Assembly (NCBI RefSeq): GCF_001681715.1
Contig: NZ_LNWY01000010.1
Coordinates: 1 to 64,000 of the forward strand
Length of the DNA stretch: 64,000 nucleotides
Direction of reading: 5' to 3'
From: Tritonibacter mobilis
Lineage (GTDB): Bacteria; Pseudomonadota; Alphaproteobacteria; Rhodobacterales; Rhodobacteraceae
Notes under the pieces: model-generated
Databases searched by the model: none
Told to the model about the DNA's origin: nothing
What the model saw: the letters and a program-made list of their open reading frames with translations, nothing else
Translations under genes and position numbers: made by a program
Shown here: one piece after another, positions 1 to 64,000 of the stretch
Layout of the letters: every line of letters begins with the position of its first letter
Numbering within the stretch: position 1 is the stretch's first letter

Positions 1-165
1 CCATGTTCTGTCCACTCCCTCGGTTGGCCGGCAATGACGATGGATCTGACGGTGCTCGACAACGCCCAGATGATGGGCGCGGTGGCCGCCGGTGACGAGG
101 TGACGCTCATGCTCGTTCAGAGCGAGGATGGGATGTACGCAATCGGCGCGATGATGCCGAACTGA
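1..165 (+). CDS. C-terminal end of a CusF-domain copper/silver-binding protein (5' truncated)
   Basis: The reading frame is open from base 1 and ends at TGA 163-165, so only the last 54 residues are present. It carries the segment HSLGWPAMTMD, which matches the CusF metal site: in CusF one His, a Trp and two Met residues bind Cu(I) or Ag(I) in the periplasm. The Met-rich end (GAMMPN) fits this. The domain occurs both as stand-alone CusF and as the C-terminal part of CusB-type efflux adaptor proteins; the upstream part needed to decide is outside the window. Its neighbour dsbB and the later cop genes place it in a copper-resistance island. Confidence 0.7.
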   Translation, partial: PCSVHSLGWPAMTMDLTVLDNAQMMGAVAAGDEVTLMLVQSEDGMYAIGAMMPN

Positions 166-266
166 TCATGAATTCGCAGTTGCCGCGAAATCGGCAACTG
201 CGGCGCGTACTTTGAGGGGTACACCGGGTTCAACCGGCGTGCTGCCTGTCGGCGAAAGGAAAGTGA

Positions 267-782
267 ATGATCCTGTCTTCGAAACAACTTGGTTTGATCG
301 CTGCCGGCGGATCGGCCTTTCTTTTGCTGGCTGCCTTCTTGTTTCAGGCAGCGGGCTACGCACCATGCGCGATGTGCATTTGGCAGCGGTACCCTCACGC
401 GATTGCCATCGCTATTGGCGTGCTTCTCTTGGTTGGTTTGCCCATCTTACTGCTACTGATGGCAGGCGCTGTCGCTGCGTTCGTGACAGCGAGCATCGGG
501 ATGTTTCATACCGGCGTCGAACGGGGTTGGTGGGAGGGTCCGACATCTTGCACAGGCTCTGGTATTGACATGTCAAACTTGTCAGCTGCGGACCTTCTGC
601 CCTCTGCATCATCCGCACCATCAGCCTTGGTCATGTGCGACGAAGTCGCTTGGGAGTTCCTCAGCTTGTCTATGGCGAGTTGGAACGCGCTTTGGAGTTT
701 CGTTCTGGCGGGGCTCTGGATCCTGGCTCTAGTCAAAGCTTGGCGCGCATCCCGCTTACATGAGAGCGCGACGGCAATCTAG
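267..782 (+). CDS. dsbB: Disulfide bond formation protein B
   Basis: This 171-residue inner-membrane protein re-oxidises periplasmic DsbA and passes electrons to quinone. It shows four membrane helices and the two DsbB cysteine pairs: C34-A-M-C37 followed by WQRYPH, and C95 (GPTSC) with C124 (MCDEV). The closing SMASWN motif before the last helix is also typical. The start ATG at 267 is preceded by an AAAGGAAA ribosome site. It converges on and overlaps by 4 bases the stop of the minus-strand membrane protein. In a copper island it would help keep Cys-containing periplasmic proteins oxidised and repair copper-induced mis-pairing (inference). Confidence 0.93.
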   Translation: MILSSKQLGLIAAGGSAFLLLAAFLFQAAGYAPCAMCIWQRYPHAIAIAIGVLLLVGLPILLLLMAGAVAAFVTASIGMFHTGVERGWWEGPTSCTGSGIDMSNLSAADLLPSASSAPSALVMCDEVAWEFLSLSMASWNALWSFVLAGLWILALVKAWRASRLHESATAI

Positions 783-1477
783 CTCTGAAGACGCAGGATG
801 ACGGCTGCAATAGCCGTCAGACACACAGCGGCTAACAAAAAAGCGAGCAGAGCAACCGAAACCGCGCCGATACTTTTTGGAAACAAACCAATGAAAGGTC
901 TCAGAATTGGGGACTTTCCGGCTGCCGTAACATAGAGCGGCAGTGCACTAACCAAAGTGGCATACAGGTAAACCCCGGATATGTTTTCAAACAAAGCGGA
1001 CCGCGCCAGTGTGGGCGCAACCACTGAAAGAGCCGTCGCCCGACTGCCTCCAAATGAGCCGAACCAACCGGCGGAAAGCACGTAAATAAAGGCGTGGAGA
1101 ACGAGAAATAGAGCGACGCGAATTACGACATCGAAGAAAATGAATATCGCCGGATCACGGCTATTGGTGCCTTTCTCATTCAACACCGCAAACAGGAAGA
1201 AGCCGACGTAGTTAACGATAAAGATAACTGGTAGCCCGTTTGTCAAAACCTGTCTGAGAAATCGCGACAGCGCCGGCCCACCGTCCATCAACGCTGAGGA
1301 AAATCCAGGCGTACGCATGACATAAATCAGCAAGACCGGTACTAGAGCGACCAAGCTAAAAGCCATGACATTTATCACAAACCGCAAGCCAGGCATGTTG
1401 GCTGAAAATAGGTTTTGCATATGAGCAGGCTGCCATGTCTGGAGGATACAGTCGATTTTCGGGACCAAAATCACCAT
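779..1477 (-). CDS. Multi-pass membrane protein of unknown function
   Basis: I do not recognise this 232-residue protein. It has about five hydrophobic segments: residues 37-55, 80-98, 110-130, 165-183 and 205-230. There are no metal-binding clusters of His, Met or Cys and no transporter signature that I can name. The true start is uncertain: ATG at 1477, 1420 (MQNLF) or 1396 are all in frame and none has a strong ribosome site. The gene is convergent with dsbB and its stop codon overlaps the dsbB stop. It is separated from copB by a terminator, so it is probably transcribed on its own. Confidence 0.6.
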   Translation of the reverse strand: MVILVPKIDCILQTWQPAHMQNLFSANMPGLRFVINVMAFSLVALVPVLLIYVMRTPGFSSALMDGGPALSRFLRQVLTNGLPVIFIVNYVGFFLFAVLNEKGTNSRDPAIFIFFDVVIRVALFLVLHAFIYVLSAGWFGSFGGSRATALSVVAPTLARSALFENISGVYLYATLVSALPLYVTAAGKSPILRPFIGLFPKSIGAVSVALLAFLLAAVCLTAIAAVILRLQS

Positions 1478-1731
1478 TTTGCACGGGCGTACCTTAGTAT
1501 CGCAGTTCAGAACGGCAGTTTCAGTGTACTTTCGTGCTAGTGATATGTTCGTCGCTGAAGTATCCTCTTTTCATCGACAGTTTTCTCAGTCCGAGAGCAG
1601 GCTCACCTGAAATCGAGGAAGTTTGATACGAGAAGGTCAATATCGCGTAGAATCTGAGTCTTCCTTTTCCAGCACAGATGCAGATTGTTTCCTAGATCAA
1701 CTTGCGACCGACGGTTGATACAGTCGGATTG

Positions 1732-1761
1732 AACCGCCCCTTCCGTTCAGAAGGGGCGGTT
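1732..1761 (-). terminator. Rho-independent-type hairpin downstream of copAB
   Basis: The arms AACCGCCCCTT (1732-1742) and AAGGGGCGGTT (1751-1761) are perfect complements around an 8-base loop. The hairpin lies 5 bases beyond the copB stop on the minus strand, where it would end a copA-copB transcript. Confidence 0.75.
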
Positions 1762-1766
1762 TCGCG

Positions 1767-2471
1767 TTAAAACATCAGACGCGTCCCAAAAACAATAGAG
1801 GTAACGCCGTTTTCTTCTCCGCTTGCACGAATAAGATCAGCCGTCCCACCAAAGGACTTTTCGTAGTTAACCCCTATGTAAGGTGAGAAGGAACGATCAA
1901 TCAAATCATAGCTCAGCCGCAGCCCAGCTTCGATTGTTGCACCACCCGAAGCTTGATCATAAGCAAGATCATCCTCAAGGGGAACCGTTACTTCGATGCT
2001 AGGCGTCAAGATGAGTCGATTGGTAATTAGACCCTCATACTCCGCCTCAAATCGAAAGAACGAATGATCGGACAAAAAGAAGTCAGCATCAACCTCTAGG
2101 AAACCAGGAGCAAGACCTTTAAGGCCTAGCACCGCATTATACCGATCCGGTAATCCGTCGGGTGTACTTGCCTGGACACCGACAACGCCGTCAAAGAAAG
2201 TCGAAATCGGGAACTGTAGCCGCAGCTGGTTTTCCAAGCCTTCGAAGTCGCCAGACCCTTCCACGATTTCAGCTTCGCTCCGCCAAACTAACTTCAACTC
2301 GTCTGTTCCAACGACGAAATCGAAATCCCAGACAAAGACGTTTTCGCCGTTGTCACCGTCTCGATATTCGAACTGCTCCGCCTGAAACCCGTAGATGAGC
2401 GGTTCGGCTTGAGCCGTCGAAGCGGCTGCAAGCATCATGCCTGCAGCGCTAGCTATCTTTATGTTTTGCAT
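1767..2471 (-). CDS. copB: Copper resistance protein B (outer membrane)
   Basis: CopB/PcoB proteins are outer-membrane beta-barrels that work with the periplasmic oxidase CopA in copper tolerance. The sequence has a signal peptide (MQNIKIASAAGMMLAAASTAQA) and then alternating amphipathic strands rich in Asp, Glu and aromatics, with the family features YGFQAEQFEYRDG near the mature N-terminus, the middle SDHSFFRFEAEYE, and a C-terminal Phe (GTRLMF) as in barrel proteins. An upstream in-frame ATG at 2498 exists, but GGAAAAG sits just before the ATG at 2471 and the signal peptide begins there, so 2471 is preferred. The Met-rich N-terminal region of longer CopB proteins is missing. It follows copA by 27 bases. 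Confidence 0.88.
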   Translation of the reverse strand: MQNIKIASAAGMMLAAASTAQAEPLIYGFQAEQFEYRDGDNGENVFVWDFDFVVGTDELKLVWRSEAEIVEGSGDFEGLENQLRLQFPISTFFDGVVGVQASTPDGLPDRYNAVLGLKGLAPGFLEVDADFFLSDHSFFRFEAEYEGLITNRLILTPSIEVTVPLEDDLAYDQASGGATIEAGLRLSYDLIDRSFSPYIGVNYEKSFGGTADLIRASGEENGVTSIVFGTRLMF

Positions 2472-2498
2472 TGATCTTTTCCTTCGTATTCGAGGCAC

Positions 2499-4385
2499 TT
2501 ATGCCGGTCTGCCGCGCACCACGACTTTGCGGAACATGCCTGCATCGGCGTGGTATGAAAGGTGACAGTGGAACGCCCACTGCCCGGGTTCATCAACCTC
2601 GACATCCATGTCCACGGTCATGGCGGGGTTCACATTGACGGTATGTTTGATGGGGTTCCGAGACCCTTTGCCCATGTCCACGAGCGACCACATGCCGTGC
2701 AAGTGCATCGGGTGCGCCATCATCGTTTCGTTGATGAATCGCATGCGCACGCGTTCTCCGTAATTCAGGACAATCGGCTCCGCGTCACTATACTTCACAT
2801 CGTTGATCGACCAGATGTAACGCTCCATGTTCCCGGTAAGGCGCAATTCGATGGTGCGCGATGGTTTTCTGTACTTGTATCTGGGCCGCGCGGCCGTCAG
2901 ATCGGCATAGGACAGGAATTTCCCACCATTGTAGGCCTTGGGTATCAAACCACTACCATTGACATAGGTGGGGTCGACGCTGCTGGGTCCCGACATGCCG
3001 CCCATGTTGGAGTGATCCATTCCAGCCATGTTGGAATGGTCCATGCCGGCCATGTTGGAGTCGTTCATACCGGCCATGTTGGAGTCGTTCATACCGGCCA
3101 TGTTGGAGTGATCCATACCTTCCATGTTGGAGTGATCCATGCCGTCCATATCAGTTTTCTTCATGTCGGTCATGTTGGCGTGGTTCATACCGGTCATGTT
3201 CTGCATCACATGACCCTCCATGCCCATTCCACCCATCATACCGCCCATGTCGGCCATGGTGAGAAGCGGTTTCGGCCGCATCGTCGGCACAGCGCCTGCC
3301 ATACCTTCTCTTGGTGCAAGAGTGCCCCGCACCATGCCGGTACGTCCCACCGATTCCGCGATAATGCTGTAAGCTTTGTTCTCACGCGGCTGCACGATGA
3401 CATCGTATGTTTCGGCTACAGCAATACGGAGTTCGTCTACCTCGACCGGCTTAACATCATTCCCGTCCGCTTGGACCACGGTCATTTTGAGCCCCGGAAT
3501 CCGCATGTCGAAATAGGTCATCGCGGACGCGTTGATGAAACGCAGTCGAACTTTCTCACCCGCACGGAACAAGCCGGTCCAGTTCTGCGACGTGCTCTGG
3601 CCATTGATTAACGCCGTGAACCCCTGAACGTCCTCGATATCGGTCGGCATCATGCGCATTCTGCCCCACATCCCGCGTTCCTGCAGGGCTGCTTGCAGAC
3701 TGTCAGCGCGCGAGTCTTTTATGAGTGTTTGGAGCGTGCGCTGCGACCGATTGTAGTAGTCAGGCATTCGCTTGAGGTTGCGCATGATCCTGTTGCCGGG
3801 GTGCGGATGCTTGTCGGCCAGCTGGACGACATAATCACGATCTGCCCGCACCCGTTCACCTCCGCGAGGCTCGATCACAATGGCCCCGTACGCACCGTCC
3901 GGTTCTTGGAACCCGGAATGGCTGTGGAACCAATAGGTGCCAGCCTGGGTGATCGGAAACCGATAGGTGAAGGTCTCTCCCGGGGGGATCCCGTTGAAGC
4001 TGATCCCAGGTACGCCGTCTTGAGTAAACGGTAGGATCAACCCATGCCAGTGAATCGAGGTAGTTTCGTTTAGATTGTTTTTGACGTTGATCGTGACTTC
4101 TTCACCCTCCTTGAAGCGGAGGACGGTCGGGAACGGGCTATTGTTGTAGCCAACACCCTTCGTGCGGAAATCGCCTGTATCAATCCGCACCCGGTCAACG
4201 GTGATGTCATACGTACCCTTAGAAGTAATTTTCGGCGTTTGATGAGCTTGCAAAGCGGTTGGCATTGCGAGAGCTGCAGCTGCCGCCAGACCGAACTCGC
4301 GCCGCGAAAGGCCTGTAGAGATATGTTCCGATGTACTCAAAGCAGTGTCTGAGCGTGCAAGGAATTTTGCGCTAAAGAGCGGCAT
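2499..4385 (-). CDS. copA: Copper resistance multicopper oxidase CopA (PcoA-type)
   Basis: This 628-residue periplasmic oxidase oxidises Cu(I) to Cu(II) and binds additional copper. A Tat signal is visible (SRREFGL at residues 27-33 then a hydrophobic stretch to LQA), so it is exported folded. Copper ligands occur in the usual order: IHWHG and WFHSHSG in the first cupredoxin domain, and HPMHLHG and [12 protein letters not shown] near the C-terminus, the type 1/type 3 sites. Between them, residues about 375-450 are Met-rich with six exact 8-residue units (see the repeat entry). ATG at 4385 has the ribosome site AAGGAGAAG. It is the first gene of a copA-copB unit. Confidence 0.96.
3001..3144 (-). 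repeat. Six 24-base tandem coding repeats in copA
   Basis: CATGTTGGA recurs at exactly 24-base steps (3003, 3027, 3051, 3075, 3099, 3123). On the minus strand this encodes six units of the form GM(D/N)(H/D)SNM(A/E/G). Met and His residues of such units are likely copper-binding, as in PcoA/CopA Met-rich loops. An exact period makes the number of units prone to slippage. Confidence 0.9.
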
Positions 4386-4571
4386 TTTCTTCTCCTTATA
4401 AGTGAGATTGTTAGAGTCTGTTAAATTGCAAGATCTGAGATCGGGCGACCGGTTTCTTCGGCGTTGCGAAAAAGCCTACCGGCAACCGCCCTCAAAGCAT
4501 GCAGATGCAGGGACTAAGCGCTGTTCGCAGTTAACTACACGCACGAAGCAACCTGCAGATCGCAAGGGATT

Positions 4572-4913
4572 TCAGGAACGCGGAGGGGGCGACTTCACTT
4601 CCAGTGTGCGACTCTCGGCGCTCTGCGCCACAAGCTTCTGAGCATTAAAAGCTGTCACAAGACCTAGCGCATAAGGCGTCGGTGGCGTTGTGGAAATAAT
4701 CGAACAGTGCGCCATCGAGCCAAAGCACGCAGTGTCATGACGCTCTTGCTGATCAGTAACCAGCGCAGCATGCCCTGAGTTATCTTCCGCGCAAATTTCC
4801 TGGAACGTTAGAGGCGAGTTCTCAACAGCAACAGACAGAGTTGGAGTGAGCGACAATACTAAAAGAGCGAGCGACAAGACGCAAATTATCTTGGTCATCC
4901 ATTCCAGCCGCAT
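4572..4913 (-). CDS. Small exported protein, unknown function
   Basis: The 113-residue product begins with a signal peptide or membrane anchor (ICVLSLALLVLSLTPTLSVA, residues 10-29). The remainder has two cysteines spaced C-x6-C (CFGSMAHC) and ends in SPPPRS. I do not recognise a named family. The protein at 17188-17559 has the same plan: an N-terminal hydrophobic helix, a C-x5-C pair, then about 45 residues ending in a PPR motif, so the two may be distant relatives. Both sit beside copper genes, which suggests a periplasmic metal-related role (inference). It lies about 190 bases upstream of copA on the same strand. GAAAGAGA precedes the ATG at 4913. Confidence 0.55.
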   Translation of the reverse strand: MRLEWMTKIICVLSLALLVLSLTPTLSVAVENSPLTFQEICAEDNSGHAALVTDQQERHDTACFGSMAHCSIISTTPPTPYALGLVTAFNAQKLVAQSAESRTLEVKSPPPRS

Positions 4914-4930
4914 AGGTCTCTTTCTTCAAT

Positions 4931-4962
4931 CTTCTGAACGATAGCTCTTCTGAACGATAGCT
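4931..4962. repeat. Perfect 16-base tandem duplication in an intergenic region
   Basis: CTTCTGAACGATAGCT occurs twice in direct tandem (4931-4946, 4947-4962). It lies just upstream of the small exported minus-strand gene, within the 369-base space 4914-5282 between divergent genes. I see no gene in that space; it should hold the promoters for both directions. Confidence 0.8.
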
Positions 4963-5282
4963 ATCGGTCGTGTTCGTCGGTGTAAACCTTACAAATTGAT
5001 ACATTTCAAACTGGCCTAGTAGTATTGATTTGTTTGGGATTTTTAGCTTTATCGACATGACGTGATCACGGCTCAAAGCCAAGCAAAGCACAGGATATCG
5101 AAGGTAAAAACGCCAGGGCCGTTCACACTGCCAACTTCAACAAAGCCGTCGGGCTCAACCCGATAGTCAGAGTGAAATCCTTCGGTGATTTTCAGCCAAA
5201 CTCCAAAGCTTGCCTGTTTTGAAATCAAGAAAGCCTGGACTCTAGCAACCGATCTTCCACATCACAAAGGAGTAAACAAAAC

Positions 5283-5570
5283 ATGAAAATTCTCTCACTC
5301 GCAGCCGCTTTGGCAATTGCCGCAACAGCGTCATTGGCGGGCGGCGACCACGACATGTCGATGGGCACCGTTACGAACTTGGATCGCAAATCGAATGTTG
5401 TGACCATCAACCACGGCCCACTCGAAAACATCAACATGCCAGCGATGGAAATGGGTTATGCAGTTGCGAAGCCTTCGATGATGAAAGGTCTTCGTAAAGG
5501 TACTCAAATTCATTTTGTCGTTGAGCAAGTCAACGGAAAATACATCGTAACAGAGCTTATGAAGCAATAG
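5283..5570 (+). CDS. CusF-like periplasmic copper-binding protein
   Basis: The 95-residue product has a signal peptide (to about residue 19) followed by a small OB-fold domain of the CusF family. The metal site is visible as INHGPLENINMPAMEMGY: His44 and the Met residues 52, 55 and 57. CusF itself has Trp before the Met pair; here that position is Met, so the site may bind Cu(I) without the cation-pi contact. The role is Cu(I) or Ag(I) capture and handover in the periplasm. AAAGGAG lies 10 bases upstream of the ATG. It heads a run of plus-strand genes to 8936. Confidence 0.88.
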   Translation: MKILSLAAALAIAATASLAGGDHDMSMGTVTNLDRKSNVVTINHGPLENINMPAMEMGYAVAKPSMMKGLRKGTQIHFVVEQVNGKYIVTELMKQ

Positions 5571-5625
5571 ACGTGATGTTTAGGTTCCAGGGCCGCTTCT
5601 CTGCCGGCCGAATTAAGGACACCCA

Positions 5626-6888
5626 ATGAGTACGGCTCTGGAAATCGACGCGTTTACAATTTCTGGTCTTTTCGGCTGGACACATCATATTGCGGACCTG
5701 TTAGGATTCCACATCATTGAAAACCCTCCCCAGTGGCTGCATGTGGCGCTGCAGCTTATTCTAGTAATTGCGCCTCTCGCTACGCTATTAGGTTTCCTGA
5801 TATTCCTTGCTCAGATTATCAGAAGTATAGCTCAAAACAGGCTATTTTCTATTGAAGATCGTAGGGAGTTTGCTCTTGTTCGCCGCTTGATAGGGCTGCG
5901 CTGGCATGAACAGGTTACCGTTATATTTCTTGGTTTGTTAGCACAACCAGTACTGTATGCGACACTTGAGTTGCCAAAACGTATTGTCAACGGTGCGATC
6001 GAATCAAACCATTTCCCCATTGATGTTTTTGACTCTCAATACACACAACTAGAGTTTCTTGGACTCTTGTCTGTCTTGTATCTTATTTCCCTGATCGTGA
6101 GCGGCGCGATCAAGTACTGTATTAACGTCAGGAAGGGGGAGATCGGAGAGCGAACGCTTTTGCGGCTGCGCCTGGTGCTTTACCGGGCGTGGCGACGCGC
6201 ACCGGAAGGACAGCGCAGAACCGAAGTCATCCCACTATCGACGAGTGAAATTGAACCTATCGGCGGGTTTGCGGGAGATGTTCTGGCGACGCCTGTATTT
6301 CAAGGCGGCACCTTAGTCACTGTCCTGCTGTTCATGTTCATCCAAGACCCGATATTGGGAGCCGCAGCGATGACATTAGTACCTGTTCAACTGTTTATCA
6401 TACCCATTTTGCAAAGATGGGTAAACAAACGGATGAGACTCCGCATTCGCGCTGTTCGCGCATTCGGAGACGTTCTCGGGGAGCAAACCGGTGATGTATC
6501 CAGCCGATACATCACTCGCAAAACACTCTCAGCGGCCCACAAGCTTAGAAACACGAGACTTGAATTGCAGCGCGCGAAGTATTTGCAAAAGGCAATCAGT
6601 AATTTTCTAATGTCTTTGACGCCTTTTCTGCTTTACTCGATTGGGGGCTGGCTTGTTATTGAAGGCCGTTTGTCACTTGGCGCCTTGGTGGCAGTCATTG
6701 CGGCCTTCAAAGATTTTTCCAGTCCTTTCCGGGAACTCATTCTGTACTATCAGAATTCGTCCGATGTCAGGCTGCGAGCAAGGGAGTATGAGAGTTTCTT
6801 GCTGCAATGCGGAAGAGTAACCCACGGGCTGAACTTGAAGCAACGGTATAGTCGCCCACAATTCTTTGAAATCGAAGGAACCCCATGA
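5626..6888 (+). CDS. ABC transporter transmembrane-domain protein without ATP-binding domain
   Basis: This 420-residue membrane protein resembles the membrane half of exporter-type ABC proteins. There is a helix pair at about 40-70, further helices near 100-120, 140-165, 225-250 and 250-265, and a final pair near 330-370 (LTPFLLYSIGGWLVIEG and LSLGALVAVIAAFKDFSSP) that is characteristic of ABC membrane domains. The protein stops where an ABC exporter would continue into Walker A; no Walker A, signature motif or Walker B occurs here or in the next genes. Either it uses an ATPase encoded elsewhere, or it has another function. Its stop overlaps the next ATG (ATGA), so the two are translationally coupled. 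Confidence 0.7.
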   Translation: MSTALEIDAFTISGLFGWTHHIADLLGFHIIENPPQWLHVALQLILVIAPLATLLGFLIFLAQIIRSIAQNRLFSIEDRREFALVRRLIGLRWHEQVTVIFLGLLAQPVLYATLELPKRIVNGAIESNHFPIDVFDSQYTQLEFLGLLSVLYLISLIVSGAIKYCINVRKGEIGERTLLRLRLVLYRAWRRAPEGQRRTEVIPLSTSEIEPIGGFAGDVLATPVFQGGTLVTVLLFMFIQDPILGAAAMTLVPVQLFIIPILQRWVNKRMRLRIRAVRAFGDVLGEQTGDVSSRYITRKTLSAAHKLRNTRLELQRAKYLQKAISNFLMSLTPFLLYSIGGWLVIEGRLSLGALVAVIAAFKDFSSPFRELILYYQNSSDVRLRAREYESFLLQCGRVTHGLNLKQRYSRPQFFEIEGTP

Positions 6889-7346
6889 TGCGCTTTACCC
6901 GGCATGTTTTGGTGATGGGACTAATTGGGTCGACGGTAGCTACTCTGCCTGCACACGCGGATGGCGTCGAGCAGTCCTTGGAAGGTCTTTATGGCATCTA
7001 CATAAGCAAACTGTGTGTTACCAGCGGTCTTCAAGATGGCGACGCTGAGATTGAGATGGTCTTCGAGAACACTTCGGCCGAGATGGTGTTCCTGGATGGG
7101 GTCGCATCTGATGTATCTTCGGGCGGTGAGTTATACTTCAAAGATCTCGTAGGTTCGACGATCGCGCAGAATGGATTTGGCATTGATGAAGGGGAAATAC
7201 TTGACGTCTCGAGTTCCCATATCGGCGCGCGATTAACTGATCTCAAACAAGATCTCAGCCCAGGCGACCATCCAACTGTTTTCTTAAATTTCAGGCACGG
7301 AACACTGGAGGTCTCGGCACATGTATTACCGAGAGGTCAATGCTGA
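6885..7346 (+). CDS. Exported PCu(A)C-like protein
   Basis: The 153-residue product has a signal peptide ending near PAHA and one compact domain. The order of elements (IEMVFENTSAEMVFLDGVASDVS, then GEILDVSSSHIGARLTDLKQDLSPGDHPTVFLNFRHG, then LEVSAHV) parallels the PCu(A)C copper chaperone fold, where paired Met and His residues hold Cu(I). The usual H(M)x10Mx21HxM ligands are not evident, so copper binding is unproven. ATG 6885 overlaps the stop of the ABC membrane protein, so they are probably made together. Confidence 0.5.
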   Translation: MMRFTRHVLVMGLIGSTVATLPAHADGVEQSLEGLYGIYISKLCVTSGLQDGDAEIEMVFENTSAEMVFLDGVASDVSSGGELYFKDLVGSTIAQNGFGIDEGEILDVSSSHIGARLTDLKQDLSPGDHPTVFLNFRHGTLEVSAHVLPRGQC

Positions 7347-7462
7347 CCATGACCGGGGCATACAATCCTCCAAGTGGCGCAAACCGCAACTTCGATGTGA
7401 TCCGGTGATCGCGAAGCTGAAGCATCTCACCCTCAGTAAACAATCCCCATGGAGATAAACAA

Positions 7463-8038
7463 ATGAAAAAGACCACCCTTTTACTCTCACTAATCGCGGT
7501 CTCCGCCGCAAGTCTCGTTTGGGCGCATGGCAGCGCCACAGGTATCGTAAAAGAACGCATGGACGGCATGGTGGCTATGAGCAAGGCGACAAAGGCGATT
7601 ACACCGATGATGCGCGGTAACGTCGAATATAACGCTGAAGCTATCCGAGACTACGCACGCACCATCGAGGAACATGCCGGTGAGGCAATGACGAAGCTTT
7701 TCCCAGAAGGGAGCGGTGGCATGCCCTCCGAGGCGAAAGACGATGTATGGACCGATTGGGAACAATTTGAAGTTCTTGCTATGCAACTGGAGAACCTTGG
7801 CAAAGGTCTCGCCCAAGCCGCCGAAAATGGTCTGGCGGCATCAGTGTCTGAGGAGGGGGCTAGTACCAATATGATGGGGACCGGCGGCATGATGGGGACC
7901 GGCGGCATGATGGGGCAAACGATGAATGGCATGATAGACATCGAGATGCTTGCGCAGATGCCAGCCGACGCAGTCTTTGCAAAAGTCGGTCAAGCATGTT
8001 CGGCGTGTCATACGAAATTCCGCGCCGAGTCCAACTAA
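7463..8038 (+). CDS. Cytochrome c-prime-like periplasmic haem protein
   Basis: The 191-residue product has a signal peptide (to VWAHG) and a helical domain ending in a haem-binding C179-S-A-C182-H183 close to the C-terminus, the arrangement of cytochrome c'/c556. The helix starting GIVKERMDGMVAMSKATKAI is typical. An unusual low-complexity insert MMGTGG repeated twice lies about residues 136-155, making a Met cluster just before the haem helix. A ribosome site (GGAGATAA) precedes ATG 7463. It is followed within 2 bases by the dihaem cytochrome gene, so they are likely a redox pair. Confidence 0.88.
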   Translation: MKKTTLLLSLIAVSAASLVWAHGSATGIVKERMDGMVAMSKATKAITPMMRGNVEYNAEAIRDYARTIEEHAGEAMTKLFPEGSGGMPSEAKDDVWTDWEQFEVLAMQLENLGKGLAQAAENGLAASVSEEGASTNMMGTGGMMGTGGMMGQTMNGMIDIEMLAQMPADAVFAKVGQACSACHTKFRAESN

Positions 8039-8039
8039 G

Positions 8040-8936
8040 ATGAGGCGCCTATCTATTGGCCTTGGATTGCTTGCCACCCTTGCGGTCATCGGCTTTGTTG
8101 GGCTCGCGGCTTGGCCAATTTCCCGAACTCCGTCGCCTTCACTGGCGGCTCTGGACGGCAATGTTCAGAATGGAGCCTATCTTGCGAGAGCATCCGGCTG
8201 CATCGCTTGCCATACCAACCCAGAGGGCGGCGCACCTCTGGCAGGTGGTGTAGCTCTGGAGACGCCATTTGGCACATTGTATTCGCCAAATCTAACTACA
8301 GATCTTGTTCACGGGATCGGGGGTTGGACAATCGACCAGTTCGCAGTCGCGGTAAGGCAGGGCATATCTCCGGAGGGAGAGCCCTATTATCCCGCATTTA
8401 CCTATCCGTTCTATGCAGACTTCTCAGATCAGGACATCGCGGATCTCTGGGCGGCATTCCAAACTGTGCCACCGGTAGCGGAACCGTCTGTCGCGCCAAG
8501 TATGATGTTCCCGTTCAATCAGCGTGCTGGTCTAAAGTTGTGGCGCGCAGCATTTATGCACGACCCTGATACGGAACCTGTGGAGGGCAAAGGCGATAGT
8601 TGGAATCGTGGCAAATGGTTGGTCGAAGGAGCGACTCACTGCAGTGCTTGCCATACACCTCGCAACTTGGCTGGAGGGCGTAAAGAAGAAACTGAGAAGT
8701 TCGCTGGTTCAGACTTGATCCCAGGTGGAGGTAAAGCGCCTGCGATCGATACATCTTCGCTTAAAGAACAAGGATGGGATGCGGACAATTTGGCCTATGC
8801 ATTGAAGACCGGTCTGACTCCATCCGGAGATGCTTTTGGCAACGCCATGGGAGAAGTCGTTTTACATGGAACCCAGTTTCTCAGTACCGCAGATCTTGCA
8901 GCCATGGCCGAGTACTTAATGGATCAACCAAGATAG
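8040..8936 (+). CDS. Membrane-anchored dihaem cytochrome c
   Basis: This 298-residue protein has an N-terminal uncleaved helix (residues 5-26) and two class I cytochrome domains with haem motifs C54-I-A-C-H58 and, about 150 residues later, CSACH in THCSACHTPRN. Such dihaem proteins are the electron-accepting subunits of periplasmic dehydrogenases; no partner dehydrogenase is present here. ATG 8040 is chosen because it starts the membrane anchor right after the preceding stop; the open frame continues further upstream but only within the c-prime gene. Together with the c-prime protein and the copper proteins it could carry electrons from Cu(I) oxidation toward the respiratory chain (inference). 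Confidence 0.9.
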   Translation: MRRLSIGLGLLATLAVIGFVGLAAWPISRTPSPSLAALDGNVQNGAYLARASGCIACHTNPEGGAPLAGGVALETPFGTLYSPNLTTDLVHGIGGWTIDQFAVAVRQGISPEGEPYYPAFTYPFYADFSDQDIADLWAAFQTVPPVAEPSVAPSMMFPFNQRAGLKLWRAAFMHDPDTEPVEGKGDSWNRGKWLVEGATHCSACHTPRNLAGGRKEETEKFAGSDLIPGGGKAPAIDTSSLKEQGWDADNLAYALKTGLTPSGDAFGNAMGEVVLHGTQFLSTADLAAMAEYLMDQPR

Positions 8937-9065
8937 TGAAACCAGCTGAGGTATTTGATGGGTCCAATAAAACTTAGTTTCTGCGTTGGTGTCCACGTAT
9001 CAAGCCGAATTTGAAGTTAGCACTGCAAGAGACGTTGGACCCATTTAAACAGAGGGAGCAAGACT

Positions 9066-9707
9066 GTGGACAAGTCTACCAACCAGCCGCCCCGAAATAC
9101 CAGTTCACAAAGCACTGGTCCGGAGGCGACGCTGTCAACGAACAGAGGAGCATTTCTCGGCTTCTTGATGAAGCGACTGGAGAACAGGTCCGACGCCGAG
9201 GATGTCTTGCAAGACTTCTGCATGCGGGTTCTTGCACGTAAAGAACAGTTACGCGAAGTGGATCGCATGGACGCGTGGTTATACGCCGTTTTACGCTCCG
9301 CGCTAAATGATCATTATCGGAAACTTGCTAGATCCAAGCGTCTCGAAGATGCGGTTTCGCGAGAGACTCAGTTTGCAACAGTCACCGAAGATCCTATCGA
9401 AGACATGAGTTTGATTTGTGAATGCGTCAAAGGTTTGGTCACAGAACTGCGACCGATCGATGCTGATCTAATCCGCCGCATCGATATTGAAGAAATCGAA
9501 CGGAGTGTGGTTGCAAAAGACTTGGGGATCAAGCCAGGGACATTAAATGTTCGTCTTCACCGCGCCCGAGCTGCTTTGGGAGATGCGTTGTTGGCCCATT
9601 GTGGGCCATGCTGTCGCCACGGGTTCGAAGACTGTTCCTGCCCACCGGAGGGATGCGAACACCCGGTTGAGGAAACCGATTGCGAAGAGGATCCGCCCAC
9701 CGAATAA
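9066..9707 (+). CDS. ECF-type sigma factor with cysteine-rich C-terminal tail (CorE-like)
   Basis: The 213-residue protein has sigma region 2 (about 28-85, with SDAEDVLQDFCMRVL and DAWLYAVLRSALNDHYRK) and region 4 (about 133-175, with VVAKDLGIKPGTLNVRLHRARAAL). After this comes a tail with seven cysteines (179, 182, 183, 190, 192, 197, 206) plus His residues. The same layout is known from CorE-type ECF sigma factors, in which the Cys-rich domain senses copper or cadmium directly without an anti-sigma factor. GTG at 9066 is the start, preceded by GAGGGAGC. No anti-sigma gene with a membrane helix follows. It is a strong candidate for the metal-responsive regulator of this island. Confidence 0.85.
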   Translation: MDKSTNQPPRNTSSQSTGPEATLSTNRGAFLGFLMKRLENRSDAEDVLQDFCMRVLARKEQLREVDRMDAWLYAVLRSALNDHYRKLARSKRLEDAVSRETQFATVTEDPIEDMSLICECVKGLVTELRPIDADLIRRIDIEEIERSVVAKDLGIKPGTLNVRLHRARAALGDALLAHCGPCCRHGFEDCSCPPEGCEHPVEETDCEEDPPTE

Positions 9708-9777
9708 CACGGCGTTGTAAGACATTTCTTCAAAGCGCGTCCTCCACTAAGGGATATGTCAGGAGGAGATAAGGGTC

Positions 9778-10086
9778 GTGCCACCGTCATTCGAACCACG
9801 AGCGAAGAGTGAAAATAGCAGTACGGGTGAAACAGCTCATTTACTCACAGAACTACTATGCAAATGCAGCGACTCTTTAGAAGCTGATGTCGGTTCGATC
9901 GCGCGTGAGCTATTCCGAAGGGTGGAAATCGAAGACGAAGCTTTAGCGCTTGTAGCAAATTCTCTGGAACTCGATCACAACGACGCCCACGTAATCCTTG
10001 TGCTTGCGCGCCGCTGCGTAGCCGAGGCATTGGTTAACAGCATCCTTGGACCAGAGCCTCTGCGTCGTTGCGAAACTAAATTGTAA
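9778..10086 (+). CDS. Small protein with a sigma region 4-like helix-turn-helix
   Basis: The 102-residue product starts at GTG 9778 behind AGGAGATAAGG. Residues about 50-90 (EDEALALVANSLELDHNDAHVILVLARRC) follow the spacing of sigma region 4 helices, with the RARR-like end degenerate, but no region 2 is present. It lies 70 bases after the ECF sigma gene on the same strand. It may be a relic of a sigma factor or an accessory regulator of the one upstream. I know of no named family for it. Confidence 0.5.
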   Translation: MPPSFEPRAKSENSSTGETAHLLTELLCKCSDSLEADVGSIARELFRRVEIEDEALALVANSLELDHNDAHVILVLARRCVAEALVNSILGPEPLRRCETKL

Positions 10087-10242
10087 AAATGCGGGGCTAG
10101 AAGCCCAAACGTTTTTGTAAGATTTCATGCGCTACCTAAGCCTATCCTCGACTTTGGCATCAAGTCTTTCTGTAACGAACAGTTCGCTTCGACGTCTTCT
10201 CTATCGAAGACAACAAGGGCCTTTAGCTTAGAGGAGATTAAC

Positions 10243-10416
10243 ATGTTCGGAACTCTCATCACCTTCGCCTTGGTAGCATTAGTTTTTCTCATCGCCTGCG
10301 ACCTGATAGCATCCATACATTGGAGAAACGTCTACGGTAGCGCAGTTCGAATTCCTGTTCCGATTTGGCAACAAGAAATGCTGGAAAGCCGTTCTTTGTC
10401 CGAGACTGGAACCTAA
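10243..10416 (+). CDS. 57-residue single-helix membrane protein
   Basis: A short frame starts at ATG 10243 with the ribosome site GAGGAGATT and ends at TAA 10414-10416. Residues 5-24 (LITFALVALVFLIACDLIAS) form one membrane helix with a cytoplasmic-looking polar tail. Function is unknown. Its strong ribosome site is the main support. Confidence 0.45.
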   Translation: MFGTLITFALVALVFLIACDLIASIHWRNVYGSAVRIPVPIWQQEMLESRSLSETGT

Positions 10417-10638
10417 CCTTCATGAGCTTGTCAACCTTAAGGCACAGACATAGAGGAAGCGTCCTTCCGAGATCTATAAGACACTTCCCAAGGCTACAAC
10501 GATTAGAGACTCTGTGTATGGGCTTAGCGCGACTCTCTAGGGTCACAAGGCATCAACCAATCAATACCGAGAGACCAGCATCGGCAAACCGGTTTGAGTT
10601 CTTCATTTGGGAAAGCTTGCCACAACGTGGCTAAAACC

Positions 10639-11973
10639 ATGGAACATCAAAAAGCTAAAGGTTTATTGAAACAAGATCACTCGGCTATGCTGGCTCTTTG
10701 GCTTCTAGACCGAGCGCTGCACAAGTTGATCCGACGGGGGACGCTTCACGTTCATCTGCCGGACGGTGAAGTGCGGGCCTACGGCAGCGGGATGCCAATG
10801 ATTACCATTTCAATCCACGACTGGCCGACCTTGCGGCGGATTACGCTAAACCCCTACCTGGCCGTCGGAGAGGCGTGGATGGATGGCGCGCTCAGCGTGG
10901 AAACTGGAGATCTCTACAAGTTTCTTGCGCTTTGCCTGCGGAATGCCGACGAAGCTCCGATACATTGGTTGTGGCGGGCAAGCCATCGCATGCGCATGGC
11001 GATGAGACGGCTGGCGATGCACAACCCAATAAACCGGGCACGGCGTAACGTGGCACATCACTACGATCTGGGCGACGATCTCTATGACCTGTTCCTCGAT
11101 CCCGAGCGCCAGTACTCTTGCGCCTATTTCGAGAATTCTCGTGACAGCCTCGAGGGAGCACAGAAACACAAGATGCGGCACATCGCGGCAAAGCTGCAGA
11201 TAGAACCTGCGCAGAGAGTGCTGGATATCGGGTCAGGTTGGGGCGGGCTAGGAATGTATCTTGCGCGCACCTCGGGAGCGGATGTCACCGGTCTGACACT
11301 TTCCGCAGATCAACAAGCTCACGCCGCCGCGCGCGCCCTTCGCGAGGAACTCGCTGGCCGCGCCCGGTTCGAGTTGCGTGACTACCGCCACCAATCTGGC
11401 CGGTTTGACAGGATAGTGTCCGTCGGCATGTTCGAACATGTTGGCGCAGGACACTACAGAGAATACTTCGCCAAGCTTGCGGCACTGCTTGAAAAGGACG
11501 GTGTGGCACTGCTGCACACAATCGGCAGCAGTCGGGGGCCGCGCGCGCCTGATCCCTGGATCGCGAAATACATTTTTCCGGGGGGTTACATACCATCGCT
11601 TTCGGAGATTGTACCCGAGATCGAGCAGGCAGGCCTCGTTGTTACGGATATCGAAGTTCTCCGTCTGCACTATGCCGAAACGCTGAAAGCGTGGCGAGAG
11701 CGGTTTCTCGCGCGGCGAGACGAGGCGGCGTTGCTCTTTGACGAGCGCTTCTGCCGAATGTGGGAGTTTTATCTTGCGGCCTGCGAGGCCGGGTTCCGTC
11801 ACAACCGTCTCGTGGTGTTTCAGATTCAGCTCGCACACCGGCTGGACGCTGTGCCGACAACGCGCAACTATATTGAAGTAGCAAAAAGCAAGCTGCCGGA
11901 TCCGAGCAGCGAAACGAGTAGTGCGGAGAACAAACCTCATGCTCCCATTCACAAGGAAGTCGCCGCTGAATGA
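10639..11973 (+). CDS. cfa: Cyclopropane-fatty-acyl-phospholipid synthase
   Basis: The enzyme transfers a methylene from S-adenosylmethionine to double bonds of membrane phospholipid acyl chains. The 444-residue product shows the family order: an N-terminal lipid-binding part, the NVAHHYDLGDDLYDLFLD segment, the SAM site VLDIGSGWGGLGMYLA, YSCAYF, and IVSVGMFEHVG. The start is taken as ATG 10639 (MEHQKA); a TTG 45 bases upstream is in frame but has no better ribosome site. ATGA at 11970 couples it to the EamA transporter. Cyclopropanation hardens membranes against acid, oxidants and metals, which suits this island (inference). Confidence 0.92.
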   Translation: MEHQKAKGLLKQDHSAMLALWLLDRALHKLIRRGTLHVHLPDGEVRAYGSGMPMITISIHDWPTLRRITLNPYLAVGEAWMDGALSVETGDLYKFLALCLRNADEAPIHWLWRASHRMRMAMRRLAMHNPINRARRNVAHHYDLGDDLYDLFLDPERQYSCAYFENSRDSLEGAQKHKMRHIAAKLQIEPAQRVLDIGSGWGGLGMYLARTSGADVTGLTLSADQQAHAAARALREELAGRARFELRDYRHQSGRFDRIVSVGMFEHVGAGHYREYFAKLAALLEKDGVALLHTIGSSRGPRAPDPWIAKYIFPGGYIPSLSEIVPEIEQAGLVVTDIEVLRLHYAETLKAWRERFLARRDEAALLFDERFCRMWEFYLAACEAGFRHNRLVVFQIQLAHRLDAVPTTRNYIEVAKSKLPDPSSETSSAENKPHAPIHKEVAAE

Positions 11974-12893
11974 CGGTCCGCAAGGCATCACTCATCATCC
12001 TGGTGATGTTCTTATGGGCGGTCTGCTTCCCGCTCATCGTCGCGGGCTTTGCCTATGCGCCGCATCTGACTTTCGCCACCCTGCGCGCCTTTCTCGCCGG
12101 AGCAGCGCTTGTCCTTATCGCACTCGTTCTTGGTCGACCTTGGCCAAAGGGCAGGCAGGCCTTTCTCGCCATTGCCGGCATCGGTCTCGGAGCTACCACA
12201 CTTGGATTTCTGGGCATGTTCATGGCATCAGAATTTGTTTCTCCAGGGATCGCCACGGTGCTTGCAAATGCCCAGCCTCTGATGGCTGCCGCTCTTGCGG
12301 CTGTGGTACTGGATGAGCGCTTGGGATTTCGGGGGAAGGCTGGTCTTGGTTTGGGATTCATCGGCATAATCATGATTGCCGCACCGCAAATGGGACTTCC
12401 TGCGGCGGGCGGTTTTGGTTTAGGGGTTGCTTACATCCTTGTTGCGGCGATCGGCATCACAGTCAGTAATGTTCTAATCCGTGCGCTGGCAGACCAGGTT
12501 GATGTTCTGATGGCGATGGGTTTTCAGATGTTGATCGGCGGATTGCCCCTAATGCTGGGAGCGGTTTTGTTTGAGGATCCGTTTTCGGTAACCTTCTCGC
12601 CACAATTCATCCTAATCCTGCTCGCGATCAGCCTTTTGGGGTCGTCTTTCGCCTATTGGCTTTGGAGCGAAATCCTGAGGACCACGGAACTCAGCCACGC
12701 CAACGCTTTCGCCTTCCTCGTGCCGGGGTTCGGGCTGGCCATGGGTGCCACGTTTTTTGGCGAAACCATCGGATATCTTGCGGTACTTGGCATCCTGGTG
12801 ACACTTGTCGGCGTCGCCCTGACGAATTCCGATCGCCCCGAAAGCAAGACCGCGCTTACTGATGATGCGGAAAAAGACTCTCCGGCGAAGTAG
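11970..12893 (+). CDS. EamA/DMT-family inner-membrane transporter
   Basis: The 307-residue product has ten predicted membrane helices in two EamA repeats (about 1-140 and 150-290). The conserved GASFAYWLWSEILRTT-like stretch appears as LGSSFAYWLWSEIL, followed by AFLVPGFGLAMG. Members export amino acids, metabolites or drugs; the substrate cannot be told here. The start overlaps the cfa stop as ATGA, so it is co-translated with cfa. Confidence 0.88.
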   Translation: MTVRKASLIILVMFLWAVCFPLIVAGFAYAPHLTFATLRAFLAGAALVLIALVLGRPWPKGRQAFLAIAGIGLGATTLGFLGMFMASEFVSPGIATVLANAQPLMAAALAAVVLDERLGFRGKAGLGLGFIGIIMIAAPQMGLPAAGGFGLGVAYILVAAIGITVSNVLIRALADQVDVLMAMGFQMLIGGLPLMLGAVLFEDPFSVTFSPQFILILLAISLLGSSFAYWLWSEILRTTELSHANAFAFLVPGFGLAMGATFFGETIGYLAVLGILVTLVGVALTNSDRPESKTALTDDAEKDSPAK

Positions 12894-12980
12894 CGTGGGG
12901 AACGTGTAATGTATACGGATCCGAAGCGTCTTCCTCATGATGCGCCACGAGAGGCGCAAACTGACAATGGAGGCCTCGCC

Positions 12981-13262
12981 ATGACCACAGCCACCGAAGT
13001 GCACCGTACTGCGCACATCCCCATTCAGGCTCTGGGTTGGAGTCTGGGAATTTTCTTCGCGATCACCTTCACGATCTGCGTGCTGTTCGACCTCGCTTTC
13101 CCGAGCCAGGAAATGTCTCGCCTCTGGATGCAGCTATTGCCATGGGTCAACGGGATCAGCTTGGGCAGCTACCTTTTAGGCGTTGCCGAAACACTCCTCT
13201 ACGGTTGGTTTGTGGCGCTGATTTTTGGCCCGTTGTTCAACTTCCTCGCTAAACAGAATTGA
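12981..13262 (+). CDS. DUF5676 family membrane protein
   Basis: The 93-residue product has two membrane helices: residues about 17-38 (LGWSLGIFFAITFTICVLFDLAFP) and 60-85 (GSYLLGVAETLLYGWFVALIFGPLFNFLA). This layout matches small DUF5676 membrane proteins often found with metal and DUF2933 genes. ATG 12981 is chosen over one at 12909 because GGAGG lies 9 bases before it. The stop nearly touches the next gene. Confidence 0.75.
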   Translation: MTTATEVHRTAHIPIQALGWSLGIFFAITFTICVLFDLAFPSQEMSRLWMQLLPWVNGISLGSYLLGVAETLLYGWFVALIFGPLFNFLAKQN

Positions 13263-13264
13263 AG

Positions 13265-15052
13265 ATGGCCACAACCAGATCACGCAAGCCGCAGCTTAAA
13301 ACCGTAGCTGAAACCCAAAAAGGCTCGGTTGTCGAGCATGGCGTATCGCCGGCCACAGAGCCTGTGACTCCGCAAGCCGCCAGCCCGGTCCACGCATCGT
13401 CGGCTTATCCTAGGGATTTGTTCGAACGCTGGGTGCTGTTCATGGACACGCTTCGCGAACGCGCAGACAACATGATTGAACACGAGCGTCGGGGCATGCC
13501 GCCGTTGCTCGACTTCAAGTATGAAACCGTTCTTGACGCACGTCGCTTCGAGCGCTCCGCGAATTACGCGCTCCTAAGGATCACCGAAATCGGCGAAGAT
13601 TGCTGGGACGATTGCGTCGACATGGCCAAACCTCCGGTAGTCGTCGTTGACCCGCGTGCTGGTCATGGCCCGGGCATTGGCGGCTTCAAACGCGACAGCG
13701 AAGTTGGTATCGCCATGCACGAAGGCCACCCGGTCTATTTTGTCGTGTTCTATCCTGAACCCGAGCCGGGCCAGACCATTGCCGATGTACACCATGCTCT
13801 GCGCTTGTTCGTTGAGGAAATCGCACAGCGCCATCCCGACCATCCACCGGTTCTTTATGGCAATTGCCAGGCGGGCTGGGCGATCACGCTGCTCGCTGCC
13901 GATTGCAACGGGCTTGCGGGACCGATTGTCCTGAACGGCTCGCCGCTCTCCTACTGGGCCGGTGAGGCCGGTACCAACCCGATGCGTATGATGGGCGCGT
14001 TCGTCGGCGGTACATGGGCTGCGCATATGGCGGCGGACCTGGGCGACGGTCGTTTCGATGGCGCGTCGCTCGCGCAGAACTTCGAGAACCTGCAACCTGA
14101 AAAGGCAATCTGGGAGAAGTATGCGCATCTCTTCACCAACGTGGACGGCGAACGCGAACGATTCCTGGAGTTCGAACGCTGGTGGAACGGCTTCTACACA
14201 CTGAGCCGTGAGGAAATCCTCGCGATCACCGCAAACCTGTTCATCGGAAATAAGCTCGAAAGCGGCGAGCTGCGCATCTGCGATGGCTGCACCGCCGATT
14301 TGCGACGCATCCAGAACCCGATCGTGATCTTCGCCTCGGAGGGCGACAACATCACGCCACCGGCCCAGGCGCTTGGCTGGATTCCGAAGGTCTATGGCGA
14401 TACCGCCGCACTTAAAGCTGCCGGCCAGCGCATCGTCTACTTGATCAACCCGCATGTCGGGCATCTGGGTATCTTCGTTTCCGCTTCTGTCGCGCGCCTT
14501 GAACATTGCGCGATCCTCGAAAGCCTCGACGAGATTGAGGGGTTGGAACCGGGTCTCTACGAAATGCAGATCGACAACCCAACTGGCGATCCCGATTGCC
14601 GTAAACCGGCCTATTCGGTTCGCTTCAAACCGCGCGAGGTATCCGATTTAGGCGAAGTCCACCCCGAGGACGCACTTCGCAACGTTGCTCAGGTCTCCCG
14701 CATTGGCGAAGCGGCCTATGATTTGTTCGCTGGACCCTGGATCAGGGCGATGACGACGCCGTACTCCGCCGAAGCCCTTCGAAACATTCACCCCATGCGC
14801 TGGAGCCGATTGATGTTCTCGGCACGCTACAATCCATGGATGGCCGCGGTGGAAACCATGGCCGAGGCCATCCGCCCAGGGCGCCAGCCATTACCAAAAG
14901 ACGACCCGTCTGTGGCGGTAGAGCGGGAAGCTTTTGAGCGGATAGGGTCCAGACTCGGCGCGCTGCGGCAAGCCCGCGATCACGCATTTGCAGCAGTGTT
15001 CAAGGCGATGTTCGTGCCCGGCGCAGGTTTCTCAGTGAGAGACAAGGACTGA
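13265..15052 (+). CDS. DUF3141 protein (PHA-synthase-like alpha/beta hydrolase fold)
   Basis: This 595-residue protein has the DUF3141 features: a helical N-terminus (FERWVLFMDTLRERADNM, about residues 52-70), the ANYALLRI segment, and an alpha/beta hydrolase core with VVVDPRAGHGPGIGGFK and the nucleophile elbow-like LYGNCQAGWA (Cys in place of Ser), then VGHLGIFVS supplying a His. The catalytic Cys recalls PHA synthases. Family members I know are usually longer at the C-terminus, so this copy may be shortened. In other alphaproteobacteria the gene clusters with phosphotransacetylase, acetate kinase, FabI-like and CBS genes; only the last two are here. ATG 13265 follows the DUF5676 stop by 2 bases. 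Confidence 0.85.
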   Translation: MATTRSRKPQLKTVAETQKGSVVEHGVSPATEPVTPQAASPVHASSAYPRDLFERWVLFMDTLRERADNMIEHERRGMPPLLDFKYETVLDARRFERSANYALLRITEIGEDCWDDCVDMAKPPVVVVDPRAGHGPGIGGFKRDSEVGIAMHEGHPVYFVVFYPEPEPGQTIADVHHALRLFVEEIAQRHPDHPPVLYGNCQAGWAITLLAADCNGLAGPIVLNGSPLSYWAGEAGTNPMRMMGAFVGGTWAAHMAADLGDGRFDGASLAQNFENLQPEKAIWEKYAHLFTNVDGERERFLEFERWWNGFYTLSREEILAITANLFIGNKLESGELRICDGCTADLRRIQNPIVIFASEGDNITPPAQALGWIPKVYGDTAALKAAGQRIVYLINPHVGHLGIFVSASVARLEHCAILESLDEIEGLEPGLYEMQIDNPTGDPDCRKPAYSVRFKPREVSDLGEVHPEDALRNVAQVSRIGEAAYDLFAGPWIRAMTTPYSAEALRNIHPMRWSRLMFSARYNPWMAAVETMAEAIRPGRQPLPKDDPSVAVEREAFERIGSRLGALRQARDHAFAAVFKAMFVPGAGFSVRDKD

Positions 15053-15055
15053 GTG

Positions 15056-15259
15056 ATGGCGTGGATCGCCGAAAACTGGCTCGTGCTTCTGCTCTTGGCA
15101 GGAATGATCGCGATGCATCTCTTTGGTCACGGCCATGGCAGTAAAGGCCATGGCGGACGCGCGCACCCGCTGACTGGAGATGCGCGACGGAGACAGCGCG
15201 AGGCAGCTCAGGACAAAACCGACCGGGACCCAGATGCGAAGGACGGCGACACGAAATGA
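15056..15259 (+). CDS. DUF2933 domain small membrane protein
   Basis: The 67-residue product has one membrane helix (WLVLLLLAGMIAMHLFGH) running into a His/Gly-rich segment HGHGSKGHGG, the signature of DUF2933. The tail is charged. The His cluster next to the membrane may bind metal ions (inference). It begins 4 bases after the DUF3141 stop and its own stop overlaps the FabI-like start (ATGA). A second DUF2933 protein lies at 20974-21231. Confidence 0.78.
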   Translation: MAWIAENWLVLLLLAGMIAMHLFGHGHGSKGHGGRAHPLTGDARRRQREAAQDKTDRDPDAKDGDTK

Positions 15260-16068
15260 CCGATGCAGGTGTCCCCAGCTCTTCCTCCGTAACCTGCCCA
15301 CGCTCGGGCAAGGATGCCGTCGCTGTCACACCTTGTTTTGCGGAATGCTGCGATCCGAGTGAATTGCTCGGCCTGTCGGGGCGCAAGGGACTTGTCATCG
15401 GAATTGCCAACGGACGCAGCCTAGCTTCGCCCGCGGCGATGCATTTTCGCCAAGCGGGAGCCGAACTAGCCATCGCCTATGGCAACAAGCGTACCCGGCC
15501 GCATGTGGAGCCACTTGCCCGGCGGCTGGAGGCACCGATCGTTCTGCCCCGCGATCTCGCGGTCCCGGACCAACTCGAAGCCGTTTGTGCGGGGATTTCG
15601 GAGCGGTGGGGACGGCTCGACTTCCTGCTCCATGCCATCAGCTCGGTTCCGCTGGCCGATCTGCACAGTCGCCTGATCGATTCCTTGGCCGAGGGTTTTG
15701 CCAAGGCGGAGACCGTCTCCGTGCATTCGCTGATCCGCATGGCACGGCTGGCCGAACCGCTGATGACGAAGGGCGACAGCATCCTCACCCTCAACTATCT
15801 TGGTGCAGAGCCGGTCGTCGAGAACTACAATGTCATGGTGCCGGTGAAAGCGGCATTAGAAGGCAGCGTGCGTTACCCCGCGCACGAACTCAGCCCGGGC
15901 GAAATCAGGGTGAACGCGATCTCTGCCGGTCCGACTCAAACCCGCACTGCGTTCGAGCTGACGAATTTCGGCGTTCTTTTATCTGCAAGCGCCAGCGTGG
16001 CGCCTTGGCGCTGCAGTATCTCAGGCGATGAGGTCAGCTCAGCGATTATGCTTCTGCGTCACTGGTGA
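15256..16068 (+). CDS. FabI-like enoyl-ACP reductase homologue, 3' end frameshifted
   Basis: FabI enzymes reduce enoyl-ACP with NADH. The SDR core is clear: KGLVIGIANGRSLA (nucleotide loop, about 43-56), DFLLHAISS, and YNVMVPVKAALEGSVRY with the catalytic Tyr and Lys, then RVNAISAGP. The end is abnormal: the frame closes at 16068 after LLRHW, while the +1 frame from 16058 reads VTGEVLHVDAGAHIEG, the standard FabI C-terminus. One indel near 16050 therefore separates the two. The product is probably inactive or poorly folded. An extra N-terminal stretch with four cysteines (residues 14-33, CPRSGKD and CFAECCDP) is unusual and may bind metal. Confidence 0.75.
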   Translation: MTDAGVPSSSSVTCPRSGKDAVAVTPCFAECCDPSELLGLSGRKGLVIGIANGRSLASPAAMHFRQAGAELAIAYGNKRTRPHVEPLARRLEAPIVLPRDLAVPDQLEAVCAGISERWGRLDFLLHAISSVPLADLHSRLIDSLAEGFAKAETVSVHSLIRMARLAEPLMTKGDSILTLNYLGAEPVVENYNVMVPVKAALEGSVRYPAHELSPGEIRVNAISAGPTQTRTAFELTNFGVLLSASASVAPWRCSISGDEVSSAIMLLRHW

Positions 16069-16155
16069 GGTGCTTCACGTCGATGCAGGAGCGCATATCG
16101 AAGGGCCTATTGGGAAAATTAAAACTAGAAAACAGGACAAATCGGGAAAAATCGA

Positions 16156-16848
16156 ATGAGAGCAAAAGATATTATGACAAACAATATTGTCTCAATTTCC
16201 GAAGAAGGAAGCATCGATCAAGCCGTGGAGTTGATGTTGAACAACCGTATCAGCGCGATTCTCGTTCTGGATGATGACCAAAGGCTTTTAGGTCTCATAA
16301 GCGAAGGCGACTTGATGCGGCGAATGCGCGATAGACAAGCGCGGCACCGCTCTTGGTGGTTGGAGCTATTATCCAACGAAGGGGCCGCATTGGACTACAT
16401 AAAAACACGCAGTGCGCGTGTAGCTGACGTGATGACCCGCAATATGATCACGGTCGATGAAGATACGAAAGTGGAGGACATCGCTCTAACCCTTGAACGG
16501 AACCGCATAAAGCGTGTGCCCGTAACAAAGGATGGCGTCGCAGTTGGTATTGTATCTAGGGCAGACCTTATACAAGCCATTGCGCTGTCTAGAAACGGAA
16601 GGCTGCCTGTACCTAAACCGGAAGACGAAGTCCTGCGACGGCAGGTGTTAGCCGCCATTTCAACAGCACCAGGAGGATCGGTGAGCTCCGTTAATCTTCA
16701 AGTAGAGAACGGAAATGTGACTGTCTGGGGCACCGCGGAAGGCGAGGCTGTCAAGCAAGCGATCAGAGTCGCTGCTGAAAACACTGATGGCGTGCGTTCG
16801 GTCCAAGTCTATATGGATAAAGTGCCGGCTTGGATGTACGGAGTTTAG
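16156..16848 (+). CDS. CBS-domain pair plus BON domain protein
   Basis: The 230-residue soluble protein begins with two CBS motifs (residues 1-60, MRAKDIMTNNIVSISEEGS; and about 90-145, VADVMTRNMITVDEDTKVED), which usually bind adenine nucleotides. It ends with a BON domain (about 165-225), commonly a phospholipid- or partner-binding module. Such CBS-BON proteins accompany DUF3141/FabI/acetate kinase clusters and stress regulons. No enzyme domain is attached, so it is probably a regulator or energy sensor (inference). The following 339 bases to 17187 hold no gene I can support other than the FNR-type box. Confidence 0.88.
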   Translation: MRAKDIMTNNIVSISEEGSIDQAVELMLNNRISAILVLDDDQRLLGLISEGDLMRRMRDRQARHRSWWLELLSNEGAALDYIKTRSARVADVMTRNMITVDEDTKVEDIALTLERNRIKRVPVTKDGVAVGIVSRADLIQAIALSRNGRLPVPKPEDEVLRRQVLAAISTAPGGSVSSVNLQVENGNVTVWGTAEGEAVKQAIRVAAENTDGVRSVQVYMDKVPAWMYGV

Positions 16849-17125
16849 CTGTCTTTCAAGTTTTGCAAGTATAATACTGGAAGCCTCCCACTTGTGAATA
16901 CACCAGTTCCATCTCATTTGCACTGTGATCTTGAGCGGTTTCAAATTGAGCGTGCATGTCATCATGGACGGTCTCATTGGCTGGAGAACTGTTAGGCCAC
17001 CACCCTGAGACATTCATGAGTAGCAAGTCGGGTAACCATATCCGTACTCCGAATGTAGACACTGAATATCTAAACTCACGGCCAACCCCGGAAACCGTAA
17101 CTTACGCGGGAAGACGGGATGACAA

Positions 17126-17139
17126 TTGATCTAGATCAA
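17126..17139 (+). promoter_or_regulatory. FNR/FnrL-type binding site
   Basis: TTGATCTAGATCAA is a perfect 14-base palindrome that equals the FNR consensus TTGAT-N4-ATCAA. It ends 48 bases before the ATG at 17188, a position suited to activation of that gene under low oxygen. The site is seen directly; regulation is inference. Confidence 0.75.
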
Positions 17140-17187
17140 CAATTTTAATCCTCAGATATGTCAGATTTTTTATCTTAGGAGGACGGT

Positions 17188-17559
17188 ATGTTGAGCCCAT
17201 CTATAAACCAATTGCTGCGAAATAACGGCTTACAATTGGTGACAGTTGGATTGCTCATCTTCGCCATGCTGCTTAGCGGCGTCGGACATGTCGAGGCGGT
17301 TGGTGATCGACACACGCAAAAGCCTAGCATCGAGACACACCTGCTTGAATATTTTGAGCACTCCTCGCTTAACTTCGCTTCTCCCGAGCAGTGGCATTGC
17401 TCGGTTGGGGCGGGTTGCTATGTAGCAATCACGACAAACCACAGTAACCCAGCCTATTTTTTGCAAAGCGAAGGCATTAGGGTTACCACAGCCCGATACT
17501 CAATTCCAAAAAAGCCGATTTTTGACCTTTTTCGTCCGCCAAGAGAAAGGCGGACCTGA
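17188..17559 (+). CDS. Small exported or anchored protein, FNR-box controlled
   Basis: The 123-residue product has a hydrophobic segment (LVTVGLLIFAMLLSGVGHVEA, residues about 17-37) and a periplasmic part with a C-x5-C pair (HCSVGAGC) and the end LFRPPRERRT. AGGAGGA precedes ATG 17188. I do not recognise a named family, but it shares layout with the protein at 4572-4913. The FNR-type box upstream predicts induction at low oxygen. It may be a periplasmic accessory of the copper genes that follow. Confidence 0.6.
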   Translation: MLSPSINQLLRNNGLQLVTVGLLIFAMLLSGVGHVEAVGDRHTQKPSIETHLLEYFEHSSLNFASPEQWHCSVGAGCYVAITTNHSNPAYFLQSEGIRVTTARYSIPKKPIFDLFRPPRERRT

Positions 17560-17689
17560 GTAGCTCACGCTCTTCAAGGGCAGTGAACACTTCTATTTTT
17601 CTTCGATGATCCCCAAGGGGTGCAATCTTGGTAACGATGCTGCGGATAAGGCGTCTACAGGATTGAAACCACCTAGCAGGATCTCCGTG

Positions 17690-17878
17690 ATGGAAAAAGA
17701 AGAAAAGACATACACCGACTCAAACACCCCGAAGCCAGGCGAGACTGCCGCGTGCTGTTGTCGCAAGAGCACCAGCATGCAAAGCGAGATCGTCAGGTCA
17801 CGCGGAAACACTTCGGGGACTGAAGACCGAGAAAGTGACGACGGTCGCACACACGCTAAAACGGTGGGCTTGCGATGA
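17690..17878 (+). CDS. Possible 62-residue Cys-cluster protein
   Basis: A frame from ATG 17690 (AGGA 9 bases upstream) to TGA 17876-17878 encodes a hydrophilic peptide with a CCCRK cluster near residue 26 and no membrane segment. The neighbours are copper proteins, so a metal-binding role is conceivable. The composition is low in hydrophobic residues and support is weak; the in-frame ATG at 17606 would give a longer form. Confidence 0.3.
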   Translation: MEKEEKTYTDSNTPKPGETAACCCRKSTSMQSEIVRSRGNTSGTEDRESDDGRTHAKTVGLR

Positions 17879-17923
17879 ATTCTCACTCTCTTCGCGACCG
17901 ACTGAACCAGTAGGAGATATCCA

Positions 17924-18460
17924 ATGACAAAAATGACCACGATTGCCACCGCACTTGCCATTTCGCTCGCAACCCCAGGACTGCTGTTGGCCCAGGACCA
18001 ACATGACCATAGCAGCGGTGGAGCTGCCAAGAGCGATGCACCTGAGCACGCCGGGGGCCAAATTGCCATGATGCAGAACATGATGGGTATGATGACGCAC
18101 ATGCACAATGCAATGATGGGCGGTCATGCTCAAGACAATGCAATGGATAAGGATCGATCCGTGATGAAGTTTATGATGGGGCCTGGCATGAGGGTCATGT
18201 CATCTCCAGAAACAGGCAGAGAAGTGATGCTTGCCAAGTTAAACGAATTTGATGCAAACAACGATGGTGTACTGTCGCTCGTTGAGTTCGAGGCACTTCA
18301 TGCTGCGATGATCCGTGAGACAACGGTTGACAGGTTTCAGCACCTTGACGCAGACGGCGATGGAGCCATCACTGAAGCGGAAATTGCCGCTCCAATCGAG
18401 CGGATGAGGATGCCAAGTGCAGCTACAAAGCAGCACGGGCAAGTACCTCAGAACAATTGA
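17924..18460 (+). CDS. Periplasmic EF-hand protein with His/Met-rich N-terminus
   Basis: The 178-residue product has a signal peptide (to LLLAQ), then a His- and Met-rich stretch (QDQHDHSS, and MMQNMMGMMTHMHNAMMGGHA at about 49-70) suited to copper binding. Two EF-hand loops follow: DANNDGVLSLVE and DADGDGAITEAE, each with the 12-residue calcium loop. GGAGATAT precedes the ATG. It is directly upstream of the Cu+ ATPase gene, so it could bind copper exported to the periplasm (inference). Confidence 0.85.
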   Translation: MTKMTTIATALAISLATPGLLLAQDQHDHSSGGAAKSDAPEHAGGQIAMMQNMMGMMTHMHNAMMGGHAQDNAMDKDRSVMKFMMGPGMRVMSSPETGREVMLAKLNEFDANNDGVLSLVEFEALHAAMIRETTVDRFQHLDADGDGAITEAEIAAPIERMRMPSAATKQHGQVPQNN

Positions 18461-18498
18461 GCCAAAGCATAGTCTCTGCGAGGCAAACGGGAAAGAGT

Positions 18499-18524
18499 GC
18501 CAACTTCCGATCATGGAAGTTGGC
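18499..18524. promoter_or_regulatory. Perfect inverted repeat between EF-hand gene and Cu+ ATPase gene
   Basis: GCCAACTTCC (18499-18508) and GGAAGTTGGC (18515-18524) are perfect 10-base arms around GATCAT. The site resembles a MerR-family copper operator (CueR sites have CCTTCC-N7-GGAAGG) but the spacer is one base shorter. No T-run follows, so a simple terminator is less likely, though an RNA hairpin is possible. It is 90 bases upstream of the ATPase start. Confidence 0.5.
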
Positions 18525-18613
18525 AAAGTGATCTCCCGGCTTGGGCACTACAAAGCGCCAAATTCGCCAAGCGGTACTGATTACGTCTTTCAAAAACAAA
18601 TGGACTCTCGACA

Positions 18614-20959
18614 ATGAACACACACCGAGAAACCGCAAACGCCGCGACGGAGGACAGCATCTTTGTTTGCCCGATGCACCTCGAAGTGCGTCAGAGAGAG
18701 CCCGGCGACTGCCCAAAATGCGGTATGCATCTGGTGCCCGAAGCGGAGATTGAAGAACACGGGCAAAGCGCGCACCATCACTCTGGCGCTAATGACATAC
18801 TAGGTGCCGAGTACGATACGGTGCCACTGGAGTACGACGGCGTCGTGTACACCTGTCCAATGCATGCGCAAGTACGCCAGACAGATCCCGGTTCATGCCC
18901 GATATGCGGTATGGGTCTGGAACTGGAAAACGCAGCTATGGTGGAAGATGGCCCCAACCCCGAGCTCGACGATTTTTCTAGACGCTTCTGGGTCGGTGCC
19001 GTTCTTACGCTGCCGTTGCTTGTTTTGACGATGGGACCATATGTTGGTTTCCCTGAAGTCCGCCAGATATTCGGTGAGCGAACGACGCTTTGGATTGAAT
19101 TGGTGTTGGGTACCCCAGTTGTATGGTGGTGCGGCTGGCCGTTTATGATACGGGGCTGGAATTCGTTTAAAACTCTGAATCTCAACATGTTTTCCCTAAT
19201 CTCCATGGGGGTTTCGGCCGCATGGGTGTTCAGCGTGGTGGCTGTTCTTTCGCCGGAAGTTTTCCCTGATGGTTTCCGGGACAGCGAAGGCCACGTTGGT
19301 GTCTATTTTGAGGCGGCAGCAGTAATTGTAACACTCGTTTTGTTGGGTCAAGTTATGGAGTTGCGCGCGCGAGAGGGTACCGGCAAAGCGATACGGGCAC
19401 TCCTCGATATGGCCGCCAAGACCGCGCGCATCCTAAACGCAGATGGCAGCGAGGCGGAGGTGCCTCTGGATGATGTAAAGGTCGGCGACAAGGTTAGGGT
19501 CCGACCCGGTGACAAAGTGCCCGTCGACGGTGTTGTGGCGGAAGGGCATTCGTCCATAGATGAAAGCATGATATCGGGAGAGCCAATCCCCGTCGAAAAG
19601 GTTGTGGGCGACACTGTCACCGGAGCAACCATAAATGGGACCGGATCGCTGGTTGTTGAAGCTACGCGCGTTGGGTCGGACACCGTGCTGTCCCAAATTG
19701 TAGAAATGGTCTCAAACGCTCAGAGGTCACGTGCACCGATCCAGAAATACGCGGATCGAGTGGCAGGATTGTTTGTGCCGGCTGTTATTGCGATTGCAGT
19801 CTTGGCCTACATCGGTTGGGCCATATGGGGACCCGCTCCGGCCCTGTCTTATGCTCTAGTCGCAGCCGTTGCGGTTTTGATAATCGCATGTCCGTGTGCG
19901 TTGGGTCTGGCGACCCCAATGTCAATCATGACGGCCACCGGCCGAGGTGCGCAAGCAGGCGTATTGATCAAGAACGCGGAAGCATTGGAACGGTTTGAAA
20001 AGGTCGACACTCTAATCGTGGACAAGACGGGTACGCTCACGATGGGTCAACCGCGCCTTGTTGCAGTTTTACCTGAGGCGGGACATGAGGAAGAAGAGGT
20101 ACTGCGCCTCGCTGCTACCCTGGAAAAAGGATCCGAGCATCCTTTGGCAGAAGCCATCGTGGCCGGAGCCGACGAACGCGGGGTAGCTTTGGCCAAAGCC
20201 AGCGATTTCCAAGCTATCACCGGTAAGGGCGTAACGGGCGTGGTTGACGGATATACGGTGGCCCTCGGCAATCACAGACTGGTCAAAGACCTCGGGCTTG
20301 ATGCCGGCGATCTGATCGAGACGGCCAATTCCCGAAGAGACGACGGTGAAACAGTGATGTTTGTAGTGGTGGACAACGCGCTTGCCGGGCTTGTGGCCGT
20401 GTCCGACCCGGTCAAAGAAACGACGCCCGATGCGCTTGAAGCTCTGCATAAATTGGGCTTTCGAATCATTATGGCCACGGGCGACAATGAACGCACTGCC
20501 AGAGCCGTAGCAACCAAGCTGGGCATCGATGAGATTCGAGCTGATGTTCTGCCGGAAGACAAGGCTGCAATTATCAAGGATCTACAGGGGCAAGGAAAGA
20601 AAGTCGCGATGGCCGGCGACGGTGTTAACGATGCTCCCGCACTGGCACAAGCAGACGTGGGCGTTGCTATGGGAACAGGCGCGGACGTAGCCATCGAAAG
20701 CGCCGGTATAACTTTGGTGCAAGGTAACCTTGACGGCATCGTCAGAGCACGTCGGTTGTCGCGAGCAACGATGCGAAACATTCGCCAAAATCTATTTTTC
20801 GCATTGATTTACAACGCGAGTGGTGTGCCGATCGCCGCCGGCCTTTTGTATCCGCTTTTTGGCATTTTGATCAGCCCAATGTTCGCGGCTTTCGCGATGA
20901 GCGCATCATCGATCTCGGTGGTGCTGAATTCACTCCGCCTACGTGGCGCTAAAATCTGA
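18614..20959 (+). CDS. Cu+-exporting P1B-type ATPase with two heavy-metal-binding zinc-ribbon-like domains
   Basis: The 781-residue pump exports Cu(I) or Ag(I) to the periplasm. In place of CxxC HMA domains it has two N-terminal cysteine modules, [22 protein letters not shown] (about 15-36) and [22 protein letters not shown] (about 78-99). The ATPase core shows SGEP, the membrane motif [10 protein letters not shown], the phosphorylation site [15 protein letters not shown] and [14 protein letters not shown]. The last helices carry [11 protein letters not shown] and [12 protein letters not shown], the P1B-1 Cu+ signature. This is a different protein from the oxidase at 2499-4385, which is also called CopA in the literature. 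ATG 18614 has only a weak GGAC site. It is followed by DUF2933. Confidence 0.96.
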
Positions 20960-20973
20960 AAAGGAACAACACA

Positions 20974-21231
20974 ATGCATGAACATATCGATCACGAAAAT
21001 CAGAACGAAGCTGGCGGGGATGCTCATCCACCGTCCTTCTGGAAATCCCGCGCGGGGGTCTATTTGATCGTCGCACTTGTGCTCGGCGGTTTGCTGCTAG
21101 GTTTTGAGCATCGCGCGCATATCTTGGCCAGCAACTGGCTTCTTTGGCTTCCGCTACTGCTGTGTGTCGGCATGCACTTCTTCATGCATGGCGGACATGG
21201 TGGTCACCGGTCAGGAAATGACGAAAAATGA
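20974..21231 (+). CDS. DUF2933 domain small membrane protein
   Basis: The 85-residue product has a His/Glu-rich N-terminus (MHEHIDHENQNEAGG), two hydrophobic segments (YLIVALVLGGLLLGF and LLWLPLLLCVGMHFFMHGG) and a GGHGGHRSG end, typical of DUF2933. AAAGGAACAAC precedes its ATG, 14 bases after the ATPase stop. Its stop overlaps the methyltransferase start, so ATPase, DUF2933 and methyltransferase form one unit. The His clusters on both sides of the membrane suggest metal contact (inference). Confidence 0.82.
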   Translation: MHEHIDHENQNEAGGDAHPPSFWKSRAGVYLIVALVLGGLLLGFEHRAHILASNWLLWLPLLLCVGMHFFMHGGHGGHRSGNDEK

Positions 21232-21875
21232 CCGACCCGGGATCATCTTACGGCCTTTGGCTGCTCGTGTTCATCAATTCAGCGGTCTTCATCCTTTTCG
21301 CTTTCAGCTTCTTCAAGCCGCAAACATCGCGCGACTGGCGAAGCTTCGGAGCCTTCAGTGCCTTCATCGTCGCGCTTTTTGTCGAAATGTACGGGTTTCC
21401 GCTGACGATCTTCTTCCTGTCAGGTTGGCTCCAATCCAACTGGCCGGGGATTGACTGGTTCGCCCATGACAGCGGGCACCTGCCGGAAATGATGTTTGGC
21501 TGGAGTTCGAACCCACATTTCGGACCGTTCCATTTCCTCAGCTTGGTATTCATCGGTGGGGGCTTCTGGCTGATCTCGGTAGCTTGGCACCATCTCTGGG
21601 CCGCTCAGCGGGCCGGGCGACTGGCCGTCACCGGTCCGTACGCAAGGATGCGGCATCCGCAATACATAGGGTTCGTTCTCATCATGGCCGGGTTCCTGGT
21701 GCAATGGCCGACAATCCTGACGCTCGCAATGTTCCCTGTGCTGGTCTGGATGTATGCGCGACTTGCCAAGAGCGAGGAGGCCGACAGTCGGACCCGGTTT
21801 GGCGAGGCATGGGAGAGATATGCAGAGAATGTTCCCGCGTTTCTCCCTCGATTGCGTGAGGCTGCTGCGCAGTGA
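21228..21875 (+). CDS. Isoprenylcysteine carboxyl methyltransferase-like membrane protein
   Basis: The 215-residue protein has about five helices. The C-terminal half shows the ICMT/PEMT motif: GPYARMRHPQYIGFVLIMAGF, and later EEADSRTRFGEAWERYAENVPAFLP. Members methylate lipids or prenylated substrates with S-adenosylmethionine; bacterial homologues with metal-export genes are common but have no settled substrate. The start overlaps the DUF2933 stop (ATGA). Confidence 0.85.
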   Translation: MTDPGSSYGLWLLVFINSAVFILFAFSFFKPQTSRDWRSFGAFSAFIVALFVEMYGFPLTIFFLSGWLQSNWPGIDWFAHDSGHLPEMMFGWSSNPHFGPFHFLSLVFIGGGFWLISVAWHHLWAAQRAGRLAVTGPYARMRHPQYIGFVLIMAGFLVQWPTILTLAMFPVLVWMYARLAKSEEADSRTRFGEAWERYAENVPAFLPRLREAAAQ

Positions 21876-22021
21876 ACGCGGTCGTCCAAGCCCGCAGTCT
21901 CGGGGCGCAGGCAAGCCAGCGACCAATCGGGAGAGCGAAGCAAGCTCGGTCTTCGCTGAAGACCGGGCGCCACTCCGCAGTCTGCGCCCTGATTGGAGGA
22001 TGAGTTCGGCTTCGGAATTGG

Positions 22022-23107
22022 ATGACGAGATTGCGAATTGATAGTACCAGAACCACACGGGCGACCGAGGTGAGGAATCTTGTAATCCTCGGCGGGTCCG
22101 GAGATGTTGGACAGCGGCTCATTAGGCTGTTTTCCGCTAACGGAGAATGGAAGATATGGGCCGTTTCCAGACGACGCCGACCGGCCGACTCTGCACATCC
22201 AAACCTTGTCGCGATGACACTGGACGTGGCGCATCACGGGGTGGCCCGTGCGCTTCCCGAGGACGCTATCGTCATCAATCTTACCGAAGCGACGCCTCCT
22301 AGACTGGTCGCGGAAATTCTCACCAGGGGCGGCACGTTTCTCGATACGTCCGCGACGCCGAACTATGTCGACGGTCTGGCCAAGGCTGCTGACGGGAAAA
22401 GCGGACGGCTGGTCACGGGCGTGGGGACAGTACCGGGTCTCAGCACATTGATGGGCGCAGATCTGACGAGGGATGCACGGGTGCGAACGGTGCGTGTTGG
22501 GCTTGAGCTAGGAATGGGCCGTCATTACGGGCAGGCGGCAGCTGAGTGGATCTTTCGGGCGCTTGGACAGCCTTATGACGACCCGGCCACCGGCCGGTCT
22601 ATTCTTCCTGGCACGAACCCCTGGAAGTTCAGTTTCGCGCAGAACGAGGCGCCGCGGATGGCCCTAGATGTGGCGTTTCCAGATAAAGGCATTTTCCCCA
22701 ACGGACGCGAAGGCTGTGTTCGCCATTACCTGGCCGGCGATCCGCCACTTGTCACACGGTTTTTTGCAGTGTCCAAATGGCTTGGGCTCGGACGTTGGAT
22801 GGCTGGACATTCGCTGCGACTTGCAGAGTTTTCACACTGGCTGCCGCCAATCGGCCCGATAAGAACACGGATGGCGGCGGTTGCGTTCGATCGCGATGAC
22901 AATGAGATTGGTTCGCACTTGTTCGAAGGCGGCGATCAGGCAGATTTGACGGCTGCGATGATATTGTTGGCAGTTGAGGCATTACGTACCGGCGATGTGC
23001 GCCAGACCGGGGGCAATACTATCGTCGATCACCTCGAGCTCGCGCAAGCACTGAATGGTCTGCGTCGCCACTTTCCTGATGTGCAGACTAGTCACACGAC
23101 TACCTAG
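22022..23107 (+). CDS. Saccharopine dehydrogenase-like NAD(P)-binding protein
   Basis: The 361-residue product starts with a Rossmann site LVILGGSGDVGQRLIRLF (about residues 19-36) and continues VAMTLDVAHHGVARALPEDAIVINLT, GGTFLDTSATPNYVDGLAKAA, and GVGTVPGLSTLMGADL, the pattern of saccharopine dehydrogenase/homospermidine-type oxidoreductases. Substrate is unknown. ATG 22022 has no clear ribosome site; a GTG at 22070, just before the Rossmann motif, is an alternative. It stands alone, 147 bases after the methyltransferase and 40 before the permease. Confidence 0.75.
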   Translation: MTRLRIDSTRTTRATEVRNLVILGGSGDVGQRLIRLFSANGEWKIWAVSRRRRPADSAHPNLVAMTLDVAHHGVARALPEDAIVINLTEATPPRLVAEILTRGGTFLDTSATPNYVDGLAKAADGKSGRLVTGVGTVPGLSTLMGADLTRDARVRTVRVGLELGMGRHYGQAAAEWIFRALGQPYDDPATGRSILPGTNPWKFSFAQNEAPRMALDVAFPDKGIFPNGREGCVRHYLAGDPPLVTRFFAVSKWLGLGRWMAGHSLRLAEFSHWLPPIGPIRTRMAAVAFDRDDNEIGSHLFEGGDQADLTAAMILLAVEALRTGDVRQTGGNTIVDHLELAQALNGLRRHFPDVQTSHTTT

Positions 23108-23146
23108 CAAAGGCCGATTTAAGAAACGAAAGTGACGAGCAACGTT

Positions 23147-24475
23147 ATGAATCACGACCACGATAGCAACGGCTACAAGAAGAATTCCATCACGCTGGGC
23201 GGCGCAGTTGCCATGGGGACCGGCGTCATGATCGGCGCGGGGATCTTTGCCCTGACAGGGCAGATCGCCGAGCTGGCCGGGCCGCTCTTTCCCATTGCCT
23301 TCATCATCGGTGCGATCGTCACCGGGTTCAGCTCATACAGCTACATCAAGATGTCCAACGCTTGGCCCTCGGCAGGGGGGATCGGGATGATCCTCCAAAA
23401 ATGCTACGGACCGGGGGCCGTTGCAGCAGGTGCGGCGCTTCTAATGGCGCTCAGCATGGTGATCGCGGAAAGCCTCGTCGCCAGGACCTTTGCCACCTAT
23501 CTTTTGCGCCCTTTCAATATCGAGGGCGGGCCGCTGGTGCCCGTCCTGGCTGTTGGGGTAATCCTTTTCGCCTTCCTCGTAAACATCGCGGGCAACCGTT
23601 CAATCGGGCTGTTCTCGATGGTCATGGCCGCAATCAAGATCGGCGGTATCGCGCTCTTCGGCATCGCCGCCCTGTGGTCGAGCGGGTTTGAATTCGCTGC
23701 CGCGTCGCAGGACGCTGTGGATTTCGGCCCGATGGGTTTCGTCGCCTCGGTCGCGCTTGCCATTCTTGCGTTCAAGGGGTTCACGACGATCACCAACAGC
23801 GGCGCCGAGATCACCGATCCCAACCGCAACGTAGGGCGCGCGATCATGATTTCGATTGCGCTTTGCGTCGTCGTCTACCTGCTTGTGGCTTTCGGTGTCG
23901 GCTCTAGCCTCACCATCGACGGGATCATCGCCGCCAAGGACTATTCGCTGGCCGAGGCAGCGGAACCGGCACTGGGGCAGGTGGGCTTCCTGCTGACGGT
24001 TCTTCTGGCAATCGTCGCAACGGCATCTGCCGTGCTGGCCAGCGTCTTTGCTGTTTCGCGGATGCTTGCGATGCTGACGGATATGAAGATGATCCCGCAT
24101 AGCCATTTCGGCATGTCCGGACCGATCCAGCGGCATACACTGGTCTACACGGTGGTGATCGCATCCTTTCTCGCCGTGTTCTTCGATCTGAGCCGCATCG
24201 CCTCGCTGGGCGCCTTCTTCTACCTTATCATGGACATGGTTGTACATTGGGGTGTCTGGCGCTTCCGCCGGACGGAAATCGGCGCTTCTGGCGTCGTCAT
24301 TCTTACGGCGCTCGGGTTCGATGCAATTGTTCTCGTCGCGTTCACCGCCATGAAGCTGCAGAGCGATCCGGCCATCGTCGCCTATGCGGCCCTCGCGATC
24401 CTCGGCGTCTTTCTGTTCGAACGCGCCTACCTGTCGCGTTGGCTGGCACCTCAAGATGGGCCCGGCCACAGTTGA
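23147..24475 (+). CDS. APC-family amino acid permease
   Basis: The 442-residue protein has about twelve helices. The N-terminal part shows GGAVAMGTGVMIGAGIFALTGQIAELAGPLFP, the conserved first helix of the APC fold, and EITDPNRNVGRAIMISI follows helix 6. The substrate is presumably an amino acid or amine. A short His/Asp segment (MNHDHDSNGYKK) precedes the first helix. ATG 23147 is preferred; GTG 23132 is an in-frame alternative. Its stop overlaps the start of nhaA (TTGA), so the two are coupled. Confidence 0.88.
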   Translation: MNHDHDSNGYKKNSITLGGAVAMGTGVMIGAGIFALTGQIAELAGPLFPIAFIIGAIVTGFSSYSYIKMSNAWPSAGGIGMILQKCYGPGAVAAGAALLMALSMVIAESLVARTFATYLLRPFNIEGGPLVPVLAVGVILFAFLVNIAGNRSIGLFSMVMAAIKIGGIALFGIAALWSSGFEFAAASQDAVDFGPMGFVASVALAILAFKGFTTITNSGAEITDPNRNVGRAIMISIALCVVVYLLVAFGVGSSLTIDGIIAAKDYSLAEAAEPALGQVGFLLTVLLAIVATASAVLASVFAVSRMLAMLTDMKMIPHSHFGMSGPIQRHTLVYTVVIASFLAVFFDLSRIASLGAFFYLIMDMVVHWGVWRFRRTEIGASGVVILTALGFDAIVLVAFTAMKLQSDPAIVAYAALAILGVFLFERAYLSRWLAPQDGPGHS

Positions 24476-25614
24476 CGGATCATGTCACACAATCGGTTCG
24501 CGATGGGCAGCGCGCGGGGTTCGCCATGCTCGTCGGTCTTGCTCTGGGTATGGTGGCCGCGAACTCGCCGCTGGCGGACATCTACGCGATTGTGCATCAC
24601 CTGCCTCTGCGGGTTGGGGCGGGCACCTGGGCAATCGAAGCCCCTCTGATCGAGTGGATCAATCAGGGCCTTCTGACGGTCTTCTTCTTTCTCATCGGCC
24701 TTCATACAAATCACGAGCTGACCCGTGGGGCGCTGTCCGAACCCGGTGCGGCCATGCTTCCGGCAAGTGCGGCACTAGGGGGCATGATCGTGCCGGCAGC
24801 GATCTATTTTGGTGTCAACGCCGGAGATACTGTCGCCCTTCGTGGGTGGGCGATCCCGATTGCGACAGACATTGTTCTGGTCCTTGGTCTCCTTTCTCTG
24901 TTCTCAGGTCGGGTTGGTCCTGCGATCATCGCATTTGCGACGGCCGCCGCGATATTCGATGATCTTGGGTCAGTGGCTGTCATCGCTCTGTTCTACGGAC
25001 AGTTCGATCAACTTTGGCCGCTTTGGATGGTGGCTGGCGGCCTGGCGGGTCTGTTCATACTCAATCGAACCCGAAAGGCATCGCTTGCGTCCTACATGGC
25101 CTTCGGCTGCATTCTATGGGCGGGACTGATCATGACGGGCCTTGAAGGGGCGGTTGCAGGGGCAATCGTCGGATTGTCTCTGCCGCTGTCGTCGTTTCCG
25201 TCAAACGCAGCCATTCGGACCGAGCGACGCATTTCGCCGTTTGCTCTGTTCTTTGTCGTGCCAATCTTCGCCTTCTTCAACGGCGGTGTCGTGCTGGATT
25301 TTGTTCCCGCTGACCCACAGGCAAAGTCAGTGGCCATCGGTATTGCAATGGCTTTGATTGTCGGAAAGCCCTTGGGACTTCTTGGCGGAACAGTCCTGGC
25401 GCTTCGCCTGCGTATCGGTTCACTCCCGCCCGACACCTCGATGCGTGATGTATTCGGGGTCTCATTGCTGGCCGGTGTCGGGTTCACCATGAGCTTGTTC
25501 ATCATTGGCGCAGCCTTCGAAGCAACCCCGATCGCCGGAACGGCAAAACTTGCAGTTTTGAGCAGTTCAGCTGTCGCCGCATCGCTCGGCATCATTGCAT
25601 TGAAAATCCGCTGA
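24472..25614 (+). CDS. nhaA: Na+/H+ antiporter NhaA
   Basis: NhaA exchanges sodium for protons in the inner membrane. The 380-residue product matches the family in length and carries the ATDIVLVLGLLSLF stretch, AIFDDLGSVAVIALFYGQ with the paired Asp residues that carry the ions, and GVGFTMSLFIIGAAF. No ATG lies before the first helix, and the N-terminal residues TDHVTQSVRDGQRAGF require the TTG at 24472, which overlaps the permease stop. Coupling of a permease with NhaA points to osmotic or pH adaptation, not copper. Confidence 0.9.
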   Translation: MTDHVTQSVRDGQRAGFAMLVGLALGMVAANSPLADIYAIVHHLPLRVGAGTWAIEAPLIEWINQGLLTVFFFLIGLHTNHELTRGALSEPGAAMLPASAALGGMIVPAAIYFGVNAGDTVALRGWAIPIATDIVLVLGLLSLFSGRVGPAIIAFATAAAIFDDLGSVAVIALFYGQFDQLWPLWMVAGGLAGLFILNRTRKASLASYMAFGCILWAGLIMTGLEGAVAGAIVGLSLPLSSFPSNAAIRTERRISPFALFFVVPIFAFFNGGVVLDFVPADPQAKSVAIGIAMALIVGKPLGLLGGTVLALRLRIGSLPPDTSMRDVFGVSLLAGVGFTMSLFIIGAAFEATPIAGTAKLAVLSSSAVAASLGIIALKIR

Positions 25615-25641
25615 TCGGTTGAGCCCCTGGCAACGGATGCC

Positions 25642-26094
25642 TCATTGCTCGTCATTCTGCTCGACGCAAGGCTCCCAGTCCCACAGGCGGTTCATGGTCG
25701 CAAACAGGAAGGACGCAGACCAGGCGATCAGCAAGAGCCCGTTCAGTGCCTCGACACCGGTGAGAAACCGCAGATGTCCGGTCGGGACGATGTCTCCGAT
25801 CCCGAGCGAAGTGTATATGACTGCTGAATAGTAGAGGTAGTCAAGCGCATCATTCACTCCTTCGCCTTCAAAAGATCCGATTTCGAGCACCTCTGCGGCG
25901 ATCCAAAATCCACTGGCGAAGAGTGCTATTTGAAACAGATGAGTGATGAACAGCAGAGTTACAATCGATAGAACCCGAGTAGACGGCCGCATTGGGATAG
26001 ACGTCATTCTCCCGGAACAGAAACTCAGCAATACCAAATGAACACAGGCGGTAGCCAGGAAAAGCGTTACGGAAATCAGAACAGAATACATCAT
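25642..26094 (-). CDS. Two-helix potassium-channel-like membrane protein
   Basis: The 150-residue product has an N-terminal helix, a second helix near 43-68, and then a pore-loop/inner helix pair: YYSAVIYTSLGIGDIVPTG, with TSLGIGD in the place of the K+ filter TVGYGD, followed by LLIAWSASFLFATM. This is the ion-channel-2 layout. The Tyr-to-Ile change in the filter and the short length raise doubt about K+ selectivity. It is convergent with nhaA, 27 bases apart, with no clear terminator between. Confidence 0.75.
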   Translation of the reverse strand: MMYSVLISVTLFLATACVHLVLLSFCSGRMTSIPMRPSTRVLSIVTLLFITHLFQIALFASGFWIAAEVLEIGSFEGEGVNDALDYLYYSAVIYTSLGIGDIVPTGHLRFLTGVEALNGLLLIAWSASFLFATMNRLWDWEPCVEQNDEQ

Positions 26095-26280
26095 TGTACA
26101 GTACCTTAGGTTTCAGCGGATGCTTCGATCAATAACCTTTGGTGATAGTGTCCTGCGGTTACTAACTGTTGTCCCGAACAGGTTAACCTTTATGTGCGAC
26201 CATAATGCGGTGGGAACGTGAGATTGAGGTTACTACTTATACAACATAAACTTCATTATGCGTCTTTATACTTCCTGTTG

Positions 26281-26296
26281 CGATAGTATATTATCG
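26281..26296. promoter_or_regulatory. Candidate transfer-region operator, site 1
   Basis: CGATAGTATATTATCG has arms CGATA/TATCG. Read on the minus strand it contains ACGATAATATAC, also found at 49674-49685, and a close variant lies at 28360-28375. It is 38 bases upstream of the TrbM-like gene start. A separate perfect palindrome AGGTTAACCT is at 26180-26189. Otherwise 26095-26333 appears non-coding. Confidence 0.5.
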
Positions 26297-26333
26297 TATG
26301 TATGCTGGACTCCGGTCATGGAGGTTCCTCAGA

Positions 26334-27077
26334 ATGCGCCATTTACTCAAAAAACTCCTCCCCTCGGTCGCAGTCGCTTTGACCGTGACAAGTTCTTCGC
26401 TACCTATACCCGCCCGCGCGCAGACATACCCGATCGATTGCGCGATCCTCCTGTGCCTGTCTGGCGGCTGGCCGGCTTCCGTCCCTTGCGCCCGAGCCCG
26501 CGCCGAATTCATCCGGCGGATTACGCCCTGGCCGGTGGAACCGCCGCTGCAAATCTGGCGCTGTCCCATGGGCGCGTCCATTGAGGCCGCTCCATCATCA
26601 AACAGTGCAAACCGCATCTTTGATGCGTTCTTCCAAAACAACAGCGCTGGACCGCGACAATCCTTTCCAGAGCGCGATTCCATTGACCCAATTGAGGTTG
26701 CCTGGCGCGCTTCAGATGCCCGTGACCTTGTTCCCACCGACTGGACCCTCCGGCTCGTTCAAGATCGCGCAGACATCGATATCAGCGGTCCGGAATTCAA
26801 TTTCGTCCGGTCCATCCGCGTCTTCGATGTACGGTATGCGCGACAGCACGAGTCCGGTCGCGATGGGGACTGTAACCGAAGCGCGACCGTGGTTCTCGGC
26901 ACTTACGGGACCCAAGGTGACTTCGCCTGGCAAAGGTCTTCCGTCACAGCTCTTCCTTCGGCTCACGTAGGCCTTGAACGCTGGGCTGAGCATTGCCCTG
27001 GCATTTATCACCGATCCGTCTTCGTCGATTGGCGTGACTATGAGGGCAACTACGGGTTCGAGCAGGTGAACTACTGA
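26334..27077 (+). CDS. Exported TrbM-like conjugation protein
   Basis: The 247-residue product has a signal peptide (RHLLKKLLPSVAVALTV to ARAQ) and then IDCAILLCLSGGWPASVPC, resembling TrbM/KikA-type periplasmic conjugation proteins, which have a similar C-x(4-5)-CL and later CP pattern (here WRCPM). The rest, with further cysteines at DGDCNRS and EHCPG, I do not recognise. ATG 26334 is chosen because TGGAGG lies before it and the signal peptide starts there; ATG 26298 is upstream without support. It begins the transfer region, just after operator site 1. Confidence 0.6.
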   Translation: MRHLLKKLLPSVAVALTVTSSSLPIPARAQTYPIDCAILLCLSGGWPASVPCARARAEFIRRITPWPVEPPLQIWRCPMGASIEAAPSSNSANRIFDAFFQNNSAGPRQSFPERDSIDPIEVAWRASDARDLVPTDWTLRLVQDRADIDISGPEFNFVRSIRVFDVRYARQHESGRDGDCNRSATVVLGTYGTQGDFAWQRSSVTALPSAHVGLERWAEHCPGIYHRSVFVDWRDYEGNYGFEQVNY

Positions 27078-27197
27078 CCTGCCGCCACGTAGATTTGTCA
27101 GGGAAGACGGCTTCATTGGCGTGCACGACCGCACCGCATACGCGTCGCGGTCCACATGCTGTTTGGCGTTTCGGCAAACACCGCGGGTTCGCTCTGT

Positions 27198-27425
27198 TCA
27201 CCCGTCGTCGCTTCTTCTGATCCTCGTCAGCGCGTCGAAGTCGATTTCTTGCTTCTGTTCGTCACTTATATCCGGCCGGATTTCCGACACCGGCTGGGGC
27301 CCTTGGACGTCCCACATCACTGCATGCGCGCCTTTAGTCCAGCGATATACCCAACCAACAACACTGCACCCATCGGTCCCGATCAGATTGGCGATCGCGA
27401 CGCCCTCACCCTTATCATCGTTCAC
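27198..27425 (-). CDS. Small hypothetical protein
   Basis: The 75-residue product starts at GTG 27425 with AGGAAGA upstream and shows a compact mix of strands (VAIANLIGTDGCSVVGWVYRW) and an acidic tail. I do not recognise it. A further minus-strand frame, reading NPFSRSDDHSLIEDQ and ending in VQEDSKQ, stops with TGA overlapping this GTG, which is typical of coupled genes, but that upstream frame lacks a normal start codon. The genes around it belong to the conjugation region. Confidence 0.45.
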   Translation of the reverse strand: MNDDKGEGVAIANLIGTDGCSVVGWVYRWTKGAHAVMWDVQGPQPVSEIRPDISDEQKQEIDFDALTRIRRSDDG

Positions 27426-27594
27426 TGTTTACTGTCTTCCTGCACTGCGGCGCTGCGAATTGCGGCGTGGGGTTGCAGAGCGTTCACTACGACCGCGCGC
27501 CGGGCTTCGTTGATGTTGGCTACCTGGTCTTCGATGAGGGAATGATCATCTGACCGGGAAAATGGGTTCCCGTCTTCTCAACAATTCATTGGCT

Positions 27595-27852
27595 TCAAAT
27601 TCTGTGGTCGGACTCCGTGGCGGCTTCGACGATCGCCAAAACATCGAACGGGTCAAAGCCGATGGCGCGCGCCAGAACGACCAGTTCGACGACGTCGATC
27701 CGGCGTTCGCCGCTTTCGAGGCGCGCCACGAGAGATTGATGGCACTTGAGCCTGTCCGCCAAGTCGTCCTGGCCCAAGCCTGCGCTTTTACGCGCGTCGA
27801 CCAACGCCTGGCAGAGTGCCACCTGCCCTTTGCTTCTGATTGTCTTTGCCAC
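27595..27852 (-). CDS. XRE-family helix-turn-helix regulator
   Basis: The 85-residue protein is almost entirely one HTH domain: LVDARKSAGLGQDDLADRL, then CHQSLVARLESGERRIDVVELVVLARAIGFDP. Such small Cro/CI-type proteins repress plasmid or element genes. It starts at GTG 27852 (AAAAGG upstream). An inverted repeat overlaps its own ribosome site, which suggests autoregulation. It could be the binder of the three AT-rich transfer-region sites, but nothing in the sequence proves it. Confidence 0.85.
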   Translation of the reverse strand: MAKTIRSKGQVALCQALVDARKSAGLGQDDLADRLKCHQSLVARLESGERRIDVVELVVLARAIGFDPFDVLAIVEAATESDHRI

Positions 27853-27853
27853 G

Positions 27854-27874
27854 CGTCACATACCTTTTGTGACG
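27854..27874. promoter_or_regulatory. Inverted repeat at the XRE gene start
   Basis: CGTCAC (27854-27859) and GTGACG (27869-27874) flank 9 bases that include the XRE ribosome site. Binding here would block translation initiation or transcription of the regulator (inference). Confidence 0.45.
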
Positions 27875-27976
27875 TCGCTAGCGGATGAAATCTGTTATCT
27901 AAAAAGTAGATATTTGAGAGTGTTATCGGCGTCTGGTTTCCACGGGCTGCTAGTCTGATGCTCCCGAGGTTGCCCA

Positions 27977-28297
27977 TCAATCCCCTACCAATTGCAGAAA
28001 TCGGCCATAGTCCTCGCTGACTTCCCGCGCTTCTTCGAAAGCGCGGGCGCGTTCGCTGTCGAGGCAACGGAAATAGCTCTGGATATCCTGGACGTAATTT
28101 TCAAAATCGCTGCGGATGATAGCCGCATAGTCCCGCGCGGCCTGCGAATCACTTGGCAGGAAGGGGCGGGGCGGGGCGAAGCAGGATTCCGCCAAAACCG
28201 GCCCGGGAACGCAGATCAGAAGGGCCATAGCTTGCAATGAGAGCAGGCATGTCAACCTTGGGTTTCTCAAACCTGTTATCTCCTTGATCGCGGACAC
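27977..28297 (-). CDS. Small exported protein of the transfer region
   Basis: The 106-residue product has a signal peptide (MALLICVPGPVLAES with a charged n-region) and a helical, acidic mature part with Cys in ESCFAPPRP and YFRCLDSERARAFEEAREV. I do not recognise a named family. It is divergent from the virB operon, sharing the 129-base gap that contains operator site 2, so it probably responds to the same regulator. Confidence 0.6.
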   Translation of the reverse strand: MSAIKEITGLRNPRLTCLLSLQAMALLICVPGPVLAESCFAPPRPFLPSDSQAARDYAAIIRSDFENYVQDIQSYFRCLDSERARAFEEAREVSEDYGRFLQLVGD

Positions 28298-28359
28298 TGG
28301 CCGAGACTAGTGTTTGCGCAACCAAACTACAGCCAAAGCACGATATTACATCTTGCGGT

Positions 28360-28375
28360 TGATAATATACTATCG
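28360..28375. promoter_or_regulatory. Candidate transfer-region operator, site 2
   Basis: TGATAATATACTATCG lies between the divergent exported-protein gene and the virB operon, 51 bases before the first plus-strand start. It is the reverse-orientation partner of site 1 (26281) and shares its core with site 3 (49675). Confidence 0.5.
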
Positions 28376-28426
28376 TAACTCTGGGCTTCAAGTGGGAATG
28401 CCTGGGGTTGCGCCATTGGAGAAAGC

Positions 28427-28807
28427 GTGAGCCGGGCCATGAACTGGGACATCGAAGCACCAAATGTGGTTACGGAAGCCAGGTTCCGCGAGCTCGTGGA
28501 AAGCGGCTATAGCGCAGAAATCCTGTGCCAGGAGTCGGCACATAAGAAAGGTCCCAGCTATTACGGGGTCTGGATCATGCGTGTGGTCTCTGACGACGGC
28601 GTGGAAAAGCTCCTCGTCACCGCTCGCACGCGGACGACCTACAACGATATCAAGATCCGCGAGTTCAAGACGATCTCCGGCGTGGTATCATTCTTCATTG
28701 GCCTTGGCTTTGCGCATGTCGATCTGCCGCTTGAGGCGGGGACAAGCCGTACGCATAAACTCGCCCCGCCAGACCAAGCCCCATCAGACAAGGGCACTGG
28801 CAACTAA
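28427..28807 (+). CDS. Hypothetical protein at the head of the virB operon
   Basis: The 126-residue product begins with a predicted soluble domain ([47 protein letters not shown], then [24 protein letters not shown]). I do not recognise a family. GTG 28427 has GGAGAA 4 bases before it; ATG 28439 is a possible alternative. Its 3' end overlaps the virB1 start by about 90 bases in another frame, which is long for real gene pairs but both frames look protein-like. Confidence 0.6.
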
Positions 28808-29465
28808 CCTCGTCTGTCTCTGGCTGGTCGCCGCGCCAGCCTCAGCGCAAATAGTCCTTGTCATGGAGAGCGACGGCTCTCTGACCCCGTCGCGGTCTCA
28901 GAGCGGTTTTGCCCGGAACTACAATGACGGCATCGGTCAGGGTTCGGCCTCCGATGGGATCGCGATCTTCGGCGAGGTAGAGGCCGAGCAAGAGGGCGTC
29001 CAAGTCGCGGCCCTTGCCCGCCTGACTCCCCTGCCCCGCGCCGATGTTCTCTCCGGGATTCAGACCACGGCCTTGCGCTATGCCGGCCATCCTGGCCTGC
29101 GTCGCGCCGGGCTTTCCGTGACGGATTGGCTGGCTCTCTATAGGGCCAATATCGAGGTTGAGAGCGCCTACCGCCAGGATACGATTTCAAGTGCAGGGGC
29201 CATTGGCCTTGGCCAATTGATGCCAGCGACGGCGCGTGATCTGGGCGTCGACCCGCGTGATCCGCTGCAGAACCTCGACGGCTCCGCCCGCTACCTCGCG
29301 ATCATGCTGGAGACGTTCGGCGATCCACGCCTTGCCCTCGCGGCATACAACGCCGGACCCGATGCGGTCCGCCATTATGGCGGCATTCCCCCCTACCGTG
29401 AAACCCAGAACCACGTGGCCCGCGTCATGGCTGTCGTGGCCCGATTGGAAGGATCAAATTCATGA
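28716..29465 (+). CDS. virB1: VirB1-type lytic transglycosylase
   Basis: The enzyme cuts peptidoglycan so that the type IV secretion channel can be assembled. The 249-residue product has a signal peptide ([18 protein letters not shown] after a long basic n-region) and an SLT domain with the catalytic Glu in [29 protein letters not shown], then [20 protein letters not shown] and [14 protein letters not shown] 28716 is the nearest start that gives the whole signal peptide; it lies inside the preceding gene. ATGA couples it to virB2. Confidence 0.88.
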
Positions 29466-29755
29466 GACAGATTTCAAACCTCTTTGTCGCCTCACTGGCG
29501 CTATTCCTGCTCATTGCCGAGCCCGCCCTTGCCCAAAGCATCGATCTCTCCCCGATCCAAAGCTTGTTGCAGGGCATTGTCGATGCTCTAACCGGCCCGC
29601 TCGGCGTCGTGATCGCCACACTCGCGGTCCTTGGCGTTTTCTTGAGCTGGTTCTTCAATATCATCGATCTGCGTCAGGCGCTCTGGGTCCTCGTCGGGAT
29701 CGCTGGTGTTGCGGCCGCCCCCACCATCGTCGCCGCGGTTTTCGCCGGTGGCTGA
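29462..29755 (+). CDS. virB2: VirB2/TrbC-type major pilin
   Basis: The 97-residue precursor has a signal peptide (to ALAQ) and two membrane helices ([23 protein letters not shown] and [23 protein letters not shown]), the build of VirB2 pilin that polymerises into the conjugative pilus. It overlaps virB1 by 4 bases and virB3 by 8. Confidence 0.88.
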
Positions 29756-30026
29756 GCGCTCACCTCTCTTTCTGGGCCTCGTGCGCCCGCCGAAGCTGCT
29801 GGGCCTGCCCATCATGTACGCGATGGTCTGGCTTTTCGGCTCGGTGCTCTTGTTCGTCTGGGTCCAGCACATTTCGGTGCTGGGCGTGGCCGCCCTGCTC
29901 TACCCGGTTCTCTGGAAGGCCGCGGACTGGGATCCGCGTTTCATCGACGTGATGATGACGGCCCTGCAGGAGACACCGCCCACGCGCAACAGGTCCATCC
30001 ATGGCGGGGACAGCTATGCCCCGTGA
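29748..30026 (+). CDS. virB3: VirB3 inner-membrane protein
   Basis: The 92-residue product starts at GTG 29748, overlapping the virB2 stop. It has the VirB3 pattern: a short N-terminus ([28 protein letters not shown]), two adjacent helices to about residue 56, and a soluble tail (DPRFIDVMMTALQETPPTRN). VirB3 acts with VirB4 at the base of the channel. Confidence 0.85.
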   Translation: MAERSPLFLGLVRPPKLLGLPIMYAMVWLFGSVLLFVWVQHISVLGVAALLYPVLWKAADWDPRFIDVMMTALQETPPTRNRSIHGGDSYAP

Positions 30027-32391
30027 TGACGCCCGTGATGCTGCGCTCGATGTCCGCACAATGACGCCAGACTGGTATGCGCGCGAGACCCGGCTTGCGC
30101 ATATGCTGCCCTATGTGAGCCTCGTCGACGACCAGACCGTGCGGACCCGGGTCAACGAGCTCTTCCGCTGCATCCGGCTCGAAGGGATCAACAGCTACAC
30201 GACCGACGATGCCTATCTCGACAAGGTGACGGCACTTTTTGCCCGCATCGTCGCGCAGCTCGGGCCGGAATTCAGCTATTACGTCCACAAGGTCTCCAAG
30301 GCCATCAAACCTGATCTCGACCCCATCCGTGAGGACAGCTTCGCGGGCGAGGTAGACCGGCGCTGGCGCGCGAAACTCGAGACCAGCGGGCTCCGCGACA
30401 AGACCCTGACGCTCACCGTCATTCACCGCCCGCCTCCGAAAAGCCTACTGCCGCACCTCGGCCGCAGCGCGCCGGACCGACTGAAGGAGGAGACCCGCAA
30501 ACGCCTGCAGCGCCTGGGCGAGGCCGTGAACGTCTTCCTGTCCGGACTCGCAGAGCTTAAGCCGCGCCTCCTGTCAGCCGCATCGGGGGAGTTGGTGGGG
30601 TTTCTGGGGGCGCTCAACACGGGCACCGAGCTGCCGCTCTACCCTGCCAATACCTACGGCTTTTTGTCCGTCAACGTCGCCAATACCCGCGTGACGTTTC
30701 ACGGAGACCATTTCGAGCTCTCGGAAGGCGTGGTGGGGCATCGCTACGGCAAAAGCTTCACCATCGGGGAATACTCCGAAGGCACCTCCTGCACCATGTT
30801 CGACATGCTGAACCTGCCGGTCGACATGATCGTCACGCATTCCTTCACGCCGATCAATTCGAACCTCATGGCGGGCCGCATCAAGCGGCAAAAGCGCCAG
30901 ATGCAGGCCAGCCAGGACGCGGCCCTCTCGCTCCTGGAAGCCCTCGACATCGCCGCCGATGATCTCGAGGCCAAGCGCCAAAGCTTCGGCGAACACCATA
31001 TGGTCGTGACGCTCTTTTGCGACACGCTCGAAGAGCTGCAGACCCTCAGCGCGGAGATCGTGAATGCCGCCGCGACCGAAGGCGTGAAGATGATCGGCGA
31101 GCGGGTCGCCGCCAAGGCGCATTACCTCAGCCAGCACCCCGGCAACCAGCCAAAGCGCGTCCGCGCCAGCGCCATCACCAACCGCAACTTCGCGGATTTT
31201 GCGGCCTTCCACCGGACACAGCTCGGCAAACCTGCAGCACTTACCCCATGGGGCCGGGTCGTCACATATTTGCCCACGCCGGAGCAGAGCGCCTACCGGT
31301 TTTCCTATCACGAGCAGGGATCGCCCGACAAAGAACCGACCAGCGGGCACACCCTGATCATGGGGCGGCCCGGGTCGGGCAAATCGGTGCTGTCCGCCTT
31401 CCTGATGACCCAAGCCCGTCGCGCAGGGGCGCGGATCTTCGTCTTCGATTACCGTCTTGGTATGGAGATGGCGGTCCGCGCCAATGGCGGGCGCTACGCG
31501 TCCCTGAACGCCGGTCAGCCCACGGGTCTGAATCCGCTCTGGACCGAGACCGATGCGCGCGGCACAGCATGGCTCTCGGACTGGCTTGCCACCCTGCTCT
31601 ACCGCGCTGACAAGCCCCTGACCCCGGCGCAGACCAGCCGCATCCAGGAGGTCGTGCGCCAGAATGCCCAGGCCACCAATCCGGCCCTGCGGAACTGGCG
31701 GGATTTCGCATCGCTTTTTGTGTCTACGGATGACGGCGGCGATCTGCACCAGCGCCTGCTCGAGTGGTCTGAGGACGGCCGCTACGGCTGGATCTTCGGG
31801 CAGAGCCTCGAGGATACCTTCTCGCTCAAGGGCGATGTGGTGGGTTTCGATCTGACCGGTATTCTCGACAGCGAGGCCGACAAGGAACGGATGGCGGTCC
31901 TTTCCTATCTCTTCCGCCGGGTCGAGCGCGAGATCGAGGACCGCCGCCCCACCATCATCGTGATCGACGAGGCCTGGAAGGCGCTCGACAACGCATATTT
32001 CGCCGAGCGGCTGTCGAACTGGCTGGTGACCGCGCGCAAGCAAAACACTGTCGCGGTGATGATGACGCAATACGCAAGCCAGCTTGAGCGCACCCGGACC
32101 GGCAAGACCATCGTCGAAGCCGTTCCGACGCAGATCCTGCTGCCCAATATCCGCGCGCAGCCTGCGGATTACGCAATGCTGAACCTCACGGAGAAGGAGC
32201 TCGACGTCCTTCTCAACACGGGCAGCAACAGTCGCCTCGCACTGATCCGCGACGATCAGGGCTCAATCGTCGTCGATGCCGATCTGAGCGCCCTTGGGCC
32301 CAATCTCACGATCCTTGGCGGCATGGAAAAGGGCGAAGCGCTTGTCGGCGCCGATTACCGCGACCGCCCAGATTTTTGGAGGCTTTCATGA
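30016..32391 (+). CDS. virB4: VirB4-type conjugation ATPase
   Basis: VirB4 powers assembly and substrate transfer of the type IV channel. The 791-residue protein has the N-terminal VirB4 domain (YVSLVDDQTVRTRVNELFRC) and the C-terminal ATPase with Walker A GRPGSGKS (around residue 450), Walker B TIIVIDEAWKAL, and the VMMTQYASQLERTRTGK helix. ATG 30016 is preferred because GGGGAC lies 5 bases upstream; ATG 30001 is in frame. The end overlaps the lipoprotein ATG (ATGA). Confidence 0.95.
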   Translation: MPRDDARDAALDVRTMTPDWYARETRLAHMLPYVSLVDDQTVRTRVNELFRCIRLEGINSYTTDDAYLDKVTALFARIVAQLGPEFSYYVHKVSKAIKPDLDPIREDSFAGEVDRRWRAKLETSGLRDKTLTLTVIHRPPPKSLLPHLGRSAPDRLKEETRKRLQRLGEAVNVFLSGLAELKPRLLSAASGELVGFLGALNTGTELPLYPANTYGFLSVNVANTRVTFHGDHFELSEGVVGHRYGKSFTIGEYSEGTSCTMFDMLNLPVDMIVTHSFTPINSNLMAGRIKRQKRQMQASQDAALSLLEALDIAADDLEAKRQSFGEHHMVVTLFCDTLEELQTLSAEIVNAAATEGVKMIGERVAAKAHYLSQHPGNQPKRVRASAITNRNFADFAAFHRTQLGKPAALTPWGRVVTYLPTPEQSAYRFSYHEQGSPDKEPTSGHTLIMGRPGSGKSVLSAFLMTQARRAGARIFVFDYRLGMEMAVRANGGRYASLNAGQPTGLNPLWTETDARGTAWLSDWLATLLYRADKPLTPAQTSRIQEVVRQNAQATNPALRNWRDFASLFVSTDDGGDLHQRLLEWSEDGRYGWIFGQSLEDTFSLKGDVVGFDLTGILDSEADKERMAVLSYLFRRVEREIEDRRPTIIVIDEAWKALDNAYFAERLSNWLVTARKQNTVAVMMTQYASQLERTRTGKTIVEAVPTQILLPNIRAQPADYAMLNLTEKELDVLLNTGSNSRLALIRDDQGSIVVDADLSALGPNLTILGGMEKGEALVGADYRDRPDFWRLS

Positions 32392-32555
32392 TCCGTATTC
32401 TTATCGCTTTGGCTGCGCTCGGCGCGCTGGCCTCCTGCACCCAGTATCGGGAGCCGCAGGCCAATTGCTTTTCCTTTCTCGCCTCGACGGCAGTGACAGC
32501 CCAGGATTGCCACTTCGCACCGCTCGGCGCGCCGGAGGGCGACGTTGAAGTCTAG
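32388..32555 (+). CDS. Small lipoprotein at the VirB7-like position
   Basis: A 55-residue frame starts at ATG 32388 (overlapping the virB4 stop) and ends at TAG 32553-32555. It has a lipobox (LGALASC, lipidated Cys16) and two more Cys residues (ANCFSF, AQDCHF). A small lipoprotein in a vir operon is likely to be an outer-membrane core component like VirB7, although the operon position differs from Agrobacterium. The next gene starts within it. Confidence 0.7.
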   Translation: MIRILIALAALGALASCTQYREPQANCFSFLASTAVTAQDCHFAPLGAPEGDVEV

Positions 32556-33699
32556 CCTACCTCATATCCTGGCGTTTTGCCTGCTGCCCGGTCTCGCCTT
32601 GTCTCAAGGTGTGCCGACCAATGACAGTGGGCTGACCGCGCGTGACATCGTCGAGACCGGCGATCGCGAGGCCGACTTGGCCGTTCAGGTGGACAAGCTT
32701 GCCGTGCGCGAACTCATTGCCGAGATCGAACGGGAGCAGCTGGAAACCCTCCGACGCATCCTCGATGCCCAGACCAGCTTCGGCGGTCAGGGCCTGCCCG
32801 CCATGGTCTCGGGGCTGGAAAGCGGCAGCGGCGATCCCGACCGCGCCGTGGAAGCCGTCTATGGCACGGGCGAGATCGACCCCAATCCCGGCGGTGCGCA
32901 GATGTTCGGGGATGCGTCTGAGAACATCGAGCAGCTCATCATCCGGGTCGCCCAGGAGACCAGCGGCTTTGCGGGTGTTGGCCGCGCAGGGCTCTCCCCC
33001 GTCCAATGGCGCGCGCTGCTGCAAGCGCTGATCTGGCAGGAAAGCCGTTTCACCATCGGTGCACGCTCTCCCGTCGGCGCCTATGGTCTCACCCAGATCA
33101 TGCCGGGCACGGCCAGCGATCTCGGCATCAACCCGGAATACTATGACAGCCCCTACCTGCAGGTACATGGCGGCGCGCGCTATCTCGCGACCCAGCTCAA
33201 CACATTCGATGGCAACATCATCAACGCCCTCGCGGCCTATAACGCCGGATCCGGCCGGGTCTTCGAGTATGGCGGGGTCCCACCCTTCCGCGAGACCCAG
33301 CACTACGTCCAGGTTATCCCGGAGCGCTACAATCTCTATCTGAGCCGTATCGGCGGGATCGATGCGCTTGGCACGATCGATCCGGCGCTTCTCGCCAATG
33401 CCAACCTCTCGCTCACGGGTCATGGGGCGGCCTTTTATGGCAGCAACTCACCAGCCACGATCAGGCAAGCCGCTTTGCGTATTGCGGATATCGTCGAACG
33501 GATTTCCGAGACCGAGGATGTGCAGGAGAGCGTTGCGCTCAACACTTATGCCCGCGCCGAACTCGTGCGTCTCGTGGCCGCCCGCATCCGGCTTCAGGCG
33601 GCACGCACCCGCGTCCTTTCTGCCGAGGAGCTGGCCCAGGCCAGCGCCCGCATGGCCGAAGGCGCGTTCATGGATTTTACGATCAGGGAGATTGAATGA
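32545..33699 (+). CDS. Lytic transglycosylase with VirB5-like C-terminal tail
   Basis: The 384-residue product starts at TTG 32545 and has a signal peptide (ILAFCLLPGLALSQ). An N-terminal helical region (about 25-140) precedes an SLT domain (about 150-250) with IWQESRFTIGARSPVGAYGLTQIMPGTA, AYNAGSGRV and PFRETQHYV. The last 60 residues start SVALNT and end FMDFTIREIE, matching in order the last 60 residues of the neighbouring VirB5-like protein (SVDLNT ... FMDFTLPEL). It is the second transglycosylase of the operon. The shared tail suggests the two proteins dock on the same partner (inference). Overlaps the virB5 start. Confidence 0.85.
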   Translation: MKSSLPHILAFCLLPGLALSQGVPTNDSGLTARDIVETGDREADLAVQVDKLAVRELIAEIEREQLETLRRILDAQTSFGGQGLPAMVSGLESGSGDPDRAVEAVYGTGEIDPNPGGAQMFGDASENIEQLIIRVAQETSGFAGVGRAGLSPVQWRALLQALIWQESRFTIGARSPVGAYGLTQIMPGTASDLGINPEYYDSPYLQVHGGARYLATQLNTFDGNIINALAAYNAGSGRVFEYGGVPPFRETQHYVQVIPERYNLYLSRIGGIDALGTIDPALLANANLSLTGHGAAFYGSNSPATIRQAALRIADIVERISETEDVQESVALNTYARAELVRLVAARIRLQAARTRVLSAEELAQASARMAEGAFMDFTIREIE

Positions 33700-34508
33700 T
33701 GGGACATCTGCTCTTGAGGACAGCTTTGGCCACGACACTTGGCGTTGGCTTGCAGTTCAGCGCCCTACCCCCTGCCGCAGCACAAGGTGTACCCGTCGTC
33801 GACACCCAGAATATCGCGCAAAACATCCAGCAGCTCCGGCAGATGATCGAAGACGAGATCCTGCAGAACGAGCAGCTGACGCAGCTCCGCGAACAGCTCG
33901 GCCTTCTCACGGACCAACTCGCGGAGCTGCAACGAACCTACGAGGCCCTCACCCGCCTTGCCGAGCTTCCAGAAATCATCCGGACGGAAATGGAAGATGA
34001 ATTGAACGGTCTGCTCGACCAGGAGTTCGGGGACATCCTCGCCACGATTGAGGCGATCAAGACTGGGGATTTCTCGGGCCTCTCGGGCTCCGGCGCGGGG
34101 GAGATCGAAACCCAGATGGACCGGGTGCTGGCCGATCTCGGCTTCGATGAAGACACGCTCTCGGAAATGGCCACCAGCGGCAATCCCGGGGCCAACCGTG
34201 TGGCCACGCAGGCAACAACCGGCGCGCTCGTCTCAGCCGCCGCCCAGAACAGCTATGAAGACGCGGGCCAATCGCTGGAACGAGTCGACCGGCTGGTCGG
34301 TCTCATCGACGACATGGATGAACTGAAGGAAAGCGTCGATCTCAACACGCGCATCACAGCAGAACTGGCAATCGCGCTTGTCGCCATGTGGCAGCTCGAA
34401 GCCGTGCAGACCGTGGGTGACGGCACCGGCGGTGTGATCGATGCCGCCACCATCGCCGAGGAGCAGCGGTTTATGGACTTCACGCTGCCAGAGTTGCGGG
34501 CAGACTGA
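33696..34508 (+). CDS. virB5: VirB5-like minor pilin subunit
   Basis: The 270-residue product has a signal peptide (to AAAQ) and a long coiled-coil region (NIAQNIQQLRQMIEDEILQNEQ onward, about 38-110), the layout of VirB5/TraC pilus-tip proteins. It is larger than Agrobacterium VirB5 (about 220). Its tail SVDLNTRITAELAIALVAMWQ ending FMDFTLPELRAD is shared with the preceding transglycosylase. ATG 33696 overlaps the preceding stop. Confidence 0.8.
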   Translation: MMGHLLLRTALATTLGVGLQFSALPPAAAQGVPVVDTQNIAQNIQQLRQMIEDEILQNEQLTQLREQLGLLTDQLAELQRTYEALTRLAELPEIIRTEMEDELNGLLDQEFGDILATIEAIKTGDFSGLSGSGAGEIETQMDRVLADLGFDEDTLSEMATSGNPGANRVATQATTGALVSAAAQNSYEDAGQSLERVDRLVGLIDDMDELKESVDLNTRITAELAIALVAMWQLEAVQTVGDGTGGVIDAATIAEEQRFMDFTLPELRAD

Positions 34509-34524
34509 TCAAGGGTTGTGACAG

Positions 34525-35178
34525 ATGGCGAGTGAACAAGAAATCATCGAAGAAGAACTGGTCTACGGTGCCTTGCGCCGCGAACGGCTCTGGCAACGCC
34601 TTGGCCTGATCGGCCTGGTCTTCGGTGTCATCGGCTGTCTGAGCGCCGCGGCTGTCTCGATCCTCGATGTCGACCCGCCCCCCGTCGTTGTCCCCTATGA
34701 TCCCGAGACGGGCTTTGCGCTTCCAGAGGCCTCGGTGGGCGCGACGTCTGTCACGGCCAACCAGGCGATCATCGAGGCGGAGGTGTTCCGCTATGTGACC
34801 GACCGGGAGGTCTATAACCAGCTCGACAACGATCTGCGCATCCGCAACGTCCTGCGCCGCTCCGACGGAACTGCCGAGAGCGGACTGCGCCAGATCTGGA
34901 ACAGCGCCAATGAGAACTACCCGCCGACAGTTTATGGCCCCAATGCCCGGCTTGATGTGGAAATCCTCAGCATCAACCGGATCGGTACGAACCGCGCCAC
35001 CGTCCGCCTGCGCAAGCGCCTGACCTCCATCAATGGCGTCCAAACCGGGCTCTTCACCGCGACCCTTCTCTTCGAGTTCCGTCCCGAGACCCGCCGGTCC
35101 ATCGACGAGGTCTGGACCAACCCCTTCGGCTTCACCGTGCGCGAATATTCCATCCGCTCCGACAGATTGGAGAACTGA
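34525..35178 (+). CDS. virB8: VirB8 inner-membrane channel protein
   Basis: The 217-residue protein has a cytoplasmic N-terminus, one helix (LGLIGLVFGVIGCLSAAAVSIL, about 28-49), and a periplasmic VirB8 domain: DREVYNQLDNDLRIRN, IWNSANENYPPTVYGPNARLDVEI, and NPFGFTVREYSIRSDRLEN. VirB8 nucleates channel assembly. GTGACAG precedes the ATG and 16 bases separate it from virB5. Confidence 0.92.
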   Translation: MASEQEIIEEELVYGALRRERLWQRLGLIGLVFGVIGCLSAAAVSILDVDPPPVVVPYDPETGFALPEASVGATSVTANQAIIEAEVFRYVTDREVYNQLDNDLRIRNVLRRSDGTAESGLRQIWNSANENYPPTVYGPNARLDVEILSINRIGTNRATVRLRKRLTSINGVQTGLFTATLLFEFRPETRRSIDEVWTNPFGFTVREYSIRSDRLEN

Positions 35179-35180
35179 AT

Positions 35181-35876
35181 TTGTTCCCTGCTCGACTTTT
35201 GATATTGCTGATTGCCCTGTTGCCCGGCCTTGCTTTCGCCGAAGCCATCCCGCGTGGCGGGCCCAATGACAATCGGGTGCGGCTGGCAACATATCAAGAA
35301 GGTCAGGTCTACCGCCTCAGCGTGTCGCTCACCCATGTGACCACGGTCGAGTTCGGGGAAGGCGAGAGCATCCGCTCGATCATTGCGGGCGACACGGAAG
35401 GCTTCGAGATCGACGGCGTGCCCGGCGGTCAGGCCTTCGCGATCAAGCCGGTGGCGCGCGGGGTGCATACCAATGTGACCGTCTACACGAACAAGCGCAG
35501 TTATTACTTCAACGTCGAGGAGACCCGCAGTCCGACCTTTTACGTGGTCCAGTTCCGCTATCCGGACGACAATGCACGGCCCACACGTGCCATCGCGGCC
35601 CAAGCGCCGAACTATAATTACGGTGCAAGCGCGCGGACCGAGTTCACGCCAACGCGCATCTGGGATGACGGGACGTTCACGTATTTCGCCTTTCCAAGAA
35701 ACGGGCCTGTGCCCGCGATCTTCCGCTACGCGGGCGGCCGCGAGCGCACGGTCAACACGCAAACTCCTGAAGACGGCGTGATCCGCGTCAGCGGCGTAAA
35801 CCGCCAATGGGTCCTGCGACTTGGCGAAGAGGTGGTCTGCATCGAGGCGATCCCGCCCACGGAGGCCGCCTCATGA
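35181..35876 (+). CDS. virB9: VirB9 outer-membrane core protein
   Basis: The 231-residue product starts at TTG 35181 behind GGAGAACTG. A signal peptide (LLILLIALLPGLAFAEA) precedes a VirB9/TrbG N-terminal region, the linker, and the C-terminal beta domain (PTRIWDDGTFTYFAFPRNGPVPAIF, DGVIRVSGVNRQWVLRLGEEVVCI). VirB9 forms the outer core with VirB10 and the lipoprotein. ATGA overlap with virB10. Confidence 0.93.
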   Translation: MFPARLLILLIALLPGLAFAEAIPRGGPNDNRVRLATYQEGQVYRLSVSLTHVTTVEFGEGESIRSIIAGDTEGFEIDGVPGGQAFAIKPVARGVHTNVTVYTNKRSYYFNVEETRSPTFYVVQFRYPDDNARPTRAIAAQAPNYNYGASARTEFTPTRIWDDGTFTYFAFPRNGPVPAIFRYAGGRERTVNTQTPEDGVIRVSGVNRQWVLRLGEEVVCIEAIPPTEAAS

Positions 35877-37252
35877 GCGATACCGAGAATACCGAGCTGG
35901 AAAAGCGCCTCGCCGCCCTTGAGAAAGGCAGTGCCCGCGCGCCCATAGCGGCGCAGCGCCGGTCGCCCCTTCTCGCGCTGGTCGTGGTCCTCGTCATCGG
36001 CGCGGGTGGTGCCCTGCTTTATCTCCTCTCACAGCCCGAAGAAGAGGAAGCCTTGCCGACGGCCACTCCGGACGTCTTCCAAAACGAAGGGGATGGCTTT
36101 GGCGCTATCGAGACCTTGCCCCCGCCCGAGCCCGAGGTTGTGTTTGTCGGACCGGATCCAGTCGAGCCCAACGCGGAGCTTTTGGCACAGGTCACCGCCT
36201 TGCAGGCCCAGATCGAGGAATTGCGCAACGCTCCCGAACCTGTCGTCGAGGAAGACACCGCCGCCGCAGAGGCGATCGACGCGCTGACCACTCAGATCGC
36301 TGCGCTCCAAGCCGCCTCGGAAGCCGCACAGCAACGACTCCAGGACGAACTGACGGCGCGGGATCGCAGCCTTGAGCAACTCCGCATGGACCTCGAACTC
36401 GCACAGCTCGAAGCCAACCGCCCCCTTCCGGCACCCATCGGGCCCACCGAGGACGAGTTGCGGGCGCGGGAAGAAGAACGGCTGCGCCGCGAAGAGGAAG
36501 CAAGGCGACTCGCGGAACTTGAACGCCGCGCGGCCGAGGAACGCGCGTTTCAGGAGCGCCGCATCACCTCGCCCACCATCGCCTTTGGCGGCTCCTCGGG
36601 CGCCAATGAGACGGCACTGACCGAGCGCACCTTTGGCGAGGTGACGGATTTCGTGCTGAACGGGGCGCTGCCCTCGACGGTGACGCAGGCCGAGGTGATC
36701 GCCAATCCCTCCAACACGATTCTACAGGGCACCATGATCCAGGCCGTCATGGAAACCGCCCTCGACAGCTCCCTGCCCGGCCAGACCCGTGCCGTGGTGT
36801 CCGAGGATGTTTACAGCGTTGATGGCGCGCGCCTCTTGATCCCGCGCGGATCCCGTCTCGTCGGGCGCTACCGCGCCGGCGTCGATATCGCGCAGCGCCG
36901 CGTCACGATCGCCTGGGATCGGATTATCCTGCCCGACAACGAGACCGTCCAGATCAGCTCGTTCGGGGGCGATGAACTGGGCCGTTCCGGTGTCACAGGT
37001 TTCGTGGACACGCGCTTTGCCGAGCGTTTCGGGTCGGCAGCCCTGATCTCGCTGATTTCCGCCGCACCAAGTGCCGCCGCATCCGAGGTCCAGGATGAGA
37101 CTGCCGCAGACGTTCTCGAAGACGTGGGCGATGATCTGGCAGATGCGACGGACAGCGTCATCGGCGATTACCTCTCCATCGGCCCCGTCATCTATGTCGA
37201 CCAGGGCGCCCGCGTCACGGTCATGGTCGACCGCGATCTGGAGATATTCTGA
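35873..37252 (+). CDS. virB10: VirB10 channel-spanning protein
   Basis: The 459-residue protein spans both membranes. It has a short cytoplasmic N-terminus, one helix (SPLLALVVVLVIGAGGALLYLL), a Pro/Glu-rich periplasmic part with a long coiled coil (about 100-225), then the TrbI/VirB10 beta domain (LPSTVTQAEVIANPSNTILQGTMIQAVMET, RLLIPRGSRLVGRYRAG, VDTRFAERFGSAALIS) and GPVIYVDQGARVTVMVDRDLEIF. ATG 35873 overlaps the virB9 stop. Confidence 0.94.
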   Translation: MSDTENTELEKRLAALEKGSARAPIAAQRRSPLLALVVVLVIGAGGALLYLLSQPEEEEALPTATPDVFQNEGDGFGAIETLPPPEPEVVFVGPDPVEPNAELLAQVTALQAQIEELRNAPEPVVEEDTAAAEAIDALTTQIAALQAASEAAQQRLQDELTARDRSLEQLRMDLELAQLEANRPLPAPIGPTEDELRAREEERLRREEEARRLAELERRAAEERAFQERRITSPTIAFGGSSGANETALTERTFGEVTDFVLNGALPSTVTQAEVIANPSNTILQGTMIQAVMETALDSSLPGQTRAVVSEDVYSVDGARLLIPRGSRLVGRYRAGVDIAQRRVTIAWDRIILPDNETVQISSFGGDELGRSGVTGFVDTRFAERFGSAALISLISAAPSAAASEVQDETAADVLEDVGDDLADATDSVIGDYLSIGPVIYVDQGARVTVMVDRDLEIF

Positions 37253-37256
37253 GCCC

Positions 37257-38243
37257 ATGTCGCTGAGCTATCTCGAAACCTCGCTCGACCGGATCGACGC
37301 CGCCGCTCGCGACGATGTCATCGAGATCTGCATCAACCCTGATGGCACCTGCTGGGGCGAATTCCAGGGCGATCACTTCATGCGCGCGCTGGATCAAAGG
37401 CTGACGGGCGTTCAGGTCAGGGACCTCGGCAACCAGATCGCCTCCTCTGCCAATACCACGATGAGCAAGGACCGCCCCATCGTCTCGGTCTCGATCACCT
37501 ACAAGGGCCGCCCGATCCGGGCTCAGGTCATCACGCCACCCGCCGTGCTCTCTGCCATGTCGATCAGCCTGCGGTTCTTCTCAAGCCTGCCACTCGAGGG
37601 CATTGCGCTCGATTTCCTCTACGGAAAGGAGCGAAAGCTCGAAGACCTGCGCGTGGAAAAGAAGCGCGCCTTGCGCGCCGTCGTGGCCGCGGGCGTGATC
37701 GATGATGCGCTGGCATTTTGCGTCGAGAACAAGCTCAACATGATCGTCTCGGGCGGCACCTCCACCGGCAAGACCGTGGCCGCGCGCAAGATCCTCGCCC
37801 ATGTGCCGGTCGAGGAACGCATCGTCACCATCGAAGAAGCCGCCGAGCTTCTGCCGACCCAGCCCAATGCCGTGACCCTCATCGCCAATCGCGACGCAGA
37901 ATTCCAGACCGCCGATGTGCTTCTAACCGCCACGCTGCGCATGCGCCCCGACCGGATCATCCTCGGCGAGGTGCGCGGCAAGGAGGCCATGACCTTTCTG
38001 GAAGCCATCAACACCGGACACGGCGGGTCCATGACCACGCTGCATGCCGAAACCCCGCAACTCGCCGTACAGCGGCTCGCGATCGCCGCGCTCAAAACCG
38101 AGATCCCGATGACCTATGCCGACATGATCCAGTACATCGAGAATTCCATCGATGTGATCATCCAGGTCGGTCGCCATGACGGCAAACGCGGCATCACCGA
38201 ATTCTACCTTCCCGGCGCAACCGAGATTGGAACTTCTCCATGA
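37257..38243 (+). CDS. virB11: VirB11 secretion ATPase
   Basis: This 328-residue hexameric ATPase drives pilus assembly and DNA transfer. It has an N-terminal domain (DDVIEICINPDGTCWGEFQG), Walker A GGTSTGKTVA (about 166-175), ERIVTIEEAAEL (Asp-box region), LRMRPDRIILGEVRGKEA (Walker B) and NTGHGGSMTTLHAET (His box). The start ATG 37257 is 4 bases after the virB10 stop. ATGA couples it to DUF4177. Confidence 0.95.
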   Translation: MSLSYLETSLDRIDAAARDDVIEICINPDGTCWGEFQGDHFMRALDQRLTGVQVRDLGNQIASSANTTMSKDRPIVSVSITYKGRPIRAQVITPPAVLSAMSISLRFFSSLPLEGIALDFLYGKERKLEDLRVEKKRALRAVVAAGVIDDALAFCVENKLNMIVSGGTSTGKTVAARKILAHVPVEERIVTIEEAAELLPTQPNAVTLIANRDAEFQTADVLLTATLRMRPDRIILGEVRGKEAMTFLEAINTGHGGSMTTLHAETPQLAVQRLAIAALKTEIPMTYADMIQYIENSIDVIIQVGRHDGKRGITEFYLPGATEIGTSP

Positions 38244-38428
38244 AGACCTTTGAATACGACATCCTGTTTTTCCAGGTGAAGAAGCAAAAGGACTACGACG
38301 CGATGCGAAGCGCCTTGAATGAGCGCGGCGCGGAGGGGTGGGAAGTCATTACAGCTGAAGCCGGTGACTACGGCTATATCACGTTCTTGAAGCGTGAATC
38401 TTTGGCGACGAACGTGGCTTCAGAATGA
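38240..38428 (+). CDS. DUF4177 domain small protein
   Basis: The 62-residue product has the DUF4177 pattern YDILFFQVKKQK, MRSALNERGAEGWEVITAEAGDYGYITFLKRE. Function is unknown in general. It overlaps virB11 and the next gene by 4 bases each, so it belongs to the operon. Confidence 0.8.
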   Translation: MKTFEYDILFFQVKKQKDYDAMRSALNERGAEGWEVITAEAGDYGYITFLKRESLATNVASE

Positions 38429-38829
38429 TGCGGGTCATTGCGACGGCAGGCCTGCTGGTTGTTCTTGGCGCAACCGCTGGCGTCGCTGAACGGAACCTGA
38501 TCCCAACGCTCGATAACCAGCCAGATGTCTGTCCCGACCAGCCTCCAGAGCCACAGTGGATGCAAGACATCGATGTACGCGAGTCCCACAAACGGCTGCT
38601 GATTCAGCAAATCTATCGTGCGCAGAGCCTGCAACGCATCGTTGAAGCCCAAAGCTGTGAATGTCCGACGCGGTATCCGTCTTGGGACTCAGCTGAAGGC
38701 ATCTTCGTCAAGCATTTCGCCGCATCTGAATACTGGGACATCGTGGAAGCGACCTCAGAATACCGACGGCAGGCAAATGAGCTTCGGCGCGAAGCCATGC
38801 CAATCTGCGAAGCTGCTGGAAACTGGTAG
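38425..38829 (+). CDS. Exported hypothetical protein of the virB operon
   Basis: The 134-residue product has a signal peptide (VIATAGLLVVLGATAGVAE) and a helical mature part with Cys residues in DVCPDQPPEPQW, AQSCECPTRYPSWDSAEGIF and MPICEAAGNW. I do not recognise a family. Position between virB11/DUF4177 and virB6 suggests a periplasmic assembly factor or entry-exclusion protein (inference). Two ATG codons (38425 and 38428) are adjacent. Confidence 0.7.
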   Translation: MMRVIATAGLLVVLGATAGVAERNLIPTLDNQPDVCPDQPPEPQWMQDIDVRESHKRLLIQQIYRAQSLQRIVEAQSCECPTRYPSWDSAEGIFVKHFAASEYWDIVEATSEYRRQANELRREAMPICEAAGNW

Positions 38830-38835
38830 GGTTCC

Positions 38836-39915
38836 ATGAGCGTCGTCACCTACTTCGTGGAAACGGCTGAGGGCTATCTCAATACCGCTGCCGAGACGCA
38901 ATTTGGCGCGGTCGCCGCAACAGTCGGAACGATGCTCGTACTCGGCACCACACTGGTTGTCATTCTGGTTTTCATCAACGCGATCTACCAATACCGCGCC
39001 ATGGACGGGCGCACGGCCTTTTGGCTCGCCGTGAAGATCGGACTGATAGGCGCATTTGCAACCAACTGGGTGCAGTTCAACATCCTTGCTGCGGCGATCC
39101 TGAATGGGATCGACAGCATTGCCGGATCGCTCGTGGCCTCAGTCGGCGGCGGATCACCCGGCCCATCCGGCACCTTTGCAGAGGAGTTCGATGACCTGAT
39201 CGCGGCGCTCGGAGAGTATTTGAATGCTGCGGGCTCTGAACTGAATTGGATGGCCGGAGCCCTGTTGGACACCCTTGGGGTTTTGTTACTCTCGATCCTC
39301 GGCGGCTTAGCCGCGTTCATCGTGGTCGCGTCGCGGCTCATGATCGCTCTTCTGATCGGGATTGCGCCGGTCATGATCTTCCTGACACTGTTTGAAGTGA
39401 CCAAGGATTATTTCGCGCGCTGGCTTTCGGCGCTGATTTCCTTTGCGATGTACCCGATTGTCGTTGCCGGTGTGTTCGCAACGATCACGGGTGTCTCGCG
39501 CGCCCTACTTGCCGAGCTGGGCGACCCGGAAGGCGCCTCCAACATCGGCGCGCTCATCCCGTTCTTCATGATGGTGCTGATGGCAAAGGGGTTCATCATA
39601 GCAACGCCCTTCCTGGTTCGAGCAATTTCTGGAAACATCATGGTGCCGGCACTCTCGGCCGGCTTCGGCGGTAGCTATGCCTTTGCCCGAGGGCTCGCAG
39701 GCAGCCAACAAGTCTACAACCGGTACGCCATCGGAGGTGCGACTGGCGCGGAGTATGCAGCTCTGCGCGCGCGACAATTCTTTGGTGTGCAAGCGTTGCC
39801 AAGCCGACCCAATACTGCGGGAGGGCCTACGGCAGCTCCTCCCGGCGACGGGACCGGGACTGGCGCTCGGATGCTTGCGCAGCTTTCAAGGTTGGGTCGT
39901 CTAGGAAGACGGTGA
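38836..39915 (+). CDS. virB6: VirB6/TrbL-type polytopic channel protein
   Basis: The 359-residue protein has at least six helices (e.g. TMLVLGTTLVVILVFINAIYQY, LGVLLLSILGGLAAFIVVASRLMIALLIGIAPVMIFLTLF, ALISFAMYPIVVAGVFATI) and the VirB6 core DYFARWLSALISF. VirB6 forms the inner-membrane part of the DNA path. Its C-terminus is Gly/Pro-rich and soluble. It is the last vir gene of the operon. Confidence 0.9.
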   Translation: MSVVTYFVETAEGYLNTAAETQFGAVAATVGTMLVLGTTLVVILVFINAIYQYRAMDGRTAFWLAVKIGLIGAFATNWVQFNILAAAILNGIDSIAGSLVASVGGGSPGPSGTFAEEFDDLIAALGEYLNAAGSELNWMAGALLDTLGVLLLSILGGLAAFIVVASRLMIALLIGIAPVMIFLTLFEVTKDYFARWLSALISFAMYPIVVAGVFATITGVSRALLAELGDPEGASNIGALIPFFMMVLMAKGFIIATPFLVRAISGNIMVPALSAGFGGSYAFARGLAGSQQVYNRYAIGGATGAEYAALRARQFFGVQALPSRPNTAGGPTAAPPGDGTGTGARMLAQLSRLGRLGRR

Positions 39916-40088
39916 CGGCCCTTTGCAGACGTTGGCGCGACGATCTGATGCTACGTCGCGGCTTCACCACTGCGGACATTCGGGGTGCCTGCAGCAATCT
40001 TCCTGTCCGAGCTTGAAGCAGGCTTCGCGCGGATTGCGGGTTGGCGTCGCGCAGAGTAAAAAATTCCGAGCAACACCGGGAGGTATTT

Positions 40089-40772
40089 ATGGACCAGTCC
40101 GATCAGGAACTCGAGCGTCTCAGCGCGCGGTTGCATGCGCTGCCCATCGAGAACATGCCCATGACGCTCAGTGAACTTGATGGCTACGTAGTCGGTGTTC
40201 TTGCCTGCCCGGATATGATCCCGCCCTCGGAATGGATGTCCCATGTCTGGGGAGAGACAGGTGAGGCAAATTTTCCCGATCAGAAAACCGCCGAAGCCAC
40301 GGTCGGTGCGGTCATGGCTCACTACAACTCGGTTGCGGAGGCGATGACCCGCTCACCTTGGATCGAACCCATCTACGAGGTTGACCCCAACAGTGATGAG
40401 GTGATGTGGGAGCCTTGGATCGATGGCTTCACTCGCGCTATGGGGCTAAGACCGGATGCTTGGGATCGACTGCTCGCTCAGGCCGACGAAGAGACGCGGA
40501 CGACGATGATCTTCTTGATGGCGCTTCAGGAAATATACACTGGCCACAGCAAGTTCACGGATGAGGAGATCGACGAAATCGACCTTGAAGCACCCAATCT
40601 GATCCCAAACTGCGTTGCGACGATACTCTATCAGTCTCGTCCCGAGCTTTCCCGCATGGAGCCCGCAAATCGTTCCGAGATGCCGTTCAACGCCGGTCCC
40701 CGGCCCGGGCGGAACGACCCATGCTCCTGTGGGTCGGGCCGCAAATACAAGCAATGTTGCGGTCGGAACTGA
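40089..40772 (+). CDS. UPF0149/YecA-like protein with C-terminal SEC-C zinc motif
   Basis: The 227-residue product has the UPF0149 helical region ([28 protein letters not shown]) and ends in a SEC-C zinc-binding motif, [18 protein letters not shown], as at the SecA C-terminus. Such proteins bind zinc and often other proteins; the role here is unknown. GGGAGG lies 10 bases before ATG 40089, so that start is chosen over one at 40041. It sits between the virB operon and the reverse-transcriptase cassette. Confidence 0.85.
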
Positions 40773-40922
40773 CCGATCGCCCAAGTCTCTCACGGCCCAT
40801 ACCTGCCGTTCAACTTCGGTGGATCGAATGGCCGCTGTCAATTTTCAACAGTGTTCTGGCTCAGCCTTTATCTTGAAGTCCGAACTTGTTGGCAAACTGT
40901 CGCGATACTTGGTTGCAATTTG

Positions 40923-40939
40923 CACACTTTTGAAGTGTG
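40923..40939. promoter_or_regulatory. Inverted repeat at the start of the reverse-transcriptase cassette
   Basis: CACACTT-TTG-AAGTGTG forms perfect 7-base arms ending one base before the first possible start codon (TTG 40941). It could be an operator or an RNA hairpin. The space 40773-40940 otherwise shows no gene. Confidence 0.45.
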
Positions 40940-40940
40940 A

Positions 40941-42338
40941 TTGCCGTATTCGCCACTCATTTGGGCCATTGACTACGTGTTTGATCAATCGTTCTCACCT
41001 AAGAACCTAAGAAGAATTACGGAAATCGAAAATCGGCGAGGTTCGAACAAAAGCCTCGAATTCTTTCCTTCCGTTCTAGTTGCCACCGAAGAGCTAAAAG
41101 ATTGCATTAGGGCGACCAAACACTTCAGAGCCACTCACAAACACAAGTATTCGGTAGCTGACCAAGCGATTTTTGACGCACTCAAAGAAGATCGTGAAAA
41201 TGCTAGGAAAGCAAGGGATCAAGAGTTGCTTTCATGTTTAGCGAAAGTCTCGGATGAAATATCAAAGAAGAGCTTTAGGATTAGCATACGCAGGGTGGGA
41301 GGCCCCAGTGGAAAGCCTGTCTATGTCGTTCCTGAAACACCCGTAGATGCCTATGCGCAGAGCTACTATGCGATCAAACAAATCGCCAACAACATCTCCA
41401 GAATCTACAAGGTAAGGCAAGCGAATAGAAATCAAATTGTAACGCAACTGAGCGACTGTTTGAGTGACGGATTTCCGTACCACGTGGTCAAACTGGACGT
41501 GCAAGAGTTCTACGAGTCGGTTGACCACTCTGTTTTGCTCACCAAGCTGAAGTCTGATCAACTCCTAAGCGCAACGACAATGCGTCTGATCGAACGCCTT
41601 CTTTGGGACTATGCCGAGGTTGCAGGAACACCTGGACGGGGATTGCCACGTGGCGTAGGCCTTAGCGCCATCCTGTCAGAACTATACATGCGGGATTTTG
41701 ATGACCGCATATCGACACTCGAAGAAGTCGCTTTCTGTGCGCGCTATGTTGACGACATCATCGTACTTTTCGCCCCAACGAAAGGTTCCACAACTGACGA
41801 CTACCGAAAGGCTGTTGTCGAAGAACTTAGGCGCAAGAGGTTGGTCGTTAACGCCAGCAAATCTACACAAGCTCCTCCGGCTACTGAGCTGACGTACTTA
41901 GGCTACAAGTTCCGAAACGTGCGGAGCACTTCGTGTACGGTTCTGATGAGTGACGCAAAGTTTCAGAAATACAAGAAAAGGCTCGACGCGTGTTTCACGA
42001 GATACAATCGACAACGGGCGACGAAATCTAAGAAGGCATACAGGTTGCTCGTCAAACGTGTGCAGTACCTCACCGGAAACACGCAGCTAACGCATAGCAA
42101 ACAAAATGCCTTTGTGGGCATCTACTTCAGCAATCCACACCTGACAGACTTGTCACAACTTGAGAGACTAGACGATGCGCTCGCTACCCATATTCGCAAG
42201 CAAACACACAGTGCAAATCTAAGAGCCAAGCTTCAACAGTACTCATTTCAAAAAGGCTACTCTGAAAGAATATTCCGCCGGTTTCATCGGCAAGATGAAT
42301 TTGAAGAGATAACAAAGGCTTGGAAGTATGGTCAATAA
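40941..42338 (+). CDS. drt3a: Defence-associated reverse transcriptase, DRT3a-like
   Basis: The 465-residue protein has an RT palm: KLDVQEFYESVD (motif A, from about residue 182), GRGLPRGVGLSAILSELYMRDFD (motif B) and RYVDDIIVLF (motif C, catalytic Asp pair about 270-271), then LVVNASKSTQ (motif D) and TYLGYKF (motif E). No maturase or integrase domain follows, so it is not a group II intron or retron RT by layout. A second RT gene overlaps its 3' end, the arrangement of the two-RT anti-phage system DRT3. The start is uncertain: TTG 40941 abuts a hairpin and has no ribosome site; GTG 40977 (VFDQSFSPKNLRRI) is an alternative. Codon use is AT-richer than the vir genes, a sign of separate origin. 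Confidence 0.75.
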   Translation: MPYSPLIWAIDYVFDQSFSPKNLRRITEIENRRGSNKSLEFFPSVLVATEELKDCIRATKHFRATHKHKYSVADQAIFDALKEDRENARKARDQELLSCLAKVSDEISKKSFRISIRRVGGPSGKPVYVVPETPVDAYAQSYYAIKQIANNISRIYKVRQANRNQIVTQLSDCLSDGFPYHVVKLDVQEFYESVDHSVLLTKLKSDQLLSATTMRLIERLLWDYAEVAGTPGRGLPRGVGLSAILSELYMRDFDDRISTLEEVAFCARYVDDIIVLFAPTKGSTTDDYRKAVVEELRRKRLVVNASKSTQAPPATELTYLGYKFRNVRSTSCTVLMSDAKFQKYKKRLDACFTRYNRQRATKSKKAYRLLVKRVQYLTGNTQLTHSKQNAFVGIYFSNPHLTDLSQLERLDDALATHIRKQTHSANLRAKLQQYSFQKGYSERIFRRFHRQDEFEEITKAWKYGQ

Positions 42339-44460
42339 GCGCTCAATCCCGGCAAACTATAGCTACCACAGGCCCATACTCTCTGACGTTCATCCATTCG
42401 AAGTTCCACCGACTTTCAGCAACGGAGGGTTCTTCGACTTTGTTACTAGGTATGATGTGAGGCTAGAGCAAAATGGTCGAAAGACTTTCGTTGTATGGGA
42501 GTGCCCAAATGATCGATTGGACCAAGTCATCCATTTATTGTTCAAAACCTGCCGAAAGCACCCAGTGGCTTCGCCACCTTCGGGAAACGCTCGAAACTTC
42601 ATTGAGAACCCTACGCAGAGCAATATAGTCCGAGACGGGAAAACAAAACATATTAGAAAATGGAAGCTTTCGGACTATGCTATGCGCACGAAGCCTTATG
42701 GCTTTGATATCGCGCACAAGGAACGCGAGTTTCGTAGGCTATCCGTAATTCACCCAAGAAATCAGATAGCTGTTGCACATTTTTATCACTTGAACAGTGC
42801 CAGTATACTTTACCATGCTGGGCTAAGTGACCTTTCAATTAGGCATCCCGCGTCGGTAGCAAAAACAGTGAAATTTTCTGATCGTTTGTTCCAGGAACGC
42901 CAATCAAGAACCACCGACTCTGTTGAGCAAAGCTCAAAGGAATATGAAAACCTCGGTTCGTTTTTCTCCTACAGAAGCTACAGCAATATTTTCAAGTTTT
43001 TCGAGCACTACAAGTATCATAACGCTGAGAAAAAGTTCGATCTTTTGCTTCGATTAGACATATCAAAATGCTTCGATAGCATCTACACACATTCGCTGCC
43101 TTGGAGCACTTTGGGAACTGCCGCAGCTAAAGACTATATGGAGAAATCCAAAAAAACATTTGGCGGCAGATTTGATCGGCTCATGCAGGAAATGAACCAA
43201 GGTGAGACCAACGGCATCGTTATTGGCCCGGAGTTCTCACGGATCTTTGCTGAGATCATTTTGCAGTACGCTGACAGGAGCTTTCAGCAATCGATGGGCG
43301 ACGTCTATGGCTACAGGCACCGGGTGGACTATCAGGCTTTCCGGTACGTGGATGATTATTTCATATTTTGTACATCTCAAGTTGACCTGGGTCATGTTGA
43401 GAGACAGCTTGGGATCGCACTGAAAGAGCTGAAGCTAAGTGTCAACGCATCGAAATCAGCTGTCATACAAAAGCCGATTATCACAAAGCTCACGATTGCG
43501 AAGAACCGTGTTCGTGTTGTGCTCGGAGAGTGCATCGAAATCTATGAAAACGAAGTCGAGTACCCGAGTGGTACTGGGACGTTGGTGAAGAAATACACTC
43601 CGAGAGTTCGATCCAACAACCTGATAGTAGGTTTCAAGAGCATCCTTGATGAGACCGGCGTAGAGTACAAGGATATCTTAAACTACTCGTTTGCGGCACT
43701 AGAGAGAAACACCTCCACAATTTTCCGGAAAAACGAACAAACACTAGTGCCTCTGAGAGATGACCGAAAACTGACTCAAGCCCTCATTGGAATATTGGAG
43801 TTTTCGTTTTTCATTTACGCTGCCGACCCAAGAGTGAATATTTCGATACGCCTTGCCCGTTTGATTTCCATAATGGTCGATCAGATGAACGAATCTGGTA
43901 TTGGACGAGATTTTAAACACCAAGTCTTCAAGTACATTTTTGACAATGTCGCGCGGCAGCTTCGGCGAACCTCTACGAAAGGGCAGCCTAACATTGAGGT
44001 GATGTACTTAATTTTGGCGTTACGAAAACTTGGGAGGGAGTATCTCGTTTCTGAAGAAGCGCTGGCTGGATACTTCGGAATGGACAACAGCGGTCAAGGC
44101 AAAAATTACAAGGCAAGCTCTGAGACTGACTACTTCGCCGTCACTGTTGGTTTGAGCTATGCGACAGGAAAACGGAGGTATTCGAGGTTTCGTCAAGCTT
44201 TGGAAGAGGCGCTTGTAACCAGAGTCAAGAGCCGAGCAGCCTATGTTCACAACGAGTCGGAACCCTTGATGGCCTATCTTGATATCGCGTGCTGTCCCTT
44301 CGTTTCGGCTCGAACCAAGTATCGCCTCGCGCGGGTTTATGGGCATTCCGTCACAGATTTCCGCGCCATCAAATCTGCTTCGCCATTTTGGTTCACGGAT
44401 TGGAAGGGTTTTGACTTGTCCATCGCGCTGGACAAGAAACGCACGCGAGAAGTATACTGA
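42328..44460 (+). CDS. drt3b: Defence-associated reverse transcriptase, DRT3b-like
   Basis: The 710-residue protein has RT motif A LRLDISKCFDSIY (about residue 240), motif B QGETNGIVIGPEFSRIFAEIIL, and motif C FRYVDDYFIF (YVDD about 340-343), followed by LKLSVNASKSAVI (motif D). A long C-terminal part of about 330 residues has no domain I can name; it is helical and basic. Two consecutive RT genes of about 465 and 710 residues fit Drt3a/Drt3b. ATG 42328 overlaps the drt3a stop by 11 bases, with GGAAG before it, so both are made from one message. GC content is visibly lower than in the flanking transfer genes. Confidence 0.75.
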   Translation: MVNKRSIPANYSYHRPILSDVHPFEVPPTFSNGGFFDFVTRYDVRLEQNGRKTFVVWECPNDRLDQVIHLLFKTCRKHPVASPPSGNARNFIENPTQSNIVRDGKTKHIRKWKLSDYAMRTKPYGFDIAHKEREFRRLSVIHPRNQIAVAHFYHLNSASILYHAGLSDLSIRHPASVAKTVKFSDRLFQERQSRTTDSVEQSSKEYENLGSFFSYRSYSNIFKFFEHYKYHNAEKKFDLLLRLDISKCFDSIYTHSLPWSTLGTAAAKDYMEKSKKTFGGRFDRLMQEMNQGETNGIVIGPEFSRIFAEIILQYADRSFQQSMGDVYGYRHRVDYQAFRYVDDYFIFCTSQVDLGHVERQLGIALKELKLSVNASKSAVIQKPIITKLTIAKNRVRVVLGECIEIYENEVEYPSGTGTLVKKYTPRVRSNNLIVGFKSILDETGVEYKDILNYSFAALERNTSTIFRKNEQTLVPLRDDRKLTQALIGILEFSFFIYAADPRVNISIRLARLISIMVDQMNESGIGRDFKHQVFKYIFDNVARQLRRTSTKGQPNIEVMYLILALRKLGREYLVSEEALAGYFGMDNSGQGKNYKASSETDYFAVTVGLSYATGKRRYSRFRQALEEALVTRVKSRAAYVHNESEPLMAYLDIACCPFVSARTKYRLARVYGHSVTDFRAIKSASPFWFTDWKGFDLSIALDKKRTREVY

Positions 44461-44584
44461 AGGCAGAGCTTCGCCTAAACTAAATTGCTCAAGCTTTCGG
44501 GCTATGCGGGCACACACACAAGCTCCAAGACCAGGCGGCCTATAAACGGCACCGGTCACGCTGGCGGGGGGGCGGACCGCCAGC
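44461..44584 (+). ncRNA. Candidate DRT3 non-coding RNA with (CA)5 template-like tract
   Basis: The stretch between drt3b and the minus-strand virD4 gene holds no reading frame of note. It starts with a near-palindrome (AGGC...GCCT, 44461-44476), contains AGCTT (44492-44496) that can pair with AAGCT (44520-44524), and between them CACACACACA (44511-44520). It ends with a strong hairpin at 44560-44584. DRT3 systems use an ncRNA, and from memory of recent work an ACACAC segment of it templates GT-repeat DNA. Position, structure and the tract agree with this; identity is inference. Confidence 0.45.
44560..44584. terminator. Hairpin ending the reverse-transcriptase cassette
   Basis: GCTGGCGG (44560-44567) pairs perfectly with CCGCCAGC (44577-44584) around a G-rich 9-base loop. 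A weak pyrimidine stretch follows (TTATCCTCTT). It lies where the cassette transcript should end before the convergent virD4 gene. Confidence 0.55.
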
Positions 44585-44690
44585 TTATCCTCTTACGTTT
44601 ATCTTAGAAAGCTCTGAAAGCAGCCATTCGTTTATCCTGCAGCGAAAGACCGGTTCCCGCCCGCTCGACCGACATACCACCCTCGCCACC

Positions 44691-46709
44691 CTAACGAGCA
44701 ACCAGCTTTTGACCATCATCCTCTCGCAGCATCTCTTCCATTTCGTCCAAGCCATCAACGGCGGAGCGCATCTGCACCTCATCAACGACGCTCGCAGCCT
44801 CGGCATCCGCAACCTGGCTCCCAAAATCCATCTCCATCTGGCGCAGCTCCTCAGCGATCACAGCTTGAACGACAGGCGCGGTCTTTTTTGAAGCGACGTC
44901 GGTTTGCCCTGACGTTTGACTGCCAGCATCTTGGCGTGCGCTCTCTACAACCGCGTCAGTTTCAGACCCACTTGGTCCGTTCGCAGGCGGCGTCATCGGC
45001 ATGGCGCGCGCACTCAGCGGCAGCGTACCCTGCGACCCACCTCCCCCAGGCTTCGGAAACGGCAACTCGCCCGACTGCGCCGCATGGATCGCCTTGAACA
45101 GCCGATCGTCAAAATATTGAATCCGCTTCGCGCGGACCGGCATTTGCGCGTCAATGACCATGACGATCTCATCGAGCGGCAGACGGCGAGCCTCGTCTTC
45201 GGGGAGCAGCGAGCTTTCCTCGGTCCGTGTCGATTGGCTGCGGCCTTCGAAGGGGTTCTTGCCGATGGATTGCGAGCGCGTGACGACAGTCTTGGTGGTC
45301 TTGCCGACCGCCTTGCTCAGCTCCTCGACGGTTTTCTCATCGGAGGGCGTCAGGTAAAGCTTCACGCCGGCATTGCCTTGCAGAGCGCGGCGGGTGTTCT
45401 CGCCGTAGATTTCATCGAGGGCGGGGATGGTTTGTGTGACCACAGCCAAATGTCCGCGATAAGTCCGCAAGGTCTCGATGCTCTCGACCACGATGGGCAT
45501 CTTGCCCAAGCGATTGAACTCATCGAGCATGATCATTACCGGCCAAGGCTCGTCAGGTCCGGGGTCCTTTTCCTGCATGGCGGAGAGGAGATCGGAGAAG
45601 AAGAGCCGGATCAGCGGCGCGAGGGGCTTCACCATCAGCGGCTGGACCACGAGATAGACCGAGAAGGGTTTCTTGCGGATCGTCCGGAAATCAAAGTCCG
45701 ACACCGCCGTCGCTTCATCGATGGCCGGGTTCTGCCATTGGTCGAGCCCCGAGGTCATCAGGAGCGAGACGTAAGAGGTCAGCGTGTCGTTGTTGGTCGA
45801 GGCAAGCCGCGTGAAGATCAGTTTCGCGGCCCTGTTCTCCACCTCGTGGCCGCGCGCAAAATACTCCTTTTGCTTGTTCCCGCCCGACGCGGCGATGCGG
45901 TAGATCTCACCCAAGGTCGGGCGCTTGCGCTGGAAGGCCAGCAGCCCTGACGCCACGAAGAGATCGATCCCACCCTTGAGGAGGCCCTGCACCCGGTCAT
46001 TATCGCTTTGCAGGAAGAGCGTCGCCAGGAGCTGCAATTCCATCTGCTGGCGCGCGGGATCTTTCAGCTCGAAGATGCGTAGGAGCGGGTTGTAACGATG
46101 CGTGCGCTTGCCCTCCCAATCGGTGGGGGCAAAGCGATAGACATTGTCGCCTTGGGCAGCACGGTGGCGCGCCGTGGCCACAAAACACTCGCCCTTCACA
46201 TCGAGCGTCACGGCGGAGCCCTGCCAGGTCAGTAGGTTCGGAATGACGAAGCCCGTGGTCTTGCCGCGGCCCGTGGGGGCCACGATCAGCGCGTGCGGGA
46301 AGACTTTCGAGCAGATGTATTTCGCGCGGGAGCCGGGCGACCCAAGCTTTCCGAGAATGAACCCGGTGCCGGGCGCTCCGAAAAACCCGTTTGCCTTCAT
46401 CTCCCGCGCAGTCTGCCAATGGGTCTGCCCAAATTTTGTGAGGGCCGATCCCGAAAGAGCGAGGCTCAGCATCATACCAGCGGCGGCGAAGCTGCCGATG
46501 ATCAGGTGGATGAGTTGGGCATCCTCGGGGCGGCGATCGAGGATCGCCAGATAGTTCTGCGCGATATAGGCAAAGTCGATCTCCGCCCCGAAGCCAAGGT
46601 CCTGGTAGGTCAGCACCGCCGAGGCGATGGTATAGCCAATGGCGGCGGTCACCAGCGTCACCAGCAGGACGCCCGTGGCGATCCGCGCTTTTCCCATGGC
46701 GGCGCTCAA
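44691..46709 (-). CDS. virD4: VirD4/TraG-type coupling protein
   Basis: The coupling protein brings the relaxase-DNA complex to the channel. The 672-residue product has two N-terminal helices (about 10-34 and 68-90), Walker A VAPTGRGKTTG (about 143-153), Walker B VMIMLDEFNRLGK, and VVTQTIPALDEIYG with the TraG motifs. The C-terminal 130 residues are Pro/Ser-rich and acidic and may bind the relaxase. TTG 46709 overlaps the relaxase stop (TTGA); ATG 46697 is an in-frame alternative. Confidence 0.93.
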   Translation of the reverse strand: MSAAMGKARIATGVLLVTLVTAAIGYTIASAVLTYQDLGFGAEIDFAYIAQNYLAILDRRPEDAQLIHLIIGSFAAAGMMLSLALSGSALTKFGQTHWQTAREMKANGFFGAPGTGFILGKLGSPGSRAKYICSKVFPHALIVAPTGRGKTTGFVIPNLLTWQGSAVTLDVKGECFVATARHRAAQGDNVYRFAPTDWEGKRTHRYNPLLRIFELKDPARQQMELQLLATLFLQSDNDRVQGLLKGGIDLFVASGLLAFQRKRPTLGEIYRIAASGGNKQKEYFARGHEVENRAAKLIFTRLASTNNDTLTSYVSLLMTSGLDQWQNPAIDEATAVSDFDFRTIRKKPFSVYLVVQPLMVKPLAPLIRLFFSDLLSAMQEKDPGPDEPWPVMIMLDEFNRLGKMPIVVESIETLRTYRGHLAVVTQTIPALDEIYGENTRRALQGNAGVKLYLTPSDEKTVEELSKAVGKTTKTVVTRSQSIGKNPFEGRSQSTRTEESSLLPEDEARRLPLDEIVMVIDAQMPVRAKRIQYFDDRLFKAIHAAQSGELPFPKPGGGGSQGTLPLSARAMPMTPPANGPSGSETDAVVESARQDAGSQTSGQTDVASKKTAPVVQAVIAEELRQMEMDFGSQVADAEAASVVDEVQMRSAVDGLDEMEEMLREDDGQKLVAR

Positions 46710-49039
46710 TGGACCTGGCCCCGCTCGATTTCACCATCCACGTCTGTCGCCCGGTGTTTTTCATACTCAGCATCGGCCAGTTCATCGACCAGCTGACGCA
46801 AGGCCTCCGTGTTGGCCGTCGCGGCATCCGATTGCAGGTAGACCTTGGCAACATAGAGACGGTCGAGGCGGTCCTCGAGAACCTTGTCCAGCGCATCGGC
46901 ATCGCCGGATGTGAGCCGCTCGAGTTGACGGTCATCCAGCACCCGCGCGATCTCGTCGCGGAAGGCGTCCCGCTCCGCCTCGGTCTCGAAGGGCGCGGAC
47001 AGTTCCCCGGCCCGCTCATGGTCCAGGACACGCGCAATCTCGTCTGCGAGGCGGTCGGCACGATCAGACTGCATCGGCGTTCCATCGCGGGTTGCGAGGA
47101 TGTCGTCGCGCGTGCCAACCCCAAGCCCGTCGCGCATCTCGGTTTCGCGGCGGACCTGATTGATGGCCTCCGTGTCCCGTATCTCCACGACGGCGGCATA
47201 GGTCGCGCCAAGCCCGCGGGCGAGGTGGGACGGCATGTCCGGATAGCGCTCCCTGAATTCATCCGTGACAGCATCTGCAAAGGGCGTGCGGAGGTCGCGT
47301 CCCTCCATGATCCGGTCGACCTCGCGGGTGATCTCGCTGGCGCGGGCCGCATCGGTGATGGTCTCCCTGTAAGGCTCAGACCGGTCAATCACATCGCCAG
47401 GGCGTGCGAGCAGATCCGGGTGTGCCTCGAGATACGCGCGCTGCTCCGTCTCGATCCGGCGCTCCGCCTTTGAGACAACCTCCCAATCCCGGTCCTCGAT
47501 CTGCTGCGCGGTCAGGCCGTCGGCGCGCATCTCCTGACGGATTGTTCCTTCCATCGCCCGCACCGCGCCCTCATGATAATGGAACCGCTCGCTGACCGCT
47601 TCCGCTTCCATGACACCATCCCGGCGCAGCACGTTCTCCCGTTCCAAGAGCGTGCCGAGCGCGACATGCACATCGTTGAGACTGTCGCGCGCCTGTTCCA
47701 GATCGGCGCGGCGTTCGAGATTCAGATCGCGCGCCTCGGCCACCTTCGAGAGATCATCGGCGATCCATTGATGCTCCAGTGCAGCGCTCGAGGCCCCGGT
47801 CTCGATCCGGGCCACCACTTCCGATGTGCTGATGCCCGTGCCCCGTAGTGACGCGTCAATGCGCGATCTCAGATCGGGCTCTGCCAGACGCTCGCGCTGG
47901 CTGGCGTCAATATTGGCTTCGGAATAGATCCCGCCCTCCGAGGGGGTCTCTGACAGTGTGGATGATCGCAGCCCCAAGGGCTGCATGTGCTGGACCTGCG
48001 TCTGGATCTCGATGAGGCGCTTTTCCAGCACGGGACGTTCCGCGTCAGACTTCTCGGCGATCATGCCCTGCACCCGCGCGAGCTTTTCCGCATAGAGGCT
48101 TTTCAAATCCTCAAAGCTTTGATCCTCGGCCATATACACATCTCCTGTTCGGTCCACCTGCCCGCCATGCGCCAGCACCTCGCCCGCGCGAAAGAGGGCT
48201 GCGGCAATATCCTCGCGGGCCTCGCGCGAAGCCTCCGCGGCAAGCGAATGGTAGACGGTTCTGGTGTTGGCGATTTCCGCCAGCGTCCGGGTCAGGTCGG
48301 TCCCCACACGTTCCCGCTCGCGGGGTGCGCGCCCCTCTTCTTTCGCGGCGTAGACCTCGCTGGTCCGGGCTGGGTAATGCACAACCCCGCGATCCACCCG
48401 GCGCGTGGCTTCCAGCCGCACGCCATACTTCTCGGCCTCCTCGACCATGGCGAGGCGGAAGTCGTCATAGTTGAAGCGGTGATTGCGGCCGAGGAAGAAG
48501 AACTCGCCTTCTTGCGAGCGGCGGTTCAGCACCAGATGCGCATGGGGGTGATCGCGGTCCTCATGCACCGCGATGATGTAGTCGAAATGCCCCGCGTCGG
48601 TCTGGAAGAACCGCTCGGCCACATCCGTCGCGATGTCGCGCACATCCTCCCCGCGCGTGCCGATGGGGAACGACATGAGCATATGGGTCGCCTGGCCCAG
48701 CTTGGGCTTGAAGCCCGCATCCCAGCGCTTCGCAAAGCGCTCGGTGAGGTCCTTGATGTCGCCCGCCTCGAGCTTCGTCTTGCCATCCAGGAACCCGCTA
48801 CTGTCCACGATATGGGTGGACTTGGTGGTGAGGTAATCGAGCTGGTTTGCGAGCTGCGATTTGGTATGCGTGCCCCCGCCCCGGATCGCCTTGAAGACCG
48901 CTGGCCGATGCCCCGCAGCCGCGCGCACAAGCTGGCTCTGCTTGGCCACGTGCAGCCCTTGCATCGAGCCCCGGACGCGGCTCCAGCCATCCCGGAAGAC
49001 CTCGCCCGTAACGGCATGGACAGCATCATTCAGCCGCAT
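46706..49039 (-). CDS. Conjugative relaxase (VirD2/MobA-like)
   Basis: This enzyme nicks the transferred strand at oriT and stays covalently bound. The 777-residue protein has an N-terminal relaxase domain: GGGTHTKSQLANQLDYLTTKS (Tyr candidate), MLMSFPIGTRGEDV, and the metal-binding HEDRDHPHAHLVLNRR (about residues 158-173). The rest is long, charged and helical (about 300-777) without a helicase motif. ATG 49039 is taken; it overlaps the MobC-like gene. Its end overlaps virD4. Confidence 0.92.
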   Translation of the reverse strand: MRLNDAVHAVTGEVFRDGWSRVRGSMQGLHVAKQSQLVRAAAGHRPAVFKAIRGGGTHTKSQLANQLDYLTTKSTHIVDSSGFLDGKTKLEAGDIKDLTERFAKRWDAGFKPKLGQATHMLMSFPIGTRGEDVRDIATDVAERFFQTDAGHFDYIIAVHEDRDHPHAHLVLNRRSQEGEFFFLGRNHRFNYDDFRLAMVEEAEKYGVRLEATRRVDRGVVHYPARTSEVYAAKEEGRAPRERERVGTDLTRTLAEIANTRTVYHSLAAEASREAREDIAAALFRAGEVLAHGGQVDRTGDVYMAEDQSFEDLKSLYAEKLARVQGMIAEKSDAERPVLEKRLIEIQTQVQHMQPLGLRSSTLSETPSEGGIYSEANIDASQRERLAEPDLRSRIDASLRGTGISTSEVVARIETGASSAALEHQWIADDLSKVAEARDLNLERRADLEQARDSLNDVHVALGTLLERENVLRRDGVMEAEAVSERFHYHEGAVRAMEGTIRQEMRADGLTAQQIEDRDWEVVSKAERRIETEQRAYLEAHPDLLARPGDVIDRSEPYRETITDAARASEITREVDRIMEGRDLRTPFADAVTDEFRERYPDMPSHLARGLGATYAAVVEIRDTEAINQVRRETEMRDGLGVGTRDDILATRDGTPMQSDRADRLADEIARVLDHERAGELSAPFETEAERDAFRDEIARVLDDRQLERLTSGDADALDKVLEDRLDRLYVAKVYLQSDAATANTEALRQLVDELADAEYEKHRATDVDGEIERGQVH

Positions 49040-49619
49040 GGGCAAACTCCCTCAGCGCGGCCGTGGCCTGCAGCTGCATGGCATCGCGACGGCGGCGCAG
49101 GAGCAGGTCGATCTCGTCAGCGGAATCCAGAATGAACCGCGCCAGCCCGCGCATCTGCGCGAGGCGCAATTCGGAGAACTCGGCACTCGTGCCCCCCACC
49201 GCCCCCTGCCCCATCCGGTTGGCCCGCGTCATCTGCTTGGCGATCTGCGCGACCCCATTGCCGACCTCGTGCAGAGAGGCGCGGTAGCGCGCCATCTCTG
49301 TTGCTATCTGTACGTCCGGAACGAACACTCCGCCAGCCGCTTGGATGAGCCGCCGCAGACCCTCGGCCCGGCTCTCAATCCCCGCCGCGGCCAACACTTC
49401 ATCGAGCGCCTCAAGCTCCGCAGCCGTCACCTTCACGCTGACAGCGGAGACCGGGATCGCGGCATCCGTCTGGCGCTCGGCATCAGCTTTGAGCGTGTAC
49501 TGGATCGCCCGGGGCGACACGCCAAACCGCTCCGCCAACACGGATGTAGACACACCTTCCGCAGCTTCGCGAACGATCTCCATGCGGTCCGCATCTGTGA
49601 GACGTTTTGAGCGCGACAT
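49026..49619 (-). CDS. MobC-like relaxosome protein with N-terminal HTH
   Basis: The 197-residue product has an N-terminal HTH (RLTDADRMEIVREAAEGVSTSVLAERFGVSPRAIQYTL, about 6-44) and a C-terminal helical part with a MobC-like GNGVAQIAKQMTRANRMG. It probably binds oriT and helps the relaxase. GGGGGTC lies before ATG 49619. It starts the minus-strand mobC-relaxase-virD4 operon facing away from the candidate oriT. Confidence 0.82.
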   Translation of the reverse strand: MSRSKRLTDADRMEIVREAAEGVSTSVLAERFGVSPRAIQYTLKADAERQTDAAIPVSAVSVKVTAAELEALDEVLAAAGIESRAEGLRRLIQAAGGVFVPDVQIATEMARYRASLHEVGNGVAQIAKQMTRANRMGQGAVGGTSAEFSELRLAQMRGLARFILDSADEIDLLLRRRRDAMQLQATAALREFAHAAE

Positions 49620-49674
49620 GCGAAGAAAGACCCCCTATTTCCTGCCACCTTCCACCAAGGCTGCCCCTACCTTA

Positions 49675-49686
49675 CGATAATATACC
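49675..49686. promoter_or_regulatory. Candidate transfer-region operator, site 3
   Basis: CGATAATATACC, 56 bases upstream of the MobC-like start, shares ACGATAATATAC (49674-49685) with the reverse strand of site 1. The right arm of the palindrome is lost here (CGCGC instead of TATCG). Confidence 0.4.
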
Positions 49687-49809
49687 GCGCTGTCAATTAT
49701 ATACTTACGTCGCATTCAGGCTCAGGCAGCCTTGGTGTCCGCTTCACGCCGCGGCCCGCAGGGACGCGGCTCTGCCGCCCTCACCACCGGGCAACCCACC
49801 TGTCCTTGG

Positions 49810-50120
49810 GGTTCCGTCCGCCAGCCCCGCCCGACGGCCTGGCCGAACGCCACGTGTTCGGACGGAACCGCGGGCGGGCGCAAACCCCACCGACAGGGCG
49901 GACAGGCAGGGTCAAGGAGGGCCAGATTTGGGTCCCCAAATCTCTGCCGCAAAAACCGGGAGGCCCTGGCCGATAGGTTTTTGTGGATGGCCCCCTTGAG
50001 GCTGACTGGCCGGTCTGTCGCGACCTGATCATTCCGGGGGGAGTGCGTCCGTTGAACGCGCAGGGACCGGCATCCCTGGAACAGGGACAGGGCCGCCCCA
50101 AGATCGTCCCGGGGCGGCCC
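49810..50120. other. Candidate origin of transfer (inverted-repeat cluster)
   Basis: This part of the 517-base non-coding space (49620-50136) is rich in inverted repeats: GGTTCCGTCCG/CGGACGGAACC (49810-49820, 49859-49869); AGATTTGGG/CCCAAATCT around TC (49924-49943); CCGCAAAAACC/GGTTTTTGTGG (49947-49957, 49976-49986, one wobble); CAGGGA/TCCCTG (50061-50078); GGGCCGCCCC/GGGGCGGCCC (50090-50099, 50111-50120). It adjoins the relaxosome operon, the usual place for oriT. The last pair could also terminate the small gene at 50137. No nic site consensus is evident. Confidence 0.5.
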
Positions 50121-50136
50121 ATCCTCGTCAGAGGAT

Positions 50137-50343
50137 TCAGTCCTGGGGATCTTTCGCGCTCGGTGGGAACATCACCAGCTCCGAGACCGCGACCGGGAAG
50201 TCGAGCTTGAGGCTGAAGAACTCCGAGCCGTCCCCGTTGCGGGTGTTGCGGAACATCGCACCCACGCGCTGAAAACGGGTGCGCTCCTGGCCATCGGTAT
50301 CGGTGAACTTGACGGGGACGGTGGCGACGTAGTGGTTGGTCAT
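50137..50343 (-). CDS. Small conserved-looking hypothetical protein
   Basis: The 68-residue product (VATVPVKFTDTDGQERTRF, AMFRNTRNGDGSEFFSLKLDFP) looks like one beta-rich domain resembling a DUF736-style fold, but I cannot assign it. A very good ribosome site (AAGGAGT, 8 bases) supports the start. It lies between oriT and DUF2493 on the minus strand. Confidence 0.65.
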   Translation of the reverse strand: MTNHYVATVPVKFTDTDGQERTRFQRVGAMFRNTRNGDGSEFFSLKLDFPVAVSELVMFPPSAKDPQD

Positions 50344-50877
50344 TTGGGTTACTCCTTGTTGCGATGGGGATCACCCGGCACGGGGGCAAGAGGCCCGGTC
50401 GCAAGCGCAAATGCGGAGGGTCCGCGGCCAGCCGTGGAAGCCGTATTTGTGCTTGCCGAAGCGTGAGCTGAGGGCACGAACGGGCCGACCCCGTGCGATC
50501 CACATGCATAGCAAAAAGGAGGGACCCGATTGACCTGTGCCATCACGCAGTCGCCACCATCCGCGTCCACGTCCTGCCGAACCTGGCCGGAGTGCTGATG
50601 ACGCCCGCCCGCGTGGATGCGATGTTCCGAAACACCACCCGAGGGTTGTGCAGGTCTTCAGCCTCATGTGCGACGTTTCGCCCCCTCGGTCTTGCGCTGC
50701 TGATGATGTGCGAGGTGCGCACCATCCCCAGCCCGTATCGATGCGGATGGGCCGAACTCTGACGGGCTGGGTAGAGGGATGACGGTGCTGGCCGCCGCGA
50801 GTTGCTGAAAAAGTGTGACCGATCGCACGCGCCATGAGACATGACGAAAGGGCCGCGCCAAGCACGACCCTCTCTCT
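50344..50877. other. Intergenic region, no gene supported
   Basis: This 534-base GC-rich stretch between the small minus-strand gene and DUF2493 contains only frames with atypical composition and no ribosome sites. It must hold a promoter for the small gene. I see no repeat or RNA gene I can support. Confidence 0.5.
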
Positions 50878-51807
50878 TCAATCCTGCGACGCCTTCTTCG
50901 CCGGGTCCGCAACCCGCATGACCGTCAGGCCTTTCGCTTCCGCCTTCTGCCCGAGATTCAGCGCGACCCCGTTGCCGCCGAAGAGTACAACCCCCGTCGC
51001 CGCGAACTTGTCGTCCAGCATCTCGTCGTTGCACTTGAACGGTGCCGCCCGCCCGTGCGCGGACCAGCGCGGATCGAAGCGCGCCTGCGCGACCCCGCGG
51101 GCGCGCGCCCACCGGGCCGCAATCATCTCCGCCCCGTGCTTGCCTCCCTTGTGGCAGAGGAAGATCTCCTGGTTGCGGTTCTGCTTGATCCGTTCGCGAA
51201 CTTTGTCGAGCGTATTGAAGATCACATCGACATCGGTCCAGTCGGTGGCGCCCGAGACGATCAGGGGCACCCCCTCGACTTTCGACTTCTCGGCGGTTTC
51301 GCGGTCGTGCTGCTCCAGCAGCTGCCGCGCCTCGAAGACCGCCCCGGTCTCTTGCGCCCGGACGCTTGCGCGCGACCCGGCGGCCGGGATGAAGGCGTGA
51401 CCGGTCTCGATCTCGTAGCATTCCGCCGCTGCCTCGCTCATCACCTCGATGGCGCTGACGATCTCGCGCAGCTGCAGGAAGCGTACCTGCGCTTCTTCCA
51501 GCGCGGTCTCGGCGATCTCCGATCCGTCATGGGATTTTGCCAGCGCCCCGATCTTGTCGGCGGTGCGGTCCACCTCCTTGCCAAGTGCCACCTTGCGGCG
51601 CTGCAGGATCGTCGCGAGCCCATGGGCCAGCGGTTCGATTTCTGCCTCGAGCCCGATCCCGCGCAGCTGACCGAGAAGAGCCTCGAAGCTCTCGCGGATG
51701 ATGCGGTCGGTCAGGATGTGGTCGTCCGGGATCGGCAGCTGTGCGTCTTTTTCCGTCAGCCCGAGAAGCTCGATGGTCTCGTAAGTGTTCGCTTGATCGT
51801 ACGCCAT
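50878..51807 (-). CDS. DUF2493 (SLOG-type) protein
   Basis: The 309-residue protein has a helical N-terminal half (to about 185) and a C-terminal Rossmann-like DUF2493 domain: VPLIVSGATDWTDVDVIFNTLDKV, IFLCHKGGKHGAEMIAARWARARGV, and TGVVLFGGNGVALNLGQKAEAKGLTVMRV. Such SLOG domains bind nucleotides or nucleotide-derived ligands. It is a common backbone gene of Rhodobacterales plasmids. ATG 51807 has GGAGACC before it; the upstream ATG at 51858 lacks this. Confidence 0.82.
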   Translation of the reverse strand: MAYDQANTYETIELLGLTEKDAQLPIPDDHILTDRIIRESFEALLGQLRGIGLEAEIEPLAHGLATILQRRKVALGKEVDRTADKIGALAKSHDGSEIAETALEEAQVRFLQLREIVSAIEVMSEAAAECYEIETGHAFIPAAGSRASVRAQETGAVFEARQLLEQHDRETAEKSKVEGVPLIVSGATDWTDVDVIFNTLDKVRERIKQNRNQEIFLCHKGGKHGAEMIAARWARARGVAQARFDPRWSAHGRAAPFKCNDEMLDDKFAATGVVLFGGNGVALNLGQKAEAKGLTVMRVADPAKKASQD

Positions 51808-52649
51808 GTCTGGTCTCCAGTATTCGGTTGTAGAGCCACCACGGGAGTGTGGGGGCATGGCCGAATGCCTGGTTTCCGAATCTGTCCGGGTCAGGGACGG
51901 CGCAGCCGCCGGCTTGCCGGGCGCAAAAGTTTTCCGAGCGCAGCACCCGACACAGGCCCGCGCTCACGCACGGGACCGCCCCGCGCCAAAGGCCCTGCCC
52001 TCGCCGAAAAGTTTTGCGATCCTTGAGGCGGGCTGATTTGGGGGCCATCCGGAGGATATGCTTCCACGCTCATGTGTGTGTGTGTTTTGACGGTAGGTTT
52101 GCCCGACCCGAGCAGGCAAACGGCCCGACCGGACGCGGGAGACGGATGAAGCGGCGGGATCGTTTTGGCCTCGGCCAAAACAGACCAGAGCGCAATCCGG
52201 CGGAGCGGCCAGGGAGAGACGTGCTCGCGAGGCGGGCAAACCGGGACGCCAAGCGCGACGCCGCGGTGAGGCCGCATGGCCGAATGCGCGACGGACCGAA
52301 GGGCCGTTCTCCCCTGCGACACGCGAAGCCGAGCTGGGGAGGCCGCAAGGCTTAGCCCAAGGTTGATGTGCTGGCGACGCTGCTGCCGACTATAGTGATT
52401 GCTTTTCCGGGCATTGGACGTGATGGGCGGGAGCCAGTCATTCGCTGCGCCTTGGACGAACGGCAGCGATGCGTAGGAAGTGGACTTCGCAAAGTTGCGG
52501 GTTTTGGCGGCGGGTGGAGATACATATGCTGCGTGCGCATCTGGATAAACCGTCTTTTGCCGTAGGGGCAGCCGCCATACATCATCCAACGGAAGGGATT
52601 CGGGGCAAAACTGCTCTCGCGGTAAGGATATCGGCGTCGGTACTAACCA
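51808..52649. other. Intergenic region between DUF2493 and the Ubl operon, no gene supported
   Basis: This stretch is GC-rich and its long frames look like shadows. It contains a (TG)6 run at 52073-52084. It marks the junction between backbone and the cargo block and may contain remnants, but I recognise none. Confidence 0.5.
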
Positions 52650-53075
52650 TTACTTGCCGCTTAGCCACCGCCGGAAACGTTGCCAAAGACCTTGTGGCAC
52701 ATCCGCATTCGCCATTGATGCGGGGGCTTCCGGCGCATCGTAATACCGACCTTTGGCGCGACGGTCGTGCGCCCGTCCAGCGGCAATCTGTTCATCACTC
52801 ATATCACCTGCCCACCGGATATTGCTGTGCTTGATCCAGTAATGCGACCGGCAAGGAAAGCTCCAGTTCCCGATGGACGGCGAGAGCGAGATCGACACAC
52901 CGTCATAGCCCATCTTCCAGTCCGTCGGGCTTAAGGGCGTGACGACTTCCCTGCCACAGCCGCAGGCGCATTTGTGAACGGCCGTTGCGTAATCCATGGC
53001 GAGGTACAGAACGCCCTCCTCGGTCTGCTCGGGGATCGCATCTACAAATTTGTGGGTAATCTTCTTAATCGTCAT
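52650..53075 (-). CDS. DUF6527 family protein (Ubl operon)
   Basis: The 141-residue product has the family core: a Cys cluster C36-A-C-G-C40, SISLSPSIGNW (about 61-71) and PCRSHYWI with Cys75 and His78, likely a zinc site. DUF6527 proteins are encoded with bacterial ubiquitin-like pathways and have been proposed as peptidases that process the Ubl; this is from memory, not shown here. Its start overlaps the ThiF stop by 11 bases. A short basic tail (LWQRFRRWLSGK) follows. Confidence 0.8.
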   Translation of the reverse strand: MTIKKITHKFVDAIPEQTEEGVLYLAMDYATAVHKCACGCGREVVTPLSPTDWKMGYDGVSISLSPSIGNWSFPCRSHYWIKHSNIRWAGDMSDEQIAAGRAHDRRAKGRYYDAPEAPASMANADVPQGLWQRFRRWLSGK

Positions 53076-54249
53076 CGCGCCCGTCCATGTTGTTTATCGT
53101 GTTGCCATCAATCGTGTAGTTGCTGGAATGCTCGCCCTCAAAATCGGCGTAAAACCCTACAAGCTTCTTCCACCGGATCACCGCGAGCGTCGCGTTCAGG
53201 GCGTTCAGGTCAGCCACCTGGATGTTGGTGGCGTAAGCATCATCTACGTCCGCCTCGCCCATGCCGACGCGGCGACGAAGCGGCTCTCGCTGTTCGGCGG
53301 TGCTCAGCGTCACCCGCAGCACACCCACCAGGGCATCGTCGCCCATCTCGATCCCCATACCAACATCAATGAAGGGGGTGCCCTGTTCTTCGAGGTGTTC
53401 GACAGCCGGGCGTTTGGCGGCGCCGGAGTCAACGCACACAAAGACGAAATCCATCTCGTTCAGCAGGTCCACGTTGGATTCGTCGAGATAGACTGGATGC
53501 GGGACGATCCCTTTACGTATAGGCGCATAAAGCGCTGCGAAGTAATCGACCTTCTTGTTCCGTTCCCGCAGTGTTTCAATGCTGGGTGCGCCCGGGCTAC
53601 GGAACGCGTTGTGCTGCAGGAAATCATCACCGTCGATAAGATGCAGCTCGCGGATCGGCGTCTTAGCGAGCAGATCGAGCACATAAGAGCCTGTTCCGCC
53701 GAGGCCAACAATGGCGACCTTGTTCATCGCCAGCTTTTCGGAAAAACCGCCGATCCCGGCCCGTGTCGAGGCTGTGTCCTGGTAGTTGAATACCGGATCA
53801 GGTTCATCGGAGTCTGCGACGACGTAGGTGCGCGCATCAGCCGTCGGATCGATTTTCCGCGCGGGCGATGCGATCATCTCCACATAGGTGGTCATTTTGT
53901 GTTCGTAGTCGCGGTAGCCCTCTTTTGGCTTGGCCGAAAACATGTGGTCTACCGTGATGTCTTTGCCGAGGCTCTGGCGTTTGCTGGAGTGCCTGATGCC
54001 TTCGAGTGTCTTGCCATTGTGATCGCAAGGATGCTCGCCCACGAAGTACGCCTTATGGTCGCTCGGCGCCATCGTCTCGCCACCGTTCGTCTGCAGAACA
54101 GAAACGAGCGTGCCAAGCTTTACCTCGCGATTGGCGTTCACGTAGGGCACGTTGGAGATCACGAGGTGGCCACTTTTCACAGCCACCTCGTATCCGCCTT
54201 CTTCGAGGGCCTTGAGATCGGCGTTACGACTTATCAGTTGCCGTGACAT
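53065..54249 (-). CDS. DUF6791-ThiF fusion, E1-like adenylyltransferase
   Basis: The 394-residue protein has an N-terminal DUF6791-type domain (about 1-150, with FVGEHPCDHNGKTLEGI containing Cys75) and a ThiF/E1 domain (about 170-340): VAIVGLGGTGSYVLDLLA as ATP loop, LHLIDGDDFLQHNAFRSPGA with the conserved Asp/Asn/Arg, and FVFVCVDSGAAKRPAVEHL. E1 enzymes adenylate the C-terminus of a ubiquitin-like protein. ATG 54249 has GGAGGG 9 bases before it and lies inside the Ubl gene's 3' end, so the two are coupled. The N-terminal Cys could serve E2-like transfer (inference). Confidence 0.85.
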   Translation of the reverse strand: MSRQLISRNADLKALEEGGYEVAVKSGHLVISNVPYVNANREVKLGTLVSVLQTNGGETMAPSDHKAYFVGEHPCDHNGKTLEGIRHSSKRQSLGKDITVDHMFSAKPKEGYRDYEHKMTTYVEMIASPARKIDPTADARTYVVADSDEPDPVFNYQDTASTRAGIGGFSEKLAMNKVAIVGLGGTGSYVLDLLAKTPIRELHLIDGDDFLQHNAFRSPGAPSIETLRERNKKVDYFAALYAPIRKGIVPHPVYLDESNVDLLNEMDFVFVCVDSGAAKRPAVEHLEEQGTPFIDVGMGIEMGDDALVGVLRVTLSTAEQREPLRRRVGMGEADVDDAYATNIQVADLNALNATLAVIRWKKLVGFYADFEGEHSSNYTIDGNTINNMDGRDDD

Positions 54250-54490
54250 TGAAGATCATGCCCTCCTTCAGCTTCACGGTATCGCCCTCATCCAGCGTGC
54301 CCTCGGGCTTGTTGCCCTGGCCGCGCCGGTAGGTAATGGTGAAGCAGATCAACTCGCCCTTGGGCGGGTTTTCGTAAGCAAGCGCGACCAGATCGTCCTC
54401 GCCAAGTTCTGTCGCCGTCACCGTCTTCTCGCGGCCGTTCACAACAATCGTGTACTCTTTTTCCGGTTTGCCTTTTTCGTCCTTCGGCAT
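54224..54490 (-). CDS. Multiubiquitin-domain ubiquitin-like protein
   Basis: The 88-residue beta-grasp protein shows the multiubiquitin-family sequence YTIVVNGREKTVTATEL, ENPPKGELICFTITYRRG, NKPEGTLDEGDTVKLKEG and the very conserved end MIFNVTATDKS. It is a single Ubl domain. There is no C-terminal diglycine, so either processing exposes another end or conjugation differs from the canonical type. AAAGGA precedes ATG 54490. It is the substrate candidate for the ThiF enzyme downstream. Confidence 0.85.
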   Translation of the reverse strand: MPKDEKGKPEKEYTIVVNGREKTVTATELGEDDLVALAYENPPKGELICFTITYRRGQGNKPEGTLDEGDTVKLKEGMIFNVTATDKS

Positions 54491-54507
54491 GGCCAGGTCC
54501 TTTCTTT

Positions 54508-54741
54508 TTAGCCTTTCGGCGGGAACGGGTCGCCACCGTGGCTGTCACTGCTGGCGATCCGTCCGTCGCGGTTGTGGATACGCAGTTCGCTTTGCTGGTT
54601 GCGGCTGATTTCACGTCCGCGATCAACGGCGTCCTGCTTGGTTTCATGGTGGCTGCTGGCGCGGGATGCGCCGCCACGCTTCACATCCCATCCGCCTGCC
54701 GGGTTCGGCACGACGTGATGGGTCTTCGGTCCCTTACTCAT
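54508..54741 (-). CDS. DUF2188 domain protein
   Basis: The 77-residue product has the DUF2188 pattern: HHVVPNPAGGWDVKRGGASRASSHHETKQDAVDRGREISRN, then SELRIHNRDGRI. These small proteins occur with defence and toxin genes; function unknown. GGAGG stands 10 bases before ATG 54741 but only 1 base before ATG 54750, so 54741 is the start. It is the first gene of the minus-strand Ubl operon. Confidence 0.8.
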   Translation of the reverse strand: MSKGPKTHHVVPNPAGGWDVKRGGASRASSHHETKQDAVDRGREISRNQQSELRIHNRDGRIASSDSHGGDPFPPKG

Positions 54742-54834
54742 GGTTTCCATACCTCCTGTTCGTTAGGGTTGCAGGCATAAAAAGTATGACTACTCCGAAC
54801 ATCATATATTTGTTGAAAGTCAGAAGTCAAGCAC

Positions 54835-54851
54835 GTAAAGTACGTCTTTAC
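54835..54851. promoter_or_regulatory. Inverted repeat in the divergent Ubl/XRE promoter
   Basis: GTAAAG (54835-54840) and CTTTAC (54846-54851) flank TACGT. The site lies 32 bases upstream of the XRE start and 94 bases from the DUF2188 start, so the XRE protein could control both directions (inference). Confidence 0.5.
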
Positions 54852-54882
54852 CGAACAATAAGATCGACGGGGAGGCCGCCAC

Positions 54883-55206
54883 ATGACCAACAGCCTGGGA
54901 GAGAAGATTCGCCGCTTACGGAAGGAGCAAAAGCTCACGCTTGACAAACTTGCCGAGCTCACCGGCTCCAGCAAAAGCTACATATGGGAACTGGAGAACA
55001 AGAACCCGCCGCGTCCATCGGCGGAGAAGCTGGCCAAGATTGCAGAAGTACTTGGTGTCACGATTGAATACCTGCTCGATGAAAAGCAGGCGATAACCGA
55101 GGAAGACGCCGTCGATGCGCAGTTCTATCGTGAATACAAACACATGGACCCTGATACCAAAGAAAAAATCCGCGAGATGGTAAAGCTGTGGGGGAAACCC
55201 GGATGA
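54883..55206 (+). CDS. XRE-family regulator paired with ImmA/IrrE protease
   Basis: The 107-residue product has an N-terminal HTH (LGEKIRRLRKEQKLTLDKLAELTGSSKSYIWELENK, IAEVLGVTIEYLLDE) and a short C-terminal helix (TKEKIREMVKLWG). In XRE-ImmA pairs the protease cleaves the repressor after a damage or stress signal. The stop overlaps the ImmA ATG (ATGA). It is divergent from the Ubl operon. Confidence 0.88.
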   Translation: MTNSLGEKIRRLRKEQKLTLDKLAELTGSSKSYIWELENKNPPRPSAEKLAKIAEVLGVTIEYLLDEKQAITEEDAVDAQFYREYKHMDPDTKEKIREMVKLWGKPG

Positions 55207-56114
55207 CCAAGCCGAAGTCGCCGCAACGATGGGCATACGACCTGACCATCATCCTGAACACCTTGGGTGGCGACGACCGCTTTCCGGTCAATGTTGAAGC
55301 GCTTGCCTACGATTTTTCAAAGCAGCGCTTTCCTGACGATCCGATAAGTCTTGTGCAGGGTGCCCCGCTGAAGGGATTCGAGGGCGCCTTGATGAAGGCC
55401 CCGCCTGGCGAAATGGGCTGGGGCATCTTCTACAATTCGGACACAGCATCGCCGGGGCGCATCAACTTTACCCTCGCCCACGAGTTCGGGCACTACCTCT
55501 TGCACAGGCAGGATCATCCTGACGGTATCCAGTGCAGCACCGAGGACATGGAACGCTGGGACAGCAAATATCGGCAGATCGAGAAAGAAGCGAACGAGTT
55601 CGCCGCAAATCTCCTCATGCCACTGGATGACTTCCGTGCGCAGATCGCTCCGAAGTCTCAGCCTGACCTAGAGGCCTTGGGCGCATGCGCGGACCGCTAC
55701 GGCGTTTCCCTGATCGCGGCGACGCTGCGCTGGCTGCAGTACACCGAGCGCCGGGCAGTTCTTGTGAAATCTATTGATGGCTTCATTCATTGGGCGCGGT
55801 CGAGTGATCGCGCCTTGCGCACTGGCGCCTACTTCAAGACGGCTGGCCGACCGCCAATCGAGATACCGGCGACCGCGATACCGGCAACGGAAACTGAACT
55901 GGTTCGGCGAAAAGCAACGAGAGAGCATGAGTCAGGAAGCTGGTTCAAAGAGCCCTGCACCGAACATGCTCTGGTCTCCGAAGTCCACGACTTTGCGCTT
56001 TCCCTAATCCATCTTGGGGACGCGCCGTCACGCTTCGAGCCTGCCGAAGAGGCTGAAGAGGATACATACGACCGTATGGTGAGCCGCACGCCGGGTTCAT
56101 CGTGGTTGGGCTAG
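55203..56114 (+). CDS. ImmA/IrrE family metallo-endopeptidase
   Basis: The 303-residue protein has the zinc protease motif HEFGHYLLH (HEFGH at 93-97) and a downstream EKEANEFAANLLMP with the third ligand Glu, as in ImmA and IrrE. The C-terminal part (about 180-300) is a further domain I do not recognise. ATG 55203 overlaps the XRE stop. It would cleave the adjacent XRE protein and thereby relieve repression (inference from the family). Confidence 0.9.
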   Translation: MTKPKSPQRWAYDLTIILNTLGGDDRFPVNVEALAYDFSKQRFPDDPISLVQGAPLKGFEGALMKAPPGEMGWGIFYNSDTASPGRINFTLAHEFGHYLLHRQDHPDGIQCSTEDMERWDSKYRQIEKEANEFAANLLMPLDDFRAQIAPKSQPDLEALGACADRYGVSLIAATLRWLQYTERRAVLVKSIDGFIHWARSSDRALRTGAYFKTAGRPPIEIPATAIPATETELVRRKATREHESGSWFKEPCTEHALVSEVHDFALSLIHLGDAPSRFEPAEEAEEDTYDRMVSRTPGSSWLG

Positions 56115-56129
56115 CAATGCCCCATGGTT

Positions 56130-56239
56130 CGATCTATAGAAATAGATCGTTTCTAGCTTACGATATGTCAAACTAGATCACGTCTTGAAAATTCAGGCTT
56201 CATATGATACATTAAAGTAGATCAAGCGCTTTGCTTGAT
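56130..56239. promoter_or_regulatory. HipB-type operator region with TAGATC repeats
   Basis: Two perfect inverted repeats occur: CGATCTAT-AGAA-ATAGATCG (56130-56149) and ATCAAGC-GCTTT-GCTTGAT (56221-56239). TAGATC recurs at 56143, about 56173 and about 56217. Repeated sites before an autoregulated hipBA operon are expected operators. Confidence 0.55.
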
Positions 56240-56257
56240 ATGCAGGATTATATCAAA

Positions 56258-56848
56258 ATGAGCTATGAGAGCGAGAAACTGGCGGCGACACTGAAAGCTG
56301 CCCGCGAAAAGAAGGGGCTGAGCCAGCGCGCGCTGAGCGCCCATGCAGGCGTGCCGCAGTCGCATATCTCCAAGATCGAGAGCGGCGCTGTGAACCTCAC
56401 CGTCTCAAGTCTGACCGCCATCGCCAACGCCCTTGATCTGGAACTGGCGCTTGTTCCGCGCAAGGCCGCGCCTGCCGTAAGAACGATCACCCGTAGCGTA
56501 AACGACGTGCCGAAGGCCACGCCGGAGGCGCGTAAAGAGATTGCCCGGCTCGCCAAGCAGCTTGAGCACATCCAGTCGCTCAAGATCGATAGTCCCGTCT
56601 TCGAAAACCTGCAGCGGCAGTTTCGCGAGATGCGACAGTTCGAGAACCTGATCCGGAATACCGACACATTGCGCAGCATACGTGAAGCGCTCAAAGCCGT
56701 GGAGAACGCGGGTGGCGTTGCCGCGCTGCAGGAAGCGTCAAAGCAGATGAACAGTTTCCGCAACGCACTCGCCCATGGCATAGCCGATGAGGAACGGACG
56801 CGCTTGCCGCGTCCTGCCTATCGCCTTGATGGAGACAACGATGAGTAA
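56258..56848 (+). CDS. HipB-like antitoxin with long C-terminal extension
   Basis: The 196-residue protein begins with an HTH (LAATLKAAREKKGLSQRALSAHAGVPQSHISKIESG, about 6-42, then TAIANALDLELALVPR). The remaining 120 residues are helical (IARLAKQLEHIQSLK, FENLIRNTDTLRSIREALKAVENAGG) and absent from the 88-residue E. coli HipB. ATG 56258 is the likely start; ATG 56240 and TTG 56231 are also in frame. It overlaps hipA by 8 bases. Confidence 0.82.
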   Translation: MSYESEKLAATLKAAREKKGLSQRALSAHAGVPQSHISKIESGAVNLTVSSLTAIANALDLELALVPRKAAPAVRTITRSVNDVPKATPEARKEIARLAKQLEHIQSLKIDSPVFENLQRQFREMRQFENLIRNTDTLRSIREALKAVENAGGVAALQEASKQMNSFRNALAHGIADEERTRLPRPAYRLDGDNDE

Positions 56849-58073
56849 TGTCTCCGTGCTGAACGTAAACCTGTATGGCGAGCCCATTGGCACGCTCACC
56901 AATCTTGGCGGCGATCGCACCATCTTTGCCTTCACCGACGAGTACATCGAAAATCCTGACAGGCCGACCCTCGGGCTCGCCTTCAAGGATGAATTCGGGG
57001 AACTCTATACGGATTTTCGGCCCTATCAGAAGCGCGTCATGCCCTTCTTCTCAAACCTTCTTCCCGAAGGCCATCTGCGCAAATACCTGGCCGAACAGGC
57101 GGGCGTGAATCCCGAACGAGAATTCTATCTGCTTTGGGCGCTTGGCCATGACCTGCCCGGCGCGATCACGATCACCCCTGCTGACGGTGAAGCCTGGCCG
57201 CCGGATGCGGCCGATGGCGCCGATGATCATGGCGATGATCAGCGAGAGAATGCTTTGCGGTTTTCGCTGGCAGGCGTTCAGCTCAAGTTTTCCGCCGTGA
57301 TGGAAGCTAGTGGCGGGCTGACCATTCCCGCCTCTGGTGTCGGGGGCTCCTGGATCGTGAAGCTACCCTCGCGTGAATTCGCAGGCGTCCCTGAAAATGA
57401 ATTCTCGATGATGAAGCTGGCCGGCCTTATCGGGATGAACGTCCCTGCCATCGATCTGGTCAGTATCGATGCGATCAAGAACCTGCCCGAGGGTATCGAT
57501 AAGATCGGCAACCATGCCTTTGTGATCGAGCGGTTTGATCGCCTTTCCGACGGGTCGCGCGTGCATATCGAGGATTTTGCGCAGGTCTATGGGCTCTATC
57601 CCGAAGACAAATACGGCAATGGCACATTCCGCAACATCGCCCAGGTGATCGCCGCCGAAGGTAATGATGCCGACATCATCGAATATGTCCGGCGCCTGAC
57701 CTTCAACATGCTGATCGGCAATGCTGATATGCACATGAAGAACTGGTCACTGATCTATCCGGACAGGCGGTATGTCTCGCTGGCACCAGCTTATGATTTT
57801 GTGGCGACTGTGCCCTACATTCCGGGTGATGCGACCAACATGAAGATCAGCCGTGCCAAGGTGTTTTCGGCATTCTCGGTTGATGAGCTAGAACACCTTG
57901 CCGTCAAAGCATCGATCCCGAGGAAGATGGCGATCGACGCGGCCCAAGAGACGGTTCAGGCTTTTCGGGAGCATTGGGGCACAGAAGCGGCAAACCTGCC
58001 GATGAGTGATGAGGTCAGGTCTGCCGTTGAGGATCACATGAAGACAGTGCCCATCCTGGAAGAACTTTCATAG
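56841..58073 (+). CDS. HipA-like Ser/Thr kinase toxin
   Basis: The 410-residue protein matches HipA kinases: N-terminal HipA domain (NLYGEPIGTLTNLGGDRTIF), PFFSNLLPEGHLRKYLAEQAGV, DLPGAITI, FSLAGVQLKFS (ATP loop), GSWIVKLPSREFAGVPENEF, FVIERFDR, and the catalytic FNMLIGNADMHMKNWSL (about 289-305) with LAPAYDFVAT supplying the magnesium Asp. HipA stops growth by phosphorylating tRNA synthetases in E. coli. ATG 56841 lies in the antitoxin's 3' end. Confidence 0.92.
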   Translation: MSNVSVLNVNLYGEPIGTLTNLGGDRTIFAFTDEYIENPDRPTLGLAFKDEFGELYTDFRPYQKRVMPFFSNLLPEGHLRKYLAEQAGVNPEREFYLLWALGHDLPGAITITPADGEAWPPDAADGADDHGDDQRENALRFSLAGVQLKFSAVMEASGGLTIPASGVGGSWIVKLPSREFAGVPENEFSMMKLAGLIGMNVPAIDLVSIDAIKNLPEGIDKIGNHAFVIERFDRLSDGSRVHIEDFAQVYGLYPEDKYGNGTFRNIAQVIAAEGNDADIIEYVRRLTFNMLIGNADMHMKNWSLIYPDRRYVSLAPAYDFVATVPYIPGDATNMKISRAKVFSAFSVDELEHLAVKASIPRKMAIDAAQETVQAFREHWGTEAANLPMSDEVRSAVEDHMKTVPILEELS

Positions 58074-58489
58074 GGCAAGAGGTTCCTGACTCACTAGCAG
58101 AGCAGGGCGGAGGCGGGTGCCCTGATCTTCTGCGCCGCCGCACCCCCATCAGCAAGTGAGGGGTGACGGACGGCTCCGGCGAAGCAGGGCGATAGATGTT
58201 AGCTTGCGACGTTTGGCAGGTTCCAGAATTTCTTGGCGCTCTCGAACAAGTCGCCCGATCGTCCGCTGATCTTTGCCTCGTTCCAGCTGTCATGTTAGCA
58301 AAGGCGCTTGTTGAGATAGAGAAAGGCTGAGTTTCCAAAGATCGCTAACTGCGCTTCACTGCCCTTGGTGCTTGCTGCAGCATCAGCCGGGGTCGCCACC
58401 GACTGCAGAATGGCGGCTCTAGGCCTACTTCGACACCTGACCTAAGCATAGTTTACTTCGCGCCATCTCCAAACCACACCAGCACAGAA
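58074..58489. other. Intergenic region after hipA, no gene supported
   Basis: This stretch holds only short frames without ribosome sites. It is the right-hand junction of the cargo block. I see no transposon end or direct repeat that matches 51808-52649. Confidence 0.5.
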
Positions 58490-58521
58490 AAAGGGGAACC
58501 GTGATCCCACGGCTCCCCTTT
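58490..58521 (-). terminator. Rho-independent terminator of the DUF736 gene
   Basis: AAAGGGGAACCGTG (58490-58503) and CACGGCTCCCCTTT (58508-58521) pair with one mismatch around ATCC. Read on the minus strand it ends in TTTTTCTG, a T-run, 30 bases after the DUF736 stop. Confidence 0.85.
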
Positions 58522-58551
58522 CGGTTCAGATCGTCTCACCTCGCGCGCTGT

Positions 58552-59280
58552 TCAGGCAACCAGCGACAGCCCCGCGCCCGCGTCTTGCGCCTGATCACCG
58601 CTGTCGATGAACGGAATGATCGAGAAAGTCTGGCCACCGCGCTGTTCTTCGTTCTGGACGGCGTTGACACGCAGGTCGCCATCGGGCGTGTTGATCAGCA
58701 GCGACAGGTAGTCATTGCCCGTGCGGCTGCTCTTGGCCATCCACGCCGAGCCAACGCGGATCGGCGTGCCCCGGGGCGAGCTGACCTCGATCCGGTAATC
58801 CGGGTGGGTCTCCTCGGATTTGTAGCTGTTCTCGATCAGCATGAACTCCAGATCGAACATCATGTTGGCGATGTAGCCGGTGAACGCGTTGTCGGCGTCC
58901 ATGGCGGTGAGCTCGCCTGAGATCGAGCCGGATTTCATGAGGCCGTTGGAAACCAGCGGGATGATCTCGAACTCGCCGCTTTGGGCCGCGCGCGCCTCTT
59001 TCGTCTGCACCGCATTGACCCGGAACGGGCCCAAGCCGACATCGATCTGCATCGAGATGTAAGGGTTTCCGCTGGTATTGCCGGTCTCGTTCCAGGCCGT
59101 GCCGATGCGCACCTTGCGGCCTGATTTGTTGACTGCCGTTACGTCAAAATCCGGGCTGCGTTCGGACATCTTCGGGCGGTTTTCAAGCTGGATGGCGATA
59201 TCGAAACGTGTCGAATGGATCATGCCGGTGTACTGAGCGGCTGCGGTCTCGACGTTGCGGGTGAGGGTTCCTGCGAACAT
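58552..59280 (-). CDS. Tandem DUF736 protein
   Basis: The 242-residue protein consists of two DUF736-like halves. The first (about 30-115) has RSPDFDVTAVNKSGRKVRIGTAW and PYISMQIDVGLGPFRVNAVQ; the second (about 150-235) repeats this as HPDYRIEVSSPRGTPIRVGSAW and DYLSLLINTPDGDLRVNAVQ. Single DUF736 proteins are usual on alphaproteobacterial plasmids; this is a duplication and fusion. AAGGAAC precedes ATG 59280. Function is unknown. Confidence 0.8.
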   Translation of the reverse strand: MFAGTLTRNVETAAAQYTGMIHSTRFDIAIQLENRPKMSERSPDFDVTAVNKSGRKVRIGTAWNETGNTSGNPYISMQIDVGLGPFRVNAVQTKEARAAQSGEFEIIPLVSNGLMKSGSISGELTAMDADNAFTGYIANMMFDLEFMLIENSYKSEETHPDYRIEVSSPRGTPIRVGSAWMAKSSRTGNDYLSLLINTPDGDLRVNAVQNEEQRGGQTFSIIPFIDSGDQAQDAGAGLSLVA

Positions 59281-59405
59281 GGGATAGTTCCTTCTTAGAT
59301 TGGCCGGTGCCTGACGTTCTTGCCAGCGCATCCGGGATTGCTTTCTCGACCCCTTGAGGGATCACAAACCAGAAAGCCTGCTTTCCTTTCAGCCTCGCCC
59401 ACGAG

Positions 59406-59708
59406 TCAGAGCTGCCCTCCGAGCGGGAATGCCCCCGCCCCTCCGGGTGCTACGCCCCTCCCCTGCCCGTCTGGTCTTGATTGGCTGCCCGGATTTTCCG
59501 CGCTGTCCTTCGATCGCGCGATGAAGAACTCCGTTTCTTTTCCGTTCAACCGGTGCCCGCTCCGGTCGGTCAGGCCGATGCAGCTACCGTTCGGCTGATA
59601 GGTGATCAGGTACTGACCGAGCCTGTCCTTGTGGACAATGTAGCCGGTATTGGCCCAATGCACGGTCTGGCCCGCATCGACGGCCGCCTTGATATCATTG
59701 AGTGTCAT
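59406..59708 (-). CDS. Small hypothetical plasmid/element protein
   Basis: The 100-residue product has a compact N-terminal domain (MTLNDIKAAVDAGQTVHWANTGYIVHKDR, QYLITYQPNGSCIGLTDRSG) and a Gly-rich tail. I recall similar backbone proteins on Rhodobacterales plasmids but no named function. GAGGATCGC precedes ATG 59708, chosen over the longer frame from 59816. Confidence 0.65.
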   Translation of the reverse strand: MTLNDIKAAVDAGQTVHWANTGYIVHKDRLGQYLITYQPNGSCIGLTDRSGHRLNGKETEFFIARSKDSAENPGSQSRPDGQGRGVAPGGAGAFPLGGQL

Positions 59709-59808
59709 GCGATCCTCCTCAAGAAGAATGGTGGGGAAACGACGCAAGAAGCCCAGTCGTCCAACCGGGCTTCCATGCAGCATTAGTTTGGCCAACGGCC
59801 GAGACCTG

Positions 59809-60270
59809 TCAGGCACCTTGCGTGGCTTGTGTCGCGCGCGCCGCCATCCAGTCCTTCAGGCCAAGAACCGTTCTGCCGACGGCGACTTCAGATGCCCAGG
59901 CGGCCCTTGGGTCGCCGCAGGGCTCATCGCCGGAATGCCGGTCGATGTGGCCATTGGCCATCCATGGCTCGGGCTGGATCCGACGCAGCCAGTCCGCCAT
60001 GCTCGGGATGCGGCCTTGGCAATCTTCACGGACATGCTGCTCACCGATCCAGCGCACGGGAATGTCCCGACCCGCGCTATTGGTCAGGGTCAGGCCGAAG
60101 ACACGTTCGGCTTCAAACAGGCCTTGGGTATGATGGCGCATGGCTCGGTGCGTGAAGAGCGCGAGGTGCTCTTTCGAGGCGTCAAACCAATCGTGCACAG
60201 CCTGATAGTCAGACGGCACCCCGCCGAATTTCCGGGCAGAGCTTTCGGCATGATGAAGCGGATGGGCCAT
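59809..60270 (-). CDS. DUF6915 family protein
   Basis: The 153-residue product has the family start MAHPLHHAESSARKFGGVPSDYQAVHDWFDASKEH and the HRAMRHHTQGLFEAERVFG segment, His-rich and likely metal-binding. It is a backbone gene of such elements with unknown function. ATG 60270 is preceded by GAGGGGCTGTGAG. It follows the DUF6878 stop by one base. Confidence 0.72.
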   Translation of the reverse strand: MAHPLHHAESSARKFGGVPSDYQAVHDWFDASKEHLALFTHRAMRHHTQGLFEAERVFGLTLTNSAGRDIPVRWIGEQHVREDCQGRIPSMADWLRRIQPEPWMANGHIDRHSGDEPCGDPRAAWASEVAVGRTVLGLKDWMAARATQATQGA

Positions 60271-60271
60271 C

Positions 60272-60658
60272 TCACAGCCCCTCGTCATAGCTGTGCGAGC
60301 ATTCGACATAGCGGTCCGCGTGATCGAGGGTGATGCTGTCTAGTGCTATGTCCCAGGTCAGCGTGCCGTAGCCGCCCTCGTTGTTTTCGAACCCCGGGTG
60401 ATGGTGATAGGCGAGCGACCAGCCGAAGTCGCCAACTTCTGTGACAAGCGCCTCCGGCAGGTTGACCTCTGCAGGCTGCACCGCCACATCCTCGACATTG
60501 CCGGAGTCGCCATAGCCTTCGTATTCGACAGCGACCTCGCTGATGCCAAGCGCACGTAGTTGCGCGAGCAGCTCCACTCTGGATGCCTTCAAGGTGGTTT
60601 CGCGCTCTGCACGCCACTGAGCCGCCATTGCGGCATAATCGATCTGGGGATTGGTCAT
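60272..60658 (-). CDS. DUF6878 family protein
   Basis: The 128-residue acidic protein has the marker VAVEYEGYGDSGNVEDV, SLAYHHHPGFENNEGGYGTLTWDI and ITLDHADRYVEC. Function is unknown. It is adjacent to DUF6915 and likely co-transcribed. AAAGGACAAAC precedes ATG 60658. Confidence 0.75.
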   Translation of the reverse strand: MTNPQIDYAAMAAQWRAERETTLKASRVELLAQLRALGISEVAVEYEGYGDSGNVEDVAVQPAEVNLPEALVTEVGDFGWSLAYHHHPGFENNEGGYGTLTWDIALDSITLDHADRYVECSHSYDEGL

Positions 60659-60780
60659 GGGTTTGTCCTTTTGTCTGAAGTTGGGGGGGCCCGGCGTGGC
60701 ACTGGTCAGAGCGCACCCGGTAAGCGCAGACCGAGCAAACCCCGATCCGCGACGCCCGACCGGTAGCCCGCTTTGACTTT

Positions 60781-63700
60781 TCAGGCGGCTTGTTCTGACG
60801 TCATGGTGGCTTCCTGCCCCACGATCCGGGCCAGAATGCTTCCCGTGTCGATCCCGTCCCCATGCGGCAGGAACACCCGCAACTGGAAGGCGATGATCTC
60901 GGTGAAGCAGCCGAGGGCCTTGAGGCCGTCGATCATGCCCTTGTCCGCGCCGCCAAGCTCGAGGCGCATCTCGCCTGCGACACGGCGACGGGTCAGAGTC
61001 AGACCCCGGCCGAGATCGAGTGGCGCGGTGGTGCCAAGGACGGCGGTAAGCATCTCTTGCGGTGTTTGCGGATTGGAGACGAGGAAGCGGGCGCGCAACG
61101 CTGCCGCCCCTTCCTCGCTCAGCGTGCGCCCGATCATGGCGGTCGCCCCGTCGGGCGTGACCCGGTAGATCCGCTCATTGGTGGTCGGAATGTCCTTCCA
61201 GATCGGCAGCAGCAGCCCGGTCAACAGGTAGAGCTTGGTCGTGGTGGTTTTTGGCAGGGACGCAGCCTCGGCATCCCAACGCCGTGCGAACTCGGGCCTG
61301 CCGATCTCTTCCCAGGCCGAGGACTCGAACCGCGTCTCTTCGAGATAGCTCGACCCGTTTGGCCTCACCGCCTTGCGCATCAGCGTGACGATGTCCTCGT
61401 CATACATCTGCATGGGCCGCGCCGAGATGAGCGCCGCGCGACCGGAGGCGCGATTAACCATCGCCAGCTTGTCGGGATTGTGCGAGAGGGCGTCACCCGC
61501 CGACAGCACATGGACCGGGTCGGTCACCTCGAGCCCGATGATCCGCGTCACGGCGCCGGATTTCGGGCAGGTCCAGAGGTCTTCGGTGGAAACCTGTTCG
61601 ATCCTTTCGCCGCGCAGGGTTTCCACGCCGAGATCGAGCGTGCCCGCCGCGCGCGCCCGCTCAGACTGATCAGCGATCCGGCGCATGAACTCGGCAAAGA
61701 GCGCGTTCTGCATGTGGATGGGCAGCGCCAGCACCCGGTTCAGAAACCGCTGGATCGGGGGAAGCTCTTCGAGCAGCACACCGTCTTTGTCGATCAGCCG
61801 CAGCGCGGTCCAGTCGGTGAAGCTCTCATAGCTCATCGCCTCGGCGCGCCCGGCGGCGAGATCGGCGAAATATCCCCGCAAAGCCGCCCGCGCAATCGGG
61901 CTTTCGAGATTGTCCTCCTCGCGGAACATGCCCTGCGAGCCGGTCTCGCGCTGGCCCTTGGTGAGCGCCCCCAGCTGGTCGAGGCGTTTGGCAATCGTCG
62001 AGGTGAAGCGCTTCTCGCCATGCACATCGGAGGTGCAAACCCGAAAGAAGGGCGCGCTGACCTGGGCCGAGCGATGCGTGCGGCCCAGTCCCTGGATGGC
62101 CGCATCGGCGCGCCAGCCGGGCTCTAGCAGATAATGCCGCCGCCGCTTCTGGTTCTTGGCCGTTTGCGCCGCGTGATAGGATCGGCCCGTGCCGCCTGCA
62201 TCCGAGAAGATCAGGATATCCTTTTCGCCGTCCATAAAGGCTTGGGTCTCGGAGGTATTGCTGCTTGCGCTACGCTTTTCGATGAAGAGATGACCGTCCT
62301 CAGCCTTGAGGGGCCGGATAGATCGCCCAGTGACCTCGGCGACAGCCTCGTCACCAAAGGCCCAGAGGATCTGATCGAGCGCCGAGGGGATCGGCGCCAG
62401 CGTCATCAACTCCATCATGGCCGCGTCACGCAGAGCGAGCGCCTCGCGCGAGACGACCAGCGCGCCAGTTTCATCGCGCAACGGCTCGGGCACCATATTG
62501 CCGTCGATCTCGACCAGCTTTTGCGCATGAATCGGAAAGGCCTGTTCGAGGTAGCCGAGAACATAGTCGCGCGGCGTCAAGGCCCCCTCGACGAGTTCAT
62601 CCTCCGGGTCCATCGCCTCAAGCCGACGCTTCAGCAGGCTCTCGCCTGTCGAGACAACCTGGATGACGCAAGCATTGCCTGCCGCCAAATCTTCCTTGAT
62701 GGCGTGGATGATGCTTGGAGCCTTCATGCCCATCAGGAGATGGTTGAAGAAGCGCTGTTTCGTGCTCTCGAAGCGGGACTTGGCCGAGGCGCGAGCAGCC
62801 GAGGCATTGGTCTCGCCAGAGGCGTCGTTGACGCCGGTCGCCGTCAGCGCGGCTTCGAGATTGTGGTGGATCGTCCGAAACGCACCCGCATAGGCGTCGT
62901 AGATCTCGATCTGGGCCGGGGTGAGCGCGTGTTCGAGCACGTCATATTCTACGCCATCGAAGCTGAGGGCGCGGGCCGTGTAGAGGCCGAGCGTCTTGAG
63001 ATCACGCGCGACCACCTCCATGGCGGCGACACCGCCTGCTTCCATCGCCGAGACGAAACTCTCGCGGCTCGGGAAGGGGTATTCGGGGCCTTGCCCCCAG
63101 AGACCGAGACGCGCGGCATAGGCGAGGTTGTGCACGCTCGTGGCACCCGTGGCCGAGATGTAGAAGACGCGAGCGCGGGGTGCTGCCAGTTGCAGCCGGA
63201 GGCCCGCAAGGCCCTGTTGGGAGGGTTTGACCCCCCTGCCCTGCTCTGACCCGGCCGCGTTCTGCATGGCATGGGCCTCATCAAAGGCCAGCACGCCGTC
63301 AAAGTCTTCACCCATCCAGGCGAGGATCTGGCTCAGTCGCGTGGTGCCGCATTTGCCCGCGGACCGCAGCGTGGCGTAGGTGACGAAGAGGATACCGTCG
63401 CCCATCGGGACGGGCTGGTCCGGTTTCCATTTGGAAAGCGGCTGGATGTCGGCAGGCGAGCCGCCGAGATCGGTCCAGTCGCGGATCGCGTCCTCGATAA
63501 GCGTGGCGGATTTGGAGACCCAGATCGCCTTCCTGCGCCCGGCCAGCCAGTTGACAAGGATGAGCCCCGCGCATTCGCGCCCCTTGCCGCAACCGGTGCC
63601 GTCGCCGAGGAAATAGCCAAGGCGATAGGCCCGTGCATCCGGGTCATCATCGGCGCGCGTCAGCTTGGTCTGGTCGTCATCGATGGTGAACCGACCGGGC

Positions 63701-64000
63701 AGGTCGCGCCCATGGGCATCATGCGCCATGATGATGGTCTCGAGCTGTGCCTCGGAAAGATCTCCCTCCTCGATCAACCGTGCGGGCAGGCGCAAGGCAT
63801 CACTGCCCGTGTTTGAGGGCATGGGCGGGGCAACCGAGGCCATGGCGATGCTTTCAACGAGCGGGGTGGGATGTTCCTGCGCACCCGCGATCTCGATCCG
63901 CTGCGGACGGTAGCGCGCATAGATGTCCGAGACCGGCGTGTTGTCGCGAGGGGTCTCAAAGCTTGTGAAGCTGAGCGGACGGACGGCATTGGCCCGGGGT
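60781..64000 (-). CDS. Strawberry-notch-like NTPase/helicase, 5' end outside window
   Basis: The frame is open from base 64000 down to the stop at 60781, giving at least 1070 residues. The visible N-terminal part has IYARYRPQRIEIAGAQEHPTPLVESIAMASVAPP, the helicase core GYFLGDGTGCGKGRECAG (motif I), LAFDEAHAMQNA (motif II), YISATGA (motif III), and the C-terminal half has VHGEKRFTSTIAKRLDQLGALTKGQRE and ASLPKTTTTKLYLLTGLLLPIWK. This matches the strawberry-notch family, often fused to an N-terminal methyltransferase on Rhodobacterales plasmids; that part would lie outside. Role in element DNA metabolism is likely but not established. The in-frame ATG at 63843 is internal. Confidence 0.88.
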   Translation of the reverse strand, partial: PRANAVRPLSFTSFETPRDNTPVSDIYARYRPQRIEIAGAQEHPTPLVESIAMASVAPPMPSNTGSDALRLPARLIEEGDLSEAQLETIIMAHDAHGRDLPGRFTIDDDQTKLTRADDDPDARAYRLGYFLGDGTGCGKGRECAGLILVNWLAGRRKAIWVSKSATLIEDAIRDWTDLGGSPADIQPLSKWKPDQPVPMGDGILFVTYATLRSAGKCGTTRLSQILAWMGEDFDGVLAFDEAHAMQNAAGSEQGRGVKPSQQGLAGLRLQLAAPRARVFYISATGATSVHNLAYAARLGLWGQGPEYPFPSRESFVSAMEAGGVAAMEVVARDLKTLGLYTARALSFDGVEYDVLEHALTPAQIEIYDAYAGAFRTIHHNLEAALTATGVNDASGETNASAARASAKSRFESTKQRFFNHLLMGMKAPSIIHAIKEDLAAGNACVIQVVSTGESLLKRRLEAMDPEDELVEGALTPRDYVLGYLEQAFPIHAQKLVEIDGNMVPEPLRDETGALVVSREALALRDAAMMELMTLAPIPSALDQILWAFGDEAVAEVTGRSIRPLKAEDGHLFIEKRSASSNTSETQAFMDGEKDILIFSDAGGTGRSYHAAQTAKNQKRRRHYLLEPGWRADAAIQGLGRTHRSAQVSAPFFRVCTSDVHGEKRFTSTIAKRLDQLGALTKGQRETGSQGMFREEDNLESPIARAALRGYFADLAAGRAEAMSYESFTDWTALRLIDKDGVLLEELPPIQRFLNRVLALPIHMQNALFAEFMRRIADQSERARAAGTLDLGVETLRGERIEQVSTEDLWTCPKSGAVTRIIGLEVTDPVHVLSAGDALSHNPDKLAMVNRASGRAALISARPMQMYDEDIVTLMRKAVRPNGSSYLEETRFESSAWEEIGRPEFARRWDAEAASLPKTTTTKLYLLTGLLLPIWKDIPTTNERIYRVTPDGATAMIGRTLSEEGAAALRARFLVSNPQTPQEMLTAVLGTTAPLDLGRGLTLTRRRVAGEMRLELGGADKGMIDGLKALGCFTEIIAFQLRVFLPHGDGIDTGSILARIVGQEATMTSEQAA

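What the first reader, a model, noticed from the sequence alone, without database searches (positions are those of the whole stretch)
44461..44584. Candidate non-coding RNA of the DRT3 system with a (CA)5 template tract
Directly downstream of the second reverse-transcriptase gene is a gene-free, structured stretch with CACACACACA (44511-44520) held between short complementary segments (44492-44496, 44520-44524) and ended by a strong hairpin (44560-44584). From memory, DRT3 uses an ncRNA whose ACACAC segment templates alternating GT DNA. This gives a precise, testable ncRNA location for a Rhodobacterales DRT3 homologue.
Basis: partly seen in the sequence, partly recalled or inferred. Interest (0 to 1): 0.85.

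Follow-up and report, generated by a model that had tools for sequence, protein, structure and literature searches.

The report
Template RNA of a DRT3 system
Just after two reverse-transcriptase genes lies the DNA for a small RNA that very probably serves as the CACACA template of a known bacterial anti-phage system (DRT3); its fold is conserved in related bacteria and differs from that of the two E. coli systems whose structures are solved.

Summary
The finding holds. 40941-42338 and 42328-44460 are Drt3a and Drt3b; the stretch after drt3b encodes the DRT3 template RNA, about 44465-44584. An alternating AC run of at least 6 nt lies within 260 nt of the drt3b stop in 113 of 113 distinct loci (controls 3/108, 5/113, 7/113). 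A covariance model from the window and ten relatives finds the RNA behind drt3b in 68 of 79 other compact-type sources, with strong covariation.

Additions: (1) a pseudoknot joins 44471-44476 to the last hairpin's loop (95.5% of 398 cells paired). (2) This RNA type marks one deep Drt3b branch; both E. coli systems with solved structures lie outside it, and the model finds 0 of 25 far-type loci. (3) A promoter-like signal sits in drt3b's last codons: TNGAC and TATAYT in 62 of 86 loci, 5.5 expected. No transcript was measured. DRT3 is published; this is a variant of a known kind.

The parts
40941..42338 (+). drt3a: RNA-templated RT; the ORF opens at TTG 40941, but by alignment with solved Drt3a the likely start is GTG 40977
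   Evidence: PADLOC Drt3a 1.7e-115; PDB 9z6y_A Drt3a 3.3e-21, with RYVDD aligned; GTG at 40977 read
42328..44460 (+). drt3b: RT of the protein-primed, protein-templated type; overlaps the drt3a ORF by 11 bases
   Evidence: PADLOC Drt3b 1.9e-180; PDB 26cz_A 1.3e-60 and 9z6y_H 1e-59; E25, R136, D244, F249, R305, YVDD 340-343 and Y710 conserved
44429..44434 (+). inferred -35 element TGGACA of an ncRNA promoter inside the last codons of drt3b (L701-D702-K703)
   Evidence: TNGAC at this place in 69 of 86 near loci, 30.1 expected
44453..44458 (+). inferred -10 element TATACT, made of the V709 and Y710 codons and the first base of the stop
   Evidence: TATAYT in 72 of 86 near loci, 17.2 expected; 0 of 27 far loci
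44465..44584 (+). DRT3 template ncRNA (predicted start 44465/44466, predicted 3' end at the last hairpin)
   Evidence: R1 match 44461-44585, 102.5 bits (by construction); loci outside the models' alignments found by R1 and R2; covariation
44466..44470 (+). P1 5' strand (GAGCT), pairs with 44521-44525
   Evidence: A3: 93.0% of cells paired, 3 of 5 pairs with changes on both sides
44471..44476 (+). pseudoknot 5' strand (TCGCCT), pairs with 44570-44575 in the P4 loop
   Evidence: RNAalifold found it unprompted; 95.5% of 398 cells, 6 of 6 pairs with double changes
44486..44512 (+). P2 (44486-44489 with 44509-44512) and its variable apical part (window: 44492-44495, UUCG, 44500-44503), directly 5' of the template: presumed 5' template boundary
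   Evidence: A3: 96.5% of cells paired, 4 of 4 pairs with double changes; apical hairpin seen directly, not counted across relatives
44513..44520 (+). template CACACACA, unpaired between P2 and P1
   Evidence: the same 8 columns of A3 read CACACACA in 57 of 67, TACACACA in 7, CACACACC in 2, CACACACT in 1; ACACAC in 67 of 67
44521..44525 (+). P1 3' strand (AGCTC)
44529..44557 (+). P3 hairpin, loop TATAAAC
   Evidence: A3: helices 3 and 4, 84.7% and 89.7% of cells paired, 10 of 10 pairs with double changes
44560..44584 (+). P4, 3'-terminal hairpin; its loop is the other half of the pseudoknot; followed by a T-run only in some relatives
   Evidence: A3: 87.2% of cells paired, 8 of 8 pairs with double changes; at least 4 T in the next 8 nt in 21 of 67

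Best explanation
44465-44584 encodes the template RNA of a DRT3 anti-phage system. The RNA presents CACACACA, unpaired, between stem P2 (5' side, presumed template boundary) and stem P1 (3' side). Drt3a copies it 3' to 5' into a few TG units, the product realigns by microhomology, and long poly(dTdG) results. Drt3b starts at its own C-terminal Tyr710 and adds alternating dC and dA under control of Glu25, Arg305 and Arg136 without a nucleic acid template. The two strands anneal to repeat duplex DNA that shuts down infected cells. Shown here: gene identity, conservation of place, tract and fold, the pseudoknot, conserved residues. Taken from published work on E. coli members: the two DNA products, priming, gating and abortive infection (realignment is a hypothesis there too). 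Inferred: that this copy is transcribed and active, that P2 is the boundary, and that a promoter inside the end of drt3b (TGGACA-N18-TATACT) starts the RNA at about 44465.
For: Gene identity. AC tract in 113 of 113 distinct loci, controls 3/108, 5/113, 7/113, shuffles 10.8%. Model R1 (window and ten relatives), run on 95 sources (window, 79 other compact-type, 15 far-type): 71 matches at E<=1, 69 at the drt3b 3' end and 2 elsewhere (E 0.16 and 0.64); that is 68 of the 79 (58 at E<=0.01; two pairs of exact copies counted in) and 0 of the 15. R2 detects 17 of 22 compact-type loci outside its alignment at E<=3.2e-5 (one is a copy and one a near-copy of a training row) and 0 of 25 far-type loci. 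Covariation: A2 86.9% of cells paired against 33.0-44.7% when slid; A3 89.5% with 431 double-change cells against 132 in shuffles; pseudoknot 95.5%. Published system with the same parts in the same order (PMC13174585). Gate and priming residues conserved. Promoter signal: V709 codon ranks first of 297 columns; both elements in 62 of 86 against 5.5 expected; in 30 of 47 representatives under 70% identity.
Against: No transcript, DNA product or defence was measured. Single-sequence folding of the window is not unusual and its minimum-energy structure lacks P1 and P2. RNAalifold, which allows no pseudoknots, returned the pseudoknot helix with P2 and P3 and left out P1 and P4. The promoter scan finds 5 sites in 40600-44800 with 3.9 expected. 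P1-P4 counts on A3 lean towards the model they were aligned with (the pseudoknot is not in that model, and A2 is a plain MAFFT alignment). R1 misses 11 of 79 compact-type sources; R2 still misses or scores weakly 5 of 22 (L008, L089, L091, L093, L097). Rfam has no match.
Confidence: 0.93

Rival explanations
1. The RNA is not made from its own promoter but is cut out of, or is simply the 3' end of, the drt3a-drt3b transcript. The biased codons at the end of drt3b would then serve RNA folding, processing or translation.
For: The predicted RNA starts 5 or 6 nt after the drt3b stop; there are no start-site data; other codons near the end are biased too, less strongly (K704, R705, E708). I did not test whether the tail of drt3b pairs with the RNA.
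Against: The two strongest biases of the tail outside serine columns (V709, D702) fall on a -10 and a -35 with an 18-nt spacer; P1 begins 8 or 9 nt after the -10 in 58 of 67 rows; of 27 far loci 0 have TATAYT and 1 has TNGAC (the 27 include L058 and L097, whose proteins or RNA are compact-type, and the one TNGAC is L058, read).
Confidence: 0.22
2. The stretch is only the transcription terminator of the drt3 operon, and the CA run is a chance microsatellite.
For: P4 is a strong GC hairpin; in some relatives it is followed by T-runs (at least 4 T of 8 in 21 of 67).
Against: 113 of 113 loci carry the tract; ACACAC is invariant in 67 of 67 aligned RNAs while the helices around it co-vary; the P4 loop is conserved as a pseudoknot partner; the window has no T-run after P4.
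Confidence: 0.02
3. A decayed DRT3 copy: the parts are there but the cassette is inactive.
For: Some relatives are broken (in-frame stop in L058, drt3b annotated in two pieces in CP083496, C-terminal frame change in L124).
Against: Both window ORFs are open with the listed catalytic, gate and priming residues, and every listed RNA pair forms in the window.
Confidence: 0.05

Closest known systems
EcoDRT3 of Wang et al. 2026 (PMC13174585; the paper names PDB 26CZ)
   Same: Drt3a, Drt3b, then ncRNA with ACACAC loop downstream of drt3b; same gate residues (Eco E22, R71, R241 = window E25, R136, R305) and priming Tyr at the C-terminus (Eco Y666 = window Y710); the mapping is mine.
   Different: L124, nearly identical to 26cz up to residue 646, lies outside the compact branch of the Drt3b tree, and R2 finds no RNA there. 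Their covariance model was built from subgroup 9 relatives (32 hits in the methods, 41 systems in the legend); in the main text 'pseudoknot' occurs 0 times and 'promoter' twice, both for pBAD (supplements not seen).
DRT3 in PDB 9z6y and 9z6z, which I take to be that of Deng et al. 2026 (Science)
   Same: Same proteins; L122 encodes a Drt3b that matches 9z6y_H over all 650 residues (1444 bits).
   Different: L122 also lies outside the compact branch; its tract is 123 nt after the stop. The paper is not held; I know it from passages of a review (PMC13314766). The link between paper and PDB entry is my inference.
DRT10 (PMC12632851)
   Same: Telomerase-like: template directly downstream of a stem-loop that is suggested to set its 5' boundary (passages), the position P2 has here.
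   Different: DRT10 needs a SLATT protein and has variable template sequences; here there is no SLATT neighbour among the genes examined and the template is invariant.

Membership tests
DRT3 | Drt3a-type RT | tested here: met
   PADLOC PDLC03768 1.7e-115
DRT3 | Drt3b-type RT directly downstream | tested here: met
   PDLC03784 1.9e-180; ORFs overlap by 11 bases
DRT3 | ncRNA downstream of drt3b with ACACAC in a loop | tested here: met
   44513-44520; (sequence and covariation; no transcript)
DRT3 | Drt3b gate residues (Eco E22, R71, R241) and catalytic YVDD | tested here: met
   window E25, R136, R305, Y340-D343; residue mapping made by me from the alignment
DRT3 | C-terminal priming tyrosine (Eco Y666) | tested here: met
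   window Y710; Y in 111 of 113 rows
DRT3 | fits the published (subgroup 9) ncRNA covariance model | not testable with these tools
   model not held; the reverse test, compact model R2 on far-type loci, found 0 of 25
DRT3 | makes poly(dTdG) and poly(dCdA); protects against phage | not testable with these tools
   needs experiments
DRT10 | SLATT partner gene, with the ncRNA upstream of it | tested here: not met
   Pfam scan of the neighbours: UPF0149/SEC-C upstream, T4SS coupling protein downstream; no SLATT-specific search was run

The most novel reading that the evidence does not exclude
DRT3 has two differently built template RNAs around the same ACACAC. The compact one, to which the window belongs and which I saw in Pseudomonadota, Bacteroidota, Verrucomicrobiota, Acidobacteriota and Margulisiibacteriota (organism labels of the records, several of them MAGs), is a pseudoknotted RNA of roughly 100-140 nt that marks one deep branch of Drt3b. 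Its promoter is written into the codons of the Drt3b C-terminus, so one short stretch of DNA encodes both the priming tyrosine of one polymerase and the start signal of the other polymerase's template.
Probability: 0.68. Interest if true: 0.62.

Novelty: new variant of a known kind. Interest (0 to 1): 0.5.

Why it matters
It gives testable boundaries, a covariation-supported fold and a predicted start site for the template RNA of a DRT3 branch that the two solved DRT3 systems do not represent. It shows the template and the protein gates staying fixed while the RNA scaffold differs between branches. The host carries the alphaproteobacterial AddA over its cut-off and no RecB over its cut-off, so the published restraint of DRT3 by RecBCD would here have to be done by something else, AddAB being the obvious candidate; that is directly testable.

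Tried and rejected
Single-strand energy folding as evidence: z-scores from -2.31 to +0.10 in 8 sequences, not decisive. Rfam: nothing. First viral scan with the window protein alone: no match. Phage records: 9 matches, none over 80% of Drt3b. A link between gate residues and template: of 113 rows E25 is E in 102, D in 3 (L009, L113, L123) and unread in 8, R305 is R in 108 and unread in 5, and all 113 have an AC tract, so there is next to no variation to correlate. UPF0149/SEC-C gene as a part of DRT3: no tblastn match in the held stretch of 112 other loci.

Of 207 plasmid records that matched I fetched 8. From the tree: L007, L048, L058, L105, L114, L115, L117, whose open frame is under 550 aa. 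A3 holds 56 of the 58 other sources with E<=0.01 (L014 and L016 left out) plus the 11 founders, so its 67 of 67 is not a detection rate. 'Near' and 'far' are defined by the start of the longest AC run (75 nt or less, or more), so the 27 far loci include L058 and L097, which are compact-type by RNA match or by tree. Sampling: the genome scan returned 80 of 276 relatives and was seeded with proteins of the compact branch, so compact/far proportions mean nothing.

Full report
What was checked. The finding places a DRT3 ncRNA at 44461-44584, after the second RT gene. The sequence is as described: CACACACACA at 44511-44520 and a strong hairpin at 44560-44584. The upstream ORFs 40941-42338 and 42328-44460 match PADLOC Drt3a (1.7e-115) and Drt3b (1.9e-180). 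They also match solved DRT3 proteins: 26cz_A and 9z6y_H for Drt3b at 1.3e-60 and 1e-59, 9z6y_A for Drt3a at 3.3e-21. Rfam gives nothing in the window.

What is known. In EcoDRT3 the ncRNA is encoded in cis downstream of drt3b; its 5'-ACACAC-3' loop templates poly(dTdG) by DRT3a, and DRT3b makes poly(dCdA) without a template, primed by Y666 and gated by E22 and R241 with R71 helping. Source: PMC13174585; I saw the abstract and outline, passages, parts 1 and 2 of 3 of the Results, the Discussion and part 1 of 2 of the figure legends. Deng et al. (Science 2026) and Mestre et al. (NAR 2022) are not held; the former was seen only through passages of a review (PMC13314766).

Relatives. I collected Drt3b loci from plasmids (8 of 207 matching records), genomes of the window's class, species genomes (80 of 276 relatives kept), viral contigs and E. 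coli. Reading the DNA after each stop codon, 113 of 113 distinct loci carry an alternating AC run of at least 6 within 260 nt. The same test gives 3 of 108 for a stretch 400 nt further on, 5 of 113 for the opposite strand and 7 of 113 for the last 260 nt of drt3b; dinucleotide shuffles give 10.8%. A Drt3a relative lies in 108 of the 112 other loci; in the 4 without (L023, L043, L072, L111) the held sequence begins inside drt3b or less than 80 nt before the match.

Two groups. In 86 of 113 loci the tract starts within 75 nt of the stop, in 27 further away. On a Drt3b tree of 106 rows all 84 near-type rows fall on one branch of 85 rows (SH-aLRT 100), with one far-type row inside it, L097 (quick method, midpoint root, several long branches). 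The window sits there with Aliiroseovarius and Roseobacter. L122, whose Drt3b matches 9z6y_H over its full 650 residues, and L124, nearly identical to 26cz up to residue 646, sit outside that branch.

The fold. The window and ten near relatives were aligned by MAFFT (A2). RNAalifold on A2 returned, unprompted, a helix between the segment after P1 and the loop of the last hairpin; since it allows no pseudoknots it left out P1 and P4. With P1, P2, P3, P4 and this pseudoknot, 86.9% of 358 cells pair, against 33.0-44.7% when slid by 1-3 columns, and 20 of 33 pairs show changes on both sides against 12.1 in shuffles. A model of the nested part (R1) was run on 95 sources: the window, 79 other compact-type and 15 far-type. 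Of 71 matches at E<=1, 69 lie at the drt3b 3' end (one is the window itself; L068 is shifted 40 nt upstream) and 2 elsewhere (E 0.16 and 0.64). That is 68 of 79 compact-type sources, 58 of them at E<=0.01, copies counted, and 0 of 15 far-type. In the host genome R1 has one match, the window (150 of 956 first-look candidates scored). On the 67-row alignment A3 (rows chosen by score) 89.5% of 1767 cells pair and 25 of 27 pairs have double changes. The pseudoknot, which is not in the model, pairs in 95.5% of 398 cells, with double changes in 6 of 6 pairs, against 39.3-57.4% when slid. R2, built from A3, finds the RNA in 17 of 22 compact-type loci outside A3 at E<=3.2e-5 (L014 is a copy and L067 a near-copy of training rows), weakly or not at all in L008, L089, L091, L093 and L097, and in 0 of 25 far-type loci.

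Anatomy in the window (all pairs read directly). P1 44466-44470/44521-44525. Pseudoknot 44471-44476/44570-44575. P2 44486-44489/44509-44512, with a UUCG-capped hairpin inside. Template 44513-44520. P3 44529-44557. P4 44560-44584. The 8 nt between P2 and P1 read CACACACA in 57 of 67 rows; ACACAC is invariant in 67 of 67. So the (CA)5 of the window need not be a longer template: its first CA is the 3' side of P2. P2 directly abuts the template on the side towards which reverse transcription runs, the place of the stem-loop upstream of the template in DRT10 (PMC12632851, passages) and of the stem-loop next to the template in EcoDRT3. That P2 is a boundary here is inference. The minimum-energy structure of the window alone has P3 and P4 but not P1 or P2.

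A promoter inside drt3b. A consensus scan put TGGACA-18-TATACT over the last codons of drt3b, as one of 5 sites where 3.9 are expected by chance. Relatives decide: the valine codon before the terminal tyrosine is GTA in 73 of 86 genes, 17.3 expected from each gene's own usage. In a scan of 297 aligned codon columns of 84 genes it is the most deviant column; D702 (GAC 67 of 71) ranks sixth, behind three serine columns, whose two codon blocks cannot interconvert by one change, and one column just upstream of the drt3b start, inside drt3a; L701 ranks ninth. TATAYT ending on the first base of the stop occurs in 72 of 86 (17.2 expected by synonymous resampling), TNGAC at the -35 in 69 (30.1), both in 62 (5.5); among the 27 far loci 0 and 1, the one being L058. 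With one gene per 70% identity cluster, 37 of 47 have TATAYT and 30 both; at 50%, 16 and 12 of 19. P1 begins 8 or 9 nt after the -10 in 58 of 67 rows, and the base 7 nt after the -10 is a purine in 57 of 67. The simplest reading is a sigma-70-type promoter that starts the RNA at or next to the first base of P1; RNA processing or another constraint on the codons is not excluded.

Function. E25, R136, D244, F249, R305, the YVDD box and Y710 of the window match the residues reported for EcoDRT3b. Over 113 rows R305 is R in 108 and unread in 5; E25 is E in 102, D in 3 and unread in 8; R136 is R in 104, N in 1 and unread in 8; Y710 is Y in 111, unread in L058 and M in L124, both broken copies; the last D of YVDD is N in L017. 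The window copy therefore has what the published mechanism needs. Whether it is expressed and protects is untested. The host has alphaproteobacterial AddA over its cut-off (1285.8 bits, cut-off 860.75) and no RecB over its cut-off (best 187.1, cut-off 696.05), whereas RecBCD restrains EcoDRT3.

Setting. The cassette sits between an ORF at 38836-39915, whose counterparts in three aligned plasmids are annotated 'type IV secretion system protein' (VirB6-like by recall; no NCBIfam match), and the coupling-protein gene 44691-46709 on the minus strand. Plasmids of other Rhodobacterales align on both sides and carry other cargo here: CBASS in L140, a metallohydrolase with ThiF in L141, a mercury operon in L142.

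In print. Searches for DRT3, Drt3a/b or UG RTs with ncRNA, pseudoknot or promoter gave no paper in which I saw the compact RNA, its pseudoknot or the embedded promoter described. I opened only PMC13174585 (parts named above) and passages of PMC13314766 and PMC12632851; the other papers were seen as listings.

Noticed in passing
window 39922-44683: Cargo hot-spot between a T4SS gene and the coupling-protein gene of Rhodobacterales MPF_T/MOBP plasmids: DRT3 here, CBASS in L140, metallohydrolase plus ThiF in L141, mer operon in L142. 164 plasmid records match part of the 9-kb query; three were read.
   Followed up: partly
window 40041-40772: UPF0149/SEC-C gene in the same cargo interval, matching PADLOC candidate PDC-S12 at 3.4e-32; no tblastn match in the held stretch of 112 other DRT3 loci.
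   Followed up: partly
L125 (NZ_CP125731.1) and L007: E. coli also carries the compact DRT3 type: 9 of 5,426 genomes hold at least 80% of the query; R2 finds the RNA in L125 and L007 at 2.9e-5. The plasmid copy CP083496.1 has drt3b annotated as two pieces.
   Followed up: partly
L058 6170-6172; L124 about 4908-5009: Broken drt3b copies: in-frame stop close to the C-terminus in Pseudooceanicola L058; the L124 protein departs from 26cz after residue 646 and lacks the terminal tyrosine in frame. Described only.
   Followed up: no
L097 (Flavobacterium) 6161-6420: Compact-branch Drt3b, but the AC tract is 130 nt after the stop and the compact model scores poorly (E 0.23): a possible third RNA arrangement.
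   Followed up: no
L017 drt3b: The last D of the YVDD box is N in this far-type copy, which still has the AC tract.
   Followed up: no
window 53065-54249 (-): ThiF/E1-like protein: NF004805 at 556 bits (cut-off 352), weak similarity to E1-E2 defence models; beside a 141-aa ORF (52650-53075) without a PADLOC match.
   Followed up: no
window 56787-58073: HipA-like ORF with the HipA N-terminal domain TIGR03071 over its cut-off.
   Followed up: no
window 2499-4385 (-): CopA-type multicopper oxidase, TIGR01480, 681 bits over the 479 cut-off.
   Followed up: no
window 10594-11973: Partial match to PADLOC mad2 (1e-17, residues 190-354), not examined.
   Followed up: no
G000 C45:261161-264445: Host has alphaproteobacterial AddA over the cut-off and no RecB over the cut-off, of interest because RecBCD restrains EcoDRT3.
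   Followed up: partly
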